Shown: one piece after another, positions 1 to 64,000 of the stretch
How the letters are laid out: each line of letters begins with the position of its first letter
Numbering within the stretch: the first letter of the stretch is position 1
Program-made: the position numbers and the translations under genes
Assembly: GCF_014199915.1 (NCBI RefSeq)
Contig: NZ_JACHOO010000005.1
Coordinates: 263,027 to 327,026, forward strand
Length of the DNA stretch: 64,000 nt
Reading direction: 5' to 3'
DNA from: Prosthecomicrobium pneumaticum
Lineage (GTDB): Bacteria > Pseudomonadota > Alphaproteobacteria > Rhizobiales > Kaistiaceae
The notes under the pieces: generated by a model
Seen by the model: the letters and a program-made list of their open reading frames with translations, nothing else
What the model was told of the DNA's origin: nothing
Databases searched by the model: none

Positions 1-147
1 GGCCATGACCCGGTTGTGGTTGAGGATCGCGACCGCGCTGCCCCGCGCGCCGTCGACGATGGCAGTCGGGTTCTTCTTCAGGTCGGAAACGCTGACGGCA
101 ATTTCGGCTTCCACGCGCTGCATGGCCTCGTCCTCGAATAACGGCAT
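1..147 (-). CDS. Phd/YefM-family antitoxin, partial (N-terminal 49 residues)
   Basis: This gene runs off the left edge. The 49 visible residues contain VSVSDLKKNPTAIV and AVAILNHNRVMA, the pattern of Phd/YefM (StbD-like) type II antitoxins, which bind DNA through this N-terminal domain and neutralise a RelE/ParE-type toxin through the missing C-terminus. The toxin gene, if present, would lie to the left, outside the window. The ATG at 147 has no clear ribosome binding site; an alternative ATG is at 123. Two copies of ATTTCGAT just upstream may be its operator. An antitoxin is reasonable for ICE maintenance, but the toxin has not been seen. Confidence 0.72.
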   Translation of the reverse strand, partial: MPLFEDEAMQRVEAEIAVSVSDLKKNPTAIVDGARGSAVAILNHNRVMA

Positions 148-161
148 CAAAATCAGGTCAG

Positions 162-182
162 ATTTCGATATTGAATTTCGAT
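162..182. promoter_or_regulatory. Direct repeat ATTTCGAT, possible antitoxin operator
   Basis: ATTTCGAT occurs at 162-169 and again at 175-182, on the same strand and 13 bp apart, just upstream of the antitoxin start. Antitoxins of this type repress their own promoter, so an operator is expected here. The assignment is inference from position only. Confidence 0.35.
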
Positions 183-513
183 CTATATAGCCCATCTCCG
201 CAACGATTGCGAGAGGCGGACGACCATCGGCCGGGGCTGACGAAGGTTCCCACAGCCAGAATCGAGTATGGCGAGCTGCGCTCCCTTTGTCCCGATCGGC
301 CGCGGCCGGAGCCTTGCCGATCCTCGGGGGAGCCAAGGGGGACTTTCCCCTTGCTCCCCGCAAATGCCGCCTGTTGCGGAGCAGGGCCGCCGCCTCGCAA
401 GGTGGTCATGACGGTCATCCTTCCCATCATCGGACCCACCTCGCTCGGCCTGGCAGTCCGGCTCCGCGCGCCGGCATGTGCCCCCTCCATTCCCGCGCGC
501 TCTCGCGCCCCCG

Positions 514-539
514 GAAGGCATGTCGGGGGACATGCCTTC
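514..539. promoter_or_regulatory. Perfect 11-bp hairpin upstream of the DUF932 gene
   Basis: GAAGGCATGTC (514-524) and GACATGCCTTC (529-539) pair perfectly around a GGGG loop. The hairpin lies 28 nt before the DUF932 start codon and has no T tract, so it is more likely a leader structure or operator than an intrinsic terminator. Between 183 and 513 I see no convincing gene or other signal. Confidence 0.45.
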
Positions 540-567
540 GGCATCTACGGGAAAAGGAGCAACGACC

Positions 568-1764
568 ATGAACATCATCGGCACCAGCCAGAATGGCCAG
601 ACTGTTGAAAGCGGCTTCCGCGTGGACATCTCACGTGGCGAGCGGATCGGCCGCGTGTCGTCGGAGTGGTTCTCGCGCCCCGACGACGAACGCTTCCTGT
701 CGCTCACCGAGCTTTACGATGCCGTGAAGGCCCGGGCGGATCGCGCCAAGGCCCGCACCGTGGAGAGCCGCGCCGTACGCGTGGAGGCAAGCCGGGAGGA
801 TGCGGAGCGGCTTTCGCTGATCGTTCCCGGACAGGATGCGCCCATCGCCCCGACGCATTGGAGCTTCGGGCAGTTGTGCAGCCTTGTCGGCGCGCCCGCC
901 ACCTATATGCGCCAGCTTCCCGCGCCGCTCGCCGGCATCAACCTGCAGCACGGCTTGCTGTCGCACCGCGCCGAGCTTGTGAAGACGCTTGAGGCGGATG
1001 ACGGCCGCATTGAGCTTCGCGCCGTGACCGGCCCCGACTATGGCCGCATCTGGGATCACGAGCTTGTCGCCGCCGTCATGAAGATCGCCGGCAACGGCAC
1101 TGGCGACACCATGTGGAAGGTGCCCGGCGTGCTGGACTGGGCGACCATGACGCACAATCCCTTCGTGGACATCACGAAGGATACGACCACCCTCTATGCC
1201 AGCGACCGCGACGTGTTCCTGTTCCTCGTGGACGACACCCACCCCATCGAGGCAGGGCGCCTGCCGAACGGCGAGCCGGATTTGTATTTCCGGGGCTTCT
1301 ACTGCTGGAACAGCGAAGTCGGATCGAAGACCCTCGGCATTGCGAGCTTCTATCTCCGCGCTGTGTGCATGAACCGCAACCTTTGGGGCGTGGAAGGTTT
1401 CGAGGAGATCAGCATCCGGCACAGCAAGTTCGCGGCCCAGCGCTTCGCCCATGAGGCGGCGCCCGCGCTGACGAGCTTTGCCAATTCCTCGCCCGCGCCA
1501 TTCATCGCCGGGATCAAGGCGGCCCGGGAAAAGATCGTCGCCCGCACCGACGAGGAGCGCGAGAGCTTCATGCGCAAGCGCGGCTTCAGCAAGGCCGAGA
1601 CCGGCAAGATCATCGAGACGGTCTTGCAGGAGGAAGGCCGCCCGCCAGAAAGCATCTTCGATTTCGTGCAGGGCATGACGGCGCACGCCCGCGCCAAGGC
1701 GCATCAGGATAGCCGGCTAGAACTGGAAGCGAAAGCAAAGACCCTGCTGGAGAAGGCCGCATAG
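568..1764 (+). CDS. DUF932 domain-containing protein
   Basis: The product is 398 residues and belongs to the DUF932 (phage/plasmid-like, TIGR03299-type) family, common on conjugative plasmids, ICEs and phages. Its biochemical role is not established. Recognisable family segments are the central DYGRIWDHELV and the later block with FYLRAVCMNRNLWG, followed by a charged helical C-terminus. The start at 568 is chosen because AAAAGGAG lies at 552-559; longer in-frame starts have no such site. It stands alone, with a hairpin upstream and another (1845-1861) downstream. I cannot say more about function than the family allows. Confidence 0.85.
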   Translation: MNIIGTSQNGQTVESGFRVDISRGERIGRVSSEWFSRPDDERFLSLTELYDAVKARADRAKARTVESRAVRVEASREDAERLSLIVPGQDAPIAPTHWSFGQLCSLVGAPATYMRQLPAPLAGINLQHGLLSHRAELVKTLEADDGRIELRAVTGPDYGRIWDHELVAAVMKIAGNGTGDTMWKVPGVLDWATMTHNPFVDITKDTTTLYASDRDVFLFLVDDTHPIEAGRLPNGEPDLYFRGFYCWNSEVGSKTLGIASFYLRAVCMNRNLWGVEGFEEISIRHSKFAAQRFAHEAAPALTSFANSSPAPFIAGIKAAREKIVARTDEERESFMRKRGFSKAETGKIIETVLQEEGRPPESIFDFVQGMTAHARAKAHQDSRLELEAKAKTLLEKAA

Positions 1765-1844
1765 CCGCAGATGCCGCGCGGCCTTCTATATCCGGAAATT
1801 TTCCGCCGATCCGTAAATCCGGGTCGGCGGCGCGGCCGCGGCTC

Positions 1845-1861
1845 GCCGGGCTCCGCCCGGC
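1845..1861. terminator. GC hairpin after the DUF932 gene, possible terminator
   Basis: GCCGGGC (1845-1851) and GCCCGGC (1855-1861) pair around a TCC loop, 80 nt after the DUF932 stop. There is no T tract, so intrinsic termination is doubtful. It is preceded by the 12-mer CCGTAAATCCGG, which also occurs inside trbC. Confidence 0.35.
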
Positions 1862-2022
1862 TCGCAAAGTCATAGCTGGTACGGCCTCAACTATCCGAAC
1901 AAATACCGCCTGCAATCGCCCTCTCCCGACGATGCACGACACCTTAACTTTAGCCGCCTCATTTTGGGGGACACGGTGCGTGCTCTTGAAAATAGAAGCT
2001 TTCCGAAACACATGGAGAAAAC

Positions 2023-2821
2023 ATGCCCCACACGCAAGACTGGATGGCCAACGCCGCCTATCTCTACATCCTCTTTCTCGACCGTCCGGCCGTCGCCTGG
2101 GAGCACCTGCGGCGCAATCCCGGCTATCGGAATGACTGGCGCCGCTTTGGCACGAAGCGGCGTCCATCATTGAGCGCATATGCGCAGAATTGGGGGTTAC
2201 GATTTCTTCGAGAACCCCAAACACGACGCGCGCGACGCGCTGCCGTTCTGGCGGCCTGATCCAGACATCGCCCTGCCGATCGTGCCGGACGAAGACCCGG
2301 AGGCTGGTACGCCGGTCTTCGACCTCTGGACCTTTCCCGGCCGCAAGGCGATCGGCCATGACGGCGGCCGCCTCGCGCTGAAGCTCACCCGGCGCGGCCG
2401 CTCCTGGCATATCCATATCGCTGGCGCGCTTGACGCCACCATGCCCTTCACCTTCGCGATCGCACCGGACGACCGGGCCGATGCCCGCTTGCGCGAGGCC
2501 AAGGAACTGCTGGCCGTGATCGCCACTCGCCCAGCCGGACTTGCCGGCCGGCGCGGCTCGCCCGAGCCGATCATCACCATGCAGTCCTTGCAGGCCCTCG
2601 ACGGTCATCTCGCCGGAGCCAGCGAGCGCGAGATCGCCATCGCGATCTTCGGCGCACGCCTCGTAGAGGAGAAATGGCATGGTGACAGCGAGCTGCGCGC
2701 CAGGGTCCGCTATCTCGTCCACCGTGGCCGCGCCCTCATGAACGGCGGCTATCGCCGTTTCCTGTGGGGCGCGACCGCGCGTCGGGCCGGCGAGTATCCC
2801 ATGCCCGCCGCCGCCCCGTGA
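2023..2821 (+). CDS. fseA: FseA-like excision activator (DUF6499 + DUF2285), split by a +1 frameshift
   Basis: Two overlapping frames together encode a roughly 265-residue protein. The first frame (2023-2259) starts after GGAG at 2014 and gives a DUF6499-type N-terminus with AYLYILFLDRPAVAWEHLRR and NPGYRNDWRR. The second frame (to 2821) gives NWGYDFFENPKHDARDALPFW and a DUF2285 DNA-binding domain ending in SELRARVRYLVHRGRALMNGGYR. Moving from the first frame to the second needs a +1 shift at the G run 2192-2196. In ICEMlSymR7A two such ORFs (msi172/msi171) are joined by low-frequency programmed +1 frameshifting to make FseA, which activates rdfS. Here the RdfS-like gene follows directly. Mutation or a sequencing error remains possible. 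Confidence 0.75.
2192..2196 (+). other. Candidate +1 ribosomal frameshift site (run of five G)
   Basis: The reading frame of the DUF6499 part and that of the DUF2285 part join without loss of residues if one base of this G run is skipped: the codons for N-W-G are then followed by TAC GAT TTC. The downstream frame has no convincing ribosome binding site of its own, so frameshifting is the likelier route to the second domain. Confidence 0.55.
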
Positions 2822-2936
2822 GGGAGAAAGCCGACCGGCCAGGATTCTCCATACGCAGCAGGACAGGCTTTCCCCAAGCTGCCTCCCAACCGCTGGACCG
2901 GGCTTCGCTCGGCCAGCCTGAGACGGAGGCAGCTTC

Positions 2937-3167
2937 ATGGATCGTCCCGAATCCAAACCGGCCAGCCGCTACCTCACCAATGAGGAAGCGGCCGCCTATC
3001 TCAAGCTCTCGCCGCACACGCTGAACAAGAAGCGCGTCATTGGCGGCGGACCAAAGTTCCGCAAGCTCGGCTCCCGCGTCGTCTACGCGATCGACGACCT
3101 CGAAACCTGGATCGAGGCGCGCGCTTGCAACACCACCTCAGATCCCCGCTACGCCCAAGCCCGCTGA
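2937..3167 (+). CDS. rdfS: Helix-turn-helix excisionase, RdfS-like (recombination directionality factor)
   Basis: This 76-residue protein has the winged helix-turn-helix layout of AlpA/excisionase proteins: YLTNEEAAAYLKLSPHTLNKKR at about residues 13-34, then GPKFRKLGSRVVYAIDDLETWI. Such proteins turn a tyrosine integrase from integration to excision. The start at 2937 follows GGAGG at 2925. It heads the repA-parA-traF-rlxS gene series and lies right after the FseA-like activator, matching the FseA to RdfS control order known in ICEMlSymR7A. Naming it rdfS rests on family and position, since small excisionases diverge quickly. Confidence 0.65.
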   Translation: MDRPESKPASRYLTNEEAAAYLKLSPHTLNKKRVIGGGPKFRKLGSRVVYAIDDLETWIEARACNTTSDPRYAQAR

Positions 3168-3176
3168 CGGCAACGC

Positions 3177-4040
3177 ATGGCGGCGCGCAGACACATATCC
3201 GAGCGCGACCAGCTCGAACTGTTCCGATCGCGCCCCGGCGACATGGCGACCCGCGACTCGCAGGATCTCATGGCCTATCCCTTCTTCTCCCTCGCCAAGT
3301 CGAAGCGCGTCCAGCCGATTAAATTCGAGGCCGGCGACGTCCGCATCCATGTCGAGGCCCCGGCCGAATTCGGCCTGGCCACCATATGGGACGCCGACAT
3401 CCTGATCTGGGCCGCTTCGCAGATCGTCGACGCTCGTGACCTCGGCCTGCGCACCTCGCGGCTGATGGCGACGACACCCTATGAAATCCTGACCTTTATC
3501 GGCCGCGGCACCTCCGTCCGCGACTATCAGCGCCTCAAGGCCGCGCTCGACCGCCTGCAAGCCACCACCGTCGCCACGTCGATCCGCCAGCCCTCCGAGA
3601 GGCGCCGGCATCGCTTTTCCTGGATCAACGAATGGAAGGAAAGGCTCGACGCCAAAGGCCGACCGCTCGGCATCGAGCTGATCGTGCCGGACTGGTTCTA
3701 CGAAGGCGTTCTCAACAACGCCCTGGTCCTGACGATCGACCGCAACTATTTCGATCTGTTCGGTGGCATCGAACGCTGGCTGTACCGGCTGGTGCGCAAG
3801 CATGGCGGCCGCCAGCCCGGCGGCTGGAGCTTCGATTTTCATCATCTCCATGCCAAGTCGGGCAGCCTCTCGCGCTTCTCGAACTTCGCCTGCGATTTGC
3901 GCGACATCGTGCGCCGCCAGCCCTTGCCTGGCTATCGGTTGCGCATCGACCGGCTCGACAACGGCCGCGAACTGCTCGTCTTCGCGCCGGCCACACCGCT
4001 TCTGTCCGCTCGTTCAAGGGAGGCTGTGGAAAGGCTGTGA
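3177..4040 (+). CDS. repA: Replication initiator protein A (RPA family)
   Basis: The 287-residue product is a RepA of the RPA family, which initiates replication at iteron-type origins of broad-host-range plasmids in Proteobacteria. Typical segments are LMAYPFFSLAKSKR near residue 31, TPYEILTFIGRG near 101 and NYFDLFGGIERWLYRLVRKH near 189. It begins 9 nt after the excisionase stop and lacks a strong ribosome binding site, so translation may be coupled. Three iteron-like repeats follow its stop codon at once. An ICE with its own initiator can replicate as a circle after excision, which would stabilise it; this role is inferred. Confidence 0.85.
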   Translation: MAARRHISERDQLELFRSRPGDMATRDSQDLMAYPFFSLAKSKRVQPIKFEAGDVRIHVEAPAEFGLATIWDADILIWAASQIVDARDLGLRTSRLMATTPYEILTFIGRGTSVRDYQRLKAALDRLQATTVATSIRQPSERRRHRFSWINEWKERLDAKGRPLGIELIVPDWFYEGVLNNALVLTIDRNYFDLFGGIERWLYRLVRKHGGRQPGGWSFDFHHLHAKSGSLSRFSNFACDLRDIVRRQPLPGYRLRIDRLDNGRELLVFAPATPLLSARSREAVERL

Positions 4041-4046
4041 ATAGTC

Positions 4047-4108
4047 TCGTGCTATCGAAGGCATTCGGACTCGTGCTATCGGGGGCACGGCTATCGTGCT
4101 ATCAAAGG
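4047..4108 (+). repeat. Three iteron-like direct repeats (candidate oriV)
   Basis: TCGTGCTATC occurs at 4047-4056, 4071-4080 and 4094-4103, each followed by a purine-rich GAAGG, GGGGG or AAAGG. The start-to-start spacing is 24 and 23 bp, about two helical turns, as expected for RepA iterons. The repeats sit immediately after repA, and the next 170 bp or so (to about 4280) is markedly AT-rich, like an unwinding region. No protein-coding gene fits 4041-4377. Confidence 0.7.
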
Positions 4109-4377
4109 CGCGAATGCGCGTTAAGCAATTGCGGCGCTTTGCAAAAATTATCCCCTAACTTCTCTAATATGGAATCTAACTCTCTTTATTTATCTGGCGA
4201 CATTGTTGATAACTATGACCAATATAAACTGAGAAAAGACGATTATGTCTTAAGTTATACGAATAAGTACGCTTATGAACAATCCCATACGATCGTCGCG
4301 CTGCCTATCGCGCCAGCATGCCCCCAAGGGCGACCGATACCCGGACATGACGACCGTGCCAGCCTGGAGGGCGCGTC

Positions 4378-5013
4378 ATGATCGTGGCGCTCCTCAACCA
4401 GAAGGGCGGCGTCGGCAAGACGACGCTCGCCACCCATCTCGCCGGTGAGCTGGCGGCCGCTGGCGCGCGTGTCGCCGTCGTCGACGCCGATCCGCAAGGC
4501 TCGGCGCTTGACTGGTCGCAGCGGCGCGCGGAAAGCGGCCTGCCGCGCCTGTTCGGCGTTCTCGGGCTCCCCCGCGAGACGCTGCATGCGGAAGTTCCTG
4601 ACATCGCCCGCGGCGCTGATCACGTTGTCATCGACGGCCCGCCACGCGTAACCGCGCTGGCGCGTTCCTCGATCCTCGCCGCCGACCTGGTGCTGATCCC
4701 GGTCCAGCCGTCGCCCTATGACGTCTGGGCGAGTGCCGAGATCGTAGCGCTCATCGGCGAGGCGCGGCTGTTCAAGCCGCAGCTCCGCGCCGCCTTCGTC
4801 GTCAACCGCCGCATCGTCGGCACCATCATCGGCCGCGACGTGCGCGCCGCGTTGCCGGAGGGCTTGCCCGCGCTCACCGCCGACATTGGCCAGCGCGTCG
4901 TCTTCGCCGAGAGCGTCGCCACTGGCCGTCTGGCCAGCGAGCTGGAGCCCGGCGGCGCGGCCGCACAGGAGATCACCGCACTCGCTGCCGAGATCATGGG
5001 AGGCAGCTCATGA
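4378..5013 (+). CDS. parA: ParA-family partition ATPase
   Basis: This 211-residue protein is a small ParA/MinD-type ATPase. It has the deviant Walker A motif KGGVGKTT at residues 9-16, DADPQGSALDW near 38-48, and IDGPPR near residue 86. Proteins of this size without an N-terminal DNA-binding domain belong to the type Ib group, which works with a small ribbon-helix-helix partner. Such a partner gene overlaps its stop by 4 bp. Together with repA and the iterons it forms a plasmid-like replication and partition module inside the ICE. Confidence 0.9.
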   Translation: MIVALLNQKGGVGKTTLATHLAGELAAAGARVAVVDADPQGSALDWSQRRAESGLPRLFGVLGLPRETLHAEVPDIARGADHVVIDGPPRVTALARSSILAADLVLIPVQPSPYDVWASAEIVALIGEARLFKPQLRAAFVVNRRIVGTIIGRDVRAALPEGLPALTADIGQRVVFAESVATGRLASELEPGGAAAQEITALAAEIMGGSS

Positions 5014-5285
5014 GCGGCAAGCGCGTCACCTTCGGCGCGAAACCCGCCGCACCCACAGTCGATGCCTGGGTGCAGCAGGGCAACGGCGTCGAGGTGGCCG
5101 TTCAGGCAACACCGCCGACTTCGGCAGCGAAGGCCGAGATCTACACCGCGCGCCTTACCATCGACGTGACGCCGGAACTGCGCGGCCGCGTCAAGGTCGC
5201 CGCCTTCAGGCAAGGCGTCACGGTCGCCGAGATGATCCGCGCGCTGCTCGAGACGCGCTTTCCTGAGGGCGGAGCAGACGCATGA
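5010..5285 (+). CDS. Small ribbon-helix-helix protein, likely ParA partner
   Basis: The 91-residue product has a flexible, Ala- and Pro-rich N-terminus and a C-terminal ribbon-helix-helix fold: a strand ARLTIDVTPELRGRVKVAA followed by helix QGVTVAEMIRALLETRF. This is the build of ParG-type centromere-binding proteins paired with type Ib ParA. Its ATG overlaps the parA stop (ATGA at 5010), a sign of translational coupling. I infer that it binds a partition site near the iterons or its own promoter. It could instead be a plain transcriptional repressor of the operon. Confidence 0.65.
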   Translation: MSGKRVTFGAKPAAPTVDAWVQQGNGVEVAVQATPPTSAAKAEIYTARLTIDVTPELRGRVKVAAFRQGVTVAEMIRALLETRFPEGGADA

Positions 5286-5752
5286 CCACGCGCCGCTACA
5301 CTTGCGTCCTGGCCGTCTTTGAGCGCGACCGCATCAATGTCCGGCTGCGCTTCGGCAAGCCGGTGTGCGAGCGTCAGATCGATCGTCGCAGACGCCTCGC
5401 GATGTTCACTCCGGGCAGCACATTCGCGCTATTGCGCTGGGAGGCGAACGCTTATGGCACGACCCTCTCCCATCTCGCCATCATGCGCGCGGTTGCGCCG
5501 GGTGAAACGTGCTGCATGTGGCCTTATGTGCGTCCCGGCGCGAAAATACTGCTCTTCGTCGCCGGATGGGGTCAGGTCGAGCGCGCCTTGAAGGCGGTCG
5601 ACACCGTCGAAGCCCTCGGCGTGGCTCCCTCTGACGCCGCGCCGGAATATTGGCAGCAGGTCCACAACAGGCTCTGGGTGCATGAGACACCACGCACCTA
5701 TTCGCAAGAACAGCATGACGCCTGGCTCCGTCGCCGGGAGCTGCTGTCATGA
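5282..5752 (+). CDS. DUF2840 domain-containing protein
   Basis: This 156-residue protein matches the DUF2840 family, found almost only next to traF in trb-type ICEs and related plasmids. Visible family features are FGKPVCERQIDRRRRLAMF near residues 25-43, the central RWEANAYGTT, and the C-terminal QQVHNRLWVHETPRTYS. It has no signal peptide or membrane segment. It overlaps the genes on both sides by 4 bp (ATGA), placing it firmly in the transfer operon. No molecular function is known. Confidence 0.8.
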   Translation: MTTRRYTCVLAVFERDRINVRLRFGKPVCERQIDRRRRLAMFTPGSTFALLRWEANAYGTTLSHLAIMRAVAPGETCCMWPYVRPGAKILLFVAGWGQVERALKAVDTVEALGVAPSDAAPEYWQQVHNRLWVHETPRTYSQEQHDAWLRRRELLS

Positions 5753-6300
5753 CGGCACGTGGCCTCTTCTTGATGATGACAGCCAGCGGTGTGCTGCTGA
5801 TCGCAGCACCCGTCTGGTCGGGGCACGCGCCGCGCTTCATCTGGAATGCGTCGGCAAGTGTGCCGGTCGGCCTCTATCGCGTCGAGCCGGCAGACCGGAT
5901 CGCGGTCACGGACCTTGCCATTGTCATGCCGCCGGAACCGCTCGCCGGTTTCCTCGATGCCCGCGGCTATCTTCCGCGCGGCGTGCCGCTCTTGAAGCGC
6001 GTGCTCGCGCTCGCAGGCCAAACCGTCTGCCGTGAGGGCTTCGACATTATCGCTTACGGCTGGCGCTACGGGGCGGCTCGTGAGCGTGACAGTCGTGGCC
6101 GACCACTGCCTGTCTGGCAGGGCTGCCGCGTCGTCCCGAGCGACGCCGCTTTCCTCATGAACTGGGATGCGCCGGACTCATTCGACAGTCGGTATTTTGG
6201 CCCGCTTCCCCTCTCTTCCATCGTCGGTCGCGCGGTTCCGATCTGGACCAACGACGGCGACATTGATCCGGCTTCAGAGCCGGTTCCCGACGAGCCATAG
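5749..6300 (+). CDS. traF: TraF, S26-family conjugal transfer peptidase
   Basis: The 183-residue product is a membrane-anchored serine protease of the signal peptidase S26C/TraF family. In RP4, TraF processes and cyclises the pilin TrbC. An N-terminal hydrophobic segment (residues 5-22) is followed by NASASVPVGLY with the likely nucleophile Ser37. The general base is probably Lys83 in LLKRVLAL. The start overlaps the DUF2840 stop by 4 bp. It is expected to act in the inner membrane or periplasm on the trbC product encoded 9 kb downstream. Confidence 0.9.
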   Translation: MTARGLFLMMTASGVLLIAAPVWSGHAPRFIWNASASVPVGLYRVEPADRIAVTDLAIVMPPEPLAGFLDARGYLPRGVPLLKRVLALAGQTVCREGFDIIAYGWRYGAARERDSRGRPLPVWQGCRVVPSDAAFLMNWDAPDSFDSRYFGPLPLSSIVGRAVPIWTNDGDIDPASEPVPDEP

Positions 6301-6333
6301 GCGGCTCGTGTCCGACCCCAGAAGGAGTGTGCC

Positions 6334-6663
6334 ATGCCGCAGATCGGGACTTTCAAGAAGACGAAGGACGGCTTCACCGGCCGTATCCGGACGCTGACGC
6401 TCGACGCCGAGCTGGTCATCAGGTCGGCTGAAAATGCGGACGCCGAAAATGCGCCGCACTATCGCATCTTCACCACCGACGATATCGAAACCGGTGCTGG
6501 TTGGAAGCGCACCGGCGAGAGAGCCGGAGACTACCTGTCGCTCGCCATAGACGATCCGTCCTTCACCCAGCCGCTCCGCGCTCACCTGTTCCAGTCGGAA
6601 ATCGACAACGCGACTTGGAACCTGCTCTGGACACGCCCATCGAAGCGTGATGAGCGGACCTGA
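6334..6663 (+). CDS. DUF736 family protein
   Basis: This 109-residue protein belongs to the DUF736 family, small soluble proteins found beside relaxase genes in alphaproteobacterial mobile elements. The N-terminus MPQIGTFKKTKDGFTGRIRTL and the segment PHYRIFTTDDIETGAGWKRT are typical. The start follows AAGGAG (6321-6326). Its role in transfer is unknown; DNA binding or regulation has been suggested but I cannot confirm it. The 240-nt gap after it, before the transglycosylase, shows no clear gene. Confidence 0.85.
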   Translation: MPQIGTFKKTKDGFTGRIRTLTLDAELVIRSAENADAENAPHYRIFTTDDIETGAGWKRTGERAGDYLSLAIDDPSFTQPLRAHLFQSEIDNATWNLLWTRPSKRDERT

Positions 6664-6904
6664 TGTCATGTGTGGGTCGCGCGAACTGGGATTGACCCTT
6701 ATCCCTCTGATCGATGGGAAACGGGATCATCCCTCCGACCCGATCGCTGGCCAGACAGCCACCGCGCGCAGTGAAGGTCAGGGGCGGTCGCTTTGCGGCC
6801 GGCAACGCCTCGCCCTTGACCGGAGCGAGGACGGTGGCAGGCTGTCGGCGCTCGGACAAGGAGCATGGTGCAAAACGTCGTCGCGCTCGCCTCTACGGCG
6901 CGTC

Positions 6905-7612
6905 ATGCAAGCGATCATCACCTGTACGCTGATGATGATTTCCGGCGCCGTGGCCCGAGCGGAACCTGCGTCCTCACCGCCGCCTGGGAAAGCGCCCACG
7001 AACCATCAACTATCGGCCGATCCGTGGGCTGCACAGATCGCCGAAGTGGCACAACGTTTCGACATTCCGGAGCAGTGGATACGCTCCGTCATGGGTGTCG
7101 AAAGTGACGGCGAAACCCGCGTGGTGTCAGCGAAAGGTGCGATCGGCCTGATGCAGATCATGCCCGCCACCTGGGAGGCGATGCGCAGCCGATACGGGCT
7201 CGGCGACGATCCCTTCGATCCGTATGACAATATCACCGCTGGTGCTGCCTATCTGCGCGAGATGTACGATCGCTACGGGGCGCCGGGATTCCTCGCCGCT
7301 TACAATGCGGGGCCAGCGCGCTATGAGGAACACAAACTCCTCGGTGTGCCGCTTCCTGATGAGACGCGTGCTTATCTCGACAAGCTCGCATCGATCATCG
7401 GCAGCCCGACTCCGAGCCTCTTCGCGGGTTCGGAGACGCACACAAACCGCGGTCCGGAAGCACCACTGTTCGCGGTCGACGCGCGCAAGAAATCTACCGT
7501 CGGTGCACTCCCCTCTCGACCATCTGCTGGCGCGCTCTTTGTGACCGTCAAGCCACGCGTCGAATACGTCGAACCAAACGACAGCGACAGCTCCGACGTG
7601 CAGCAGAAGTGA
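6905..7612 (+). CDS. Lytic transglycosylase of the transfer system
   Basis: From the ATG at 6905 the product is 235 residues with a signal peptide (about 1-20, ending AVARA) and an SLT domain. The catalytic Glu66 lies in MGVESDGET, followed by AKGAIGLMQIMPATW and later AAYNAGPARYEEH, the usual lysozyme-like signature. Such enzymes open the peptidoglycan for the mating channel. The start is uncertain: no good ribosome binding site precedes 6905, and the open frame extends further upstream, but only from here does a signal peptide begin. It precedes the relaxase gene. Confidence 0.85.
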   Translation: MQAIITCTLMMISGAVARAEPASSPPPGKAPTNHQLSADPWAAQIAEVAQRFDIPEQWIRSVMGVESDGETRVVSAKGAIGLMQIMPATWEAMRSRYGLGDDPFDPYDNITAGAAYLREMYDRYGAPGFLAAYNAGPARYEEHKLLGVPLPDETRAYLDKLASIIGSPTPSLFAGSETHTNRGPEAPLFAVDARKKSTVGALPSRPSAGALFVTVKPRVEYVEPNDSDSSDVQQK

Positions 7613-7721
7613 TCCCATAGCCACGATGAAGCACGGATTCGGAGCGCTGAAGGCGCAGGGCAAGATAAAAGGGGACGGCACGCGCCTGTCCCGAAGTTCT
7701 TGTCTGCACGTCGGTTGGGGC

Positions 7722-7748
7722 GGCACGCGGCGGATGAGCCCGCGTGCC
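7722..7748. promoter_or_regulatory. Inverted repeat upstream of the relaxase gene, candidate oriT component
   Basis: GGCACGCGG (7722-7730) and CCGCGTGCC (7740-7748) form a perfect 9-bp stem with a 9-nt loop. The shorter pair GGGAC/GTCCC lies at 7672-7692. Both sit in the 220-nt gap between the transglycosylase and rlxS, where the origin of transfer of rlxS-type ICEs would be expected. A nick site cannot be recognised by eye, so this is a positional guess. Confidence 0.35.
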
Positions 7749-7833
7749 TATAGAATCATCAAGCCATTGTTTATGCGTGAGCTTTCGCGTGCTTCATCGC
7801 ATGGGCTTGTACAGGATTGGCAGGATCGCCGTC

Positions 7834-9798
7834 ATGCCAGATCGTGACGACAACCGCTTCCGGCCAAGGGCCTCGCCACCAAAATCGCGTGGTCGAGCAA
7901 GGACGCCTAAGTTCACCGCACGCGTTCTTAAGGCCGTTTCCCATTCCGGTTCGACAAGCGGCCGGTCGTTCAGTTCCGGGCGGGTGCGTTCCGGCGCCCG
8001 TCTCGGCCGCGGCCACGTCGCCGCGAAGTTCGCTGGTCAGACCCTGCGCGGCAGTTCTCGCCGCGTGGTCATCAAGACCCGCTTGGTCAAGTTGGAGAAG
8101 GCCGGTACGCGCTCGACCATCACCCATCTGCGCTATATCGAGCGCGACGGCGTGACCAAGGATGGCAGCAAGGCCCACGCCTATGGACCCGGCACGGACA
8201 AGGCCGATACCACCGCTTTCGAACAGTGCGGCCGCGAGGACCGACATCAGTTCCGTTTCATTGTCTCGCCGGAAGATGCGGCCGATCTTGGCGATCTGAA
8301 AGCCTTCACTCGCGATCTCATGGGCCGCATGGAAGCCGATCTAGGAACCAAGCTCGATTGGGTGGCGGTCGATCACTGGAACACCGACAATCCTCACACT
8401 CATATCGTGCTGCGCGGTCGCCAGGACGACGGATCGGATCTGGTCATCGCCCGCGATTACATCGCCGACGGCATGCGCAACCGTGCCCGCGAACTGGCAA
8501 CCGAATGGCTCGGTCCCCGCACTGAGATGGAAATCCACAACTCCATGTTGCGCGAGGTCGAGCAGGAGCGCTGGACCGCCATCGACCGAATGATCCAGCA
8601 TGAGGCGGAGGCGGGTGTCATCGACCTGCTTAGCGAACCCGCCGACGCCCACGCTCGCTTCCGACGCACGGTGATGATCGGTCGGCTCCAGCGGCTCGTC
8701 GAGATGGGCCTTGCCGACCGCACTGGCGGTTGCATCTGGGCGCTGCACGACGACGCCGAAACCGCGTTGCGTGGCATGGGCGAGCGCGGCGACATCATCC
8801 GTACCATGCAGCGCGTCATGTCCGGCGAGAAGCGTGAGCTGGTCGTGCTTGACGCGATGTCATCACAAACGCCCGTCATCGGTCGCATCGTCGACAAGGG
8901 ACTGGCTGACGAACTCTATGATCGAGCCTATCTCGTTGTCGACGGGATCGATGGCTGGGCACACTATGTTCCGCTTTCGGGGAGCGCCGATCTCGAAGCC
9001 CTTCCGATCGGCGGTATCGTCGAGACGCGCGCGGTAGTGGAACGCGGGGCGGATAGGACCATCGCCAGCCTCGCTGTTGACGGCGTCTACCGCGCCGAAC
9101 ACCATCTTGCGGTGGAGCGCGCCGAAGCCAAGCCAGGATACGATCCGGAGAGCTTCGTCGCCGCACACGTCCGTCGACTCGAAGCCCTTCGCCGGGTCGG
9201 GATCGTCGACCGTACGGAAGACGGCGTCTGGCGCGTGCCGGCCGACCTCGCCGAGCGCGGTAAAGCTCATGATGCCCGCGGCCTTGGTGGTGTCGATGTC
9301 GAGCTTCGATCACATCTGCCGCTTGATCGACAGACGCGCGCGATTGGTGCGACTTGGCTCGATCGGCAGCGCTTTGGCGACACCTCCGCACTCGCGCAGA
9401 CCGGATTCGGCGCCAGCGTTCGAGAGGCCATGCGCGAGCGGGAGAACTTCCTCGTCGATCAGGGCCTGGCCGAGCGGCGTGGGCAGCGTGTGTTGCTCGT
9501 CCGGAATCTGCTCGCCACGCTGCGCGATCGGGAAGTCGAAACCGCTTCCAGAAAGATCGTCGAGGAAACCGGCCTGCATCATCGTGCCGTGCGCGACGGA
9601 GAACACGTCAGTGGCATCTATCGCCGCTCCGTCATGCTCGCCAGTGGTCGCTTTGCCATGCTGGACGACGGCGTGGGATTCAGCCTCGTGCCGTGGCGTC
9701 CGGTGCTGCAAAAGCGCCTTGGCCAGACGGTCGCTGGGGTTGTTCGTGGCAATAGCGTCTCGTGGGAATTCGGGCGGCACAAGGGTCTGGGAATTTGA
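7834..9798 (+). CDS. rlxS: Relaxase RlxS (DUF3363)
   Basis: The 654-residue product is a conjugative relaxase/mobilisation nuclease with a C-terminal DUF3363 region. It has a basic N-terminus rich in Ser and Arg, then THLRYIERDG near residue 100, and the metal-binding histidine motif HWNTDNPHTHIVLRG near 181-195. RlxS proteins nick at oriT and lead the transferred strand. The start at 7834 gives MPDRDDNRFRPR, the usual beginning of the family; the frame stays open upstream but without family similarity. It closes the first transfer operon. Confidence 0.9.
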   Translation: MPDRDDNRFRPRASPPKSRGRARTPKFTARVLKAVSHSGSTSGRSFSSGRVRSGARLGRGHVAAKFAGQTLRGSSRRVVIKTRLVKLEKAGTRSTITHLRYIERDGVTKDGSKAHAYGPGTDKADTTAFEQCGREDRHQFRFIVSPEDAADLGDLKAFTRDLMGRMEADLGTKLDWVAVDHWNTDNPHTHIVLRGRQDDGSDLVIARDYIADGMRNRARELATEWLGPRTEMEIHNSMLREVEQERWTAIDRMIQHEAEAGVIDLLSEPADAHARFRRTVMIGRLQRLVEMGLADRTGGCIWALHDDAETALRGMGERGDIIRTMQRVMSGEKRELVVLDAMSSQTPVIGRIVDKGLADELYDRAYLVVDGIDGWAHYVPLSGSADLEALPIGGIVETRAVVERGADRTIASLAVDGVYRAEHHLAVERAEAKPGYDPESFVAAHVRRLEALRRVGIVDRTEDGVWRVPADLAERGKAHDARGLGGVDVELRSHLPLDRQTRAIGATWLDRQRFGDTSALAQTGFGASVREAMRERENFLVDQGLAERRGQRVLLVRNLLATLRDREVETASRKIVEETGLHHRAVRDGEHVSGIYRRSVMLASGRFAMLDDGVGFSLVPWRPVLQKRLGQTVAGVVRGNSVSWEFGRHKGLGI

Positions 9799-9977
9799 CG
9801 TCAACCTTGACGCCGAGCCACGCGACGACCATCTTCGACGTGGGCTTGCCACCTTCGACCTATCGCCGGGTCAAACGGCCTAAATATTGATCTTCATGCC
9901 ACCTCTCATCGATCCTTGCGGATTGGGCTGGCTGCGTAATCGGCGAACTGCTCGAGCCCGCAACCGAGGACTTGATG

Positions 9978-10649
9978 ATGAGATTGGAAATCACCGCAAA
10001 CGATGTCGAGGACATGAAGGCAGAGCTGCGTGCAACTCTGCCGGAGGTGAAATCGTCGCATAGGATCGAGGCTCTTGCTCGGGGCCTCGGGTGGAACACC
10101 AATGCCGCCATGAGGGCGAGCCTCGCGAATGGCTCAGCCGAGGTTTCCACCAACGAAGGAGCCTTCCTGGGCTATCTCCAAGAGCACGGTTTCGATTCCG
10201 AACCTGGACGGATCGCACGCACTTTGGCCAAGGTCGGCATTCGACGTGCGATGGCGCTGGAACCGCTCCTCACTCAATTCGGCTACAATGTTTATCGCGG
10301 CCGTTCAAAGACCCCTGAGGAGCGCCGGGCCGAGTTCATGGCAGACCGAGCGTCAATGCTGGGCGATCACGCCGCCGATGAGTTCATCCAAGCATCCCGT
10401 TTTCTATCGCAATTCAGCAAACGTAAGACGATCAACCGCAAATCTTCTAGTTATGGTCTGAAACATCAGGCTGAGCGTTTCGGGGATTCGCGGCATTCGC
10501 GTGGTTATGTCGCGAATGGAATGCTGATCGCAGCCGCCTTAACCCTTGGTTTCAAGGTCCAGCAGATCGATCCCGATTCTCCAAATGCGTGGTTCAACAT
10601 CAGCTCCAAGATGACGAACGACGGGGCAAAGCTGGCGTTGGCTGCCTAA
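9978..10649 (+). CDS. Hypothetical protein between rlxS and traG
   Basis: I do not recognise this 223-residue protein. The start at 9978 follows GAGGA at 9966-9970; other ATG/TTG codons lie 3 and 6 nt upstream. The N-terminal half has a helical look (KAELRATLPEVKSSHRIEALARGLGW), reminiscent of small DNA-binding or regulatory modules. The C-terminus holds YVANGMLIAAALTLGF followed by PNAWFNIS, a pattern I have seen in unannotated plasmid proteins. It is soluble, without signal peptide. Codon use is less GC-rich than its neighbours, and the 515 nt after it are AT-rich, suggesting a later insertion into the backbone. Confidence 0.55.
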   Translation: MRLEITANDVEDMKAELRATLPEVKSSHRIEALARGLGWNTNAAMRASLANGSAEVSTNEGAFLGYLQEHGFDSEPGRIARTLAKVGIRRAMALEPLLTQFGYNVYRGRSKTPEERRAEFMADRASMLGDHAADEFIQASRFLSQFSKRKTINRKSSSYGLKHQAERFGDSRHSRGYVANGMLIAAALTLGFKVQQIDPDSPNAWFNISSKMTNDGAKLALAA

Positions 10650-11164
10650 CCAAGCGGGGAATTGAGAACAGCTCAACTTTATCGTCATTGGCGCTTTCAA
10701 TTCTTACCGAAAATGCCAATGACATCGATCGGAAGCGCGGGACCGTGATCGATCGCATGAGCCAATGCGAAGTCGGGAATGTCGACATGGCTTCTAAGCT
10801 AAGCGGAGTATATACCCGCTTGCATCACCCATTTTGGCGCGTTGCACAAATCGTTATCGGGGTAGACGCCTTCCGCGTATACTAAAAGTAGAATGCAGGT
10901 ACTGTATTGCGCGGCTGTATGCTGCTTGTCTCTGACGCGTCTTGGTGCCCAAGATATTTCTGGCGCTTTACGTGACTCATTGCCGCAATACCAAATTGCC
11001 ATCAGTAGTAATAAATAGTAAGGAGTAATGTCGGATCGTACTTAGATCATAGTTGCCGCTGTTACGCGCAAGAATGGTCTTTGACTTAACCCCTTCAAGC
11101 AACAAGCCTTATGCCTTGTCGGTCGTTCGCACGGCCGAAAACTGCGGCTGTTGCAGGAGCGGGA
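10650..11164. other. AT-richer intergenic region before traG with a 9-bp inverted repeat
   Basis: No convincing gene was found here. GTCATTGGC (10684-10692) and GCCAATGAC (10715-10723) form a perfect inverted repeat with a 22-nt loop, perhaps a terminator or operator. At 11021-11045 a strong AAGGAG is followed by a five-codon frame (M-S-D-R-T), which is too short to call a gene. The traG promoter must lie in this stretch, but I cannot pick out a definite -35/-10 pair. Confidence 0.5.
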
Positions 11165-13171
11165 ATGACACCGACGAAGGTGTTGATCGGTCAGATGCTG
11201 GTGGTGTTCGGCATCGCGCTTGCCGGCACCTGGGCCGCCACGCAGTGGGTGGCCTTTGAGCTTGGCTTCCAGCGACGCCTTGGAGAACCCTGGTTCTTAA
11301 TCGATAACTTACCAATTTACTACCCTTGGCGGTTGTTCGAGTGGTGGTATGTTTATGATGCTTATGCTCCGGACATTTTCCAAACGGGGGGTACGGTCGC
11401 TGGAGGCAGCGGCGTCATTGCCGCTCTGTCCGCCATCATCGGTTCCGTCTGGCGAGCCCGGCAATCGAAGCTCGTCACCACCTATGGTTCCGCCCGCTGG
11501 GCCGATAAGACGGACATCGCGGCGGCGGGCCTGACGAAGCCGGCCGGCGTCTTTCTCGGGCTCATGGCCAGCACCTATCTGCGCCATGCCGGCCCCGAAC
11601 ACATCATGGCGTTTGCACCGACGAGAAGCGGCAAGGGCGTTGGGCTCGTTGTGCCAACGCTGCTGTCATGGCCGTACTCTGCCGTGATCCATGACATCAA
11701 GGGGGAAAACTGGACGCTGACCGCCGGCTGGCGCGCGCAGTTCTCCCATTGCCTCCTGTTCAACCCGACCGACCCGAGGAGCGCCGCCTATAATCCTCTC
11801 TTGGAAGTCCGCAGAGGCGTCCATGAGGTCCGCGACGTCCAGAACATTGCGGACATATTGGTGGATCCCGAAGGCGCGTTGGAGCGGCGCAATCACTGGG
11901 AAAAGACCAGCCATTCGCTTCTAGTCGGCGCGATCTTGCATGTCCTCTACGCCGAAGAGGACAAAACGCTCCGCGGTGTGGCCAACTTTCTCTCCGATCC
12001 GGCCCACCCCTTCGAGAAAGCCTTGTGGTCCATGATGACCACGGCGCATCTCGGGGCGCTTGGCCCGCATCCCGTCGTGGCCAGCGCCGCGCGCGAGGTA
12101 TTGAACAAGAGCGAGAACGAGCGCTCCGGTGTGCTCTCGACCGCCATGTCGTTCCTCGGCCTCTATCGCGATCCGACGGTCGCGACCGTCACATCGCGCT
12201 GCGATTGGCGCATCGCCGACTTGATCGCCGCCGATCATCCGGTCTCGCTTTATCTGGTCGTGCCGCCTTCGGACATTTCGCGCACCAAACCGCTCATTCG
12301 CTTGATCCTCAACCAGATCGGCCGCCGGCTGACAGAAAGCCTCGACGGCTCGGACGGCATCGCCCGCAAGCACAAGCTGCTTCTCATGCTCGACGAGTTT
12401 CCGGCGCTCGGCCGGCTGGACTTCTTCGAGAGCGCCTTGGCCTTCATGGCCGGCTATGGCCTGCGCTCCTTCCTCATCGCGCAGAGCCTCAATCAAATAG
12501 AAAAGGCCTACGGCCCGAACAATTCCATCCTCGACAACTGCCACGTTCGAATCGCCTTCGCGACCAACGACGAACGCACAGCCAAGCGCATTTCGGACGC
12601 GCTCGGCACGGCGACGGAACTTCGCGCCCAGCGCAACTATGCCGGCCATCGCCTGTCACCCTGGCTGGGGCACCTAATGGTATCTCGGCAAGAGACGGCC
12701 CGCCCGCTCCTGACACCCGGCGAGGTCATGCAGCTTCCCGACACTCAAGAAGTCATCATGGTCTCCGGCCATCCACCGGCCAAGGCCACCAAGATCCGAT
12801 ATTTCACCGACAGCAATTTCACTTCGCGCGTGCTGCCAGCACCGGTTCTCTCAGACGATGGATATGCTGATCGGCCGGCTGCGCGAACGGACGATTGGAC
12901 CGGCCTTCCGCGGTCGAAATCTTCTATCCTCGCTTCTACGGGCGCACAGGCATCCGCCGTGCCCGTAGAAGGCGGACATCAGCTCGTCCCGGAGTTCGAC
13001 AAAGCCGAAGTCATACGTCTGCCTGATGGTCGCGATGACGATCTGTCCGTCCTCGACGATGAGACAGATAACCCCGTCACACGCGACGGTAAGCTTCCCA
13101 AACCGGACCGGCAGTTCCGGCGCGTGGCGCGTCTGGCCTCGCTCGATCCCGATGACGGGATCGCGCTATGA
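11165..13171 (+). CDS. traG: TraG, type IV coupling protein
   Basis: The 668-residue product is a VirD4/TraG-family hexameric ATPase that links the relaxosome to the mating channel. N-terminal membrane segments lie at about residues 5-30 and 80-100. Walker A is PTRSGKGVG near residue 153 and Walker B is LLLMLDEFPALGRLDF near 409. The ATG at 11165 is preceded by AGGAG at 11155-11159. Its stop overlaps the next gene by 4 bp, so traG heads the long traG-trb operon. Confidence 0.95.
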   Translation: MTPTKVLIGQMLVVFGIALAGTWAATQWVAFELGFQRRLGEPWFLIDNLPIYYPWRLFEWWYVYDAYAPDIFQTGGTVAGGSGVIAALSAIIGSVWRARQSKLVTTYGSARWADKTDIAAAGLTKPAGVFLGLMASTYLRHAGPEHIMAFAPTRSGKGVGLVVPTLLSWPYSAVIHDIKGENWTLTAGWRAQFSHCLLFNPTDPRSAAYNPLLEVRRGVHEVRDVQNIADILVDPEGALERRNHWEKTSHSLLVGAILHVLYAEEDKTLRGVANFLSDPAHPFEKALWSMMTTAHLGALGPHPVVASAAREVLNKSENERSGVLSTAMSFLGLYRDPTVATVTSRCDWRIADLIAADHPVSLYLVVPPSDISRTKPLIRLILNQIGRRLTESLDGSDGIARKHKLLLMLDEFPALGRLDFFESALAFMAGYGLRSFLIAQSLNQIEKAYGPNNSILDNCHVRIAFATNDERTAKRISDALGTATELRAQRNYAGHRLSPWLGHLMVSRQETARPLLTPGEVMQLPDTQEVIMVSGHPPAKATKIRYFTDSNFTSRVLPAPVLSDDGYADRPAARTDDWTGLPRSKSSILASTGAQASAVPVEGGHQLVPEFDKAEVIRLPDGRDDDLSVLDDETDNPVTRDGKLPKPDRQFRRVARLASLDPDDGIAL

Positions 13172-13671
13172 GCAAAACCCGTCTCAACATCTTCATCGAG
13201 CCCGACCATGCCAAGCGGCTGCGTCAGCTTGCAGCCCTCAAAGGTGAAACGAAATCAGCGATCGTCGCGGCTGCGCTCTCTTCCTATCTTTCTCCCGATG
13301 GTGCCGACCGGCGAGAGGCGGCGCTGGCCTCACGCCTCGACCGACTGTCGAACCAGTTCGGCCGGCTGGAACGCGACCAGACCATCCTGATCGAGACCCT
13401 GGCGCTATTCATCCGCTACACGTTGTCGGTTTCAGCTCCTCTTCCGGAGGCGCATCAGAAGGCGGCTCGCGCGCAGGGGCGCCTACGCTTCAACCAATTC
13501 GTCGACCAACTCGGCCGCCACCTGCAGCGTGGCGGCAGCCTCGTTCGGCAGGTCCATGAAGAGATCTTCCCTGATGAAGGTTGCTTCTTCGGCCAGGCCG
13601 ACGACAACGAGGATCAGGGGTCCGCTGGATCGGAAGACCACGATGCCGAGGCGGCGCCACATGATGGATAG
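13168..13671 (+). CDS. CopG-type ribbon-helix-helix protein of the traG-trb operon
   Basis: The 167-residue protein begins with the ribbon-helix-helix sequence TRLNIFIEPDHAKRLRQLAALKGETKSAIVAAAL. A coiled region ASRLDRLSNQFGRLERDQTIL follows, with a possible amphipathic segment near residue 80. The C-terminal 40 residues are acidic. A gene of this kind regularly sits between traG and trbB in this ICE family and is annotated as a CopG-family regulator. It overlaps traG by 4 bp and the trbB start by about 11 bp. A regulatory role in transfer is inferred only. Confidence 0.8.
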   Translation: MSKTRLNIFIEPDHAKRLRQLAALKGETKSAIVAAALSSYLSPDGADRREAALASRLDRLSNQFGRLERDQTILIETLALFIRYTLSVSAPLPEAHQKAARAQGRLRFNQFVDQLGRHLQRGGSLVRQVHEEIFPDEGCFFGQADDNEDQGSAGSEDHDAEAAPHDG

Positions 13672-14629
13672 GCCGCGCTCCCCGTCCCGGATCGTCAGCG
13701 ATCGTCAGGTCCGCATGCTGCGCAGTGCCATGGGGCCGGCGATCATCGCCGCGCTCGACGATCCGGACGTCGTGGAAGTCATGCTCAATCCCGACGGAAA
13801 GCTTTGGATCGACAGGCTCGGCTCGGGCCGCGAGCCCACGGGCGCCATCCTCTCCCCGGAGGATGCCGCCCGCATCATCAAGGTTGTGGCGAACCATGTC
13901 GGCCTGGAGGTCAACCGCGAGCATCCGATTCTCTCCGCCGAGTTGCCGGAAACGGGTGAAAGGTTCGAAGGCGTCCTGCCACCCATCGCCGTCGCACCGA
14001 TCTTCGCCATCCGCAAGCGCGCCGCCGGCGTCATACCGCTGGCCCGATATGTCACCAACGGCATCTTGACCGAGGTGCAGGCAAAGTTTCTGAGGAGCTC
14101 TGTCCTCGACCGACGGAACATCATCATTGCCGGTGGAACGTCGACGGGAAAGACCACCCTCGCCAACGCCCTGCTCCAAGAGATCGCGGCCACTGGCGAT
14201 CGCGTTCTGGTGCTCGAAGACACGATCGAGCTGCAATGTGTAGCCGACGATCATGTGGCTCTCCGGACAAAGGCTAATACCGTCTCCACCGCCGATCTGG
14301 TGCGTTCCACCTTGCGGCTTCGCCCGGATCGCATCGTTGTTGGCGAGGTGCGCGGCGCTGAAGCGTTGGACCTCCTGAAGGCGTGGGGAACCGGGCACCC
14401 CGGCGGCATCGCGACATTGCATGCAGGCTCTGCGCGGGGAGCACTCACCCGGCTGGAGCAGCTCATACAAGAAGTCGTCGTCACCGTGCCGCGCGCGCTG
14501 ATCGCGGAGGCCGTGGACATCATCGTCTTCATCGCCGGGCGCGGTAGCAAACGCCGCGTCGAGGACATCATCCGCGTCATGGGCCTCGACGGCGATGCCT
14601 ACGCAATAGAGCACTTCACAGGAGATTAG
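13661..14629 (+). CDS. trbB: TrbB, conjugal transfer ATPase (VirB11-like)
   Basis: This 322-residue P-type secretion ATPase has an N-terminal domain with VEVMLNPDGKLWIDRLG and a RecA-like domain with Walker A GGTSTGKTTLAN near residues 156-167. Further on are the Asp box VLVLEDTIELQC and the His box TGHPGGIATLHAG. It powers pilus assembly from the cytoplasmic face. The start is one of two adjacent ATG codons (13661 or 13664) inside the 3' end of the CopG-like gene. Confidence 0.95.
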   Translation: MMDRPRSPSRIVSDRQVRMLRSAMGPAIIAALDDPDVVEVMLNPDGKLWIDRLGSGREPTGAILSPEDAARIIKVVANHVGLEVNREHPILSAELPETGERFEGVLPPIAVAPIFAIRKRAAGVIPLARYVTNGILTEVQAKFLRSSVLDRRNIIIAGGTSTGKTTLANALLQEIAATGDRVLVLEDTIELQCVADDHVALRTKANTVSTADLVRSTLRLRPDRIVVGEVRGAEALDLLKAWGTGHPGGIATLHAGSARGALTRLEQLIQEVVVTVPRALIAEAVDIIVFIAGRGSKRRVEDIIRVMGLDGDAYAIEHFTGD

Positions 14630-14631
14630 GG

Positions 14632-15084
14632 ATGCCGCCCATCACGTCCGTATTCATGCTTTTCCTGAATGCTGGAACAAACCAGAAACGTAAATCCGCA
14701 AGTGCGGATTCGAGCGTTTCCGTAAATCCGGAGACACCCATTTCAGCAAATCCGCTTTCGAGCGTTGCAGGAAAGTTTCGAAACCGGATCTCCGGAACGG
14801 CGGCTTTGCTGATGTCCGCCTTTCTGGTTTCCCCAGCTTACGCCGCTGGTTCGTCCATGCCATGGGAAGCGCCCCTGCAATCCATCCTTGAATCGATCGA
14901 GGGGCCGGTTGCCAAGATCATCGCCGTGATCATCATCATCGTGACCGGGCTCACCTTGGCGTTCGGTGATGCCGGCGGCGGTTTCCGCAAGCTGGTCCAG
15001 ATCGTCTTCGGCCTCTCCATCGCCTTCGCCGCCAGTTCCTTCTTCCTCAGCTTCTTCAGCTTTGGCGGCGGAGCGCTGGTCTAA
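14632..15084 (+). CDS. trbC: TrbC, pilin precursor with an unusually long N-terminus
   Basis: The 150-residue product carries the TrbC pilin core: a signal-type segment ALLMSAFLVSPAYA ending near residue 71, then PWEAPLQSILESIEGP and two membrane helices. In RP4 the pilin is cyclised by TraF, encoded here at 5749-6300. The start follows AGGAG closely after the trbB stop. About 50 residues precede the hydrophobic signal. Their DNA holds repeated AAATCCG units and a hairpin AATCCGCA/TGCGGATT (14693-14710), so this part may be an inserted repeat carried in frame. Confidence 0.9.
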   Translation: MPPITSVFMLFLNAGTNQKRKSASADSSVSVNPETPISANPLSSVAGKFRNRISGTAALLMSAFLVSPAYAAGSSMPWEAPLQSILESIEGPVAKIIAVIIIIVTGLTLAFGDAGGGFRKLVQIVFGLSIAFAASSFFLSFFSFGGGALV

Positions 15085-15347
15085 TGGCGGTCCATGCCGA
15101 CGGCTTCGAAGTGCCGCTGCACCGCTCACTGACGGAGCCCGTCCTGCTGGGCGGCGCCCCGCGATCGGTGGCGATCCTCAACGGGACACTCGCCGCCGCC
15201 ATCGGCATCGGCCTGCATCTGTGGATTGGCGGCATCGTGCTCTGGATGGCGGGCCATGCGCTCGCCGTCTGGGGGGCGAAGGCCGATCCCCAGTTCATGG
15301 AGGTCTTCGCCCGCCACCTGAAGCACCGCGCGTTTCTGGAGGCGTGA
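15084..15347 (+). CDS. trbD: TrbD, inner-membrane transfer protein
   Basis: This 87-residue VirB3-like protein has the TrbD signature PLHRSLTEPVLLGGAPR near residues 11-27 followed by two membrane helices (about 29-65). It forms part of the inner-membrane complex with TrbE. The start codon overlaps the trbC stop by one base (TAATG), as is usual in this operon. Confidence 0.93.
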   Translation: MAVHADGFEVPLHRSLTEPVLLGGAPRSVAILNGTLAAAIGIGLHLWIGGIVLWMAGHALAVWGAKADPQFMEVFARHLKHRAFLEA

Positions 15348-15351
15348 GTTC

Positions 15352-17784
15352 ATGATGAACCTTGCCGAATATCGCACGCACCCCGCGAGCCTCGCGGATT
15401 ATCTGCCTTGGGCCGGGCTCGTCGCATCGGGCGTCGTGCTCAACAAGGACGGTGCGTTCCAACGCACCGCACAGTTTCGTGGCCCCGACCTCGACAGCGC
15501 AACGGAAAGCGAGCTGGTGGCGACCACTGCCCGGCTCAACAACGCGCTGAAGCGCCTCGGCTCCGGCTGGGCGCTGTTCGTCGAAGCTGAACGGCGCATC
15601 GCCGCCGGATATCCCATCTCGGAATTTCCCGACGCGGTGTCGTGGCTCGTAGAGGAAGAGCGGCGCGCGGCGTTCGAGGAAGCAGGCACACATTTCGAGA
15701 GCGCCTACTACATCACGCTCGCCTTCCTGCCGCCGTCCGAAAGCAAGGCCCGCGCCGGCCAGCTCCTCTACGAGAGCACCGAGCGGCGCACCGTGAATTG
15801 GCGCGACCATCTCGCAGCCTTCATTTCCGAGACCGACCGCTTTCTCTCCTTGCTCGACGGCGTCATGCCGGAGATCCGCTGGTTCTCCGATGAGGAAACG
15901 CTGACTTACCTTCACGCTTGCATCTCCACGCAGCGGCACCCTGTCGCCGTTCCCCAGGTGCCGTTCCATCTCGACGCGCTGTTGCCTGACTGCGATTTCA
16001 CCGGTGGACTAGCGCCGATGCTGGGGGACCAGCATATGCGCGTGCTGACCATTCGCGGCTTTCCGCCCTCGACCTGGCCCGGCGTCCTTGACGACCTCAA
16101 CCGTCTCGGCTTCGCCTATCGTTGGTCGACCCGTTTCCTGTCGCTCGACAAGGCGGAAGCCGAACGCGAGCTGACCAAGGTGCGGCGGCAATGGTTCGCG
16201 AAACGCAAGGGTATCGTCACGCTGCTGCGCGAAACGATCTTCCAGCAGGAAGTTTCGCTAGTCGATTCAGACGCCGCCAACAAATCCGCTGATGCGGACG
16301 AAGCATTGCAGGAGCTGGGCTCAGATGCCGTGGCCTATGGCTATGTCACGGCCACCGTTACGGTCATGGACAAAAGTCCGGATCTCGCTGACGAGAAGCT
16401 GAAGGCCGTCGAGCGGATCATCCAGGGGCGTGGCTTCGTCACCATTCCGGAGACGCTGAACGCGACGGAGGCATGGCTGTCCTCGATCCCTGGACATGCC
16501 TACGCCAATGTTCGCCAGCCGCTGATCTCGACTCTGAACCTCTCACACATGATGCCGGTCTCGGCGGTTTGGGCAGGCCCCGAGAAGAATGGCCATCTCG
16601 ATGCTCCGCCGCTGATCGTCACCCGCACGGCCGGCGGCACGCCGTTCCGGCTCGTCACTCATGTCGACGATGTCGGCCACACTTTGATCGTGGGCCCTAC
16701 CGGTGCCGGCAAATCCGTGCTGCTGGCAATGCTGGCGCTCCAATTCCGCCGCTATGCCGGCTCTCGCATCTTCATCTTCGACAAGGGTGGCTCGGCCCGC
16801 GCCACCATCTTGGGCCTCGGCGGCGAGTATTACGATCTCGGATCCTCCGACGCCATTGCCTTTCAGCCGCTCGCCCGCATTGAGGATGACGACAGCCGCT
16901 CGTGGGCGGCCGATTGGATCGCCGGCTTGCTCGGGCATGAACACGTCGAAATCGTGCCCGATGTGAAGGACGCCGTCTGGTCGGCACTGACCAGCCTTGC
17001 ATCCGCCCCACGTGAGGAGCGAACGCTCACCGGCTTTTCCACGCTGTTGCAATCGAACCGGCTCCGCCAGGCGCTGCAACCCTACACCCTGTCGGGGCCA
17101 CATGGCCGGCTGCTGGACGCCGATGCCGATCGGCTTGGCTTCGGCGACGTGCAGGGCTTCGAAATGGAGGAACTGATGCACACGGCGAGCGCCGTGACGC
17201 CGGTCCTCACCTATCTTTTTCATCGTCTCGATGAGCGTTTCGACGGATCGCCCACGCTGCTCGTGCTCGATGAGGCTTGGGTGTTTCTCGACGATCCCAT
17301 CTTCGCTGCGCGCATCCGTGAATGGTTGAAGGTGCTGCGCAAGAAGAACGTCGCCGTCGTTTTCGCCACCCAGTCGCTTGCCGACATCCAGCGTTCTGCC
17401 ATCGCGCCAGCCATCGTCGAGAGCTGCCCGAGCCGGATCTTCCTGCCGTCGCCGCAGGCGAGCGAACCGCAGCTCCGCACGATCTATGAAGGATTTGGCC
17501 TCAACAGCCGCCAGATCGATATCATCACGCGGGCTCAGCCGAAGCGGGATTACTACTACCAATCCCGTCTCGGCAATCGGCTGTTCGACCTCGATCTCGG
17601 ACCTGTGGCGTTCGCCTTCGCCGGTGCCAGCCGCCCCGAGGATCATCGCCAGATGGACGATGTCCTCGTGTCCCATGGGCGCGATGCCTTTGCCGCAGCA
17701 TGGCTCGACGTGCGCGGGCTCGATTGGGCAGCCGACCTCATCCGCCAATTCCCGCTTCCGCAAAATCAGGAGACCGCATCATGA
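15352..17784 (+). CDS. trbE: TrbE, VirB4-like secretion ATPase
   Basis: The 810-residue product is the largest ATPase of the trb system and energises pilus biogenesis and substrate transfer. Walker A is GPTGAGKSVLLAML near residue 447, followed by IFDKGGSARAT. Walker B is LLVLDEAWVFLDDP near residue 637, and FATQSLADIQRS follows. The length agrees with TrbE proteins. The ATG pair at 15352/15355 follows GGAGG of the trbD tail. It overlaps trbJ by 4 bp. Confidence 0.96.
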   Translation: MMNLAEYRTHPASLADYLPWAGLVASGVVLNKDGAFQRTAQFRGPDLDSATESELVATTARLNNALKRLGSGWALFVEAERRIAAGYPISEFPDAVSWLVEEERRAAFEEAGTHFESAYYITLAFLPPSESKARAGQLLYESTERRTVNWRDHLAAFISETDRFLSLLDGVMPEIRWFSDEETLTYLHACISTQRHPVAVPQVPFHLDALLPDCDFTGGLAPMLGDQHMRVLTIRGFPPSTWPGVLDDLNRLGFAYRWSTRFLSLDKAEAERELTKVRRQWFAKRKGIVTLLRETIFQQEVSLVDSDAANKSADADEALQELGSDAVAYGYVTATVTVMDKSPDLADEKLKAVERIIQGRGFVTIPETLNATEAWLSSIPGHAYANVRQPLISTLNLSHMMPVSAVWAGPEKNGHLDAPPLIVTRTAGGTPFRLVTHVDDVGHTLIVGPTGAGKSVLLAMLALQFRRYAGSRIFIFDKGGSARATILGLGGEYYDLGSSDAIAFQPLARIEDDDSRSWAADWIAGLLGHEHVEIVPDVKDAVWSALTSLASAPREERTLTGFSTLLQSNRLRQALQPYTLSGPHGRLLDADADRLGFGDVQGFEMEELMHTASAVTPVLTYLFHRLDERFDGSPTLLVLDEAWVFLDDPIFAARIREWLKVLRKKNVAVVFATQSLADIQRSAIAPAIVESCPSRIFLPSPQASEPQLRTIYEGFGLNSRQIDIITRAQPKRDYYYQSRLGNRLFDLDLGPVAFAFAGASRPEDHRQMDDVLVSHGRDAFAAAWLDVRGLDWAADLIRQFPLPQNQETAS

Positions 17785-18509
17785 GGACACCACTTTGCCT
17801 TGCCGGTGCCTGCGCGCTCGGCATCGCTCTCGCGCCGCCGGTCGCGGCGCAGATCGTTTTCGATCCGAACAACTACAGCCAGAATGTGCTGTCGGCGGTT
17901 CGAGCCCTGGACCAGGTCAACAACCAGATCAAGAGCCTGCAAAACGAAGCTCAGTCGCTCCTCAATCAAACAAAGAACCTGACGAGCCTCGATTTCTCCG
18001 CACTAAACGATCTGAAACAGTCCGTCGCCAAGACGGAGCGCCTTATCAGCGAGGCCGAGGGCTTGAGCTTCGACATATCGGCGATGGAACGGCAATTCCA
18101 GCAGCTCTACCCGAAGGAATACGCGGCGTCCGCATCGAGCGATCAGATCCTCGCCGATGTGCGAAAGCGCTGGGAGCAGTCTCGATCCGCTCTGGAAACG
18201 GCCATGAAGATGCAGGCGCAGGTCTCCGAAAACCTCGCCTCCGACGAGGCTACTCTCGGCGATCTCGTCACTCGCAGCCAGTCGGCAACGGGGAATCTCG
18301 ACGCGACGCAGGCGACCAACCAGCTCCTTGCCCTTCAGGCTAAGCAAGCGATCGACGCCTCCCGGCTCAAGCTCTCTCAGGACCGCGCCGTCGCCGCGGA
18401 ACAGGCCCGTGCCGTCGCGGAGGAGGAGCGGGCGCGTGAGGTTCGCCGCCGATTCATGGGTGATGGCAGCAGCTATACGCCGGCACCCGTCCGGTTGTTC
18501 CGCGATTGA
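17781..18509 (+). CDS. trbJ: TrbJ, periplasmic VirB5-like protein
   Basis: The 242-residue protein has a signal peptide (about 1-23, ending PPVAAQ) and a long helical, Gln- and Ala-rich body, the build of VirB5/TrbJ proteins at the pilus tip. The family start IVFDPNNYSQNVLSAVRALDQ is clear. The ATG at 17781 overlaps the trbE stop. The last 21 residues (RRRFMG, then YTP.PV.LF) closely resemble the C-terminus of the next gene product, which is unexpected for two different families. Confidence 0.93.
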   Translation: MRTPLCLAGACALGIALAPPVAAQIVFDPNNYSQNVLSAVRALDQVNNQIKSLQNEAQSLLNQTKNLTSLDFSALNDLKQSVAKTERLISEAEGLSFDISAMERQFQQLYPKEYAASASSDQILADVRKRWEQSRSALETAMKMQAQVSENLASDEATLGDLVTRSQSATGNLDATQATNQLLALQAKQAIDASRLKLSQDRAVAAEQARAVAEEERAREVRRRFMGDGSSYTPAPVRLFRD

Positions 18510-18519
18510 GGGACCCGCC

Positions 18520-18843
18520 ATGCTCAGACAAATCATCCGTCTCGCTGTCGTGGCCGCGGTTGCCACCGGCGCCGGACTTCTCGTCCAATCGGCGCGGGCG
18601 GCCGACACGGTGGACAGCCTCGCCGCCGATCCGCAACGGCTCCGTGAGGTGCAAAAGCTTTGCAAGGACGACTGGGTTGGGACAGGCGACGAGCTGTGCA
18701 CCATGGCCAGCAAAGCGCAGCGGCGCCGCTTCATGGGTTCAGGCAGAACGCCGTACACGCCACATCCGGTCGATCTATTCCCGTCACTGAAGAAGAGCGG
18801 AACTCCGGAGAAAACCGACCCTATCGCGCCGGACGCGGAGTGA
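18520..18843 (+). CDS. TrbK-alt, putative entry exclusion protein
   Basis: The 107-residue protein has a signal peptide (residues 1-28, ending QSARAA) and two cysteines in VQKLCKDDW and DELCTMAS. It fits the TrbK-alt type (TIGR04360-like), placed between trbJ and trbL in many ICEs and thought to prevent entry of a second copy. It is not the classical lipoprotein TrbK. Its C-terminal RRRFMGSGRTPYTPHPVDLF repeats the end of TrbJ. It starts 10 nt after the trbJ stop. Confidence 0.78.
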   Translation: MLRQIIRLAVVAAVATGAGLLVQSARAADTVDSLAADPQRLREVQKLCKDDWVGTGDELCTMASKAQRRRFMGSGRTPYTPHPVDLFPSLKKSGTPEKTDPIAPDAE

Positions 18844-18849
18844 TTGTCC

Positions 18850-20199
18850 ATGGACGATCTCTCCGTCATCGACCGCTTCACCGACACCTTCTCGCAGTAT
18901 ATCGACAGCGGGTTTGGCCTGCTTCACGGTGAGATCACTTACCTTTCGGCGACGCTCATCGCCATCGATATAACGCTCGCCGGCCTGTTCTGGGCCTTCG
19001 GAGCCGGCAATGACGAGATTCTGGCGAAGCTCATCAAGAAGGTCCTCTATGTCGGTGCCTTCGCCTACATCATTACAAACTTCAATTCGCTGGCCGGCAT
19101 CATCTTCAGATCTTTCGCCGGGCTCGGCCTGACCGCCTCTGGCTCCGGCCTGTCCCAGGACGATTTCCTGCGTCCCGGTAAGCTCGCCTCTGTCGGCATG
19201 GACGCCGGCCGGCCGATCCTCGCGCAGATAGGCGACTTGTCCGGCTTCACCTCCGTCTTCTCCAACATCGACACCATCGCCGTCCTGTTCCTCGCCTGGC
19301 TCGTGGTCATCGTCAGCTTCTTCGTGCTCGCGGTGCAGCTCTTTGTGACGTTGCTGGAGTTCAAGCTGACCACGTTGGCCGGCTTCGTGCTGGTGCCCTT
19401 CGCATTTTGGAACAAGACGGCTTTCCTGGCCGAACGCGTGCTCGGCAATGTCGTGTCGTCCGGGATCAAGATCCTGGTCCTTGCCGTTATCGTTGGCATC
19501 GGCAACGGCCTCTTCGCGGAATTTCGTGCCTCGGCGGGAACAGAGCCGTCCATCGATCACGCGCTGGCGATCATGCTGGCGTCGCTCGCCATGCTTGGGC
19601 TGGGCATCTTCGGCCCGTCGATCGCGACGGGTCTCGTCTCCGGCGCCCCGCAGCTCGGCGCGGGTGCAGTCGCTGGCACCGCGCTCGCCGCCGGCGGCAT
19701 GGCGGTCGCGGCAGGCGCCGGAGCTGTCGGCGCGGCACGGCTCGGCGGGGCCGCTATAGGTTCCGGCGTCAAGGCGGCATCCACCATGTCGGGCGGCGCG
19801 CGTGCCGCCTTCGAGCTTGGTGCGGCGACGTCCGGTGCATCGGGCATGGGAGAGGTCGGAGCTGGTCTTGCCAGCGTGGCGCAAGCGGGTGGTGGCGCCG
19901 TCATGCAGGCGGGCCGCAGTGTCGTGTCACGCGTCGCGGGCACGGTCGGCGCCCGTGCTTCCGCCGGCGCCCATAGCGCTTGGACGGCTACCGGCGGCAA
20001 GCCCATGGGAGCGATGGGTGGGGCTGGGAACGATGCGTCGTTCGCCGGTGCCGGCGGTGCTCCCGCATGGGCCAATCGCGTGAGACATGGACCGCGCAAC
20101 TCGCGCGTCTCCCACGGAGCAACCACTGCGGCTCACGCCCTTCGCTCGGGGGATCATGGCGGCTCGGGAGCCAACCCATCCCTGCGACAGGAGGATTGA
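18850..20199 (+). CDS. trbL: TrbL, VirB6-like inner-membrane channel protein
   Basis: The 449-residue polytopic membrane protein begins DLSVIDRFTDTFSQYIDSGFG, typical of TrbL, and has about six hydrophobic segments in residues 25-270. The C-terminal 180 residues are rich in Gly and Ala, low in complexity and probably cytoplasmic or periplasmic. TrbL is thought to form the inner-membrane channel. The ATG at 18850 is preferred to a TTG two codons upstream. Confidence 0.93.
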   Translation: MDDLSVIDRFTDTFSQYIDSGFGLLHGEITYLSATLIAIDITLAGLFWAFGAGNDEILAKLIKKVLYVGAFAYIITNFNSLAGIIFRSFAGLGLTASGSGLSQDDFLRPGKLASVGMDAGRPILAQIGDLSGFTSVFSNIDTIAVLFLAWLVVIVSFFVLAVQLFVTLLEFKLTTLAGFVLVPFAFWNKTAFLAERVLGNVVSSGIKILVLAVIVGIGNGLFAEFRASAGTEPSIDHALAIMLASLAMLGLGIFGPSIATGLVSGAPQLGAGAVAGTALAAGGMAVAAGAGAVGAARLGGAAIGSGVKAASTMSGGARAAFELGAATSGASGMGEVGAGLASVAQAGGGAVMQAGRSVVSRVAGTVGARASAGAHSAWTATGGKPMGAMGGAGNDASFAGAGGAPAWANRVRHGPRNSRVSHGATTAAHALRSGDHGGSGANPSLRQED

Positions 20200-20202
20200 A
20201 CA

Positions 20203-20898
20203 ATGCGCTTCAAACGCGCTGGCGTGCGCTATTCGCAAACGTCGGAACCCGCCACGCCCTATCAGGCCGCCGGCCAGTTGTGGGATGAACGCCTAGGCTC
20301 CGCCCGCGTTCAAGCACGCAATTGGCGGCTCATGTCCTTCGGCTGCCTGACACTTGCCGTGGGCATGGCTGGCGGTCTGCTGTGGCAGGCTGGCCGCTCC
20401 ACCGTCACGCCCTATGTGGTCGAGGTCGATCAGCTCGGTCAAGTCAAGACCGTTGGCCCGGCCGTGGAAGCTTATCGGCCGACCGACGCCCAGATTGCCT
20501 ACGCGCTCGCCCGGTTCATACAGAATGTGCGCGCACTGCCCACCGATCCCATCGTGGTGCGGCAGAACTGGCTCGAGGCTTACGACTTCACCACCGATCG
20601 CGGCAGCGCCGGGTTGAATGACTATGCGCGCGCCAACGATCCGTTCGGCAAGGTCGGCAAAATGTCGGTCGCCGTCGAGGTCACCAGCGTCGTGCGCGCA
20701 TCGGACAGCTCCTTCCAGATCCGCTGGATCGAGCGGCGCTATGAGAACAATCAGCTTGCCGGCACGGATCGCTGGACCGGCATCCTCACCATCATCATGC
20801 AACCACCGCGCACCGAGGACCGGCTGCGTAAGAATCCTCTCGGCATTTTCGTCAACGGCATCAACTGGAGCCGTGAACTCGGCGCCGGCGGGTCGTGA
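20203..20898 (+). CDS. trbF: TrbF, VirB8-like transfer protein
   Basis: The 231-residue product has one N-terminal membrane helix (about residues 46-63) followed by a VirB8-like periplasmic domain. Its markers are PYVVEVDQLGQV near residue 70, RQNWLEAYDFTTDRG near 120 and SFQIRWIERRY near 168. It nucleates the assembly of the secretion channel at the inner membrane. The gene sits 3 nt after trbL with a good AGGAGG site. Confidence 0.94.
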   Translation: MRFKRAGVRYSQTSEPATPYQAAGQLWDERLGSARVQARNWRLMSFGCLTLAVGMAGGLLWQAGRSTVTPYVVEVDQLGQVKTVGPAVEAYRPTDAQIAYALARFIQNVRALPTDPIVVRQNWLEAYDFTTDRGSAGLNDYARANDPFGKVGKMSVAVEVTSVVRASDSSFQIRWIERRYENNQLAGTDRWTGILTIIMQPPRTEDRLRKNPLGIFVNGINWSRELGAGGS

Positions 20899-20912
20899 AG
20901 GAGAAAAGGATC

Positions 20913-21905
20913 ATGACCCGCATGCTGCCATTCCGCATTCTCCTCCTCTCGTCCGTCACGTTGCTGGCGGGTTGCGCCGGGAAAACACCGCCGCCGGAAA
21001 TCTCCCTGGATGAACCCTACGAGGCGAGCCGGATCGTCGAGCCGGCTGGTCCCGTCGAGATAGTCGAGCTGCCGAAGCCATTGCCACTGCCCGGCCAGTT
21101 AAAGCCGATGCCAGTCAAGGGCGGAACAGTTGAACCTGCCGATCCGAAGCTACGCGTCACGACGGCCAATGATGCGGCCCGCGTGCAACCGACCCGCACC
21201 GGCTATGTCAATGCAACGCAGGTCTGGCCCTACATGGCTGGCGCGCTCTATCAGATTTATGCGGCGCCTGAAAAAGTAACGGACATCGCCCTGCAGAGCG
21301 GCGAAGAGCTGATCTCCGTCTCGGCCGGCGACACCGTGCGATGGGTGATCGGCGACACGACCAGCGGTGGGGGCGGAAGCCAGCAGACCCACATCCTGGT
21401 GAAACCCACGCGGCCGGATCTGAAGACCAATCTGGTGGTCAACACCAACCGCCGGACCTACCTCCTCGAACTCACATCGACGCCCCAGACCTGGATGGCA
21501 TCGGTTTCCTGGGACTATCCACACGACCGTCTTCTCGCGCTGCAACGTCAGAATGATCGTGCGGGGACTGCCACGCCGGTCGCAAATGCCGTCGCGCTCG
21601 AGCGAGTCCAGTTCCGCTATGAGATCACAGGCGACAATCCATCGTGGCGGCCGACCCGCGTCTTCGATGACGGTGAGAAGGTCTATATCCAGTTTCCCGC
21701 CGGTATCGCCCAGGGCGAGTTGCCGCCGCTGTTCGTTGTCGGCCCCACTGGGGAGAACCAGCTCGTCAACTACCGCGCAAAGCCGCCTTATTACATCGTC
21801 GATCGCCTGTTCGGTGCGGCGGAGCTTCGTCTCGGCGGCGAGAAGCAGCAGATCGTGCGTATCTCGCGCACCGATGGCAACCGGCTGGGGATCTTCGGGC
21901 TATGA
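20913..21905 (+). CDS. trbG: TrbG, VirB9-like outer-membrane complex protein
   Basis: This 330-residue protein is the TrbG/VirB9 component of the core channel. The N-terminus has a lipoprotein-type signal with LLAGCAGK, so Cys may be lipidated. The VirB9 domain follows, with LQSGEELISVSAGDTVRWVIG near residue 128 and TNRRTYLLELTST near 180. The C-terminal QIVRISRTDGNRLGIFG is typical. The start at 20913 is chosen for the AAGGAG before it; a GTG 18 nt upstream is less likely. Confidence 0.94.
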   Translation: MTRMLPFRILLLSSVTLLAGCAGKTPPPEISLDEPYEASRIVEPAGPVEIVELPKPLPLPGQLKPMPVKGGTVEPADPKLRVTTANDAARVQPTRTGYVNATQVWPYMAGALYQIYAAPEKVTDIALQSGEELISVSAGDTVRWVIGDTTSGGGGSQQTHILVKPTRPDLKTNLVVNTNRRTYLLELTSTPQTWMASVSWDYPHDRLLALQRQNDRAGTATPVANAVALERVQFRYEITGDNPSWRPTRVFDDGEKVYIQFPAGIAQGELPPLFVVGPTGENQLVNYRAKPPYYIVDRLFGAAELRLGGEKQQIVRISRTDGNRLGIFGL

Positions 21906-23176
21906 CCGTGCCACCCAAATCCCCGCCACCCGATCTCGCCATTCGCGCCAAGCCGCGTCCCGTGACCCGTCTCAATCGCTGGACCTTGATGGTGCTCGCC
22001 GGCGCCGTCTCTACCGCAGTGCTTGGCGCGATGATTTGGGCGTTGCAAAGCCGGGACAGATCAGCCCGGACCGATGAGGAGCTCTACAACACCGATCGCG
22101 TCAACCCGGCGGAGGGGCTGCAAACGTTACCGCGCGACTATACGCAGGTTCAACCACCGAAGCTCGGTGCCCCCTTGCCCGGTGAGCTCGGTGGGCCAGT
22201 CGTGCGCACCGAACGGGAGGCGGGCATTCCGCCCATGCCCGAGCGGCCGAGTTTCAGGGCTGATCCGGAAGAGGATGCCAAACGCGCGGCGCGCCTTCGT
22301 GCCCAGCAGGAAGCGGAAGCCGCAGCGAAAGCAGCCGTGTTCTTTCAGACGACACGCCCGAAGCAGGAGGTATCGGCAACCGCGGCCGCCTCGCCGGAGC
22401 CAAACCGGCTCGATCTCACCGCCATACGCGCTACCGGTGCGGAATCTACCGTTGCTCCGCCCGTCGATGAAATGACCACGCAGAATATGCAGGATCGCAA
22501 GCAGGCGTTCGCAAGCCGCGAAGCCGACCAGAAGATTTACGGATCTGGAACTCTCCAAACGCCACGCTCGCCCTATCAGGTAATGGCCGGCACCATCATT
22601 CCGGCCGCCTTGGTGACGGGGATCAATTCCGATCTGCCGGGCCAGATCATCGGTACCGTCACCGAGAATGTCTACGACACGGCTACGGGCAGGCATCTCT
22701 TGATCCCCCAGGGCACCCGCCTGATGGGCCAGTACGATTCCGGCGTCACCTTCGGCCAGAGCCGTGTGCTCCTGGTCTGGAATCGCCTCATCATGCCGGA
22801 CGGCTCCTCCATCGTGCTGGATCGTCTCTCCGGCGTCGATACCGCCGGCTATTCGGGCCTTGAAGATGAGGTCGACAATCACTGGCTCCGCCTGATCGGA
22901 GGCGCGGTCCTCTCCTCGCTGCTCGGCATTGGCGCCGAACTGGCAGCCCCTCAAAATCAGGGAACGAACGGCGATCAGGTCATCATCGCGACCCGGGATG
23001 GTGCCCAGGACACCATCAACGATGTCGGCCAGCAGATCACACGGCGAAATCTCAATATCCAGCCGACCTTGAAGGTGCGGCCGGGCTTTCCGGTCCGCGT
23101 CATCGTCAATAAGGATCTCGTCTTGCGACCCTATCGCGCCGCCCCGATGACGGCTGACATCAGGAGGGATGATTGA
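21902..23176 (+). CDS. trbI: TrbI, VirB10-like channel protein
   Basis: The 424-residue TrbI spans both membranes. A membrane helix (about residues 30-48) is followed by a Pro-rich periplasmic region. The conserved C-terminal domain contains YQVMAGTIIPAALVTGINSDLPGQ and LIPQGTRLMGQYDSGVTFGQSR. It closes with PTLKVRPGFPVRVIVNKDLVL. It couples inner-membrane energy to the outer-membrane pore. It overlaps trbG and the next gene by 4 bp each. Confidence 0.95.
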   Translation: MTVPPKSPPPDLAIRAKPRPVTRLNRWTLMVLAGAVSTAVLGAMIWALQSRDRSARTDEELYNTDRVNPAEGLQTLPRDYTQVQPPKLGAPLPGELGGPVVRTEREAGIPPMPERPSFRADPEEDAKRAARLRAQQEAEAAAKAAVFFQTTRPKQEVSATAAASPEPNRLDLTAIRATGAESTVAPPVDEMTTQNMQDRKQAFASREADQKIYGSGTLQTPRSPYQVMAGTIIPAALVTGINSDLPGQIIGTVTENVYDTATGRHLLIPQGTRLMGQYDSGVTFGQSRVLLVWNRLIMPDGSSIVLDRLSGVDTAGYSGLEDEVDNHWLRLIGGAVLSSLLGIGAELAAPQNQGTNGDQVIIATRDGAQDTINDVGQQITRRNLNIQPTLKVRPGFPVRVIVNKDLVLRPYRAAPMTADIRRDD

Positions 23177-23436
23177 CCAGAAAACTTAGCCTCGGACCGG
23201 TGCCGAAAGCTGAAACCGTCAAACTCACCATCACCATGACGGTGCAACTTCGAGCCGACCTCGATCGATATGCCGCTCTTCATTCCGAGCTTCACGGCAC
23301 GGTTGTCGATGCTTTGACGTTGGCCCCACTCATGCTCGAAACCTTTATTGCTCGTGACAAGGGATTCCGTGCCGCGCGGCCTTGCCGTAGAGGCGCTTTA
23401 AATAATGGCCCGGGCTCGCTCGATGAAACGAGATAG
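23173..23436 (+). CDS. DUF2274 domain-containing protein (TTG start)
   Basis: This 87-residue protein matches DUF2274, small proteins encoded directly after trbI in this ICE family. The marks are LSLGPVPKAETVKLTITMTVQL and LAPLMLETFIARDKGFRAAR. The likely start is the TTG at 23173, overlapping the trbI stop; no ATG fits the family N-terminus. The last residues read through into the convergent LysR gene end, so the two genes overlap tail to tail by 39 bp. The function is unknown. Confidence 0.8.
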   Translation: MTRKLSLGPVPKAETVKLTITMTVQLRADLDRYAALHSELHGTVVDALTLAPLMLETFIARDKGFRAARPCRRGALNNGPGSLDETR

Positions 23437-24285
23437 TGGCTCGTTGAGTGTCCCCTCACGCACCATCAACCAAGTCTTCAGATCAGCGGGCGCATCGCTC
23501 AGGGGCCGGAGGGCAATGCCATCCACCTCGACCGCCTCGAGTTGAGCGGCGGTCGCTATTCCGATGCCATAGCCCGCAAGAACCAGCGTAACCAACATCG
23601 GAAGCGTCGTGGTGCGACTAACAATATTGGGGGTCGAGCTTGCGCTTCGAACGAACTGTTCGATCTGGGATTGTTGGCTAAGACCCGTGTCGGGTCTACT
23701 TAGAATGAGAGGCTCTTTAACAATCCCAGACAGTTTGATCCGCTTCTTTCCGGCCAGGGGATGACCACTCGGCATCAAAGCGATCGGCGGGTCTCGCCAG
23801 ACTGCTTCGGACAAAATCCCCTTGCCGTATCCGCTCTCTGGCGTGAGCGCCGCATCAAGAAAGCCGCTTCGCAAGCCTTCGATATTCTGCGTCACTGACG
23901 CTTCATGGATATACACGACGACTTGTTGACTTTCCTGTTTTACTTCGTAAATCAGCCGTGCGAGGCGTGCTAGTGGTACACCGTCGCAAATGCCGATGTG
24001 CAAATGGCTGATTGTGTCTCCCGTCGTTGCTGCCGTGCGAACGTCTATGCGCGCTTCGTCGGCGGATGCGAGGAGCGCACGCGCATGGACGAGAAGACGT
24101 TCACCGGCCGGCGTTAGCTTCGTGGATCGCCGTGTACGCTCGAATAATACCACGCCAAGGCGCCGTTCGAGAGTCTTGATTGATCGAGACAATGGGGATT
24201 GCTCGATGCCGGCGCGTTGCGCGCCACGTGTAAAATGGAGCTCTTCTGCGACCGCCACGAAATGCCGAAGATGACGAAGCTCCAT
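23398..24285 (-). CDS. LysR-family transcriptional regulator at the end of the trb operon
   Basis: The 295-residue product has an N-terminal winged helix-turn-helix (MELRHLRHFVAVAEELHFTR, then SPLSRSIKTLERRLGVVLFERT) and a periplasmic-binding-like effector domain. The ATG at 24285 follows GGAGCGGGA and gives the canonical family start; longer frames upstream are spurious. A convergent LysR gene after trbI is a recurring feature of related elements such as Tn4371-like ICEs. It may control transfer or a neighbouring gene, but no target is visible. Confidence 0.88.
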   Translation of the reverse strand: MELRHLRHFVAVAEELHFTRGAQRAGIEQSPLSRSIKTLERRLGVVLFERTRRSTKLTPAGERLLVHARALLASADEARIDVRTAATTGDTISHLHIGICDGVPLARLARLIYEVKQESQQVVVYIHEASVTQNIEGLRSGFLDAALTPESGYGKGILSEAVWRDPPIALMPSGHPLAGKKRIKLSGIVKEPLILSRPDTGLSQQSQIEQFVRSASSTPNIVSRTTTLPMLVTLVLAGYGIGIATAAQLEAVEVDGIALRPLSDAPADLKTWLMVREGTLNEPLSRFIERARAII

Positions 24286-24536
24286 TCCCGCTCCCGTTGA
24301 TATCAAAAGGTTAGCGTCCGAACCCATGAATTGTTTGGCGTTTTCAGCGACGTGCAATTCACTGCTTCGGAGAGGAAGTCGCGATGGATCGGGATCGTTT
24401 TTGCCCGGCAAACGCGCAGTCTCACGCATTGAACCTCATTTTCAGAGAGACACGCGAAGCAAGCCGCGTGTCGATGACCGCCGGGTAGCCAGCGACATCG
24501 TTCATGTTGAAGTCCGGTGGCCGCTGGATTGACGGA

Positions 24537-24949
24537 TTGCCCAACTACGAGCCGCGCAAAACGCTCTAAAACCGGTATATCCGGTGGGCCAACGAGGGGC
24601 GGGATCGATCTCTTCCATGCTCTTGCGAGCGCAGGCGGTCCTCAGGCCCAAGTGCTCATCTCGACCGTTCTGCTGTGAAAGCGCACTGCTCGGCCTCCGG
24701 CGGAAAGGGGGAGAGCCCAGTCAAGCAATCGGCCGCTCACGTGGCGGGCGCACGACCAAGATCCACACGCGGACCTCCCAACGCTGGAAGAACTGCTTTT
24801 CGCCGGCGCTCTACCGAGACCACAACGCAATCGACCGCATGTTCTGCCGCCTCCGGGAGTTCCGACGTGTCGCCATGCGATATGACCGCCTCGCCGCCAA
24901 CTTCCTGACCGCGGTCTGCATCGCCGCGACTGTCAGTTACTGCTTATGA
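24537..24949 (+). pseudogene. Decayed IS5-family (IS427-like) transposase
   Basis: Pieces of a transposase can be followed through several frames. NYEPRKTL, a stop, then RYIRWANEGR and FHALASAGG come from the middle of the protein. AIGRSRGGRTTKIH follows, and then after a large internal deletion the C-terminus AIDRMFCRLREFRRVAMRYD. The catalytic core is largely missing, with at least one internal stop and frameshifts. No terminal inverted repeats were found. The remnant marks the border between backbone and cargo. I see nothing else between 24286 and 25024. Confidence 0.7.
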
Positions 24950-25024
24950 ACCGGACCCTGGATCGACCTTATTGTCAGGCGCTATCCTCCCGCGGATGTT
25001 TGGGAGGCCTCCCAGCCTGCCCCG

Positions 25025-25552
25025 TCACTGCATCATACCCATCGGTCCCATTGGGCTCGTCATCAGTTGATCAGCCGCGCGCTTCTGCTCATCGCTGAAG
25101 CCCGCATAAAGCGGCGCCACCGCTGCTTTGATCTTCTCGATCGTTCGGAGGCAGACGGTGAGCGCCTTCTCGGTCTCGTCGATGCGTGCCGGCAGAGATC
25201 CGCCGCGCGCATTCATCATGCTCTCGCGCATCCCCATCATTGCCGTCGCACTGGCCCGCGCGGTCTCCGCGAACGTGCTCCACTGGGTCTCCTGCGCTGC
25301 CGTGATCTTGAGTTCTGCCTTCAAAAACGCCAGCCGACCCTCGATGTGGTCCGTCATCATTCCCATCATGGGCATGGCGCCGCTACCCATCATCGACATC
25401 ATGCCACCCGACGGCATCGGAGGTCCGGGCACATTTATCGATTGGGAAGGAGCCGCAGCGCCGTCAGCCGGATGATGTTCATCGGCCGCCAACGCAGGAG
25501 CGCCAACCAAGAGCATGGCGCCGAAAAGAAGATGTGAGCTTATCTTGATCAT
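25025..25552 (-). CDS. Spy/CpxP-family periplasmic protein, Met-rich
   Basis: The 175-residue exported protein has a signal peptide (about 1-23, ending APALAA), a Met- and Gly-rich stretch around residues 45-65, and an LTxxQ-type helical domain with LKITAAQETQWSTFAE and PLYAGFSDEQKRAADQL. Spy/CpxP proteins are periplasmic chaperones, and Met-rich versions are often copper-linked. The start at 25552 is chosen because GGAG lies 9 nt upstream. It is separated from the next leftward gene and seems to be its own unit. Confidence 0.8.
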   Translation of the reverse strand: MIKISSHLLFGAMLLVGAPALAADEHHPADGAAAPSQSINVPGPPMPSGGMMSMMGSGAMPMMGMMTDHIEGRLAFLKAELKITAAQETQWSTFAETARASATAMMGMRESMMNARGGSLPARIDETEKALTVCLRTIEKIKAAVAPLYAGFSDEQKRAADQLMTSPMGPMGMMQ

Positions 25553-25642
25553 CCAAGCCGACTCCATGTTGATGTGATGCATTGCCTGCTGGAACCGTCA
25601 TCAGTCCGTCGTGTTTAATCCGCGAGGCCGAGTCGCATGCCC

Positions 25643-26305
25643 TTAGCCCTCTCCGGCTTGGCTATGTTTCGGACCGCTGAGCCGTGGAATGAAGCCCGGA
25701 ACGTCCTGCATGTATCGTTCATAGTCAGAGCCGAATTCGGCCAAGGACTCGCGTTCTTCGGCGCGCGCGAGGCGCACGTACATGAACACCAGCACCGGGA
25801 ACATCGCGAGTGTCAGCAAGGTCGGCCATTGCAGCAGGAAGCCGAACATCACCAGCACGAAGCCGACATATTGCGGATGCCGCACATAGGCGTAGACACC
25901 GCCGGTGGCGAGCGTGCGATGGCGTTGTGCTTGATACAACACCTTCCAGCCGGCCGAGATGAGGATAAAGCCGCCGCCGATGAACACGAAGCTCAGCAGG
26001 TGAAACGGCCCGAAATGCGGATTGGCTCTCCAGCCGAACATCTCCTCGAGAAGATGCCCGGCGTCATGGGAAAACCAATCGACACCCGGAAAGCGGCTCT
26101 GCAGCCAGCCCGAGAGCAGATAGATCGTGAGCGGGAACCCATACATCTCGGTGAACAGCGCGACCAGAAAGGCGCTGAAGGCGCCGAAGGACCGCCAGTC
26201 GCGCTTGGTCTGCGGCTTGAAGAAACTGAAGGCGAAGAAGATGAAGATCGCCGAATTGATAATCACCAGTGACCAGAGGCCATAGGCAGGAACGTCGTCG
26301 TGCAT
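25643..26305 (-). CDS. Isoprenylcysteine carboxyl methyltransferase-family membrane protein
   Basis: The 220-residue polytopic membrane protein has about five hydrophobic segments. Its C-terminus has the ICMT/PEMT-type S-adenosylmethionine site GGVYAYVRHPQYVGF near residues 141-155, followed by AEERESLAEFGSDYERYM. The substrate is unknown; bacterial members methylate lipids or small hydrophobic molecules. The ATG at 26305 follows GGAGGTCGACC. It lies downstream of the DUF2933 gene in the same direction, a pairing often seen near copper resistance genes. Confidence 0.82.
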   Translation of the reverse strand: MHDDVPAYGLWSLVIINSAIFIFFAFSFFKPQTKRDWRSFGAFSAFLVALFTEMYGFPLTIYLLSGWLQSRFPGVDWFSHDAGHLLEEMFGWRANPHFGPFHLLSFVFIGGGFILISAGWKVLYQAQRHRTLATGGVYAYVRHPQYVGFVLVMFGFLLQWPTLLTLAMFPVLVFMYVRLARAEERESLAEFGSDYERYMQDVPGFIPRLSGPKHSQAGEG

Positions 26306-26333
26306 GGTCGACCTCCGGACCGTTGATCGCGGC

Positions 26334-26606
26334 TCAGTGATTGTGGGGCTGGTTCTTGCGAACGTCCGCTGATCCGCTTCCGCTATCGTCTCTGCGCCCA
26401 TGTCCGCCGTGGCCGCCATGCATGAAAACATGCATCAACGGGCAGGCGAGGATCAGCAGGAACGGCAAATACCCCAGATACGGGATGAGATGCGCGCGGT
26501 GCTCGGTCAGAAGATAGAAGGCGCCGATCGCGAGATAGCCGATCAGGACCCAATTTGCGCGGGAGCGAAAGAAGCCACCCTCACTACCATGACCGTCATG
26601 TTCCAT
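26334..26606 (-). CDS. DUF2933 domain-containing small membrane protein
   Basis: This 90-residue protein starts MEHDGHGSEGGFFRSR, has two membrane helices between about residues 18 and 60, and a His-rich tail (HVFMHGGHGGHG). This is the DUF2933 pattern. The His-rich ends suggest metal contact; the role is unknown. The start is preceded by GGAG. One TTGAT-N4-GTTAA box lies about 150 bp upstream (26757-26770), so it probably begins an operon with the methyltransferase gene. Confidence 0.8.
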   Translation of the reverse strand: MEHDGHGSEGGFFRSRANWVLIGYLAIGAFYLLTEHRAHLIPYLGYLPFLLILACPLMHVFMHGGHGGHGRRDDSGSGSADVRKNQPHNH

Positions 26607-26756
26607 GGAGACTCCACCCACATCAGACCGGGACGCACCGGCACGCCCTGCAATCGTCTAGAGCTCGCTAGACGATGCAGGCTGGCATCGACCTGGCGCC
26701 ATCCTCCGAGCGACACGACAGCGCTCGAACCATGGCCGGCCATCTGTTCTGAATCT

Positions 26757-26770
26757 TTGATCCCGGTTAA
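26757..26770. promoter_or_regulatory. FNR-like box TTGATCCCGGTTAA
   Basis: This exact TTGAT-N4-GTTAA site lies 151 bp upstream of the DUF2933 start and after the NifX-like gene. It is one of six such sites in the cargo region and resembles Crp/Fnr (FNR/FixK) boxes, TTGAT-N4-ATCAA. The rest of 26607-26844 shows no gene. Confidence 0.55.
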
Positions 26771-26844
26771 ACTTGTGCCGGGTATGGGCCGAAGCAGCAG
26801 GATCGATCAGATGTTCCGCCTGTCCCGCCCCGCGGCAGCCGGCG

Positions 26845-27192
26845 TCATGCGGCAACGAGAGCGGGAAAGCAGGCCACGAGCTCCTGGATCGTCCTCACGC
26901 ATGGCCCGAGCCTCACATCGATCCCGGCAGCACAAAGTCTCTGTTTCTCTGGCTCGCCGATAAAACCGCAAACCAGGCGACCCGGTCTGGCCGCGACAAT
27001 GAGATCGCATAGCGCGGCGGACGTGCGCTGGGGATTGGCGTGGAACTCTGTCGCGCCCGTAAGCGTATCGACGATCCATATTCCATCGCACTTGCCGAAG
27101 AAGGGGCATAGTGCTGGGCCCGCGTCGGTTTTCATCACGATGACCGCAATGCGATTTGCCGGCGGGGGTGGTACGCAGGCGGACCTAGCCAT
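26845..27192 (-). CDS. NifX/NifB-type FeMo-cofactor-binding domain protein
   Basis: The 115-residue protein resembles the dinitrogenase iron-molybdenum cofactor-binding family (NifX/NafY/C-terminal NifB). Visible features are IWIVDTLTGATEFHANPQ, ALCDLIVAARPGRLVCGFIGEPE and CAAGIDVRLG. Such stand-alone domains occur outside nitrogen fixation, where their ligand is unknown. No nif genes are present. The start at 27192 follows GAGGAG. An FNR-like box lies 63 bp upstream, which suggests expression with the island regulon. Confidence 0.7.
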   Translation of the reverse strand: MARSACVPPPPANRIAVIVMKTDAGPALCPFFGKCDGIWIVDTLTGATEFHANPQRTSAALCDLIVAARPGRLVCGFIGEPEKQRLCAAGIDVRLGPCVRTIQELVACFPALVAA

Positions 27193-27254
27193 CGGCTCCT
27201 CGTTTGAACACCAGCAAAGCGAGCGAATTATATGACCGGCTAACATATCGGACT

Positions 27255-27268
27255 TTAAACTCGATCAA
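27255..27268. promoter_or_regulatory. FNR-like box, reverse TTGATCGAGTTTAA
   Basis: On the plus strand the site reads TTAAACTCGATCAA; in the direction of the NifX-like gene it reads TTGAT-CGAG-TTTAA, one mismatch from the island consensus. It is 63 bp upstream of that gene and 222 bp upstream of the Cys-rich ORF on the other strand. The remainder of 27193-27490 shows no gene. Confidence 0.5.
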
Positions 27269-27490
27269 ACATTCGCGTGGGCGGGGCGGCACCTCACAAT
27301 CTGCAAGGTGTCCGGCGGACAGCGGGAAGGCGCCACGCGCGCAGGGTTCCGGGCGGTCGGTGCGCACCGACCGCCACTTGATTTCAATCAATCTCGTCGA
27401 GCCTTTCCCCGTATAGGTTTCCGCCGGGCTAATTGGTAGCTGCGGGGCCGTGTGGTAACTTGCGGCTCAGGCCTTCTTGGAAAGAGGCGG

Positions 27491-27856
27491 ATGCTACGGT
27501 TGCTCGCCATATTGATCTTTGCCACGGCGATCTTCACGACGCTGAGCGGGCGGAGTATGGCCGGGACTGTAGCGATCAGCGCCGACGCGACTATGGTGGT
27601 CGTAAGCGCTTCTGACTTTCGGCCCCATATTGACGAATGCGATGATTGCCCGGAGTGTCCGAATTCGGACAAGACCTCCTGTCCGATGAGTAGCTGCTCC
27701 TGCCCGGCGGCCTGCTCAACGACTTTAGCGCCCCTGCCTGGCAACCTCCCGGCCCATGCGTTCCACCGCTCTTCAGCGGGGATGCGGCCCGAAGAAGCCG
27801 ATCCAAACTCAGTCGTCCCCGGACTCGACCCCCCAGTTCCTCGGCGCTCGACCTAG
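27491..27856 (+). CDS. Exported Cys-rich small protein
   Basis: The 121-residue product has a signal peptide (about 1-24) and then a Cys cluster: ECDDCPECP followed by CPMSSCSCPAAC, eight cysteines in about 30 residues. The C-terminal third is Pro-rich and ends DPPVPRRST. I do not recognise the family. The pattern of signal, cysteines and Pro-rich end recalls the three copper leader ORFs elsewhere in this window, but the cysteine spacing differs. A metal-binding or metal-sensing role is a guess. The start follows GAAAGAGG. Confidence 0.55.
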   Translation: MLRLLAILIFATAIFTTLSGRSMAGTVAISADATMVVVSASDFRPHIDECDDCPECPNSDKTSCPMSSCSCPAACSTTLAPLPGNLPAHAFHRSSAGMRPEEADPNSVVPGLDPPVPRRST

Positions 27857-28198
27857 CGGGTCGATCGGCCCAGCGGAAGGCGATCCAGCTTCCAACGGTT
27901 CACGCCTCGCGTGGACCGGGATGGCGGCTGGATTGACCAATCTCCGCTGGCGTCGCGCCGCCAAGGCGGCCGGCTGAGCCGGGCGACCTGGTCAGATGGA
28001 TTCAACCTTCCAGGTGAAACCGACCAGATCGAGGACTGTAATATGACTCCGAGCCAAGCGTCTTATTTGGAGAGCACTATCCGAGCGTCGCGGGATCACG
28101 CCCATGGCCGATACGAAGGTCTGCAACCCGGCGTGCTCCGGTCCCCAGTTCCCCGGGGAGCCGCAAACACAATCAGTGATGCGGAAAGGAACGCCCGT
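27857..28198. other. Gap upstream of the Crp/Fnr gene
   Basis: The Crp/Fnr reading frame stays open through this 342-nt stretch, and an ATG at 28043 could extend the protein by 52 residues. Those residues show no family similarity. No FNR-like box or clear promoter was seen here. Confidence 0.4.
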
Positions 28199-28960
28199 AT
28201 GCCGATGCCGGGGAATGGCACGACAAAGCAGCTACCGGGTTGTGAGGCTTGCTTCGCCCGGGTTAACCGGGGTTTGTGCGGGGATTGCCAGCCGGGATCT
28301 CCATGTGCGGTCGCGAGTTATAAAACTGCTGATCGGGAATACAAGGTCGGCCAGGATCTCTTCAGCCTGGGCGAACCGTGTGACTCAATATTCAATCTCC
28401 TCGAAGGTTGGGTTATTCTTTACAATATATTGGATGACGGTCGGCGACAGATTTTGCACTTCGCTTTGCCGGGCGCTGTGCTCGGATTCCATCCCGGCGG
28501 CGGCGCGATGATGACATATGGCGCGCAAGCTCTGACTGACATCGTCGTCAGCACAATTCCGCACAAGGCTCTACAGCCGATTGTCAGCCAGCAGCCCGAG
28601 TTCGGTCTGCGGCTTGCCTGGCTGGTCGCGCGGGATTGCACCTTGGCCTACGATCGCCTTACCAGCATTGGCCGGCATTCAGCGCGGGAGCGCGTTGCGC
28701 ACCTGCTGCTCAAGCTGTTCGTCCGCTGCCGCGCGCAATGGCCGGGCAGTCATATCGAGGAGATGAATCTTCCGCTGACCCAAGAAGATATTGGAGATGC
28801 AACGGGTCTGACCTTCGTCCATGTCAACCGGGTGCTGAGGGATCTGCGAAAGGATAGGATCCTAGAATTCCACTATCGACGGCTCCGAATCCTCGATCCG
28901 GACAAACTCGTCGACGTTGCAGGTCTTGACCCGCAACTCGTCATGTCCTGGATTCGCTGA
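28199..28960 (+). CDS. Crp/Fnr-family regulator with an N-terminal Cys cluster
   Basis: From the ATG at 28199 (AAAGGA upstream) the protein has 253 residues, the usual Crp/Fnr size. Five cysteines lie at positions 15, 18, 27, 30 and 36, suggesting an Fe-S cluster as in FNR. The cyclic-nucleotide-like barrel follows (DLFSLGEPCDSIFNLLEGW to ILHFALPGAVLGF). The C-terminal helix-turn-helix is LTQEDIGDATGLTFVHVNRVLRDLR. FNR has T-V-E-T-I-S-R in its recognition helix; here it is T-F-V-H-V-N-R, so the base-reading Glu is absent. It is the best candidate to bind the six TTGAT-N4-GTTAA sites. Oxygen or redox sensing is inferred. Confidence 0.85.
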   Translation: MPMPGNGTTKQLPGCEACFARVNRGLCGDCQPGSPCAVASYKTADREYKVGQDLFSLGEPCDSIFNLLEGWVILYNILDDGRRQILHFALPGAVLGFHPGGGAMMTYGAQALTDIVVSTIPHKALQPIVSQQPEFGLRLAWLVARDCTLAYDRLTSIGRHSARERVAHLLLKLFVRCRAQWPGSHIEEMNLPLTQEDIGDATGLTFVHVNRVLRDLRKDRILEFHYRRLRILDPDKLVDVAGLDPQLVMSWIR

Positions 28961-29159
28961 TGAATGATCGGCCGGGACAATATGGAATGGAGCGCGCGGA
29001 GTGTCCGATCCAAGCGCTGCTTCGTGCTGGCGCGTCCCGCTCCTTCGGCTCCATTGTCGCACAAACACAACTGCTGATTTTCCGTCGCCACCGACCCTTG
29101 CGTCGCGGCGTCGCCCGTCGCGTCTGCGCCCAAGATGCGATCTCACACCACGACGAGGC

Positions 29160-29363
29160 TACCTCGAACATCCCCATCGGGCCGCCGAACTTGCCGGGTT
29201 TGTCCGGCATGATCTCGACGCAAACCATCTCTCCGGTCGGCAGGTCCTGGCGCTTGTTGACGTCAGCGAAAATGACCCTTTCGGAGCCGGACACCAACTC
29301 CTTCCGCCGAAAGCTCAATCGTACCAACTTGCCATGGCGAACGACGATGGTGTCGAGCCTATA
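29160..29363 (-). pseudogene. Cupredoxin-domain gene fragment
   Basis: Read leftward, this stretch encodes YRLDTIVVRHGKLVRLSFRR, then SERVIFADVNKRQDLPTGE and EIMPDKPGKFGGPMGMFEV, the pattern of a cupredoxin_1-type copper-binding domain. The beginning is cut off where the DUF3141 gene ends (29359), and after GMFEV the similarity stops with no proper stop codon. A key Cys normally before MGM is replaced by Pro. It is a remnant; nothing else was seen between 28961 and 29358. Confidence 0.5.
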
Positions 29364-31179
29364 CCGCCGGTGGCGTTGCTGGCCGTGCTGAGGCGGGAAG
29401 ATCGTAAAGCGCCTGGAAGACCCGCTCCTCCGCCGTGTCGCGCTGCTTGCGGCCGTTTTCGATAGCCTCGGAGACACGGTCAATCGCCTCCCGCTCACGA
29501 CGCAGATTGCCATCGTCCTCCGGCAGTGGCTGCCGGCGTTTCTCGATCAGGCGCGCGAGTGCAGCGACGCCATGCATCCATGGACTGAAGGATTCCGACA
29601 TCAGGTAGCGGCTCGTGCGCATGGGATGGAGCCATTCGAGCGTTGCCGCGGTCCAGGGATTGGAGGCCATACGCACGAATGGGCTGACCATGGTCTTGTA
29701 GAACTGCTCGTTCACCTCTGAGCGATGGCGAACCTGCTCGAATGCTGCCCGGGGCGTCTCGAACCGCAGATCCTCGACGGCCCGCTCGTCGAACCGGACC
29801 GAGTATTCCGGCTTGCGGCAGTCCGGATCGCCGGTCGGATTGTCGATCTTCATCTCGTAGAGACCGGGAGCGAGGGTCTCGATCTCGCCGAGGCTTTCGA
29901 GGATTGCGCGATGTTCGAACCTCGCCACCTTGGCTGACACGAAAATGCCGAGATGGCCGGCATGGGGGTTCGTCAGGTAGATGATGCGCTGACCAGCGGC
30001 CTTGAGATCGTCGGTATCTTTGTACACCACCGGGATCCAACCGAGCGCCTGGTGCGGCGGGGTGATGTTGTCGCCATAGGAGGCGAAGATCACCAGCGGA
30101 TTGCGAATGCGCCGAAGGTCGGCGACGCACCCTTCGCAGATCCGCATCTTTCCCTCCTCGAGGCGATTGCCGATGAAGAGGTTCTCGACGATGGCGACGA
30201 TCTCTTCCCGGCTGAGCAAATAGAAGCCATTCCACCACCGCTCGAACTCCAGGAAGCGCTCCCGTTCCGTGTCGACATGCGTGAACAGGTTGGCGTATTT
30301 TTCCCAGACGGCTTCGGGCTGAAGATTCTCGAAATTGAAGGCGAGCCACGCACCGTCCAGGCGGCCGTCGTTGAGATCGGCGAGAAGATGGGTAGCCCAG
30401 ACGCCGCCAAGCAGCCCGCCGGCGATCCGCATCGGATTGACGCCTGATTCTCCCGCCCAATAGGAGAGCGGAGAGCCGTTGAGCACGGCCGGGCCGACCA
30501 AGCCTTCGCAATCCGCCGAGAGCAAGGTGATCGCCCAGCCGGCCTGACAGTTGCCATAGAGCACCGGAGGCTTGCCGGGGTGGCGTTTGACCACGTCCTC
30601 GACGAAGCGCCGGAGCGTGTGCAGCACATCGGCTAGGGTTTGGCCCGCGCAGGGTTCAGGAAAGAAGGAAACGAAATAGACCGGATAGCCCTCGTGCATG
30701 GCGATCCCAACCTCGGAGTCGCGCTTGAAGCCGCCGATGCCGGGCCCATGGCCGGCTCGAGGGTCGAGGACAACGACGGGCGGCTTCGCCGGATCGACAC
30801 AATCCTCAATGCAATCGTCGCCGATCCGGGTAATCCGCAGGAGGGCGTAGTTGACGGGTCGCTCGAAGCGGCGGGCATCGACCAGCGTCTCATAATCGAA
30901 GTCGAGAAGCGGCGGCTTGCCGGCCCGCTCATGCGCGATCATGTTGTTGGCGCGCTGGCGCAGCGTATCCCAGAACAGAATCGACCGTTCGAAGAAATCC
31001 CGCTGATAGGCGAACGGATCATCGATGTTGATCGGCGGTCCGGCTGGATTCGCCGCGACGGCCGGTTCCGGGCTCTTCAGCGCGGCGGCCGCTGCGATAT
31101 CCCGCCGAACAGCCAATTGCCGACCCGGCGACGCCTTCGGCTGGTCAATCAGCGCGGAATCCGATCTTGCTTCGGGCAT
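29359..31179 (-). CDS. DUF3141 protein (PHA synthase-like alpha/beta hydrolase)
   Basis: The 606-residue protein belongs to DUF3141, related to poly(3-hydroxyalkanoate) synthases and usually encoded with pha genes. Features are DPFAYQRDFFERSILFWDTLRQR near residue 54, LDYETL-type FDYETLVDARRFERPVNYAL, and the lipase-like box YGNCQAGWAI near residue 214, in which Cys sits at the nucleophile position. The ATG at 31179 has GGAG six nt upstream; ATGs at 31191 and 31194 are alternatives. It is the last gene of the leftward sigma-pha group. Polymer synthesis is not proven for this family. Confidence 0.82.
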   Translation of the reverse strand: MPEARSDSALIDQPKASPGRQLAVRRDIAAAAALKSPEPAVAANPAGPPINIDDPFAYQRDFFERSILFWDTLRQRANNMIAHERAGKPPLLDFDYETLVDARRFERPVNYALLRITRIGDDCIEDCVDPAKPPVVVLDPRAGHGPGIGGFKRDSEVGIAMHEGYPVYFVSFFPEPCAGQTLADVLHTLRRFVEDVVKRHPGKPPVLYGNCQAGWAITLLSADCEGLVGPAVLNGSPLSYWAGESGVNPMRIAGGLLGGVWATHLLADLNDGRLDGAWLAFNFENLQPEAVWEKYANLFTHVDTERERFLEFERWWNGFYLLSREEIVAIVENLFIGNRLEEGKMRICEGCVADLRRIRNPLVIFASYGDNITPPHQALGWIPVVYKDTDDLKAAGQRIIYLTNPHAGHLGIFVSAKVARFEHRAILESLGEIETLAPGLYEMKIDNPTGDPDCRKPEYSVRFDERAVEDLRFETPRAAFEQVRHRSEVNEQFYKTMVSPFVRMASNPWTAATLEWLHPMRTSRYLMSESFSPWMHGVAALARLIEKRRQPLPEDDGNLRREREAIDRVSEAIENGRKQRDTAEERVFQALYDLPASARPATPPAV

Positions 31180-31306
31180 CACCATCTCCATCATCCGATC
31201 TTTAGGGCGAGGACGTTGAACAGCGGCCAGAAGTCAGGATGCTGTGTCAGCCATATACCAAGGTCTCGACAAGACCCCGCCGAACGCTCTTCAACCCAGC
31301 GTGCGG

Positions 31307-31744
31307 CTAAGATGCCTTGACGCTGCTTCTGGCGTCAGGGGTTTCAGTTGCTTGCTGACGAATCTCACCTGCGGTCTCCCGTGCCATGTTCGCGCAGTAT
31401 TGCTGGACCTTCTGCGAGAGCTCGAGCCAGGTCTTCGTCTGCAGCGACGTCTCTTCCAGGATGGCCGCCATGACGCCCGATTCTGCGGCGACCACGTCCT
31501 GCGGTCGCCGGCACTGGACGAATTCCAGAAGCGAGCGTCCGATACGCTCGTTGGCGCCGAGGAGAGTGCTCATCTGAGCGCTGTATGTCTCGCCATAGGC
31601 CTTCTGCAGATCGGTCGTGAATGCCTGGAACCGTTTGAACTGGCCGTCGAGCTTGCCGGTATTGTCGACGCCCGACAGTCCCCACCATGTGAATACAGCG
31701 TTCACGCGATCGAAACCAACGGGCGCTTCACTCTTCGTAGCCAT
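31307..31744 (-). CDS. Phasin-like protein
   Basis: This 145-residue protein is helical, with no signal peptide or membrane segment. KRFQAFTTDLQKAYGETYSAQM and LLEFVQCRRPQDVVAAESGVM resemble phasin-type proteins that coat PHA granules. The start at 31744 follows AAGGAGAG. Its place between the thiolase and the DUF3141 gene supports a granule-related role. The family call is moderate because phasins are weakly conserved. Confidence 0.7.
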   Translation of the reverse strand: MATKSEAPVGFDRVNAVFTWWGLSGVDNTGKLDGQFKRFQAFTTDLQKAYGETYSAQMSTLLGANERIGRSLLEFVQCRRPQDVVAAESGVMAAILEETSLQTKTWLELSQKVQQYCANMARETAGEIRQQATETPDARSSVKAS

Positions 31745-31828
31745 TGTTCTCTCCTTCATTATTTGGTTGCGGCTTCAGGAATTCGACGTTCGGTTTATTG
31801 TCACGGGTCGCTTTTTTCGCTCTCGCGG

Positions 31829-33016
31829 TCAGTGGAGAGCCTCAAGCGCCAACGCGACCCCCTGACCGCCGCCGATGCACAGCGTCACCAATCCGCGCCG
31901 GATACCGTCTCGGTGCATCGCGTGAAGGAGGCGGGTCGTCAGCACGGCTCCTGTCGCACCGATCGGATGGCCATGTGCGATGGCGCCGCCCTCGACATTG
32001 ACGATGTCCTCGGGGAGCCCGAGTTCCCCGATGAGCGCCAAGACGATCGCCGCGAAGGCCTCGTTGATCTCCACGCGCTCGACGTCGCCGAGCGTCCAAC
32101 CAGCGCGATCCAAGGCCTGCCGCACCGCGGGAACAGGCCCGAGACCGAACAGGCCGGGTTCGACCGCGCCGACCCCGAAGGCCACAAGACGGGCCATCGG
32201 CGTCAGGCCATGCTTCTCGGCCCAGCGGGCATCCGCAACGATCATGCCCGCGGCGCCGCTGTTGAGGCCCGGTGCATTGCCGGCGGTAATGGTTCCATCC
32301 TTGCGGAAAGCCGGCTTCAGCTTGGCCAGCGACTCCAGCGTTGCGTCCGGGCGGTTGTGCTCATCCTTGTCGAAGATCGTCGGCCCCTTGCGACCGGGGA
32401 TTTCGATCGGCGCGATCTCGGCATTGAACATGCCGGCCGCCTGCGCCGCGCCAAAGCGCTGCTGCGTCCGCTCCGCCCAGCGGTCCTGCGCCTCGCGCGT
32501 CACCTGAAACTTGCTGACGAGGTCCTCGGTCACCAAGCCCGAGTGGTGATCGGAGAAGGCGTCGTTGAGGCCGTCGCGCAGCATGCTGTCGTAGATTTGG
32601 GCATCGCCCATGCGGTAGCCCCACCGTCCGCCAGACATCAGGTAGGGCGATTGGTCCATGTTCTCCATGCCGCCGGCGATGGCGCTCTCGGCGAGGCCGA
32701 GCATGATCTCCTGCGCGGCGGTCGCGATCGCTTGTGCACCCGAGCCACATACCCGGTTTATGGTCATCGCTGGAACGCCGACCGGAATGCCGGCCGTGAT
32801 CGCCGCCTGCCGCGCTGGGTTCATCTTGGCGCCGGCCTGGACGACCTGCCCCATCACCACGGTGCCGATCGCGCCGTCTGCGATCTTCGCGCGCGACAAT
32901 ATTTCCCTGATCACCACCGCCCCGAGATCGGGTGCCGCTATGTCCTTCAGCGTTCCGCCATACGTGCCGATGGCTGTCCGCACCGGGGCGCAGAGCACGA
33001 CGTTCGACTGTGCCAT
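31829..33016 (-). CDS. phaA: Acetyl-CoA acetyltransferase (thiolase)
   Basis: The 395-residue product is a complete biosynthetic-type thiolase condensing two acetyl-CoA to acetoacetyl-CoA. The nucleophile Cys90 is in NRVCGSGAQAI, His350 in GGAIAHGHPIGATGA and the acid-base Cys380 in TLCIGGGQG. The start at 33016 follows AAAGGAC. Upstream lies only the tail of the reductase gene phaB, so the usual next step to 3-hydroxybutyryl-CoA would need a host enzyme. Confidence 0.92.
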   Translation of the reverse strand: MAQSNVVLCAPVRTAIGTYGGTLKDIAAPDLGAVVIREILSRAKIADGAIGTVVMGQVVQAGAKMNPARQAAITAGIPVGVPAMTINRVCGSGAQAIATAAQEIMLGLAESAIAGGMENMDQSPYLMSGGRWGYRMGDAQIYDSMLRDGLNDAFSDHHSGLVTEDLVSKFQVTREAQDRWAERTQQRFGAAQAAGMFNAEIAPIEIPGRKGPTIFDKDEHNRPDATLESLAKLKPAFRKDGTITAGNAPGLNSGAAGMIVADARWAEKHGLTPMARLVAFGVGAVEPGLFGLGPVPAVRQALDRAGWTLGDVERVEINEAFAAIVLALIGELGLPEDIVNVEGGAIAHGHPIGATGAVLTTRLLHAMHRDGIRRGLVTLCIGGGQGVALALEALH

Positions 33017-33255
33017 GTGGATGTCCTTTCTATTTCCGGGGGGCGCCATGCCATGAACAGGCCGCCATTGGCGGTGACCTTCGAGCCCGTGACGAACGTT
33101 GCCTCCCCGCTCACCAAGAACCGGACGATGCGTGCGACCTCGTCGGCATTGCCCAGCCACCCGACAGGGATTTGCCCCTCGATTTTTGCAAGAGTATCTT
33201 CAGACATGGCATCAAGCGTGTCCGTTGCGATGTAGCCGGGCGCGACAACATTCAT
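32947..33255 (-). pseudogene. 3'-terminal fragment of acetoacetyl-CoA reductase (phaB)
   Basis: The reading frame gives NVVAPGYIATDTLDAMSEDTL, IPVGWLGNADEVARIVRFL and TGSKVTANGGLFM, the last 66 or so residues of a short-chain dehydrogenase of the PhaB type. The Rossmann motif and the catalytic Ser-Tyr-Lys part are absent. At the 3' end the normal stop is lost and the frame runs 23 codons into phaA. The break at about 33256 lies 15 nt from the sigma factor gene, so the 5' part was replaced by a rearrangement. Confidence 0.75.
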
Positions 33256-33270
33256 CTGTGTTCATTGCAT

Positions 33271-33951
33271 TCATCCGTCCTGGGGCGGCGACTTGGTTTC
33301 GTCGGCGAGACCGCGAGCTCGTTGGCGAATGCGCTCGGCCTCATCGCACCGGCAATCGAGAAAGCCGTGGACCGGACAGGTCAGGCACATTTCCTCGAGC
33401 CTCTTGCGGAGCGCCTGGCGCCCCCTGTGGAGCCTGACCGCGATGTTGTTGAGCGTGGTGCCGAGGCTGGCGGCGATCCGATCACGCGGCTCGCCAAGAA
33501 TGTCAGAGCGCCAGACGACGTCGGCATATTCGGGCTTGAGCGTCGGTAGCAGCTTATGCAGGCAGTTACAGACGGCCTCGTCGGTTTCTCGATCCGGCTC
33601 GATCGGCAGGCTCTCCACATCCGACTGGTCCATGTCGACCTCCTGGCGACGGCGTCTGATGGCGCGTCGCTGGTGATCGACGAGGGTGGTCGCCAGAATG
33701 CGCCCGAGCCAACCGCGAACCGTGCGGACGTCCCGCAACTGCCAGGCGCGCTCGAGCGCCCGAAGCGAGAACTGCTGCAACAACTCTTCGGCCTCGTCCC
33801 GGCTGCCTACCCGATGATGCAGAAAGACCAGAAATTCTTCGCGTGCCTCGACAAGCGCTCGTCGTACAGCCGCGTCCGCCGGCTTCGCGGCTTCCTGTCC
33901 TTCCGCATCACCTTCCGAATGCCGGACATCCTCTTCATGCCTATTGGTCAT
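33271..33951 (-). CDS. ECF-type RNA polymerase sigma factor with a Cys-containing tail
   Basis: The 226-residue protein has sigma region 2 (FLVFLHHRVGSRDEAEELLQQFSLRALERAWQLRD, with RGWLGRILATTLVDHQRR) and region 4 (LLPTLKPEYADVVWRSDILGEPRDRIAASLG). After region 4 a short tail carries CLTCPVHGFLDCRC, four cysteines that could bind a metal and sense redox state. No anti-sigma gene is adjacent. It is the first gene of the leftward group leading into the pha remnants, and an FNR-like box lies about 100 bp upstream. Confidence 0.85.
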   Translation of the reverse strand: MTNRHEEDVRHSEGDAEGQEAAKPADAAVRRALVEAREEFLVFLHHRVGSRDEAEELLQQFSLRALERAWQLRDVRTVRGWLGRILATTLVDHQRRAIRRRRQEVDMDQSDVESLPIEPDRETDEAVCNCLHKLLPTLKPEYADVVWRSDILGEPRDRIAASLGTTLNNIAVRLHRGRQALRKRLEEMCLTCPVHGFLDCRCDEAERIRQRARGLADETKSPPQDG

Positions 33952-34049
33952 CGTCCAGCCAAATCTTTGAATGGTTGAGACGTATTCTTAAACTGTCCCT
34001 ATCAGAACCAGACAGAATTTGACGTTACGACCGCACCCACCCACGTTCT

Positions 34050-34063
34050 TTAACGCAGATCAA
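34050..34063. promoter_or_regulatory. FNR-like box, reverse TTGATCTGCGTTAA
   Basis: On the plus strand the site reads TTAACGCAGATCAA; towards the sigma factor gene it reads TTGAT-CTGC-GTTAA, an exact match to the island consensus, 99 bp upstream of that start. It could also serve the rightward truncated gene at 34221. Confidence 0.55.
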
Positions 34064-34220
34064 GCTTTCCTCTGCCAACCCTCGTTATGAATTCCTCTTG
34101 GATATCTGCCTTTCTGGCTGCGGCGGGCTGCTATCGCGGCGGGTTCGGAACGGAGCGCCCCCCGCCGGTGCTTCGCACGCCGCCGTAGAGCTTTGGCCAG
34201 AGGTGGGAGGGCTTACGACC

Positions 34221-34529
34221 ATGCGAGCAAGGAGTGTCGGAGTGGCGCTGAGCTTGCTTCTGCTTTCTGGATTGGCCCACACCACGGCAGCGGCCCCTAG
34301 CGGCGACAGCAGGGTCGTCAGCGATGTCCAGATCTATATGGGAATCCTGCTGTCGGAATTGATCCGCGGTCATCCGCAAGGCCACACGGAGAATTCCATG
34401 CATAGCGGGCAGCCCGCCACCCGCGGGGAATTCCATATCGTTGGGTCACTGTGCAAAGCCTCCGCTTTTCGCTGGATGGGAAACAGAGTGAGCGGGCACA
34501 TCGACATCCGCCGCATCAATCTTGTGTAA
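34221..34529 (+). pseudogene. 5' part of an exported protein gene (DUF4426-like), cut at the cfa end
   Basis: The ATG at 34221 follows GGGAGG. The product begins with a signal peptide (about 1-25) and then SDVQIYMGILLSELIRGHPQGH and EFHIVGSLC, which recall a family of small periplasmic proteins whose members continue for another 70-100 residues. Here the similarity stops near 34445, exactly where the convergent cfa gene ends, and the frame then reads antisense cfa sequence to 34529. I take it as truncated by the insertion or rearrangement that brought cfa. The family name is tentative. Confidence 0.5.
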
Positions 34530-35846
34530 TCGCTCCCAGTTCTGGATGTAATCGCGGGTCAACGGCGCGGCATTGACACGCTTACTCACCTGAATCTGGA
34601 AATTGATCAGGCCACCGTGACGAAAGGCTGCTTCGCAACTGGCCAGGTAGAATTCCCACATGAGACAGAACCGCTGGTCATAGATTTCCGCGACGCGCCC
34701 ACGGTTTGCGATGAAGCGTTGCCGCCACGCCTTCAGCGTTTCTGCATAGTGCAGCCGCAGTATCTCGATGTCGGTGACGTACAGCCCCGCCTGCTCGATG
34801 GCGGGCAGAATCTCTGACAGCGCCGGGACGTACCCACCCGGAAAGATGTACTTGTTGATCCAGGCGTTGGCCGCGCCCGGACCATCGGCGCGCCCAATCG
34901 TATGGATCATTGCGACCCCGTCGTTCGTCAGGAGGCTCCTGACCTTCTTGAAGTATTCGCGGTAATGTCCCACCCCGACATGCTCGAACATGCCGACCGA
35001 GACGATGCGGTCGTACCGGCCTTCTTCTTGGCGATAGTCTTTCAGTAGGAATCTCACCCGGTCCCCCAAGCCGGTCTCGGCAGCGCGGCGTTCGGAGTAT
35101 GCGTGTTGCTCGGTCGAAAGTGTCAGGCCTGTCACGTCAACAGCGGCGATCTGGGCAAGATAAAGGCTGAGCCCACCCCACCCCGATCCGATGTCGAGAA
35201 TCCGCTGTCCTGAGCTCAGTAGCAACTTAGCCGCCAGGTGCCGCTTCTTTTGTTCTTGCGCGCGCTCAAGGGTGTCGTCGCTAGAATTGTAGTACGCACA
35301 GGAATACTGACGGTCTGCGTCTAGAAATTGCTCATAGAGTGTGTCCGAGAGGTCGTAGTGGTGCGCGACGTTCGCACGTGCGACTGGGATGGGATTGTGC
35401 TGAACAAAGCGTCGGACGAGGCGACTCAGGGATGCACGCGCGCGCCTTACCCCTTGGCCAGAACTCGAGCCGATGTTTGAAAAGCAGATATCCAGAAAAC
35501 CGTAAATATCCCCGTCATCCACCAATAGCGCGCCATCCATGTAGGCCTCGCCGAGGGCAAGATCTGGATTGAGGAGCAGGCGCGGAATCACAGCTGGATC
35601 CACAATACGAATCGTAATCGACGGTGTGCCATTGCCGATGTGATGGATGCCTCCGTTCGGAGCGATCACAGTCAATCTACCGTCGTGGATGATCTGCCCG
35701 AGCATCTTCCGCAACAGGAGCATTGTCGCATTCGTGCTCACGTTTTTGAGCGACCGAATTGGGCTTGATCGGCTCACTTCGATATCAATCGATTGGTGCC
35801 TCTCAGAAACGGCGGAAGCAGACGAAGGATCGGATGGGATGCTCAT
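34446..35846 (-). CDS. cfa: Cyclopropane-fatty-acyl-phospholipid synthase family protein
   Basis: The product (466 residues from the ATG at 35846) is a SAM-dependent methyltransferase adding a methylene bridge to unsaturated lipid acyl chains, a membrane stress response. The N-terminal lipid-binding part has LLNPDLALGEAYMDGALLVDDG and the SAM motif is ILDIGSGWGGLSLYLA. YDRIVSVGMFEHVG, FPGGYVPALSEILP and the C-terminal SCEAAFRHGGLINFQIQV follow. The start is uncertain: the frame is open to 35924, but an FNR-like box at 35907-35920 argues for a start downstream of it, and core similarity begins only near residue 40. Confidence 0.88.
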   Translation of the reverse strand: MSIPSDPSSASAVSERHQSIDIEVSRSSPIRSLKNVSTNATMLLLRKMLGQIIHDGRLTVIAPNGGIHHIGNGTPSITIRIVDPAVIPRLLLNPDLALGEAYMDGALLVDDGDIYGFLDICFSNIGSSSGQGVRRARASLSRLVRRFVQHNPIPVARANVAHHYDLSDTLYEQFLDADRQYSCAYYNSSDDTLERAQEQKKRHLAAKLLLSSGQRILDIGSGWGGLSLYLAQIAAVDVTGLTLSTEQHAYSERRAAETGLGDRVRFLLKDYRQEEGRYDRIVSVGMFEHVGVGHYREYFKKVRSLLTNDGVAMIHTIGRADGPGAANAWINKYIFPGGYVPALSEILPAIEQAGLYVTDIEILRLHYAETLKAWRQRFIANRGRVAEIYDQRFCLMWEFYLASCEAAFRHGGLINFQIQVSKRVNAAPLTRDYIQNWERLHKIDAADVDVPAHSVSHPAKSGGFAQ

Positions 35847-35906
35847 TCTCGGACCCACGCTGACGACGGTTGGCTGCCAATCAACCCTGCAGGGCGGGCG
35901 CGTTCT

Positions 35907-35920
35907 TTGATTGGAGTTAA
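35907..35920. promoter_or_regulatory. FNR-like box TTGATTGGAGTTAA
   Basis: This exact TTGAT-N4-GTTAA site lies between cfa (start 61 bp to the left) and the alcohol dehydrogenase remnant (start about 100 bp to the right). It could serve both directions. Confidence 0.55.
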
Positions 35921-36022
35921 ACATCGGTATTCGATGATGGCTTCAATCGATCGCCGATGAGAGCGGCCGCGACGACGGCTCGGGTGCCCCGTGAATGCAC
36001 GATCGACCCAAGGAGATCTTCA

Positions 36023-37094
36023 ATGGCATTGATGAGAGCAGCCGTTTTGTCGAGCCTGGTCGCATTGTCCTTGATGAAAAGGCGATTCCAGAGATTGGTC
36101 CGCTCGACGCGCTCATCAGGATTGCGGCCACGACGATCTGTGGAACTGACGTGCATATTTTCAGGGGCGAGTATCCGATGGAAAAAGGCCTGACCATTGG
36201 TCACGAGCCGGTCGGAGTGATCGAGAAGCTCGGTTCTGCCGTTTCCGGCTTTCACGAGGGCCAGCGTGTCATCGCCGGCGCGATCACACTAAGCGGTCAC
36301 AGCAATGCATGTCTTTGCGGCTATCACTCGCAGGACGGCGCGGGCACCAGGCACGGCTGGAAACCGGCGGGCGGCTGGAAATTCGGCAATACGATCGATG
36401 GCTGTCAGGCCGAGTTCGTGTGCGTCCCCGACGCCATGGTCAATTTGAGTCCCGTACCGGACGGTTTGACCGACGAACAGGTGCTGATGTGCCGGACATC
36501 ATGTCGGCAGGCTTCGTCGGTGCAGAGAATGGAGACATCCGCATCGGCGATAGCGTCGTGGTTTTCGCTCAAGGGCCGATCGGGCTTTGTACCACCGCCG
36601 GCGCCAAATTGAGAGGCGCCACGATTATCATCGCCGTCGATGCAATCGCCGAACGAATGGCCGTGTCGCACATGCTCGGCGCGGACTTCGTCGTCGATTT
36701 CAAGAATGCCGACCCCGTCGAGGAGATCATGAGGATCACGGATGGCCGCGGGGTCGACGTCGCGATCGAAGCGCTGGGGACGCATACAACCTTCGAGGCT
36801 GCGTTGGGCGTGCTTCGGCCGGGCGGCACGCTGTCGAGCCTCGGCGTCTACTCGACCAATCTTCGGATTCCGCTCGCGGCGTTCGCCGCAGGGCTGGGGG
36901 ACCACAAGATCGTCACGGCGCTGTGTCCGGGCGGCAGGGAGCGGATGCGGCGGCTCATGGACGTGATCGCTTCCGGCAGGATCGATCTGACGCCGCTCGT
37001 CACTCACCGCTACAAGCTCAACGACATCGAGAGTGCCCATGAGCTTTTCTCCAATCAGCGTGACAGGGTGTTGAAGATTGCCATTACGCCCTAG
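36023..37094 (+). pseudogene. Zinc-type alcohol dehydrogenase with two frameshifts
   Basis: The ATG at 36023 follows a perfect AAGGAG and encodes MALMRAAV. The frame is then lost at the T run 36044-36047 and continues one frame over as FVEPGRIVLDEKAIPEIGPLDALIRI, with the zinc-site motif TTICGTDVHIF and GLTIGHEPVGVIEKLG. A second shift near 36492 (TGCCGG, where TGCCCGG would restore the frame) leads to PDIMSAGFVGAENGDIRIGDS and the NAD-binding half. Both lesions are single-base losses. Repaired, the protein would have about 358 residues, normal for the family. The substrate is unknown. Confidence 0.8.
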
Positions 37095-37179
37095 TCCCTG
37101 CAGGGCAGCTTGCGGCTAGTACGTCGAACCCGTCCACGCGTTTTGCTACATTTCTCTATGAGGCGGCGCGACACAGCAG

Positions 37180-37950
37180 CTACTCCGCGACCAAGCCATT
37201 TGTGATCGCCGCTTTGTCGTACAGGAATACGATGTTGGGATCGGGAAGGTCGCGAGCTCGGTCTTTGCCCTCGAAGTCAAAGCGGGTCAGGAGATCTCGG
37301 ATGACATTGAGCCGCGCGTTCGGCTTGTCATCAGCACGCACAACCGTCCACGGCGCAAATGGCGTGTGCGTGCGCGCCAACATCTCGTTCCGCGCAGCAC
37401 TGTAATCGTTCCAGTGCTTCGCCGCCGCATCGTCGATGGGGCTGAGCTTCCATTGCTTGAGCGGATCGTCGCGGCGATCCTTCAGCCGGCGCTTCTGTTC
37501 GGTTCGTGAAATATCCAGATAGTATTTGAGGATGGTGACACCACAGTGAGCGAGCAATTGCTCGAACAACGGAGCCGTCATGAGGAACTCGTCATATTCC
37601 TCGTTGGTGCAGAATCCCATCACCCGCTCGACACCGGCGCGATTGTACCAACTGCGGTTGAACAACACGATTTCCCCGCCTGCCGGTAGGTGCGGCACCC
37701 ACCGCTGAAAATACCACGACTTCTGATCGCGATCGGATGGTTTACCCAGGGCGACCACGCGGGTCTCCCGTGGGCTGAGATGCTCGATGATTCGCTTGAT
37801 TGTTCCATCCTTGCCGGAAGTGTCGCGCCCCTCGAAGATCACAAGCACCTTTTTGTCAGAACTGATGAGGTACTTCTGGAGACGCGCCAAGTCTACTTGA
37901 AGGTCATGAAGTGCCTCCTTGGCCGCCGCACGCTTCTGTTTTTCGCCCAT
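37180..37950 (-). CDS. ppk2: Polyphosphate kinase 2 (PPK2 family)
   Basis: The 256-residue product is a one-domain PPK2, which moves phosphate between polyphosphate and nucleoside phosphates. Walker A is FEGRDTSGKDGTIKRI near residues 39-54. The lid region is FNRSWYNRAGVERVMGF, and the C-terminal part has SPIDDAAAKHWNDYSAAR and VRADDKPNARLNVIRDLL. Length and motifs fit the single-domain class. It lies 77 nt downstream of the MFS gene in the same direction and may be in its operon. Confidence 0.92.
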   Translation of the reverse strand: MGEKQKRAAAKEALHDLQVDLARLQKYLISSDKKVLVIFEGRDTSGKDGTIKRIIEHLSPRETRVVALGKPSDRDQKSWYFQRWVPHLPAGGEIVLFNRSWYNRAGVERVMGFCTNEEYDEFLMTAPLFEQLLAHCGVTILKYYLDISRTEQKRRLKDRRDDPLKQWKLSPIDDAAAKHWNDYSAARNEMLARTHTPFAPWTVVRADDKPNARLNVIRDLLTRFDFEGKDRARDLPDPNIVFLYDKAAITNGLVAE

Positions 37951-38027
37951 TTGGAACTCCTGCTGGTATGCGCGCTTTTGATGCTGGTTCCTCGCTGAGG
38001 CGATCCAGACTTAGCGAGCGAATTCGA

Positions 38028-39290
38028 TCATGGCGTCGTTTCGAGCAGCCCGCGGCAGCGGCCATGTACCAGAAGCCTCGAAATGCCGATGCTTGCGACG
38101 AGACCTCCCACGACGACGACGGCCGCGAGCATGAAGGGTGCGTTCGGCAAGAAGGCGAGGCCGAACAACAGACCTCCGGCGGCCGATCCGCTAGCCTGGC
38201 CCAGACTTGCTGCCGCGGTCTGTCTGCCCAACTCGATCCCTTGCCGCTCATCGGCATTGAGCGAAATCCAATAGGTCGCGATGGGGGAAAGGATACCCGC
38301 GCTGGCCGCGATCGCCGCCACGACGACGGCGGTGGACATGGTCGCTTCCGCGAATGGCACGGCCGCGACGCTCACCGCCAAGACAGCGAGGGCGGGCGTG
38401 AGAAACCAGCGTGTGACCTCTGGCTTCACGAGCGGCGAGAAGACTACCGTTTGGGCGACCAACATGACGAGGCTGCACACGCTGAACATGAGCCCGATCT
38501 GGTAAGTGCTCATGTTGAGAATTTGCGTTCCGCGAAGCGCCAGGCTGACTTCGAAGGCTCCCAGAGCCGCGGCGGTTGCGAATGAGATAATAAGCAAGCG
38601 TGGCAACGCAGCACCGGCCTCAGGCCCGCTTGCAGTCCCCCCCTCGCCAGGGCTGCGCTGAACAGAGCCGGGCACGAAGATCCATATTGCCAGCGCCACA
38701 ACGAGCGAAAAGCCCGATATGGCAAAGTAGGGCGAACGAGAGGCCGCAACCTCGCCCGAGCCTGGAACGAGGGCAGCGGTAACAACTACGGTGAAGCTTC
38801 CCAGCATCGGTCCGACCAGAAAGCCGATGGCGCCGGCAATGTTGAGCAGAGCAAAGCGGCGCGCGCGCCATTCCCTGGACCGAGCATAGTCGCCGACAAG
38901 AGCATAGGCCGCCGGCACAATGGAAGCGGCGAACAGCCCATTCAGGAAGCGGCCGAGATAGAGCAGCGGGAGGCCATCGGCAACCGCAAACAGTGCCAGG
39001 GTCAAGGAGAATCCAACCAGTCCCGCGAGCAGCACGGGGCGGCGGCCATGCCGATCCGCAAGGCGGCCCCATAGAGGTGCGAACAGAAACAGCGCGAGGG
39101 TGTAGGTGCCAGTCAACATGCCGGTGTGCCGCGACACAACAATGGGATCCGTCGTTCCTGCGAGCCGTTCGATCGCAAGCGGAAGTATCGGCAGAAGGAA
39201 CCCATAGCCCACGGAAATCGTGAACATTGCGAGCAGCAATGACAATGCCATCCACCATCGCAGTGGCTGGAAGGCGGTTGCCCCAATCAC
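38028..39290 (-). CDS. Major facilitator superfamily transporter
   Basis: The 420-residue protein has about 12 membrane helices and the MFS loop motif APLWGRLADRHGRRPVLL after helix 2. The family resembles drug:H+ antiporters of the TetA type, but the substrate is unknown. The GTG at 39290 is chosen because GAGG precedes it and because it overlaps the stop of the upstream ATPase fragment (GTGA), a coupling arrangement. An earlier GTG at 39362 has no support. Confidence 0.85.
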   Translation of the reverse strand: MIGATAFQPLRWWMALSLLLAMFTISVGYGFLLPILPLAIERLAGTTDPIVVSRHTGMLTGTYTLALFLFAPLWGRLADRHGRRPVLLAGLVGFSLTLALFAVADGLPLLYLGRFLNGLFAASIVPAAYALVGDYARSREWRARRFALLNIAGAIGFLVGPMLGSFTVVVTAALVPGSGEVAASRSPYFAISGFSLVVALAIWIFVPGSVQRSPGEGGTASGPEAGAALPRLLIISFATAAALGAFEVSLALRGTQILNMSTYQIGLMFSVCSLVMLVAQTVVFSPLVKPEVTRWFLTPALAVLAVSVAAVPFAEATMSTAVVVAAIAASAGILSPIATYWISLNADERQGIELGRQTAAASLGQASGSAAGGLLFGLAFLPNAPFMLAAVVVVGGLVASIGISRLLVHGRCRGLLETTP

Positions 39291-39738
39291 GTCGCCGCCT
39301 CGGCCGCGGCTTCCGTTGGTCCGCTTTGGATTCTGCTGCCGCGCGTAATGCCGGCCCGCCACGGGCGGTTGAGCATCAGGACGTTGATCGCCACCAGTAC
39401 CGAACGGCTGGAGATAGCGAGAGCGGCGATTTCCGGATTGAGCAGCATCGGGCGCTCACGCGGCACCGTCTACCTGGGCCCGGATCGCGGCGTCAGCCAC
39501 CACCACAGCAACCGGATTTCTTCGGGTGATGACCAGCACTGGAGACCGGTTGGTCCTGATCGCTGGCAGGCACGGCGGTGTCGGGCGCCGCCGCGCTTCC
39601 GTGATTCCCGCGGGAGCCAGGGGCATTCGCCTTCTCCGAGGCTTCCGTGCCGGTATGGTCCCCGCCACAGCAGGACGACGCATTCGAAACCGAAGGCTCA
39701 GGGGTCGCCTTGGTGTGGTGGACGGAGGTGTTGCTCAT
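39287..39738 (-). pseudogene. Heavy-metal P-type ATPase remnant: both ends kept, core deleted
   Basis: The first frame (39738-39493) encodes an 81-residue Cys/His-rich N-terminus with SSCCGGDH and KKSGCCGGG, as at the start of copper ATPases. Forty-odd bases later a second frame (39448-39287) encodes MLLNPEIAALAISSRSVLVAINVLML, the last membrane helix of a P1B ATPase. The roughly 600-residue core with the CPx, DKTGT and GDGxND motifs is missing. The N-terminal piece could still be made as a small metal-binding peptide. An FNR-like box lies 126 bp upstream. Confidence 0.65.
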
Positions 39739-39863
39739 TCCGATGACTCCAGCTTTCGGGGCATGACGATCGAGGGCGGCTTTGCGGGCGCTTTCACCCT
39801 ATGCCGCCCATGCCCTCCCATTTCGTCATTTTCCAGAGTAGGCGCTGGTCCGGGCAGGCATCT

Positions 39864-39877
39864 TTAACCTCGATTAA
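39864..39877. promoter_or_regulatory. FNR-like box, reverse TTAATCGAGGTTAA
   Basis: The site reads TTAACCTCGATTAA on the plus strand, one mismatch from the consensus. It lies 126 bp upstream of the ATPase remnant, from which transcription could continue through the MFS and ppk2 genes. It is followed, in the direction of transcription, by AAGATGCCT; the box upstream of the intact copper ATPase is followed by the similar AAGACATGCCT. Nothing else was found in 39739-40054. Confidence 0.55.
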
Positions 39878-40054
39878 GGTCCGTCGTCATTGGGGCGCCC
39901 ATTGTTGTCGTACTAGATGCTCCCCCTTGGACTCAACATTCCGGTTGTCTCACTTGGCCGCATTTCGACTTGCATCGCTGCGATACGCGGCGGTTGGAAC
40001 AGGGAAACCCTCTGGCGCCGGGCTATGTCGCTCGGATCAAGACTCGACCTGGGC

Positions 40055-41335
40055 TCACGGAACCGGCCACTCAAAATGCGGCAGCGTCGCAAAGGCGGCA
40101 TAGCCGAGCGCTATTGCCGCCACCGTGGCGCCCGCCAGCGGGAGCCAGAAACGAACCGGTCCCGCGGCGGCAGCGATGGACAGGCGGCCAATGGCATTCG
40201 TGGCGAGCGCCAGAAGGACGGCATGTCCGACCGCCTCAACGGTTGCCGACTGCCCGAGCAACCGCAGCGCGCTGAGCACCGCGATGTCGACGTCGAATAG
40301 TCCCGAGATGGCAGAGGTCGCCACCATCCCGCCGCTGCTTCCGACCGAAAGGGCGGCGCTCACGGTGGAGACGACTGCGAAGAGCACCGCGAACAGGATC
40401 AGCGGCCCCACCTCGAAGGGGTTGCGCGGCGATTGCGCATCTTCACCCGAGACGGTGTGGCGCGACAGCAGGATGAGACTGCCGCAGGCCGCAAAGCCGG
40501 CGAATGCGGCCAGGATGGCCAGACCCGCGACGCCCAGCACCGCCGGCGCGATGATGGCGACGATTGCGGTAACCCGGATCGCGGATACGCCCGCCGCAAG
40601 GATCGCGGCACCCGCCAACGGCCAGGGATCCCCTCCCGTCCTGGCGGTCCGCGCCAGCGACAGGGTTACCGCGGTGGACGAGATGACGGCCCCGGCAAGA
40701 CCGCTGACCAGAACACCCCGGGTGGTGCCGAGAACCCGCACCGCGATGTAGCCGAGGAAGGAGATCGCCGCCGTCAGCACGGTGAAGAACCATACCTGCC
40801 GGGGATTGAAGCCGCCCCAGGGATCGACCGCTCGATCGGGCAGCAGCGGCAGGATGATCGCCGTCATCACCGCGAGCACCAGAGCCGAACGAAGCTCGAT
40901 CCAGGAAATTCGCCTGAGAAGCCCGTGCAGAAGCTCGCGACTGGCGAGAACGGCGGCGAGCGCGGCCCCGCCGGCGGCGGCGGCGCGTTGATCCCCGACG
41001 ACGGCAAGCGCACCCAGGGCGAACACACCCAGCGCGGCGATGGTGCCGGTCACGCTGTAATCCTCGTCGTGGAGGGATTCGCGCGCCTTGTACCAGGCGA
41101 AGACCGCGGTGAAGGCGAGGAAGCCGGCGATCAGGATGGAGGGGGCGTCGAGGCGGACGCCGAGAGCTGCCGTCGCGCCGCCGAGCAGTCCGGAAATGCC
41201 GTATGTCCGGATGCCCGCCGCGCGCCCGCCCTCCGGTGTGTCGCGCTCACGCCATCCACGCTCCAGGCCGACGAGCAAGCCGATGGCAAGCGACAGGCCG
41301 AGTTGCAAGATCAAGACGTCCATGGCTTGGTCCAT
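40055..41335 (-). CDS. MgtC/SapB-DUF4010 family membrane protein
   Basis: The 426-residue polytopic protein begins with an MgtC/SapB-like domain: LGLSLAIGLLVGLERGWRER near residue 12 and GIRTYGISGLLGGATAALG near 41. It continues with a DUF4010 region containing GVLVSGLAGAVISSTAVTLSLA and GLFDVDIAVLSALRLLGQ. About 12 membrane segments are visible. The function is unknown; MgtC domains are linked to magnesium and membrane-potential stress. The start may be 41335 or an ATG four codons later. It follows the copper ATPase gene in the same direction. Confidence 0.82.
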   Translation of the reverse strand: MDQAMDVLILQLGLSLAIGLLVGLERGWRERDTPEGGRAAGIRTYGISGLLGGATAALGVRLDAPSILIAGFLAFTAVFAWYKARESLHDEDYSVTGTIAALGVFALGALAVVGDQRAAAAGGAALAAVLASRELLHGLLRRISWIELRSALVLAVMTAIILPLLPDRAVDPWGGFNPRQVWFFTVLTAAISFLGYIAVRVLGTTRGVLVSGLAGAVISSTAVTLSLARTARTGGDPWPLAGAAILAAGVSAIRVTAIVAIIAPAVLGVAGLAILAAFAGFAACGSLILLSRHTVSGEDAQSPRNPFEVGPLILFAVLFAVVSTVSAALSVGSSGGMVATSAISGLFDVDIAVLSALRLLGQSATVEAVGHAVLLALATNAIGRLSIAAAAGPVRFWLPLAGATVAAIALGYAAFATLPHFEWPVP

Positions 41336-41497
41336 GATGGATAAGTCACCCGATCTGCATAGCTGATCAGGATTTCTGCCCGTTCATCCGGAGCAGTAGC
41401 TTGTCGCACCGATGGAATGAATGCCAAAGCGCTGCCGCGATCCACGTGAGAATCCGTGGCCCTGCACATTGCGTTCAACACGCTAGGGAGCGTAGCA

Positions 41498-41514
41498 AAG
41501 CTGAATTTCAGCTT
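41498..41514. promoter_or_regulatory. Perfect palindrome AAGCTGAA-T-TTCAGCTT
   Basis: This 17-bp perfect dyad lies in the 266-nt gap between the copper ATPase stop (41602) and the MgtC-like gene. It has no T tract and could be an operator or a processing hairpin. The gap shows no convincing gene. Confidence 0.4.
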
Positions 41515-41601
41515 GGTCGCGGCGGTGCCAATGACTGCGTAGAGGCGATAGGAACCTTGGAGATACACGCCGCAGCGAGCGAAACATCCCGCGCCGCATC
41601 C

Positions 41602-43704
41602 TCATTTGTGCCGCCTGTAGAAACGCAGGAACTGCGCGTTGATGGCGACGATAACGGTGCTGGCGGACATGAAGACAGCGGCGACGGCCGGGGTCATCAG
41701 GAAGCCCGTTCCGAAGGTGATGCCAGCCGCCATCGGGATGGCGATTGCATTGTAGCCGGTCGCCCAGATCAGGTTCTGCACCATCTTGCGATAGGTAGCG
41801 CGTGACAGGCCGAGGATCGCGGCTACATCGCGCGGGTCGCTCCTGACCAAGACGACATCGGCGGATTCCACCGCGACGTCGGTGCCGGCGCCAATGGCGA
41901 TCCCGAGATCGGCCACAACCAGCGCTGGCGCGTCATTCACGCCGTCGCCAACCATGGCAACCTGCAGTCCGCGCGCCTGCAACTCCACGATCTTCTCGGA
42001 TTTCTGATTCGGCAGCACCTCGGCGAAATACTCGGCTATGCCAAGTTCCTCCGACACCGCTTGCGCGACCCCCGTGGCGTCGCCGGTGAGCATCACGGAG
42101 TCGATGCCGAGCGACTTCAGTTCGGCGATGGCCGCCTTCGATTCCGGCCGGACGATGTCGGCCAGCGCGAACAGGGCGCGCGGCTCGCCATCGCGGACGA
42201 GGATGACCACCGTCTTGCCCTGAGCTTCCAGTTGGTCGAGCCGATCGCGGCCGATCGCCTTGCCCTGCCTTGCGAGATGGCCGGGGCTCACGATACGGAT
42301 GTCGGCGCCATCGACCTTTGCGACGATGCCCTCGCCGGTGATGTTGCTGACCTCGCTGGCCTTCGGGATGGTCAAGTTGCGAACTCTCGCCTCGGCTACG
42401 ATGCCGTGGGCGATCGGATGCTCGGACTGGCTCTCGGCCGCTGCGGCGAGGGCGAGTTCCTCGTTCTCGTCACCGCCGGCGAGCAGCACGATGTCGCTGA
42501 CGCCAAACCGGCCTTCCGTCAACGTGCCGGTCTTGTCGAAGACCACAGCGTTCAGATTGCGCGCGCGTTCGAAGGCCGCGCGGTCACGGATCAGAAGTCC
42601 GTTCCCAGCGCTGAGCGAGGTGCTGACGGCGACGACGAGCGGAACGGCAAGCCCGAGCGCATGTGGGCACGCGACCACCATAACCGTCACCATGCGCTCA
42701 AGCGCGAACTCGAGCGACTCTCCGAGAACCAGCCACCAGACGAAGAGCGTGCCGAAGCCGACGGCGAGAGCGATATAGGTGAGCCATGAGGCGGCGCGGT
42801 TGGCGATGTCCTGCGTTCTGGAGCGCGTCGCCTGCGCCTTCTTCACGAGATCGATGACTTGGGCGAGATAGGTAGCGTCGCCCGTAGCGGTCACCTCGAT
42901 GGTCACGGCATTGGCGCCGTTGATCGCGCCGCCAATGGCGGTGGCGCCGACCGTCTTGGAAACCGGGCGGGATTCGCCGGTCAACATCGCCTCGTTGAAG
43001 CCGGATGACCCCTCAATGATCTTCCCGTCCACGGGCACCTTGGCGCCCGGGCGTACGAGAACCCGATCCCCCGGCTGCAATGCGAAGATGGGAACCTCTT
43101 GCATCGAGCCGTCGGCGCCGATCTTCGTAGCGCTATCGGGCAGCAGCCGGACCAGTTCCTCGAGCGCCCGCGAGGCACCCATCACGGAGCGCATCTCGAC
43201 CCAGTGGCCGAGAAGCATGATCGCGACCAAGGTCACGAGTTCCCAATAGAACGGCTCTCCCGGAAAGCCGAAAGTGGTGGCGGCCGAGAAGAAGTAGGCC
43301 GCCGAGATCGCCAGGGCGATCAGGGTCATCATCCCGGGCTGCCCCTTGCGCAGCTCGGACGTGAAACCGGTGAGGAATGGCCACCCGCCATAGACGTAGG
43401 CGATGGTCGAGAGCGCGAATAGGACGATGCTGTCGCCCGGAAATGCCATTTTCTCGGCGATGCCAAACCAATGCTGGATCATCGGCGACAGAAGCAAGAC
43501 CGGAGGCGTGAGAACGAGCGTGACCCAGAAACGGCGCCGAAAGTCGGCGACCATCGCGCCATGATCATGCCCGGCATGCTCGGAATGACTGGAACCGGCT
43601 GCCGCCACGATCGTGGGATCGGTGTGACGATCATCCTGCCGCAGGCTGCCAGCATGATCGGCATGACCGTTGTGATCGTGGGCATGTGGCCGGTCGGAGG
43701 TCAT
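41602..43704 (-). CDS. copB: Copper-exporting P-type ATPase, CPH type (CopB-like)
   Basis: The 700-residue ATPase has a His-rich N-terminus (HAHDHNGHADH, HSEHAGHDHG) instead of CxxC domains. The intramembrane motif is VVACPHALGLAVP near residue 344, the phosphorylation site is VFDKTGTLTEG near 387, and SEHPIAHG and MVGDGVNDAPALVVADLGIA follow. The CPH motif and His-rich start define P1B-3 (CopB) ATPases, which expel copper from the cytoplasm. The start at 43704 is chosen for the family N-terminus; the frame is open for 28 more codons. An FNR-like box lies about 140 bp upstream. Confidence 0.93.
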   Translation of the reverse strand: MTSDRPHAHDHNGHADHAGSLRQDDRHTDPTIVAAAGSSHSEHAGHDHGAMVADFRRRFWVTLVLTPPVLLLSPMIQHWFGIAEKMAFPGDSIVLFALSTIAYVYGGWPFLTGFTSELRKGQPGMMTLIALAISAAYFFSAATTFGFPGEPFYWELVTLVAIMLLGHWVEMRSVMGASRALEELVRLLPDSATKIGADGSMQEVPIFALQPGDRVLVRPGAKVPVDGKIIEGSSGFNEAMLTGESRPVSKTVGATAIGGAINGANAVTIEVTATGDATYLAQVIDLVKKAQATRSRTQDIANRAASWLTYIALAVGFGTLFVWWLVLGESLEFALERMVTVMVVACPHALGLAVPLVVAVSTSLSAGNGLLIRDRAAFERARNLNAVVFDKTGTLTEGRFGVSDIVLLAGGDENEELALAAAAESQSEHPIAHGIVAEARVRNLTIPKASEVSNITGEGIVAKVDGADIRIVSPGHLARQGKAIGRDRLDQLEAQGKTVVILVRDGEPRALFALADIVRPESKAAIAELKSLGIDSVMLTGDATGVAQAVSEELGIAEYFAEVLPNQKSEKIVELQARGLQVAMVGDGVNDAPALVVADLGIAIGAGTDVAVESADVVLVRSDPRDVAAILGLSRATYRKMVQNLIWATGYNAIAIPMAAGITFGTGFLMTPAVAAVFMSASTVIVAINAQFLRFYRRHK

Positions 43705-43844
43705 TCTACGCAATCCTGCTGTTTGTTGCGGCCTTCGGGAGATTGTGGTGCTTACGGAATCGATGAAGTTCGGCCTGCGCACCCCCAACGTGGGCGCACT
43801 TTCATGCCGCGCCTGTTTGGTCGCCGGTTGCTCAAGGCATGTCT

Positions 43845-43858
43845 TTGATCGAGGTTAA
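43845..43858. promoter_or_regulatory. FNR-like box TTGATCGAGGTTAA
   Basis: This exact match lies 141 bp upstream of the CopB start. It is the most typical copy of the six. Apart from it and the b561 remnant I see nothing between 43705 and 44273. Confidence 0.55.
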
Positions 43859-44047
43859 GTTCGCCGATGGGCCAAGAGGTCATGGATGAAGCTCAATTTG
43901 GCGTCGTGCACCAACGGCCGAGCAGGCACGGCTTGCCGGGCCGAATCGTGAAAGCTCGTGCGGCCAGCGATTTCGGGAAGACAAGCCGGCTCTCGGACAG
44001 AGAGTTCGCCCCACGCTTCCATGCGTGCGCTAGGCAAATTCGTCTGG

Positions 44048-44254
44048 TCACGTTCTTTTCATGCCGACGACCATTCGACGAAGAACCTCGTCGCGCTGGA
44101 CGAAATGATGCCAGAGGGCAGCGCTCACATGAACGACCGTGACGGCGAGCAGCAGCCATGTGAGAACTCAATGGATTGGGGCGAAGGCCGTGCTGTCCAC
44201 ATACATCGCGACAATGCCACTAATCGGCAGCGCCTTCCGAATGCTCTCCGATCG
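44048..44254 (-). pseudogene. Cytochrome b561 C-terminal remnant
   Basis: Read leftward the frame gives PISGIVAMYVDSTAFAPIH, a TGA stop at 44170-44168, then VLTWLLLAVTVVHVSAALWHHF and VQRDEVLRRMVVGMKRT before a proper stop. The second part matches the last membrane helix and tail of cytochrome b561, including the haem-ligand His and the closing DEVLRRM. The rest of the gene is missing. Confidence 0.5.
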
Positions 44255-44273
44255 TTCGTCCATGGCTGTGCGC

Positions 44274-44747
44274 TCAACTTGGAATCGGGCTGGCGCCGCG
44301 GAAGCGCATGAACACGCTCGGCGGTTCGGAACCAAAAGCCATCACGTCGTAGGTCTCGGGTTCCATTCCGGCGACGTCCATGCCGGGTGATCCCACCGGC
44401 ATGCCGGCAACAGCAACTCCGCGCACGGACGGCCGGGCAGCCAAGAGCCGGGCCAAAGCCGCGGCCGGAACGTGGCCCTCGAGAAGGAAGTTCTCGACCT
44501 CGGCCGTGTGGCAGGACCAGAGCGCCGACGGAATCCCAAAGCGAACTTTGATCGCGTTGATCCTCGGCTCCTCGACGATCTTCGTGGGAAAGCCGGCCTT
44601 CGCGATGTGGTCGGCCCAAGCGCTGCAGCAGCTGCAGGACGGGTCCTTGTAGACCGTGACCAGAGGTTGGCCAGCGGCCCTGGCAGCCGCCGGCGCGAAC
44701 AGTGTCGCGCCCGCGAGCAGGAGCATGCGTCTGCGGTCCATGTTCAT
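44274..44747 (-). CDS. DUF411 metal-binding protein
   Basis: The 157-residue exported protein has a signal peptide (about 1-25, ending ARAAG) and the DUF411 motif VTVYKDPSCSCCSAWADH near residues 30-47. Later come SALWSCHTAEV and GMPVGSPGMDVAGME. The C-x-C-C group and His suggest copper binding in the periplasm. GGAGG precedes the ATG at 44747. It is the last gene of the leftward copper operon. Confidence 0.88.
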   Translation of the reverse strand: MNMDRRRMLLLAGATLFAPAAARAAGQPLVTVYKDPSCSCCSAWADHIAKAGFPTKIVEEPRINAIKVRFGIPSALWSCHTAEVENFLLEGHVPAAALARLLAARPSVRGVAVAGMPVGSPGMDVAGMEPETYDVMAFGSEPPSVFMRFRGASPIPS

Positions 44748-44803
44748 CGGGCAATCCTCCGGCGGACGGGGAGCGCTGCGGCGCTCCCCGAGACAACGAG
44801 ATG

Positions 44804-45088
44804 TTACTTCGACTTGTCGATCTTGGTGACCGTCAGTCGGCCGCTCACCCGATCGGCCTCGAACTTCACCTTGTCGCCCACCTTGACCGCTTTCAGCATG
44901 GCCGGGTCGGCGACGGCGAACACCATCGTCATGCCGTCCATGTCGAGGTTCTTGATCGGCCCATGCTTGAGCGTGACCTTGCCTTGGGCCTGGTCGATCT
45001 TGGTGATCTGCCCGTCGACCGGCGCGGTTTGCGCCAAGGCGACGGTCGAGAACGCGGAGATCGCTGCTGCTATCATCAGTTTGCGCAT
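44804..45088 (-). CDS. cusF: CusF-like periplasmic copper-binding protein
   Basis: The 94-residue product has a signal peptide (1-19, ending VALAQ) and the CusF fold: VDGQITKIDQAQGKVTLKHGPI, LDMDGMTMVFAV with the copper-binding Met pair, and VGDKVKFEADR. It hands Cu(I) to the efflux system. The ATG at 45088 follows GGAG. It sits between the cupredoxin and the DUF411 gene. Confidence 0.92.
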   Translation of the reverse strand: MRKLMIAAAISAFSTVALAQTAPVDGQITKIDQAQGKVTLKHGPIKNLDMDGMTMVFAVADPAMLKAVKVGDKVKFEADRVSGRLTVTKIDKSK

Positions 45089-45113
45089 GTCTATGCTCCT
45101 TTGTTCGGTGCAA

Positions 45114-45584
45114 CTACTTGACGATGATGGTGCCGGACATCCCGGCTTCCCGATGACCGGGGATGAGGCAGGAGAAGTCGAACTCCCCGGCCTTGGTGAA
45201 TTTCCAGACGATGTCGCCGGTCTTCTTCGGGGCCAGGCGCTTGGCGTTGGGATCGTCATGCTCCATGTCCGGGTTCTTCATCATCTCGGCCATGTGCTTG
45301 AGGTTTTCGTCGAGCGTGCCGACGACGATCTCGTGATCGAGCTCACCATTGTTGCGGATGGCGAACTTGACCTGCTCGCCCTTGCGGATGTCGATCTTGT
45401 TCGGGATGAACACCATCTTCCCGTCCGCTTCGCGCATGGTGATTTGGATGGTGCGTGCTGGTTTCTTGGGATCTCCGGGTTCGCCATAGGCCCGGTCATC
45501 CCCGTGGGAATGACCAGCGTCGGCCAGCGCTGCGGTCGACAGAGTAAGGGCCGCAAGCGCGGCGATCAGGAATCGTGGTTGCAC
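45114..45584 (-). CDS. Exported cupredoxin-family copper protein
   Basis: The 156-residue protein has a signal peptide (to ALADA), a His-containing stretch AGHSHGDDRAYGEP, and a plastocyanin/azurin-like domain. Copper ligands are likely His in GELDHEIV, then Cys, His and Met in DFSCLIPGHREAGMSG. The GTG at 45584 with GAAGGA before it is preferred over the ATG at 45611, which lies inside the multicopper oxidase gene and lacks a binding site. It is co-transcribed with the oxidase. Confidence 0.88.
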   Translation of the reverse strand: MQPRFLIAALAALTLSTAALADAGHSHGDDRAYGEPGDPKKPARTIQITMREADGKMVFIPNKIDIRKGEQVKFAIRNNGELDHEIVVGTLDENLKHMAEMMKNPDMEHDDPNAKRLAPKKTGDIVWKFTKAGEFDFSCLIPGHREAGMSGTIIVK

Positions 45585-45597
45585 GTAGAAATCCTTC

Positions 45598-46995
45598 TCA
45601 ATGATTGCCATGGGGGGATTTTTTGCCGGGTTTCACGACGGTGAACTCGGCAGTTTTCGTCTTGTCGAACGCGGCGGGAGGCTTGCGTTCGGCTTTTTTC
45701 GGTTCGCCCTTCCACTCGAAGGCGACCGTCCCTTCCGGGTGCTTGAACCAGCCCGGATCCTTGTAGTCGCCGGATGCGAGCCCCTCGCGCACCTTGACGA
45801 CCGAGAACATGCCGCCCATCTCGACCGCCCCGAACTGGGCGAAGCCCGTCATCATCGGCAGGGTGTTGTCGGGCAGCGGCATTTCCATCTCGCCCATGTC
45901 GGCCATGCCGGCGGTGCCCATCGGCATGTAGTCCGGCACCAGCTTGCGGACCTTCTTGGCAAACTCCTTCTTGTCGACGCCGATGAAGTTGCGCACGTCG
46001 TGACCCATGGCGTTCATGGTGTGGTGCGACTTGTGGCAGTGGATCGCCCAATCGCCGGGCTTGTCGGCGACGAAATCGAAAGCGCGCATCTGTCCGACGG
46101 CGCAATCGATGGTGACCTCCGGCCAGGCCGCCGCCTCCGGCACCCAGCCGCCGTCCGTGCACGACACCTTGAAGTCGTAGCCGTGCATGTGGATGGGGTG
46201 GTTCGTCATGGTGAGATTACCGAACCGGATGCGGACTTTCTCACCTTTGCCGGCGACGATGTGGTCGATGCCGGGGAAAACCCGGCTGTTCCAGGTCCAC
46301 ATGTTGAAGTCGGTCATCTCGGCGACCTTCGGCACATAGGTGCCGGGATCGATGTCGTAGGCCGCCATCAGGAACACGAAGTCGCGGTCGACGCGCCGGA
46401 AGGCGGGGTCCTTCGGATGCACCACAAAGAAGCCCATCATGCCCATGGCCATCTGGACCATCTCGTCGGCATGGGGGTGGTACATGAACGTGCCGCTCTT
46501 CTGGAGCTGGAATTCGTAGACGAAGGTCTTGCCTGGCCTGATGTGCGGTTGGGTCAGCCCGCCGACCCCGTCCATGCCGCAGGGCAGCAACTGCCCGTGC
46601 CAATGGATGGTGGTGTGCTCCGGCAGCTTGTTGGTGACGAAGATGCGGACCTTGTCGCCCTCGACCGCCTCGATGGTCGGTCCTGGCGACTGGCCGTTAT
46701 AGCCCCACAGGTGGCCGACCATGCCGGGCGAGAACTCGCGCACCACCGGCTCGGCGACGAGATGGAATTCCTTCCAGTCGCCGTTCATGCGCCACGGCAG
46801 GGTCCAGCCGTTGAGCGTGACGACGGGCTGATAGTCCGGCCCGCTCGTCGGAACGAGCGGTGGCTGCATGACCGATTCCTTCATGGTTGCGGCTTCGGGG
46901 ATCGCAGCCGCCTGGGCGCGGCCTGAGACCGCGCTTGCGCTGATCAGCGCCATGCCACCGGAGGCGCCGAGGAAATTTCGACGTGAGATCGTCAT
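45598..46995 (-). CDS. copA: Multicopper oxidase, CopA type
   Basis: The 465-residue oxidase carries a Tat signal (SRRNFLGASGG at the N-terminus). The four copper motifs are HWHG at 131-134, HPH at 173-175, HPIHMHG at 266-272 and HCHKSHH at 319-325. A Met-rich tail (MGTAGMADMGEMEMPLP) follows. It would oxidise Cu(I) in the periplasm. It lies between tolC and the cupredoxin gene in the leftward operon. Confidence 0.93.
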   Translation of the reverse strand: MTISRRNFLGASGGMALISASAVSGRAQAAAIPEAATMKESVMQPPLVPTSGPDYQPVVTLNGWTLPWRMNGDWKEFHLVAEPVVREFSPGMVGHLWGYNGQSPGPTIEAVEGDKVRIFVTNKLPEHTTIHWHGQLLPCGMDGVGGLTQPHIRPGKTFVYEFQLQKSGTFMYHPHADEMVQMAMGMMGFFVVHPKDPAFRRVDRDFVFLMAAYDIDPGTYVPKVAEMTDFNMWTWNSRVFPGIDHIVAGKGEKVRIRFGNLTMTNHPIHMHGYDFKVSCTDGGWVPEAAAWPEVTIDCAVGQMRAFDFVADKPGDWAIHCHKSHHTMNAMGHDVRNFIGVDKKEFAKKVRKLVPDYMPMGTAGMADMGEMEMPLPDNTLPMMTGFAQFGAVEMGGMFSVVKVREGLASGDYKDPGWFKHPEGTVAFEWKGEPKKAERKPPAAFDKTKTAEFTVVKPGKKSPHGNH

Positions 46996-47014
46996 GATGG
47001 TCTCCCTTTTCCGG

Positions 47015-48478
47015 TCAGTTCCCGCCTTCGGCGGCCGCGGTTACGACGGAGCCCTCGGCCGAACCGGCTGAGCTGCCTCCGCCGATGATCGCGGTCTCGA
47101 AGTCCACGGTGGCGATGAAGAAGTCGCGCTTGGCGGCGATTGCCGCGACGTTGGTGGCGATGCTTTCCCGCGCCGTCGTCAGAAGCTCGAAGACGTCGAT
47201 CAGCATGCCGTTGTATTCGAGCAGGGCCTGCTCGTTGATCGTCCGGCGCAGCGGCAGAATGCTGTTCTGATACTGGCGGGCAATGTCGTAGCTGCCGCGA
47301 TAGGTGAGATAGGCCGCGCGCGCTTCCGAGCGCACGTTCACTGCTTTCTCCATCAGGCGGTTGACCGCCTGCATGTAAGTCTCCTGCGATCGGCGCACAT
47401 TGACTTCGCCGCCGTCGAAGATCGGGATCTGGATTTCAAGTTCGAAGCCGCGCGGGGACGAGCTCTCCCGCACGCCGTCCACGGTTGATCGCTCGTAGTT
47501 GCCGCGCCAGCCACCATCGAGCATGGAGATGAACCGCGTCGCCTCGGTCAGCCCAAGGGTCTTGGCCATGGCGTCGAGCTCGAGGCGTGCCGCGATGAGA
47601 TCGACCCGCTTTCGAATGGCATCGACTTCGACCTGTTGTGCCGTCTGGATGCGGGGCATGCCCGGGAGTTGCCCCGGCAATCTGTAGTCGACGTCGGGCC
47701 CCCACAGGCCGAGCATGCGGGTCAGCGCCTCGCGATCCGTGCCGACCCTCAATCGAGCCTGGGCAAGCTCGTTGGACACCTCGGCGTAGAAGGCACTTGC
47801 TCGGGCCTGGTCGAGTTTCTTCGCGGCGCCGGTCTCTCCGAGCTTGCGCGTGAGGTCGGCGGCTGCGTCGGCCGAGACCCGCGCCTGTTCGAGGAACGAC
47901 GCCGTCTGCCGCGAAGCCACGGCGCGGTAGTAGGCACGGCGTGTCTCCGCGGCGGTGCGGAAGGTTGCCTCGATCGCCTTCTGTCGAGCGGCTTCGAACT
48001 GCGTCCTGGCGATATCGCTGCGGGCCGGAAGTGTCAGGAGCGCCAGGATATTGGCGATCACGCGACGTTCGATATCCAGCGAGCCGCCGGTGGAGAGTCG
48101 CTCGACCCCGATGACCGGATTGGGCGGCAGGCTGGCCTCGACGAAGGCGGCCTCGGAAATGCCGAGCGCATTGTACTCGGCCTGAAGACCCCGGTTGTTG
48201 ATGAGCGCGAGCTGAACGGCGCCGTCCGCGGTCAGGGGTTTGGTCAAGAGCGCATTGACGCGGCTTTGGACCGCTGACGCCTCGGCCGATGATGCGATCT
48301 TCACGGTGTCCTTGCCGATCGCGGCCGAGACCTCCGCCGACACCGGGCTCATGCCACCATCCGGCGTGAATGTTACGCAGCCACCCAGCGTCGCGGCGAC
48401 GGCGCCGATCGCGACGAGCCGCCTCCAAGGCGGTGCAGGAAGAGGCTTCGCCTGGCTGTCGATTGTGAGCACCATCAT
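47015..48478 (-). CDS. TolC-family outer-membrane efflux lipoprotein
   Basis: The 487-residue protein has a lipoprotein signal (ATLGGCVTF) and two TolC/OEP repeats: LTADGAVQLALINNRGLQAEY near residue 80 and FELEIQIPIFDGGEVNVRRSQ near 347. It would be the outer-membrane duct for the CusBA pump encoded at 55.4-60.0 kb, which lacks its own cusC. The start overlaps the stop of the small lipoprotein gene (ATGA at 48478). Confidence 0.9.
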   Translation of the reverse strand: MMVLTIDSQAKPLPAPPWRRLVAIGAVAATLGGCVTFTPDGGMSPVSAEVSAAIGKDTVKIASSAEASAVQSRVNALLTKPLTADGAVQLALINNRGLQAEYNALGISEAAFVEASLPPNPVIGVERLSTGGSLDIERRVIANILALLTLPARSDIARTQFEAARQKAIEATFRTAAETRRAYYRAVASRQTASFLEQARVSADAAADLTRKLGETGAAKKLDQARASAFYAEVSNELAQARLRVGTDREALTRMLGLWGPDVDYRLPGQLPGMPRIQTAQQVEVDAIRKRVDLIAARLELDAMAKTLGLTEATRFISMLDGGWRGNYERSTVDGVRESSSPRGFELEIQIPIFDGGEVNVRRSQETYMQAVNRLMEKAVNVRSEARAAYLTYRGSYDIARQYQNSILPLRRTINEQALLEYNGMLIDVFELLTTARESIATNVAAIAAKRDFFIATVDFETAIIGGGSSAGSAEGSVVTAAAEGGN

Positions 48479-48693
48479 TCGCCCCCCGTCTTGGGAGCGA
48501 CGCGCTCATTGCGTTCAATCCAGGGTTTCGGATCGACCGGACGGTAGTCGACCGTTCCCGCGGTGACGGGCGCGTAGCGCAATGGCTTCACGCTCGAACT
48601 CGCGTCGGACGGGCTGGGACCCACCTCAATCAAAGGTGGTCCGGAACATGCGGACAGGACGACGGCGAAGGCCGTCAGGAAGACAGGTTTCAT
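48475..48693 (-). CDS. Small lipoprotein upstream of tolC
   Basis: The 72-residue product has a lipoprotein signal (FLTAFAVVLSACSGPP, with Cys at about residue 14) and a Pro-rich body. I do not recognise a domain. The ATG at 48693 follows GAGGATC. It overlaps tolC by 4 bp. Such a gene is often seen before copper tolC genes, but its role is unknown. Confidence 0.7.
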   Translation of the reverse strand: MKPVFLTAFAVVLSACSGPPLIEVGPSPSDASSSVKPLRYAPVTAGTVDYRPVDPKPWIERNERVAPKTGGE

Positions 48694-48764
48694 GGAGATC
48701 CTCGGAATCGGCCCAGTCGGCCCGAGCGGCATGGCCGCGCGGCATCGAACAGCGATCTTCAGCG

Positions 48765-48780
48765 GCTGCGGAGACGCAGC
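48765..48780. promoter_or_regulatory. Hairpin between the leader ORF and the copper operon
   Basis: GCTGCG (48765-48770) and CGCAGC (48775-48780) pair around a GAGA loop in the 178-nt gap after the Cys-rich leader ORF. A further GCGGC/GCCGC pair lies near 48730. The position suits a translational switch controlled by the leader. Confidence 0.4.
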
Positions 48781-48871
48781 AGCAAAAGCCGTCGGCAGAA
48801 ACCCGAAGACAGAAACGGAGACGGATCTTGTCCGTCAGCGATCAGAGGTCGTGAAGGGAGTCGGCCGACGA

Positions 48872-49285
48872 TCAGACGTCGGCGGATCTCGGCGGGCGTT
48901 CAAGGCGCGTCGCGGACGATCCCTTTACACCCGCCTCAAGCGACGGATGATCGATGGTCCGCTCGAAGGCGATAACGACCATGGCGCATGCGCTAGCCGG
49001 AATTGCAGTGTGGCAGGCCATAGCGCAGCAGGAACTCGATGTGTCGCTGTGTTGATGCTTAGCAGCGCAGGCTGGGCCGTCCGCTTCCAGACAAGCGGAA
49101 TTCTGGGCCAAGTCGCTGTCGCCGTGCTCATGCGATCCGCTAGAATGGCTGGCTTCGATCGGCGCGTGGTGCCCTTTCCCACCGCTCGACGCCATCAAGC
49201 CGCTCGCAATGCCCCAACCCGTGCTTGCCACCGAAAAGGCGAGCACGGTCAGAAGAATCACGAATGAGCGAAGCGAAGGCATCAT
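48872..49285 (-). CDS. Exported Cys-rich leader protein 1, CutF/DUF2946-like
   Basis: The product (137 residues from the ATG at 49285) has a signal peptide (LRSFVILLTVLAFSVAS) and His-rich segments. Paired cysteines follow in SSSCCAMACHTAIPASACAM, and the C-terminus is LERPPRSADV. I take it as related to the DUF2946/CutF/CopL leader proteins that precede copper operons. It stands directly before the lipoprotein-tolC-copA operon. The start is uncertain, since no binding site is clear and an ATG at 49342 is possible. The family assignment rests on architecture. Confidence 0.6.
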   Translation of the reverse strand: MMPSLRSFVILLTVLAFSVASTGWGIASGLMASSGGKGHHAPIEASHSSGSHEHGDSDLAQNSACLEADGPACAAKHQHSDTSSSCCAMACHTAIPASACAMVVIAFERTIDHPSLEAGVKGSSATRLERPPRSADV

Positions 49286-49659
49286 ATCGCATTGCAAACT
49301 ACGGGTGACGCCGCGAAATGGCAAGGACCAATTTGGCCTCATATGAAAAAACCCCGAGGCTGGTGTTCGGCAGTCGCACCAATTTTCCCCGCAAGGCTTC
49401 CGCTGTGGAACGTCAGCCCGTGAATACGACGTGTTAGACGGCTCAGGATGAAGAAACAACTTTCCACGTGACTTTGACGTGACGACGGCCGTCATTGCTG
49501 CCGACTCTGCCAAGAACGTGAACGCGATGCTCTTCCACCGATCAAGATATTGTGAGATTTAGGATATGACGATCCAGTCTTGGCTTTTTCGACTGCTCTC
49601 AATCCTGGCGATCGCCGCCCCGTCGCCGCACCTGCCGGTAGCGACATAACAACGGGGGT
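49286..49659. promoter_or_regulatory. Gap with an ACGTGAC direct repeat, likely copper promoter region
   Basis: ACGTGAC occurs at 49466-49472 and 49477-49483, 11 bp apart on the same strand, the spacing favoured by OmpR-type response regulators. It lies about 180 bp upstream of leader ORF 1. A 27-codon frame at 49566 begins with a hydrophobic stretch (SWLFRLLSILAIAAP) and then stops; it is probably the remains of an adaptor or signal peptide upstream of the cusA remnant. Confidence 0.35.
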
Positions 49660-50048
49660 ATGACGGCGGAAACCAGCGGGGTCATGCTGATCTACCTCGA
49701 CCGCGTTTGGAACGAAGTTGGCACGAAGATCACGGCAACAGGCCGGAGCCTGACGCGCGCCGACCTCCATCACGCCATCATGGAGGGCGCCGTCGAGCGC
49801 GTGCGGCCCAAGATGATGACCGTGGTTGCCATCATGGCGGGCCTGATCCCGATCCTGTGGAGCACAGGAGCCGGCTCCGAGATCATGCAGCGGATCGCCG
49901 TGCCGATGATCCGCGGCATGGTTTCTCGACCCTGCTGACGCTGATCGTCATTCCGGCGATCTACGGCCTAGTCAAGGGATGGGGGCTGGCGTCGAACGCT
50001 GCGGCGGTGAGGTCGGAGTCTGTTGCCGGCCAACTCGCGGCCGAATGA
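49660..50048 (+). pseudogene. C-terminal remnant of a CusA-type RND pump
   Basis: The frame encodes GVMLIYLDRVWNEVG, AIMEGAVERVRPKMMTVVAIMAG and PILWSTGAGSEIMQRIAVPM, closely matching the last 130 residues of the intact CusA at 59.6-60.0 kb. After GGMV a small deletion shifts the frame, and LTLIVIPAIYGLVKGWG continues in another frame. The first 900 residues are gone. It is a decayed second copy of cusA. Confidence 0.85.
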
Positions 50049-50104
50049 GACATGCGCCGGGACAGAATCGGCGGCCCCAGCCCAAAGGCCTCGCGAAGGG
50101 ACAC

Positions 50105-50123
50105 GTTCTCGTGACGCGAGAAC
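50105..50123. terminator. Hairpin after the cusA remnant
   Basis: GTTCTCG (50105-50111) and CGAGAAC (50117-50123) pair around TGACG, between the cusA remnant and leader ORF 2. No T tract follows, so it may be a terminator relic or a leader structure. Confidence 0.35.
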
Positions 50124-50199
50124 ACCTCACAGAGGCCATTGATGTGGATCAAGGTGGAATTGTGCGGAGGGTGCCTTCTTGAGGAGGCAGGGGTCAGGC

Positions 50200-50580
50200 A
50201 TGAGCGTCGGGTTGCAGACGATCGGATGGATGAGAGCGTTGCTGGCCTTTCTGGTCGCGATCGCGCTGCTCGTTGCCCCTGTCGCCAGCGCACAGGCCAT
50301 GCCGTGTCATGACCTTGTTCGCCACGAGCAAACAACCGTCGTGGAAAGCGGGCAGCTTCGGGCCGTCATCAGCGGCGATGGTCTCCAAGGTCATTTTCAC
50401 GCCGTCGACCATGCGCTCTGTTGCAGCAGCGTATGCGCATCCTGTGTTGTGGCCCTTGCCGCGCCAGATGCGACTGTCCCGCAGCGCATCGTGCTCACTG
50501 CGCGTTACGCACAGCGTGACGAGATCGTCACCGGCGTGGCGTTTCCACCCACCCTCGGTCCTCCCCGAACCCGTGCCTGA
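50200..50580 (+). CDS. Exported Cys-rich leader protein 2, CutF-like
   Basis: The 126-residue product has a signal peptide (RALLAFLVAIALLVAPVASAQA), a cysteine group CCSSVCASCVVAL, and ends FPPTLGPPRTRA. It immediately precedes a multicopper oxidase gene, with a perfect 10-bp hairpin in the gap. This is the layout of cutF-cutO in Rhodobacter, where translation of the exported CutF senses copper and governs the downstream gene. The ATG at 50200 is preferred; 50230 is possible. Homology to CutF is inferred from layout and motifs, not from a search. Confidence 0.6.
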   Translation: MSVGLQTIGWMRALLAFLVAIALLVAPVASAQAMPCHDLVRHEQTTVVESGQLRAVISGDGLQGHFHAVDHALCCSSVCASCVVALAAPDATVPQRIVLTARYAQRDEIVTGVAFPPTLGPPRTRA

Positions 50581-50588
50581 TCGGACCT

Positions 50589-50615
50589 GACCTGATGCTC
50601 CGTGGGCATCAGGTC
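50589..50615 (+). promoter_or_regulatory. Perfect 10-bp stem-loop between leader ORF 2 and the oxidase
   Basis: GACCTGATGC (50589-50598) and GCATCAGGTC (50606-50615) enclose TCCGTGG. The stem begins 9 nt after the leader stop codon and ends 67 nt before the oxidase start. Position and strength fit a translation- or Rho-dependent switch. There is no T tract. Confidence 0.6.
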
Positions 50616-50681
50616 GCTCAATGCGCATTCGCATGATCAGTCAGCCGGCCTGCTACCGGCAAGGGAACAAGGACCCACACC

Positions 50682-52178
50682 ATGAATCGTCGTCATTTTC
50701 TCAACCGGATGATGGCCGGAGCGGCCGTATTCGGCACCTCAGCTGCCTTTCATCCAATCAACGCCTGGGCGCAGACGGCACCCGACGCCACTCCGCCCGC
50801 GTCAAACGCCATACCGCGCCCGCTCGGCGTGGTCAGTCGGACCATCGAGGTCAATGGCAAGGCAGCGCGCGTGTTCGGGCTTGCCCAGACCGACGGCACA
50901 TTGGGCCTGGCGCTGGATGCCGGGAGCAGCTTCGACGTCGCGCTCTCCAACCGGATTGGTGAGCCGACCCTGATCCATTGGCATGGCCTGACACCGCCCT
51001 GGACGATGGACGGCGTGCCGGACAATCCCGCTGCGCTTCTGGGACCCTCCGAAACGCGCCGCTACACCTTCCCGGTCGGCACCGGAGGCACCCACTGGAT
51101 GCACGCTCATACGCTGCAGGAGCAGAATCTGCTGGCGGCGCCGCTGATCGTGCGGACCGCCGCCGACCGGCAGCGGGACGAGCAGGAGGTGGTGATCCTG
51201 CTGCATGATTTCTCGTTCACGCCCGCGGAGGAGCTGCTCGCCAAGCTCAAGGCAAGCTCCGCCGGCGCCATGCCGATGGATCACGGCGCGATGGGCCAAA
51301 GCGACGCGATGAAGGGAATGGCGGGCATGATGGCCTCCGGCGCGATGGGCCAGATGCAAAGCATGCCGGGCATGGCGATGGACCTCAACGATATCGACTA
51401 TGATGCCTACCTCGCCAATGACCGCACGCTGGACGACCCCGAGGTCGTCGCCGTCGACAAGGGCGGCCGGGTGCGCCTGCGGATCATAAATGGCGCGACG
51501 GCGACCGCCTTCACCATCAATACCGGAAGTCTGGATGGTGAACTCATCGCGGTCGACGGCCAAGCCGTTCAGCCGGTCGCCGGCCGGTCCTTCCCGATTT
51601 CCATGGGCCAGCGCTTGGATATCCGGTTGGCGCTGCCGAAGGCGGGCGGGTCGCATCCGATCCTCGCCCTTCGGGAGGGTGGCGCCGAACGAGCGGGAAT
51701 CATCCTGGCATCCGCCGGCGCGGTCGTCGGCAAGATTCCGGAGCTCGGAGAGGCCAAGGGACCCGTGCTCGGGCTCGGCCTCGAGCAGAGGCTGCGCGCC
51801 ATAGAACCGCTCGCGCAGCGTCCCGCCGACCGCCGCTTCGCGCTCACCCTCACCGGCAATATGGCGGACTATAGCTGGGGTATCGGAGGAGGCGACGCGC
51901 TACGGATCAAGCGGGGAGAGCGCGTTGAGCTCGCATTGACGAACATGTCGATGATGGCTCACCCGATGCATCTGCACGGCCACGCATTCCAGGTGGTCGG
52001 CGTTAACGGCAAGACGCTCGGCGGTGCGCTGCGCGACACTATTCTCCTCCCGCCGATGGCTCGCGTGACCGTTGCCTTCGACGCGGACAATCCCGGACGC
52101 TGGCCACTCCACTGCCACCACCTGTACCACATGGCGACCGGCATGATGACGTTCGTCGCTTATGAGGGCGTCGGCTGA
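50682..52178 (+). CDS. Multicopper oxidase, CutO/CueO type
   Basis: The 498-residue enzyme has a Tat signal (NRRHFLNRMMAG). Copper motifs are HWHG at 99-102, HAH at 141-143, HPMHLHGHAF and HCHHLYHMATGM near the C-terminus. A Met-rich insert of about 45 residues (around 195-240, with several GM and MxM groups) is typical for cuprous oxidases. It differs from the CopA-type oxidase at 45.6-47.0 kb, so the element has two periplasmic copper oxidases. Confidence 0.93.
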   Translation: MNRRHFLNRMMAGAAVFGTSAAFHPINAWAQTAPDATPPASNAIPRPLGVVSRTIEVNGKAARVFGLAQTDGTLGLALDAGSSFDVALSNRIGEPTLIHWHGLTPPWTMDGVPDNPAALLGPSETRRYTFPVGTGGTHWMHAHTLQEQNLLAAPLIVRTAADRQRDEQEVVILLHDFSFTPAEELLAKLKASSAGAMPMDHGAMGQSDAMKGMAGMMASGAMGQMQSMPGMAMDLNDIDYDAYLANDRTLDDPEVVAVDKGGRVRLRIINGATATAFTINTGSLDGELIAVDGQAVQPVAGRSFPISMGQRLDIRLALPKAGGSHPILALREGGAERAGIILASAGAVVGKIPELGEAKGPVLGLGLEQRLRAIEPLAQRPADRRFALTLTGNMADYSWGIGGGDALRIKRGERVELALTNMSMMAHPMHLHGHAFQVVGVNGKTLGGALRDTILLPPMARVTVAFDADNPGRWPLHCHHLYHMATGMMTFVAYEGVG

Positions 52179-52455
52179 AACCGGGAAGCCGTTCACCGGC
52201 GCGATCATCACGATCATTAGCCGCCCTCTCCTTCGCGGGGATGATCTCCGCGATCGAACGCGCTCCGCTGCACCCCCATCGGGAGGTGGTGCAGCGAGGG
52301 CCGGTACCTGAAGCCGCTATCTTTCGTGAACGACCAGCTCAACGCGTGCATCGGCGTCGGCTGTAGCCAGGACTGCCTGGTATTATGATATTCTCGACGG
52401 CCTCCCTCTTTCGGCCATCCCCCGGGTCCAACCACCCAACTAAGACAGTTGCGCG

Positions 52456-52497
52456 CGATAATTTTTTCCTCCACAAATGAGGCGATGAAAATTATCG
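52456..52497. promoter_or_regulatory. Perfect inverted repeat, operator of the ImmA/IrrE gene pair
   Basis: CGATAATTTT (52456-52465) and AAAATTATCG (52488-52497) are perfect inverted copies with 22 nt between them, ending 13 nt before the start of the gene pair. A self-regulating XRE protein is encoded in the pair, so this is a likely operator. In 52179-52455 I see no gene. Confidence 0.6.
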
Positions 52498-52510
52498 TGG
52501 GAGTGATTCG

Positions 52511-53152
52511 ATGGCTGCGGTTCGTGTGCTTGCCGATCATCCTGAAGTCGATGCTCGCCTCGCCGAGTTCGGTGTCACGCGCCAGGCGCTGCTTGAGGTC
52601 GTGCGCGGCGTGGTCGCTGCGCGTGCCGACGCGATCGCCGATGATCCCGCTTCTGCGGAGGGGCTGCTCGCCTACATCTACGGCACCCGATATGTGCGGC
52701 AACTTTTCCGGGCAATCGGCTGGGTCAATTATCGCGAGAACAACGTCGAATCCGTCAAGCATCCGGATAGCCCCCTCAAGGTGGTCTATCAAAGTGTCGA
52801 CCTTGCCGCCGACAAGTTGCACAAGCCGCAAGCGGTTTCCGGGAAAGGCTCCGGCGCCGACCGTATCATTGCGGTGGGACAGGCCGGGCTGTTCCCCGAG
52901 GAAGAGATGTCAGCGGTGCGGGATCAGGGGCTGGCGGAACTCCGGACCGGCGTATGGTTCTTCTGCGTGTCGGTTCAAGGTGATGATGTCCGCGCCGAGC
53001 TGTCGCTGCCTTCAGGTATTTCCGGCGGCAATTTCGAGGGCTTTATCGAGCGCATCTTCATCCTCGGTGGTGGTGAATGGCCGGCGGATGCCATCCTTGA
53101 TAGCGATCGTCCGGATGGCATCGAGTTCGAGCCTGCTGTTCTGCGTCGCTAG
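52511..53152 (+). CDS. Unrecognised protein paired with an XRE-ImmA/IrrE gene
   Basis: I do not recognise this 213-residue soluble protein. It begins with a helical part (PEVDARLAEFGVTRQALLEVVRGVV), followed by a segment rich in charged and aromatic residues and a beta-rich end (GVWFFCVSVQGDDVRAELSLP). It has no membrane segment or signal peptide. The ATG at 52511 follows GGGAG, and the next gene begins only 3 nt after its stop, so the two form an operon behind a dyad operator. Position suggests a toxin or effector whose partner is the metallopeptidase. Confidence 0.65.
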   Translation: MAAVRVLADHPEVDARLAEFGVTRQALLEVVRGVVAARADAIADDPASAEGLLAYIYGTRYVRQLFRAIGWVNYRENNVESVKHPDSPLKVVYQSVDLAADKLHKPQAVSGKGSGADRIIAVGQAGLFPEEEMSAVRDQGLAELRTGVWFFCVSVQGDDVRAELSLPSGISGGNFEGFIERIFILGGGEWPADAILDSDRPDGIEFEPAVLRR

Positions 53153-53155
53153 GCC

Positions 53156-54223
53156 ATGTTCAACATTGGCAGAATGGAGCTCGCGCGGAAGCGGCAGCGG
53201 TTGACCGCCAAGGCCCTCGCCGAGCAAGCCGGCATATCGCCGGTCACCCTGTCGCGTGTCGTCAACGGGCAGCAGGTTCCGGATGAAGACACGGTCGACG
53301 GCTTGGTGCGCGCGCTGGGATTCCCGCGGGAGTTCTTCTTCCGGGACGACGCGGCACCGATCAGCGCTGATGCCGCCAGCTTCCGGAGCCTCACGGCGAT
53401 GTCGGCGCGAGAGCGCGATGCGGCGCTCGCGGCTGGCTCACTGGCCTTCGAGATGTCAGCCTGGGTGCGGGAACGGTTCGTTCTGCCGCAGCCAGACCTG
53501 CTCGACCTCAGCCATGAACGCGATCCCGCTGGAGCCGCACGTGCGCTGCGCCAGCATTGGGCGATCGGCGAACGGCCGATCTCGCATATGATCAAGCTGC
53601 TTGAGACGAAGGGCGTCCGCGTCTTCTCGCTGGCCGAGAACACGAAGAATGTGGATGCCTTTTCCTGTTGGCACGATGGCGAGCCGTATGTCTTCCTCAA
53701 CACCTTCAAGACCACGGAGCGCAGTCGGTTCGACGCTGCTCATGAGCTGGCGCACCTTGTCTTGCACAAGCATGGTGGTCCCAATCAAGGGCGCGCTGCC
53801 GAACTCGAGGCACATGCGTTTGCATCGTCGTTCCTGATGCCTCACGACGACGTCGTGGCGACGATCCCATTCGTCCGAAGCCTCGATCAATTGGTGCTCG
53901 CAAAGAGGCGGTGGGGCGTATCCGTCGCTGCGCTTGCGCATCGCCTCCACCGGATCGGCCGGATCTCCGATTGGAACTACCGGACATTCTGCATCCAGAT
54001 AAACAAGCGGTTCGGCGTCAACGAGCCTGACGGCCTTCCACCGGAGCGATCTGCAATATGGCAGCGTGTCCTTACCGAACTTTGGCGGGAAGGCGTGACG
54101 CGCCGGCACGTTGCGGCCCGCTTGGATATCCCTGAGGCAGAACTCGACAATCTACTGTTTGGGCTTACCGGCGATGTGAATCCGCCATCCGTCGGTGGTT
54201 CGTCTCTCCGGCTAGTTCCGTGA
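53156..54223 (+). CDS. XRE-ImmA/IrrE fusion: helix-turn-helix metallopeptidase
   Basis: The 355-residue protein has an N-terminal XRE helix-turn-helix (LTAKALAEQAGISPVTLSRVVNG near residues 14-36) and an ImmA/IrrE zinc peptidase domain. The zinc motif RFDAAHELAHLVLHKHGG lies near residues 190-207 and ASSFLMP follows near 222. ImmA cleaves a phage-type repressor to switch on an ICE, and fused forms act as antitoxins in some toxin-antitoxin pairs. The target here could be the upstream protein or an ICE regulator. Confidence 0.88.
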   Translation: MFNIGRMELARKRQRLTAKALAEQAGISPVTLSRVVNGQQVPDEDTVDGLVRALGFPREFFFRDDAAPISADAASFRSLTAMSARERDAALAAGSLAFEMSAWVRERFVLPQPDLLDLSHERDPAGAARALRQHWAIGERPISHMIKLLETKGVRVFSLAENTKNVDAFSCWHDGEPYVFLNTFKTTERSRFDAAHELAHLVLHKHGGPNQGRAAELEAHAFASSFLMPHDDVVATIPFVRSLDQLVLAKRRWGVSVAALAHRLHRIGRISDWNYRTFCIQINKRFGVNEPDGLPPERSAIWQRVLTELWREGVTRRHVAARLDIPEAELDNLLFGLTGDVNPPSVGGSSLRLVP

Positions 54224-54543
54224 TTGAGCCCGGTAGCTTCGCCGTTGCGGCGCTTCGCCGAAGAACCTGTTGCGGATTCCGTCGAGCGGCCACGCTCCCA
54301 GCTCTCTTCGTATGGCATGGTCTCTTTGCGCTTGCGGCTACCGCTGGTGGGGATCCTGCTTCGCTCCGTGTGACCATCCCCGACATGTGATCCGGCGACG
54401 GCGGTTCCGATGCCTTTTCTTCGCCGGCCGCGTGCGTTCGCGATGCACGTCCTCATCCTGAGAATGGCAGTGACGTCCATCTGCCACGAACCTGTGACAA
54501 CTCCGTACCGCTGCTCGCGTTCCCAAAATGCGTCGCCTATGAC
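54224..54543. other. Gap upstream of leader ORF 3, nothing recognised
   Basis: No gene with family similarity was found in these 320 nt. The copper promoter for the third leader ORF and cusBA must lie here. Two GTGAC copies about 50 bp before the start recall, weakly, the ACGTGAC repeat before leader ORF 1. Confidence 0.4.
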
Positions 54544-54909
54544 ATGTTGCGCTGCATGAAGGTCGCCCCTTGGCTACGCAGGTTGCTCCCGATCCTTGCG
54601 ATCGTGGGGCTCATTGCCGGACCGTTCACCGCGCCGGTGAGCGGCCCCGCGATGGCGGCGGCCTCCGATATGTCCATGTCCGCGATGCCGGACGACATGC
54701 CATGCTGCCCAGACAAGCCGGCCGTTCCGGACTGCCAGAAGACCTGCCCATTGATGGCATTGTGCATGGCCAAGTGCTTCTCGGTCGGGCCGATGCTCTC
54801 AAGCCTGGCTTTCGTTCTGCGGGCCGAGGGCGATGCCATCCGCCCCGGCAGTGACGCCATGGGCGATGCACTCTCGATAGAGCCTCCGGCTCGACCTCCG
54901 CGAACCTAG
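54544..54909 (+). CDS. Exported Cys-rich leader protein 3, CutF/DUF2946-like
   Basis: The 121-residue product has a signal peptide (LRRLLPILAIVGLIAGPFTAP), a Met-containing stretch, and the cysteine series MPCCPDKPAVPDCQKTCPLM then LCMAKC. The C-terminus is IEPPARPPRT. It precedes fixH-cusB-cusA with a hairpin in the gap. Cysteine order differs from leaders 1 and 2, but the signal, paired Cys and PPRT end are shared. The ATG at 54544 or one at 54556 may be used. Confidence 0.65.
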   Translation: MLRCMKVAPWLRRLLPILAIVGLIAGPFTAPVSGPAMAAASDMSMSAMPDDMPCCPDKPAVPDCQKTCPLMALCMAKCFSVGPMLSSLAFVLRAEGDAIRPGSDAMGDALSIEPPARPPRT

Positions 54910-54916
54910 AACATCG

Positions 54917-54934
54917 CCGGCGTTTGCGCGCCGG
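54917..54934. promoter_or_regulatory. Hairpin after leader ORF 3
   Basis: CCGGCG (54917-54922) and CGCCGG (54929-54934) pair around TTTGCG, 7 nt after the leader stop codon, as with leader ORF 2. It may work with translation of the leader. Confidence 0.45.
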
Positions 54935-55040
54935 TTCGTGCCGCCCCAGCGAGACTCGGGCGGCCGAGAGCGCGTGGCCGTAGGCCGCGCAACGCCGGGC
55001 CATGCGCACGGTGCTCCGATCAATCTGGGATTTTCAGACC

Positions 55041-55448
55041 ATGACAACTTCTTCTATGAAGCGCGCCGCTGTGGCGGCGCTCGCGGCCGCGCTTTCCGTG
55101 GCGGCCCTCTCGACGGCGCGTGCCGACATCACGGACTACGAGTTCCGGCTCGTTCAGACGGACATCAAGCAGGGCAACGGCGCCATCGTCGCTGTCCGGC
55201 TCGTCGACAAACGATCCGGCAAGGCGGTTCCCGACGCGGTGATCTTCGCGACCCGAATCGACATGGCGCCTGACGGCATGGAGACGATGGTAGCGCCGAT
55301 CGAGGCTCTCCCGTCGACCGAGCCGGGTGTCTATCGCTTCAAGGCCAATCTGATGATGGCTGGCGGCTGGCGCCTTTCGCTCGGCGCCAAGATCCAGGGT
55401 GAGACCGGCACGATCGAGAACAAGCTGGTCCTCAAGGCCACGCCATGA
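55041..55448 (+). CDS. FixH/YtkA-like exported protein
   Basis: The 135-residue protein has a signal peptide (about 1-29, ending STARA) and an immunoglobulin-like FixH/YtkA domain: VRLVDKRSGKAVPDAVIFATRIDM followed by PGVYRFKANLMMAGGWRLSLGAK. Such proteins often precede heavy-metal RND pumps. It overlaps cusB by 4 bp. A role in copper handling is inferred from position. Confidence 0.82.
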   Translation: MTTSSMKRAAVAALAAALSVAALSTARADITDYEFRLVQTDIKQGNGAIVAVRLVDKRSGKAVPDAVIFATRIDMAPDGMETMVAPIEALPSTEPGVYRFKANLMMAGGWRLSLGAKIQGETGTIENKLVLKATP

Positions 55449-56857
55449 AACGGATCGCCCTTACGGGCCTCGCCCTCGCCGCCATATCGGCGGCGGGGGT
55501 CGGAGGCTATTGGGCCGGCGTTCGGGGTCTACCCGCGCCCGGCCTTCGCGAGTTGTTCGATGCCGCAGGCATTCCGGCGGTGGCCGAACCGACCGGCACG
55601 GGAACCGTGATCTATTATCAGGATCCCGACGGCAAGCCCGCCTATTCGGCGACCCCGCGCCAGACCGAGGACGGCCGGGCATTCCGCGCCGTTCGCGCCG
55701 GCGAGGACGTGAGCTTCGAGGACAAGCCGCCAGTGATGGCCGAGGTGGCGAGCCCGCGGCGCGTCCTCTACTACCGCAATCCAATGGGTCTGCCGGATAC
55801 CTCGCCGGTGCCGAAGAAGGACTCGATGGGGATGGACTACATCCCCGTCCACGAGGGCGAGGACGACGACGGTACGGTCGTGAAGGTCTCGCTCGGCAAG
55901 CTGCAGCGGACGGGCGTGCGTTCGGAGCTGGTCGGGCGGCGTGTCGTCGGCAGGCTGGTGCGGGTGCCGGGAATGGTCCAGCTCGACGAGCGGCGCGTCT
56001 CCGTGGTTGCAACGCGGAGCGACGCTTTCATCAACGAGGTGGCGGACGTCACCACGGGCGACCGGGTGACGAAGGGCCAGATGCTGCTCCGGATCTATGC
56101 GCCGGATATCGCCACCGCCGGCGCCCAACTCCTCACCGATCTCAATAGCGGCGGCCGCGATAGCGCTCTCGGAGGCGCCCGCCAACGCCTGGAGAATCTC
56201 GGCCTCCCGCCCGAGGCGATCGCCGACATTGAGCGCACCCGCAAGGTGCCGCTGTCGATGATCTGGCGGGCGCCGAGCGATGGCATCGTGCTCGAACGCA
56301 ATGTCGTCGACGGTATGAAAGCGGCGCCGGGCGATGTGCTGTTCCGCCTTGCCGACATCTCGACCATTTGGGTGCTGGCGGATGTGCCGGAGTTCGATCT
56401 TGGGGCCGTTCGGCTTGGCGCGCCGGTCACGATAGGGGTGCGGAGCCTACCGGGACGCAGCCTCAGTGGCCGCGTGTCGCTGATCTACCCGCAGGTCGGC
56501 GAAGCCACGCGGGCCACAAAAGTGCGGATCGAGATCGCCAATCCCGACGGCGCGCTGCTGCCCAACATGTACGCCGAGGTAGAGATCGGCACCGGCGCTG
56601 CCGCTCCAGTCGTCGCCGTGCCGGACGACGCCGTCATCGACACCGGCACAAGGCAAGTGGTGATCCTCGACCGCGGCGAAGGCCGGTTCGAGCCGCGCGC
56701 GGTGAAGATCGGCTTGCGCGGCGAAGGCTTCACCGAGATCCGCGACGGCCTCGCCGAGGGCGACCGAGTCGTGGTCGCGGCTAATTTCCTGATCGACGCC
56801 GAGAGTAATCTGAAGGCGGCGCTGCGCGGCCTGACACCTGCGAAGGCACAGCCATGA
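55445..56857 (+). CDS. cusB: CusB-like periplasmic adaptor of an RND copper pump
   Basis: The 470-residue adaptor has an N-terminal membrane anchor and a heavy-metal-binding domain YYRNPMGLPDTSPVPKKDSMGM at about residues 109-130. A degenerate copy of the same domain (IYYQDPDGKPAYSA) lies at 57-70. The membrane-fusion part has SMIWRAPSDGIVLERNVVDGM and a C-terminal GLAEGDRVVVAANFLIDAES. It links CusA to the TolC-type channel. It overlaps cusA by 4 bp. Confidence 0.93.
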   Translation: MKRIALTGLALAAISAAGVGGYWAGVRGLPAPGLRELFDAAGIPAVAEPTGTGTVIYYQDPDGKPAYSATPRQTEDGRAFRAVRAGEDVSFEDKPPVMAEVASPRRVLYYRNPMGLPDTSPVPKKDSMGMDYIPVHEGEDDDGTVVKVSLGKLQRTGVRSELVGRRVVGRLVRVPGMVQLDERRVSVVATRSDAFINEVADVTTGDRVTKGQMLLRIYAPDIATAGAQLLTDLNSGGRDSALGGARQRLENLGLPPEAIADIERTRKVPLSMIWRAPSDGIVLERNVVDGMKAAPGDVLFRLADISTIWVLADVPEFDLGAVRLGAPVTIGVRSLPGRSLSGRVSLIYPQVGEATRATKVRIEIANPDGALLPNMYAEVEIGTGAAAPVVAVPDDAVIDTGTRQVVILDRGEGRFEPRAVKIGLRGEGFTEIRDGLAEGDRVVVAANFLIDAESNLKAALRGLTPAKAQP

Positions 56858-59800
56858 TCGCCCGCCTCATCGGCTGGTCCGCCCGCAACCTCGTGCTGGT
56901 TTTTGTCGGTACGGCCTTCGCCGTCGCTGCCGGGCTTTATGCACTGAAGACGCTGCCGCTCGACGCCATCCCCGACCTCTCCGACGTGCAGGTGATCGTC
57001 TACACCGACTATCCCGGCCAGGCCCCGCAGGTGGTCGAGGACCAGGTCACCTATCCGCTCACCACGTCCATGCTGACAGTGCCGAAATCGAAGGTGGTGC
57101 GCGGCTTCTCCTTCTTCGGCGTCTCCTTCGTCTATGTGATCTTCGAGGATGGCACCGATCCTTATTGGGCACGGAGCCGCGTGCTGGAATATCTCAACGC
57201 CGCCGCGCAGCGCCTGCCGGCGGGCGTCACCCCGACCCTCGGGCCGGATGCGACCGGTGTCGGCTGGATCTACCAATACGCCGTCGTCGCCAAGGAGATG
57301 ACGCTTGCCGAGCTGCGCTCGCTGCAGGATTGGGTGATCCGCTTCGGCGCCTCCAAGGCGGAGGGCGTTGCCGAGGTCGCCAGCGTCGGCGGCTTCGTGA
57401 AGCAATATTCGATCGTGGTCGATCCGAACCGGCTGCGGGCGCTGGGCATCCCGCTCGACAAGGTGCGCGACGCCGTAAAGGCGAGCAACACCGATGTCGG
57501 CGGGCGCACCGTCGAGCTCTCCGAGTTCGAGTTCATGGTGCGCGGCAGGGGCTATCTCCGCAGCGTCGCCGATATCGAGAACGTGGTGCTGAAGACCGAC
57601 CGCGGCGTGTCGCTGCGGGTGAAGGATGTCGCCCGCGTCGAGATCGGACCGGACGAGCGGCGCGGCATCACCGAGCTCAATGGCGAGGGCGAAGTCGCCA
57701 GCGGCATCGTGCTGCAGCGCTTCGGCGCCAATGCGTTGACGGTGATCGAGAACGTCAAGGCACGGCTCGCCGAGATCGCCTCCAGCCTGCCGAAAGGCGC
57801 CGAGATCGTCCCGGTCTATGATCGCTCCGGATTGATCGACCGGGCGATCGAGACGCTGAAGGGGACGCTGATCGAGGAGAGCATCATCGTCGCGCTGGTC
57901 TGCGTGGTGTTCCTGCTGCATCTGCGCAGCGCGTTGGTCGCGATCCTGATGCTGCCGGTCGGCATATTGATGGCGTTCGCGGCGATGAAGGCGATCGGGC
58001 TCGGCTCCAACATCATGAGCCTGGGCGGCATCGCCATCGCGGTGGGCGCCATGATCGACGCCGCCATCGTGATGATCGAGAACGCCCACAAGCATCTGGA
58101 GCGCGCGTCACCGGACAAGCCGCGGGTCGAGATCCTGATCGAGGCGGCGAGCCAGGTCGGTCCGGCGCTGTTCTTCAGCCTGCTCGTCATCACCGTCTCC
58201 TTCCTGCCGATCTTCACGCTGGAATCGCAGGAAGGCCGGATGTTCGGCCCGCTCGCCTTCACCAAGACCTTCGCCATGGCAGCCTCGGCCCTTCTGTCGG
58301 TGACGCTGGTGCCGGCTTTGATGGTCGTCTTCGTGCGCGGCCGGATCATCCCGGAGCACAGGAACCCGATCAACCGCTTCCTGATCTGGGTCTACCGGCC
58401 GGTCATAAGCGGCGTGCTCAAGGCGAAGACGCTCACCATCCTCATCGCCCTCATCGTGCTCGGGGTGACGCTCTGGCCGGCGCGCCAGCTCGGTTCGGAG
58501 TTCATGCCGAATCTCGACGAAGGCACGTTGATGTATATGCCGACCACCTTGCCGGGTATCTCCATCACCAAGGCCGCCGAGCTACTGCAGGTGCAGGACC
58601 GGATCATCAAGAGCTTCCCGGAGGTGGCCTCGGTCTATGGCAAAGCGGGGCGAGCATTGACCGCGACCGATCCGGCCCCGACCGAGATGTTCGAGACCAT
58701 CATCAATCTGAAGCCGAAGAGCGAATGGCGGCCCGGCGTCACCATCGACAGCCTGAAGGCCGAGATGGACCAGGCGTTGCAGTTCCCAGGTGTCTCCAAT
58801 GCCTGGACGATGCCGATCCGCGCTCGCATCGACATGCTTGCCACCGGCATTCGTACGCCGGTCGGCGTCAAGGTGTTCGGCACCGATCTCAGCCAGATGG
58901 AACAGAGTGCCCGCGAGATCGAGCGGGTGCTGCGGTCCGTGCGGGGCACGTCCAGCGCCTATGCCGAGCGGGTGATCGGCGGCTACTATCTCGACATCGT
59001 GCCGGACCGGGAAACGCTCGGCCGCTACGGCCTGGCCGTCGGCGACGTCCAGAGCGTGATCGCGACCGCGCTCGGGGCCGAGACGGTGACGACCACGGTG
59101 GAGGGGCGCGAGCGCTATGGCGTGACCATCCGCTATCCGCGCGACTTCCGGAGCGATCCGCAATCGATCGCCCGCGACGTGCAGGTGCCGCTGCCGGGCG
59201 GCGGCACGGTGCCGCTCGGCGAAGTCGCCAAGGTCGAGCTGACGCGCGGCGCGACCTCGATCCGCACCGAGAACGGCCAGCTCGCGGTCTATGTCTTCGT
59301 CGATATCGCCGGCCGCGACCTTGGCGGCTATGTCGCGGAGGCTCAAGCGGCGGTGGCGAACGAGGTCAAGCTGCCGCCCGGAACCTACGTCTCGTGGAGC
59401 GGCCAGTTCGAATATCTGCAGCGCGCCGAAGCGCGGCTGAAGATCGTCGTGCCGGTGACGCTGCTGGTCATTTTCCTGCTGCTTTACCTCAACTTCCGGG
59501 CCCTGACGGAAACGCTCATCGTCATGCTATCGCTGCCCTTCGCGCTGGTCGGCGGCATCTGGCTGATGTGGTGGCTCGGCTTCAACATGTCTGTTGCCGT
59601 GGCGGTCGGCTTCATCGCGCTTGCCGGCGTCGCCGCCGAGACCGGCGTCATCATGCTGATCTATCTCGAACAGGCGATGGCGGAGCTGAAGGCCGAGCGG
59701 GTGGCGGAAGGGCGGCCTTTCACCCGGACCGACCTCTACCAGGCGATCATGCTCGGAGCTGTAGAGCGCGTCCGGCCGAAGATGATGACGGTCATCGCCA

Positions 59801-60030
59801 TTACGGCCGGGCTCGTCCCGATCCTGTGGAGCACCGGCACGGGCTCGGAAGTGATGCAACGCATTGCGGTGCCGATGATAGGCGGCATGGTGTCGTCGAC
59901 GGTGCTGACGCTGGTCGTGATCCCCGCTGTCTATGGACTGATCAAAGGCTGGCGGTTGCCGCGGACCGTCACCGCCGACGAGAGGGCAATCGAACAGGGG
60001 CCAGCCGGCCTCAAGGCTGCCGCCAAATGA
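56854..60030 (+). CDS. cusA: CusA-like heavy-metal RND efflux pump
   Basis: The 1058-residue inner-membrane pump of the CusA/CzcA family has the N-terminal TLPLDAIPDLSDVQVIVYTDYPG. The first membrane domain contains LGGIAIAVGAMIDAAIVMIENAHK, and the second contains VGFIALAGVAAETGVIMLIYLEQ. MPIRARIDMLATGIRTPVGVK is typical of Cu/Ag pumps. It exports Cu(I) from the periplasm by proton exchange. No outer-membrane gene follows, so it probably uses the TolC encoded at 47-48.5 kb. Confidence 0.95.
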   Translation: MIARLIGWSARNLVLVFVGTAFAVAAGLYALKTLPLDAIPDLSDVQVIVYTDYPGQAPQVVEDQVTYPLTTSMLTVPKSKVVRGFSFFGVSFVYVIFEDGTDPYWARSRVLEYLNAAAQRLPAGVTPTLGPDATGVGWIYQYAVVAKEMTLAELRSLQDWVIRFGASKAEGVAEVASVGGFVKQYSIVVDPNRLRALGIPLDKVRDAVKASNTDVGGRTVELSEFEFMVRGRGYLRSVADIENVVLKTDRGVSLRVKDVARVEIGPDERRGITELNGEGEVASGIVLQRFGANALTVIENVKARLAEIASSLPKGAEIVPVYDRSGLIDRAIETLKGTLIEESIIVALVCVVFLLHLRSALVAILMLPVGILMAFAAMKAIGLGSNIMSLGGIAIAVGAMIDAAIVMIENAHKHLERASPDKPRVEILIEAASQVGPALFFSLLVITVSFLPIFTLESQEGRMFGPLAFTKTFAMAASALLSVTLVPALMVVFVRGRIIPEHRNPINRFLIWVYRPVISGVLKAKTLTILIALIVLGVTLWPARQLGSEFMPNLDEGTLMYMPTTLPGISITKAAELLQVQDRIIKSFPEVASVYGKAGRALTATDPAPTEMFETIINLKPKSEWRPGVTIDSLKAEMDQALQFPGVSNAWTMPIRARIDMLATGIRTPVGVKVFGTDLSQMEQSAREIERVLRSVRGTSSAYAERVIGGYYLDIVPDRETLGRYGLAVGDVQSVIATALGAETVTTTVEGRERYGVTIRYPRDFRSDPQSIARDVQVPLPGGGTVPLGEVAKVELTRGATSIRTENGQLAVYVFVDIAGRDLGGYVAEAQAAVANEVKLPPGTYVSWSGQFEYLQRAEARLKIVVPVTLLVIFLLLYLNFRALTETLIVMLSLPFALVGGIWLMWWLGFNMSVAVAVGFIALAGVAAETGVIMLIYLEQAMAELKAERVAEGRPFTRTDLYQAIMLGAVERVRPKMMTVIAITAGLVPILWSTGTGSEVMQRIAVPMIGGMVSSTVLTLVVIPAVYGLIKGWRLPRTVTADERAIEQGPAGLKAAAK

Positions 60031-60042
60031 GAGGAGGTTCCA

Positions 60043-60159
60043 ATGATGCACGACATGATGGGATCCATGGGATGGGGCATGGGCCTTGCCGGCCTGATCG
60101 GCATCCTCGTCTTGGTGCTGGTGATCGCTGCCCTCACGAAATACGTCTTCTTTCGGTGA
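60043..60159 (+). CDS. Small Met-rich membrane protein after cusA
   Basis: A strong GAGGAGG at 60031-60037 precedes this 38-residue frame. The product starts MMHDMMGSMGWGMG, with six Met in the first 14 residues, continues as one hydrophobic helix and ends TKYVFFR. It is probably a single-pass peptide with a Met-rich end in the periplasm, able to touch copper. No family is recognised. It is a likely member of the cus operon because spacing and binding site are good. Confidence 0.65.
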   Translation: MMHDMMGSMGWGMGLAGLIGILVLVLVIAALTKYVFFR

Positions 60160-60167
60160 GGAGCGTC

Positions 60168-60238
60168 ATGCGCAGCTTCGATCGGAAGCTGGACGCGAGG
60201 AAACAGCCAGCGAAAGGAGAAGCGCCATGACAACCAGG
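60168..60238 (+). other. Short frames at the cut end of the cus operon
   Basis: A 20-codon frame (60168-60230, beginning MRSFDRKLD) has GGAG upstream and is followed by AAAGGAG and a new ATG at 60227. That second frame begins MTTRLGNF and then runs antisense into the integrase gene. The operon therefore seems to have been cut by the junction with the integrase module, and the gene starting at 60227 lost its body. Confidence 0.45.
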
Positions 60239-61573
60239 CTAGGCAACTTCACTTTCTATGGTCTGGTGTTCATATGCACCCGATTGCCCGCTCTGAGCCG
60301 GTGTCTCGTTCTTTCCCGCCAGTGCCTCAGCAATCTTTCCCGAAATCCGAGTAGCCGCACGACGCGAAGGATCATGTTGCACATGCGCGTAGATAGCCGT
60401 CGAGCGTGCATTAGCATGGCCAAGGATGGCTCCTGTCAGGGGCAAACCCTCGCCATAGGAGACGGCGGTGGACCCCATCGTATGCCTCAGCGTATGGGGG
60501 GTAACGCCAGGTAGTTCCGCTTTCGCGACAACCTTAGTCCAAACGCCCTTTGTTCCCTGAAAATGGCCATCTCCCCGTTCCGCCGGGAATACGAAGTCGG
60601 AACCCGGCTTCCTTGTCATGCCACGCAGCAGCACGATTGCAGCCGCGCCAAGCGGCCGAATGGACTTTCCAGTCTTGCTGTCGTCCAAAACGAGAAGGCC
60701 GTGCTCGAAACTCACCTCATTCCATCGCAGCGCGGCAATCTCGTCGCGACGACAGCCGGTCAATGCCCACAGGCGTGCAATGTTCAATGCTTTGGCGTTG
60801 ACGCCCTCCTGTTCCAGCGCGTCGAATGCCCTGCCGAGACGGCCGATCTCCTCGAGCGTCAAATACCTATCGCGCCTGTTGTCGGTTTTTTTCACAGCAG
60901 CGATGTCGCAAGGATTGGAAGACACGATCTTGCGCCGCACAGCAAAGCTAAAAACGGCGGAGAGATCCTTTACGACCTTCCGTGCGGCTCCCTCGCCGCC
61001 GCGAACGATGATGCGTTTGCGGAACCCGATTTTCTCATCCTTGGCGGTCTTGCCGTTGGTCACATCCCGCACGAAGCGTTCGATCTCGCCCGCGCCAACC
61101 TCCGACACACGCTTTCGTCCGAGCAGCGGCACAACATGGTGTCGTAGACGCGCGATCGTGTAAGCCTTGGTGCGGGGCTTCATGGGCTCGCCCTGCCGAA
61201 TGCCGCGCTGAACGAAGCAGCCTTCTTCGTCATAAAGGTCGACCAGCTCGGCCATCAGCATTTCGCGACGCTTTGTCTGAAGCTCGCCGGCAGGATCCTC
61301 ACCTTTCGCGGCTGCGCCGAGCAGAATCTTCGCCTTCTTGCGTGCCTCGTCGACGGTCAAATTTCCATAGCGGCCGACCGTCTGAAACCGCTTGGGAGCG
61401 TTCCGCCCGCCGCCATTGGCGCGGTATCTGATGATGAACGTCTTTGATCCGCTGGGGTCTGCTCGGACACCAAACCCGGATAGCTCACTATCCCAAACGA
61501 AACGACGCTCATCGTTCGAGACGATGCCATCGACTACCTTTTTTGTAAGCCTTACGGCATTTTCCTTCGTCAT
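60239..61573 (-). CDS. int: Tyrosine-type site-specific integrase of the ICE
   Basis: The 444-residue recombinase is of the P4/DUF4102 type. An N-terminal arm-binding domain (LTKKVVDGIVSNDERRFVWDSELSGFGVR) and a core-binding domain precede the catalytic domain. Catalytic residues are Arg275 in LTGCRRDEI, His360 and Arg363 in HTLRHT, His386 in GHANA and Tyr395 in STAIYAHV. It integrates into the tRNA-Gly gene, whose 3' end lies 174 bp upstream. The ATG at 61573 gives the family N-terminus; the open frame extends 33 codons further. Confidence 0.95.
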   Translation of the reverse strand: MTKENAVRLTKKVVDGIVSNDERRFVWDSELSGFGVRADPSGSKTFIIRYRANGGGRNAPKRFQTVGRYGNLTVDEARKKAKILLGAAAKGEDPAGELQTKRREMLMAELVDLYDEEGCFVQRGIRQGEPMKPRTKAYTIARLRHHVVPLLGRKRVSEVGAGEIERFVRDVTNGKTAKDEKIGFRKRIIVRGGEGAARKVVKDLSAVFSFAVRRKIVSSNPCDIAAVKKTDNRRDRYLTLEEIGRLGRAFDALEQEGVNAKALNIARLWALTGCRRDEIAALRWNEVSFEHGLLVLDDSKTGKSIRPLGAAAIVLLRGMTRKPGSDFVFPAERGDGHFQGTKGVWTKVVAKAELPGVTPHTLRHTMGSTAVSYGEGLPLTGAILGHANARSTAIYAHVQHDPSRRAATRISGKIAEALAGKNETPAQSGQSGAYEHQTIESEVA

Positions 61574-61746
61574 TTCCGTGCCTTTCGATCGGCCGACACC
61601 ATCGAAATTGGTGACCACCTGGTGACCACCTTGACGGAAAATCTCATACCATGTCAGAAAGGCGAGTATCAATAACTCACTGAATAATATTGACTTTTAC
61701 AAGTCAGTCCAACTGAGGAAAACCCCAGAAAACCCTGTCCCCAATT

Positions 61747-61791
61747 TTGCCAAGGTTGGGGTCGTGGGTTCGAATCCCATCGCCCGCTCCA
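61747..61791 (+). other. Attachment site: 3' fragment of tRNA-Gly(GCC)
   Basis: The stretch from TTGCCAAGG (anticodon GCC in its loop) through GTGGGTTCGAATCCCAT (T arm) to CGCCCGCTCCA (acceptor strand with encoded CCA) matches the 3' part of an alphaproteobacterial tRNA-Gly. The D arm and 5' acceptor strand are absent upstream, so the tRNA is incomplete. It is the crossover region duplicated on integration; the intact tRNA should be at the left ICE end. The gap 61574-61746 is AT-rich and probably holds integrase arm sites. Confidence 0.85.
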
Positions 61792-61823
61792 AATTCTCTC
61801 GATGAATCGAGGGATTGACAAAG

Positions 61824-61847
61824 AAGCCGCCGCGAGGCGGCTTTTTT
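61824..61847 (+). terminator. Intrinsic terminator after the tRNA-Gly fragment
   Basis: AAGCCGCC and GGCGGCTT pair around GCGA and are followed by a run of six T. It lies 33 nt after the tRNA 3' end and would originally have ended tRNA-Gly transcription in the chromosome. The rest of 61848-62039 shows no gene. Confidence 0.85.
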
Positions 61848-62039
61848 GTTTCGAGTCCGGTCAAACGCTGTGCAAGGCCCGTTCGCCGGGGCGACCTCGC
61901 GCGCACCACAGCTCTTTCCTCCCAAGGTGAACAAGGCTCTCGCCCGCTCCATCCCCCCGCTTGCGACATTTATATGATGTGATATTTCTCCGTTCATCCG
62001 AGTGATGTTTCGAGGGCGTCGGTCCACGGCTCGGGCGTG

Positions 62040-63167
62040 ATGGAGAGAGCCGTGATCGCCGGCGTGATTCTCGAGGACGGGGCGGCGTTTTCGCCCGACT
62101 ATGCGAGCGCGCGGACGAAGATCGCCGCGCTCGCCGGGCTGTGGCCGTCGACCGCGATCCGCTACGACAATCCGCACGAGGGGCCGCAGGGCGAGCGGCT
62201 CGCCACCGAGGCCCACTGGTTCGGGCCCGAGGCGGCGGCCGACGTGCTCGTGCTCGTCTCGGCGACGCACGGCGTCGAGGGTTTTTGCGGCTCGGGGGCG
62301 CAGGCCGACTGGCTCCTGACCGGCGGACCGGCACGGCTTCCCCCCGACACCGCGGTGCTGATCGTCCACGCCCTCAATCCGCACGGCTTCGCCTGGCTGC
62401 GGCGCACCACCGAGGAGGGCGTCGACCTCAACCGCAACTGCATCGATTTCGCGGCGCCGCTCCCCGCCAATCCCGGCTATGACGCGCTCGCCACCGCCTT
62501 CGTGCCCGAAACGCTCGACGCGGCGACGCTCGCCGCGGCCGACCGGCGGATCGAGGCCTACCGCGCCGAGCATGGCCCGGTGCGCCTCGAGGAGGCGCGG
62601 TCGAGCGGCCAGTACAGCCATCCGGAAGGCATTTTCTACGGCGGCACGGCGCCGACCTGGTCGCGCCGCACGATCGGGCGGATCGCCGCCGATTTCCGCC
62701 TCGCCGGCCGCCGCAACGTCGCGGTGATCGATTTCCACACCGGGCTCGGCCCGTTCGGCTATGGCGAGCCGATCTGCGGCCATCGCCCGGGCGAGAGCGG
62801 CCAGGCGCGCTGCCGCGCCTGGTATGGCGACAGCCTCGGCGAGCCGATGCTCGGCCGCTCCGCCTCGCTGCCGATCGCCGGCCTCAGCCAATATGCCTGG
62901 GCGGCGGCGATCGGCGCCGAGCGGCTGAGCTTCGTGGCGCTCGAATTCGGCACCTATCCGCCCGACGAGGGCATGGCGGCGCTGCGCGCCGATCACTGGC
63001 TGCACGCCCATGGCACGCCCGACTGGGCGTCCGAGGAGACGCGGCGGATCAAGGCGGCGCTCCGCCGCTTCTATCACCCCGACACGCCGGACTGGCGGCA
63101 GATGGTGCTCCTGCGCAGCCGTCTCGTCGTCGCCCAGGCCTTTGCCGGCATGGCCCGGACCGTCTGA
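62040..63167 (+). CDS. DUF2817 (M14-like) metallopeptidase, chromosomal
   Basis: The 375-residue protein matches DUF2817, a branch of the M14 zinc carboxypeptidase fold. Likely zinc-site segments are SATHGVEGFCGSG near residue 75 and VIDFHTGLGPFGYGEP near 230; VDLNRNCIDF lies between them. It has no signal peptide. The start is uncertain (GTG 62037, ATG 62040 or later). The sequence is more GC-rich than the ICE. Its neighbours suggest a role in breaking down amides or hydantoin-like compounds, which is inference. Confidence 0.85.
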   Translation: MERAVIAGVILEDGAAFSPDYASARTKIAALAGLWPSTAIRYDNPHEGPQGERLATEAHWFGPEAAADVLVLVSATHGVEGFCGSGAQADWLLTGGPARLPPDTAVLIVHALNPHGFAWLRRTTEEGVDLNRNCIDFAAPLPANPGYDALATAFVPETLDAATLAAADRRIEAYRAEHGPVRLEEARSSGQYSHPEGIFYGGTAPTWSRRTIGRIAADFRLAGRRNVAVIDFHTGLGPFGYGEPICGHRPGESGQARCRAWYGDSLGEPMLGRSASLPIAGLSQYAWAAAIGAERLSFVALEFGTYPPDEGMAALRADHWLHAHGTPDWASEETRRIKAALRRFYHPDTPDWRQMVLLRSRLVVAQAFAGMARTV

Positions 63168-63207
63168 CGCCGGCCGCGTCGATCATCAAGAAAAGGGTCT
63201 CCGAGCG

Positions 63208-63867
63208 ATGGCGCGCATCTTCGTTCTCAATCCGAACAGCTCGATCGGCGTCACCGCCGAGATGGACGCCGCGCTCGACCGGCTGCGTACGGCCGGCGGG
63301 CCGGAGATCGTCTGTGGCACGCTCGCCGAAGGCCCGCCCGGCATCGAGACGCAGGAGCACGTCGAGCGCGTCGTGCTGCCGATCGCCCGCCGCTTCGAGG
63401 CGGAGCCGGCCGACGCCTATGTGATCGGCTGCTTCTCCGATCCGGGCCTCGCGCTCGCCCGCGAAAACCTCTCCAGGCCGGTGTTCGGCATCGCCGAATC
63501 GGCCTTCCATCTCGCCCTCGGCCTCGGCCGGCGCTTCGGCATCGTGGCGATCAAGGCCGGCTCGATCCCGCGCCACATGCGCCATGTCCGCAGCCTCGGC
63601 CTCGCCGACCGGCTCGCCGGCGACCGGCCGCTCGGCGTCGGCGTCACCGAGATGGCGGGGGCGGGCGTCGTCGAGCGCATCGTCGCGGTCGGCACGCGGC
63701 TCCGCGACGAGGACGGTGCCGACGTGCTGATCCTCGGCTGCGCCAGCATGGGCGGGCACCGCGCGGCGATCGAGGCCGCGCTCGGCCTGCCGGTGATCGA
63801 CCCGACCCAGGCGGCGGTGGCGCGCGCGCTCGGCTTCCTCGCCCTCGGCTACGGCAGGGCGGCGTGA
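63208..63867 (+). CDS. Asp/Glu/hydantoin racemase family protein
   Basis: The 219-residue product has the family start ARIFVLNPNSSIGVTAEMD and the two active-site cysteines, Cys75 in YVIGCFSDPG and Cys178 in LILGCASMGG. Members racemise aspartate, hydantoins or allantoin-like compounds. It lies 40 nt after the peptidase gene and overlaps the following amidohydrolase if that starts at GTG 63864, so the three form an operon. Confidence 0.88.
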   Translation: MARIFVLNPNSSIGVTAEMDAALDRLRTAGGPEIVCGTLAEGPPGIETQEHVERVVLPIARRFEAEPADAYVIGCFSDPGLALARENLSRPVFGIAESAFHLALGLGRRFGIVAIKAGSIPRHMRHVRSLGLADRLAGDRPLGVGVTEMAGAGVVERIVAVGTRLRDEDGADVLILGCASMGGHRAAIEAALGLPVIDPTQAAVARALGFLALGYGRAA

Positions 63868-63872
63868 CGGGA

Positions 63873-64000
63873 ATGGCCTTCGATCTCGTGCTCAGGGGCA
63901 CGCTCGTCCGCCCCGCCGGCCCGACGCCCGGCGGCTGGATCGCCGTGTCGGGCGAGCGGATCGCCGCGATCGGCGCCGGCGCTCCGCCGCCGGCAAGGGC
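63873..64000 (+). CDS. Amidohydrolase (dihydroorotase/allantoinase type), partial
   Basis: Only the first 42 codons are in the window. FDLVLRGTLVRPAGPTPGGWIAV and GERIAAIG form the small N-terminal beta domain of cyclic amidohydrolases such as allantoinase, dihydropyrimidinase and dihydroorotase. The start is ATG 63873, or GTG 63864 overlapping the racemase stop. Together with a racemase this suggests purine or hydantoin breakdown. The catalytic part is not visible. Confidence 0.7.
   Translation, partial: MAFDLVLRGTLVRPAGPTPGGWIAVSGERIAAIGAGAPPPAR

Follow-up and report, generated by a model that had tools for sequence, protein, structure and literature searches.

The window, as we call the whole 64,000-nucleotide stretch of DNA analysed here, encodes a Crp/Fnr-type regulator of 253 amino acids (28199..28960, plus strand; ATG at 28199, stop codon ending at 28960). 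On balance, our data favour the view that this protein is a second-tier, island-borne activator, probably induced by the host's FixK/FNR-type protein and probably redox-sensing as well. According to the model that we suggest, the regulator would be a Crp/Fnr activator that travels with anoxia-survival and metal-resistance cargo. A host FixK/FNR-type protein would turn on its gene through a TTGA/TTGA box, and the regulator, presumably as a homodimer, would act at TCT-flanked mixed sites, with oxygen control relayed in two tiers. Less firmly, we suggest that the N-terminal cysteines of the regulator may hold an Fe-S cluster that would add a redox check of its own, with C30 or C36 possibly replacing the ligand that FNR takes from its central cysteine.

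Family placement and recognition helix

The regulator has a cNMP-binding-like beta-roll followed by HTH_Crp_2 (Pfam PF00027 cNMP_binding, 49.9 bits; PF13545 HTH_Crp_2, 62.8 bits; both above the cut-off), the arrangement that marks the Crp/Fnr superfamily. Its top two NCBIfam families are the FnrL and FixK equivalogs (100 and 99.9 bits), with scores of about 100 bits that stay far below the curated cut-off of 300 bits, and its top sequence match in the PDB is 4i2o (FixK2). FixK2, however, retains E-T-V-S-R in its recognition helix, whereas the regulator has another helix and a cysteine-rich N-terminus. With FNR, ANR and FnrL, the oxygen-sensing [4Fe-4S] regulators, it shares the domain order and the N-terminal CxxC...C triad, but it lacks the central cysteine and the Glu and Ser of the recognition helix. 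It is a variant inside Crp/Fnr that falls outside FNR at the central cysteine and the helix, and it may still function in an FNR-like manner.

Close relatives of the regulator are sparse. Homologues were found at E 1e-30 in 30 of 385 genomes of a class-level sample, at 1e-40 in 3 of 151 relatives and in 1 of 398 genomes of the phylum, and at 1e-70 in 7 of 397 genomes of the order, the last three counts each including the window's own genome. A protein with 93% identity to the regulator is present in Ancylobacter dichloromethanicus. The larger clade includes plasmid proteins of Rhizobium, Ancylobacter, Pseudorhizobium and Agrobacterium; from 13 plasmid matches, five regions were taken and four counted.

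When the regulator is aligned to the solved FNR and FixK2 chains, T205-F-V-H-V-N-R211 falls on the T-V-E-T-I-S-R type helix, with F-V-H-V-N-R opposite x-E-T-[VI]-S-R of FixK2 and FNR. Glu209 of FNR corresponds to Val207 and Ser212 to Asn210, and Arg213 is kept (DNA-contact residues of FNR as given in the available part of PMC4505428), so that V-H-V-N-R stands where FNR has E-x-x-S-R. The earlier note, which had read TFVHVNR as a replacement of T-V-E-T-I-S-R and had concluded that the recognition Glu is gone, was right on both counts. Its wording of an altered helix holds for the comparison with FNR, but not as a peculiarity of this regulator. H[VT][NC][RK] occupies the helix position in 45 of 48 aligned homologues, a share that is not a census, as the rows were gathered by similarity to the window protein and three matched pieces were excluded. 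The three exceptions have ETV[SC]R, and two of them are other regulators of the same genome. We therefore rejected the idea that the helix of the regulator is unusual.

The earlier note also proposed that loss of the Glu could explain the TTAA half of the boxes, and here the outcome is mixed: the two go together only in part. Boxes of the island clade are mostly TTGAT-N4-RTTAA, in agreement with the correlation between Crp/Fnr positions 180 and 181 and the operator that is described in the available part of PMC1274295. According to the same part of that paper, NssR (A180, Q181) has the operator TTAACnnnnGTTAA and HcpR2 (Pro181) the operator GTAACnnnnGTTAC; both resemble the regulator in combining a non-Glu residue at CRP position 181 with A for G in the half-site core. 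A precedent for A in place of G without Glu181 thus exists in the consulted text, and so do mixed sites. In NssR and HcpR2, however, both halves are altered, whereas boxes of the regulator clade usually keep one TTGA half, and retention of TTGA in the second half of most operators qualifies the explanation. A further qualification comes from five loci at a greater distance (G175, G460, G274, G227 and G379), which have this helix or one akin to it; near them we found five TTGA/TTGA sites, one double-TTAA site and no mixed pair. A sixth locus, L100, has a single mixed pair, 4.7 kb from the regulator gene. Because of these loci, the helix by itself might not determine the operator motif.

The operator and the genes that it precedes

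The TTGA/TTAA boxes described in the earlier note are real. The exact pattern TTGATNNNNGTTAA is found at four places in the 4.65 Mb genome, all of them in the window and within about 17 kb (reversed-pattern control, 0). With at most one mismatch, it occurs six times in the window against 0.78 expected, a number that none of 100 shuffles reached. The symmetric pattern TTGATNNNNATCAA shows no enrichment there (2 against 1.14 expected, reached by 30 of 100 shuffles). Across the genome, TTRAYNNNNRTTAA has six distinct sites, five of them in the window (control, 1 per strand), and TTGAYNNNNRTCAA has 19, of which 17 lie outside the window (control, 2 per strand); mixed against two-TTGA sites in the window and in the rest of the genome gave a Fisher P of 0.002, with counts entered by hand. 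The only TTRAYNNNNRTTAA site outside the island, G000:C4:335891-335904 (TTAACGAGCGTTAA), is of the double-TTAA kind. Although 84% of the window is coding, as judged by a simple codon-usage script that served as gene caller in place of a published gene finder, all eight of its TTRA/TYAA pairs fall between genes. In a spacer test on five islands, a gap of 4 gave 42 pairs, and the other gaps from 0 to 8 gave 1 to 8.

Since some earlier regions had been chosen for their boxes, pairs were recounted in 16 regions chosen by regulator homology, including the window, whose boxes had first drawn attention. These regions contain 86 TTRA/TYAA pairs, 80 of them intergenic, with intergenic DNA at 17.6%. The intergenic pairs comprise 59 mixed ones (one TTGA and one TTAA), 14 with two TTGA and 7 with two TTAA, counts that overstate the independent events, since boxes common to close relatives have been inherited. 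Of the 53 unique sites, 37 are mixed, compared with 26.2 expected by random pairing (permutation P 0.003). One locus, L056, has the regulator helix and no box pair within its 19 kb region. At the level of genomes, TTGATNNNNGTTAA has 39 sites in the six genomes of the five-cysteine clade (control, 5), is near background in seven other regulator-bearing genomes (13 sites; control, 7), and has 22 sites in 27 genomes of the same family (reversed control, 12). Such bare counts are weak, since TTGATNNNNGTTAA turns up in 99 of 151 relatives, and the evidence lies in the clustering in one island.

Among mixed and double-TTAA sites, 47 of 126 halves are preceded by TCT, as compared to 1 of 28 for island TTGA/TTGA sites (Fisher P 0.0002) and 0 of 34 for 17 TTGA/TTGA (FixK-type) sites elsewhere in the genome (Fisher P 2.5e-6). 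The resulting consensus is TCTTTGATCnnGRTTAARGA, with an extended half-site TCTTTRAT that is usually present as one TTGA and one TTAA half. Oriented counts place the TCT flank on both halves, which suggests that one protein occupies both, presumably as a homodimer. For this reason, we set aside, as a less likely option, a heterodimer with host FixK on the TTGA half and the island protein on the TTAA half. Plasmid homologues that lack the cysteines have the same boxes in their regions, and the sites therefore track the DNA-binding part of the clade, not the cysteines.

We consider it very probable that this operator is linked to the regulator clade. It is conceivable, if quite improbable in our judgement, that the boxes belong to a host FixK/FNR-type protein and that the island regulator reads something else. 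The boxes do look like FNR boxes, and a TTGA/TTGA box precedes the gene for a FixK-like protein (helix IETVSR) in the same genome. Moreover, FnrL/Dnr sites of D. shibae can also have the form TTAAC-N4-GTCAA, and a site of this kind at nirS was tested by mutation (available part of PMC5398030). Regions chosen for the box alone contained a regulator homologue in only 2 of 13 cases (G535 C22 and C75), which makes the box a poor route to regulators, and the other 11 had 1 to 3 mixed pairs each. The two regions with a homologue, however, are those with the highest numbers of mixed pairs (7 in the stretches examined of C22, and 4 in C75, where the homologue is broken into pieces). Mixed sites are also confined to the window, whereas FixK-type sites are spread over the genome, and the TCT flank that is frequent at the former is missing from the latter.

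If the operator is correctly assigned to the regulator, it would set the protein apart from FNR, ANR and FnrL, which have TTGATNNNNATCAA instead of a mixed and often TCT-flanked site. In the literature that we searched, the mixed-box pattern had no match, which does not prove its absence in print.

Five mixed boxes of the window can be placed next to genes. TTGATCCCGGTTAA (26757..26770, plus strand, TCT flank) is found about 155 bp before a DUF2933 gene (26334-26609, minus strand), after which comes an isoprenylcysteine methyltransferase-like gene, and TTGATCGAGTTTAA (27255..27268, minus strand) about 70 bp before a Nitro_FeMo-Co-like gene (minus strand; probable start at 27192, chosen by eye). 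TTGATCTGCGTTAA (34050..34063, minus strand) precedes a sigma-70-like gene (33271-33951, minus strand) by about 105 bp, and TTGATCGAGGTTAA (43845..43858, plus strand) precedes a heavy-metal P-type ATPase gene (41602-43704, minus strand; copper and cadmium models both above the cut-off) by about 150 bp. TTGATTGGAGTTAA (35907..35920, plus strand) is located between cyclopropane fatty acid synthase-like (minus strand) and zinc alcohol dehydrogenase-like (plus strand) genes, and falls in the first codons of the former if its reading frame starts at the longest ATG, at 35924. The zinc alcohol dehydrogenase match is split across overlapping frames (35995-36612 and 36309-37094; window 35995-37094) and looks like a frame-shifted gene or a sequence error. 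A double-TTAA box, TTAATCGAGGTTAA (39864..39877, minus strand), has the TCT flank on one side. The symmetric box TTGATGTGGATCAA (50139..50152, plus strand) has no such flank and is probably FixK-type or a chance occurrence, outside the regulon of the regulator.

The cargo of the window also includes DUF3141, thiolase, PPK2, CusF-like, multicopper oxidase and CusA/CzcA genes. In the four plasmid relatives, the regulator genes are accompanied by different combinations of P-ATPase, DUF2933, arginine deiminase pathway, PPK2 and DUF3141 genes. As the nearest described parallel, we identified the lxa locus of Burkholderia cenocepacia, which has the FNR-type regulator BCAM0287 and whose neighbouring genes, going by their numbers, code for acetoacetyl-CoA reductase, zinc alcohol dehydrogenase and universal stress proteins (available parts of PMC4505428, PMC6127331 and PMC9104464); the two were compared by gene descriptions. 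Of a possible lxa-type set, the window has thiolase, partial acetoacetyl-CoA reductase, zinc alcohol dehydrogenase, DUF3141 and PPK2 genes. The set differs from lxa, as far as these texts describe the latter, in that it lies, along with copper genes, on what looks like a conjugative element, in DUF3141 and PPK2, and in another type of regulator. The acetoacetyl-CoA reductase-like gene of the window (32947-33255) was found only by its C-terminal part. A plus-strand run of genes with TrbE and, as recognized by eye, other conjugation genes adjoins the cargo (7984-23176) and suggests an integrative conjugative element.

Proposed input from the host

We lean towards a model in which the regulator gene is switched on by the host FixK/FNR-type protein through a TTGA/TTGA box, making two tiers. 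TTGA/TTGA sites of the 16 regions are concentrated upstream of the regulator gene (9 of 14; binomial P 8e-10, with a rough denominator). When 1,300 bp upstream were examined, such a box was present 620-900 bp before the regulator at 11 of 17 loci, and no TTGA/TTGA box was found within this distance in L013, L056, L060, L055, L088 and L090. Among loci added later, three of four have an upstream TTGA/TTGA box (L120, L122 and L123), and L121, the second of a tandem pair, is without one of its own; a further locus, L119, is a repeat of L015. In L096, the upstream TTGA/TTGA box carries the TCT flank.

The proposed input site in the window is TTGATTTCAATCAA (27378..27391, plus strand), a symmetric FNR/FixK-type box without TCT flank. 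Autoregulation through this box was considered as well and appears less likely, as the flank is absent. The box lies about 106 bp before a small, cysteine-rich and apparently secreted open reading frame (27491..27856, plus strand; ATG at 27491 or GTG at 27452), which is followed by the regulator. The encoded protein has a signal-like N-terminus, as judged by eye, and a cysteine-rich middle, and it has no Pfam match over the cut-off. Similar short cysteine-rich frames precede homologues of the regulator (L097:14228-14572 and L099:14244-14573), and all three have DPPVPR near the end. The product is possibly a periplasmic metal-binding peptide.

The gene for the FixK-like protein, the candidate for the upper tier, adjoins genes that, by eye, resemble those for acetate kinase and PHA synthase. 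The genome has five HTH_Crp_2 matches, and three others are readable as Crp/Fnr proteins without such a cysteine cluster (L054 left out). A relay from the host protein to the regulator would explain how plasmid relatives manage without the cysteines. As a putative second tier, the regulator would resemble NnrR and Dnr, which stand below FnrL in a cascade, and the D. shibae boxes are mixed in a similar way (available part of PMC5398030). NnrR and Dnr, however, serve denitrification, whereas the regulator is encoded in a mobile cargo island and contains a cysteine cluster. An operator of its own would let plasmids and conjugative elements carry a survival module for anoxia and metals, and would avoid competition with host FixK/FNR sites while the host signal is taken at one gate. 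The operator pattern could then be used to look for such modules elsewhere.

The N-terminal cysteines

Translation of the open reading frame confirms the cysteines at positions 15, 18, 27, 30 and 36 that the earlier note had reported; others include C61 and C147. The observation on the regulator was real, and more is present than had been described. C15-x2-C18-x8-C27 has the form CxxC-x5-9-C, aligns with the triads of other homologues and is an ordinary FNR-like triad. Triads like this one are known from FnrN- and FnrL-like proteins. The central position, at which FNR has a cysteine (number 122), is Ser118 in the regulator, and it is Ser or Asn in all six members of the window clade (the window, L008, L011, L012, L013 and L014; L008, L009 and L010 encode identical proteins and were counted once). 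C30 and C36 are present in the same six and in none of the remaining rows of the 48-row alignment. Outside the window clade, all eight proteins with a complete triad have the central cysteine (L015, L056, L060, L061, L063, L064, L027 and L100). Another 8 of the 48 rows have it but lack the full triad (L062, L070, L029, L036, L040, L041, L043 and L047), and the central cysteine alone is therefore not a mark of a cluster.

Together, the loss of the central cysteine and the gain of C30 and C36 suggest that a cluster ligand may have been relocated. As the central cysteine is missing, Fe-S binding cannot simply be copied over from FNR; it is plausible for the regulator, but not transferable. We judge it as likely as not that the cysteines have a redox role, by an Fe-S cluster or otherwise, and somewhat less likely than not that an Fe-S cluster is held by N-terminal cysteines only. 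Additional conserved cysteines are a feature of FnrL proteins too, six of them in an alignment from Rhodobacteraceae (available part of PMC5398030). An AlphaFold2 model, computed for the window protein with five relatives, is of low confidence (mean pLDDT 46, with values below 50 for residues 1-158) and gives no view of the cysteine geometry.

It is also possible, though unlikely in our estimate, that the N-terminal cysteines bind Zn(II), Cu(I) or another metal, and that the regulator is a metal-responsive or structurally zinc-bound activator. C15-x2-C18-x8-C27-x2-C30 has zinc-ribbon-like spacing, the central cysteine is lost, and copper genes abound in the island, with heavy-metal P-ATPase (preceded by a mixed box), CusF-like, multicopper oxidase and CusA/CzcA genes all in the window. 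However, boxes precede non-metal genes as well, related proteins of the larger clade have the FNR-type 3+1 pattern, loss of C15 in L013 breaks the first CxxC, and plasmid homologues without the cysteines sit in similar metal-gene regions.

The same plasmid homologues bear on another model, to which we give a similarly low probability: the cysteines may belong to a decaying sensor, in a protein that is constitutively competent and regulated solely at the level of its transcription, via the host box, like its plasmid relatives. Consistent with this idea, the plasmid sister clade lacks the five cysteines and the central one and yet keeps helix and boxes, which argues that the cysteines are not required for DNA recognition. 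Losses of the central cysteine, and of C15 in L013, point in the same direction, as does a stop codon in L014. However, C18, C27, C30 and C36 are invariant in the six window-clade sequences, whereas 31 of the 40 other positions among residues 1-45 vary and 9 are invariant (one-sided Fisher P 0.02), and the gain of two extra cysteines is not predicted by decay.

In a tree of 29 rows, with the N-terminal segment omitted, the window clade has a support of 91/96 and is nested in an 18-row clade with a support of 99/97. Forks inside the latter range from 81/73 to 91/91, and the order of cysteine states there is less sure. The larger clade also holds members with the triad plus the central cysteine and members with none of these cysteines; the plasmid homologues lack them, with one different cysteine near the annotated start in L097. 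Two homologues found later add further combinations, L121 with C30 and a retained central cysteine, and L122 with the central cysteine and no triad. The sensor part switches state often, and the reading of a ligand swap rests on one clade. As a speculative generalization, sensor and address may evolve independently in this mobile-element clade of Crp/Fnr proteins, with the operator constant as TCTTTGATCnnGRTTAARGA and the sensor in several states (triad plus central cysteine; N-terminal cysteines with C30/C36 and no central cysteine; none).

If the regulator does hold its Fe-S cluster by N-terminal cysteines only, the signal would reach the dimer interface without the beta-roll ligand of FNR. 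A real ligand swap would separate cluster holding from beta-roll contact, which are coupled in FNR, and a comparison of natural relatives could then test how the signal passes from the cluster to the dimer.

The L014 homologue (L014:346-1104) has its stop codon inside the cysteine segment, with the remaining cysteines and the rest of the frame retained. At G1079:C1:619012-621249, two homologues lie in tandem, L123 and L121; the first is without N-terminal cysteines, and the second has four of them together with the central cysteine.
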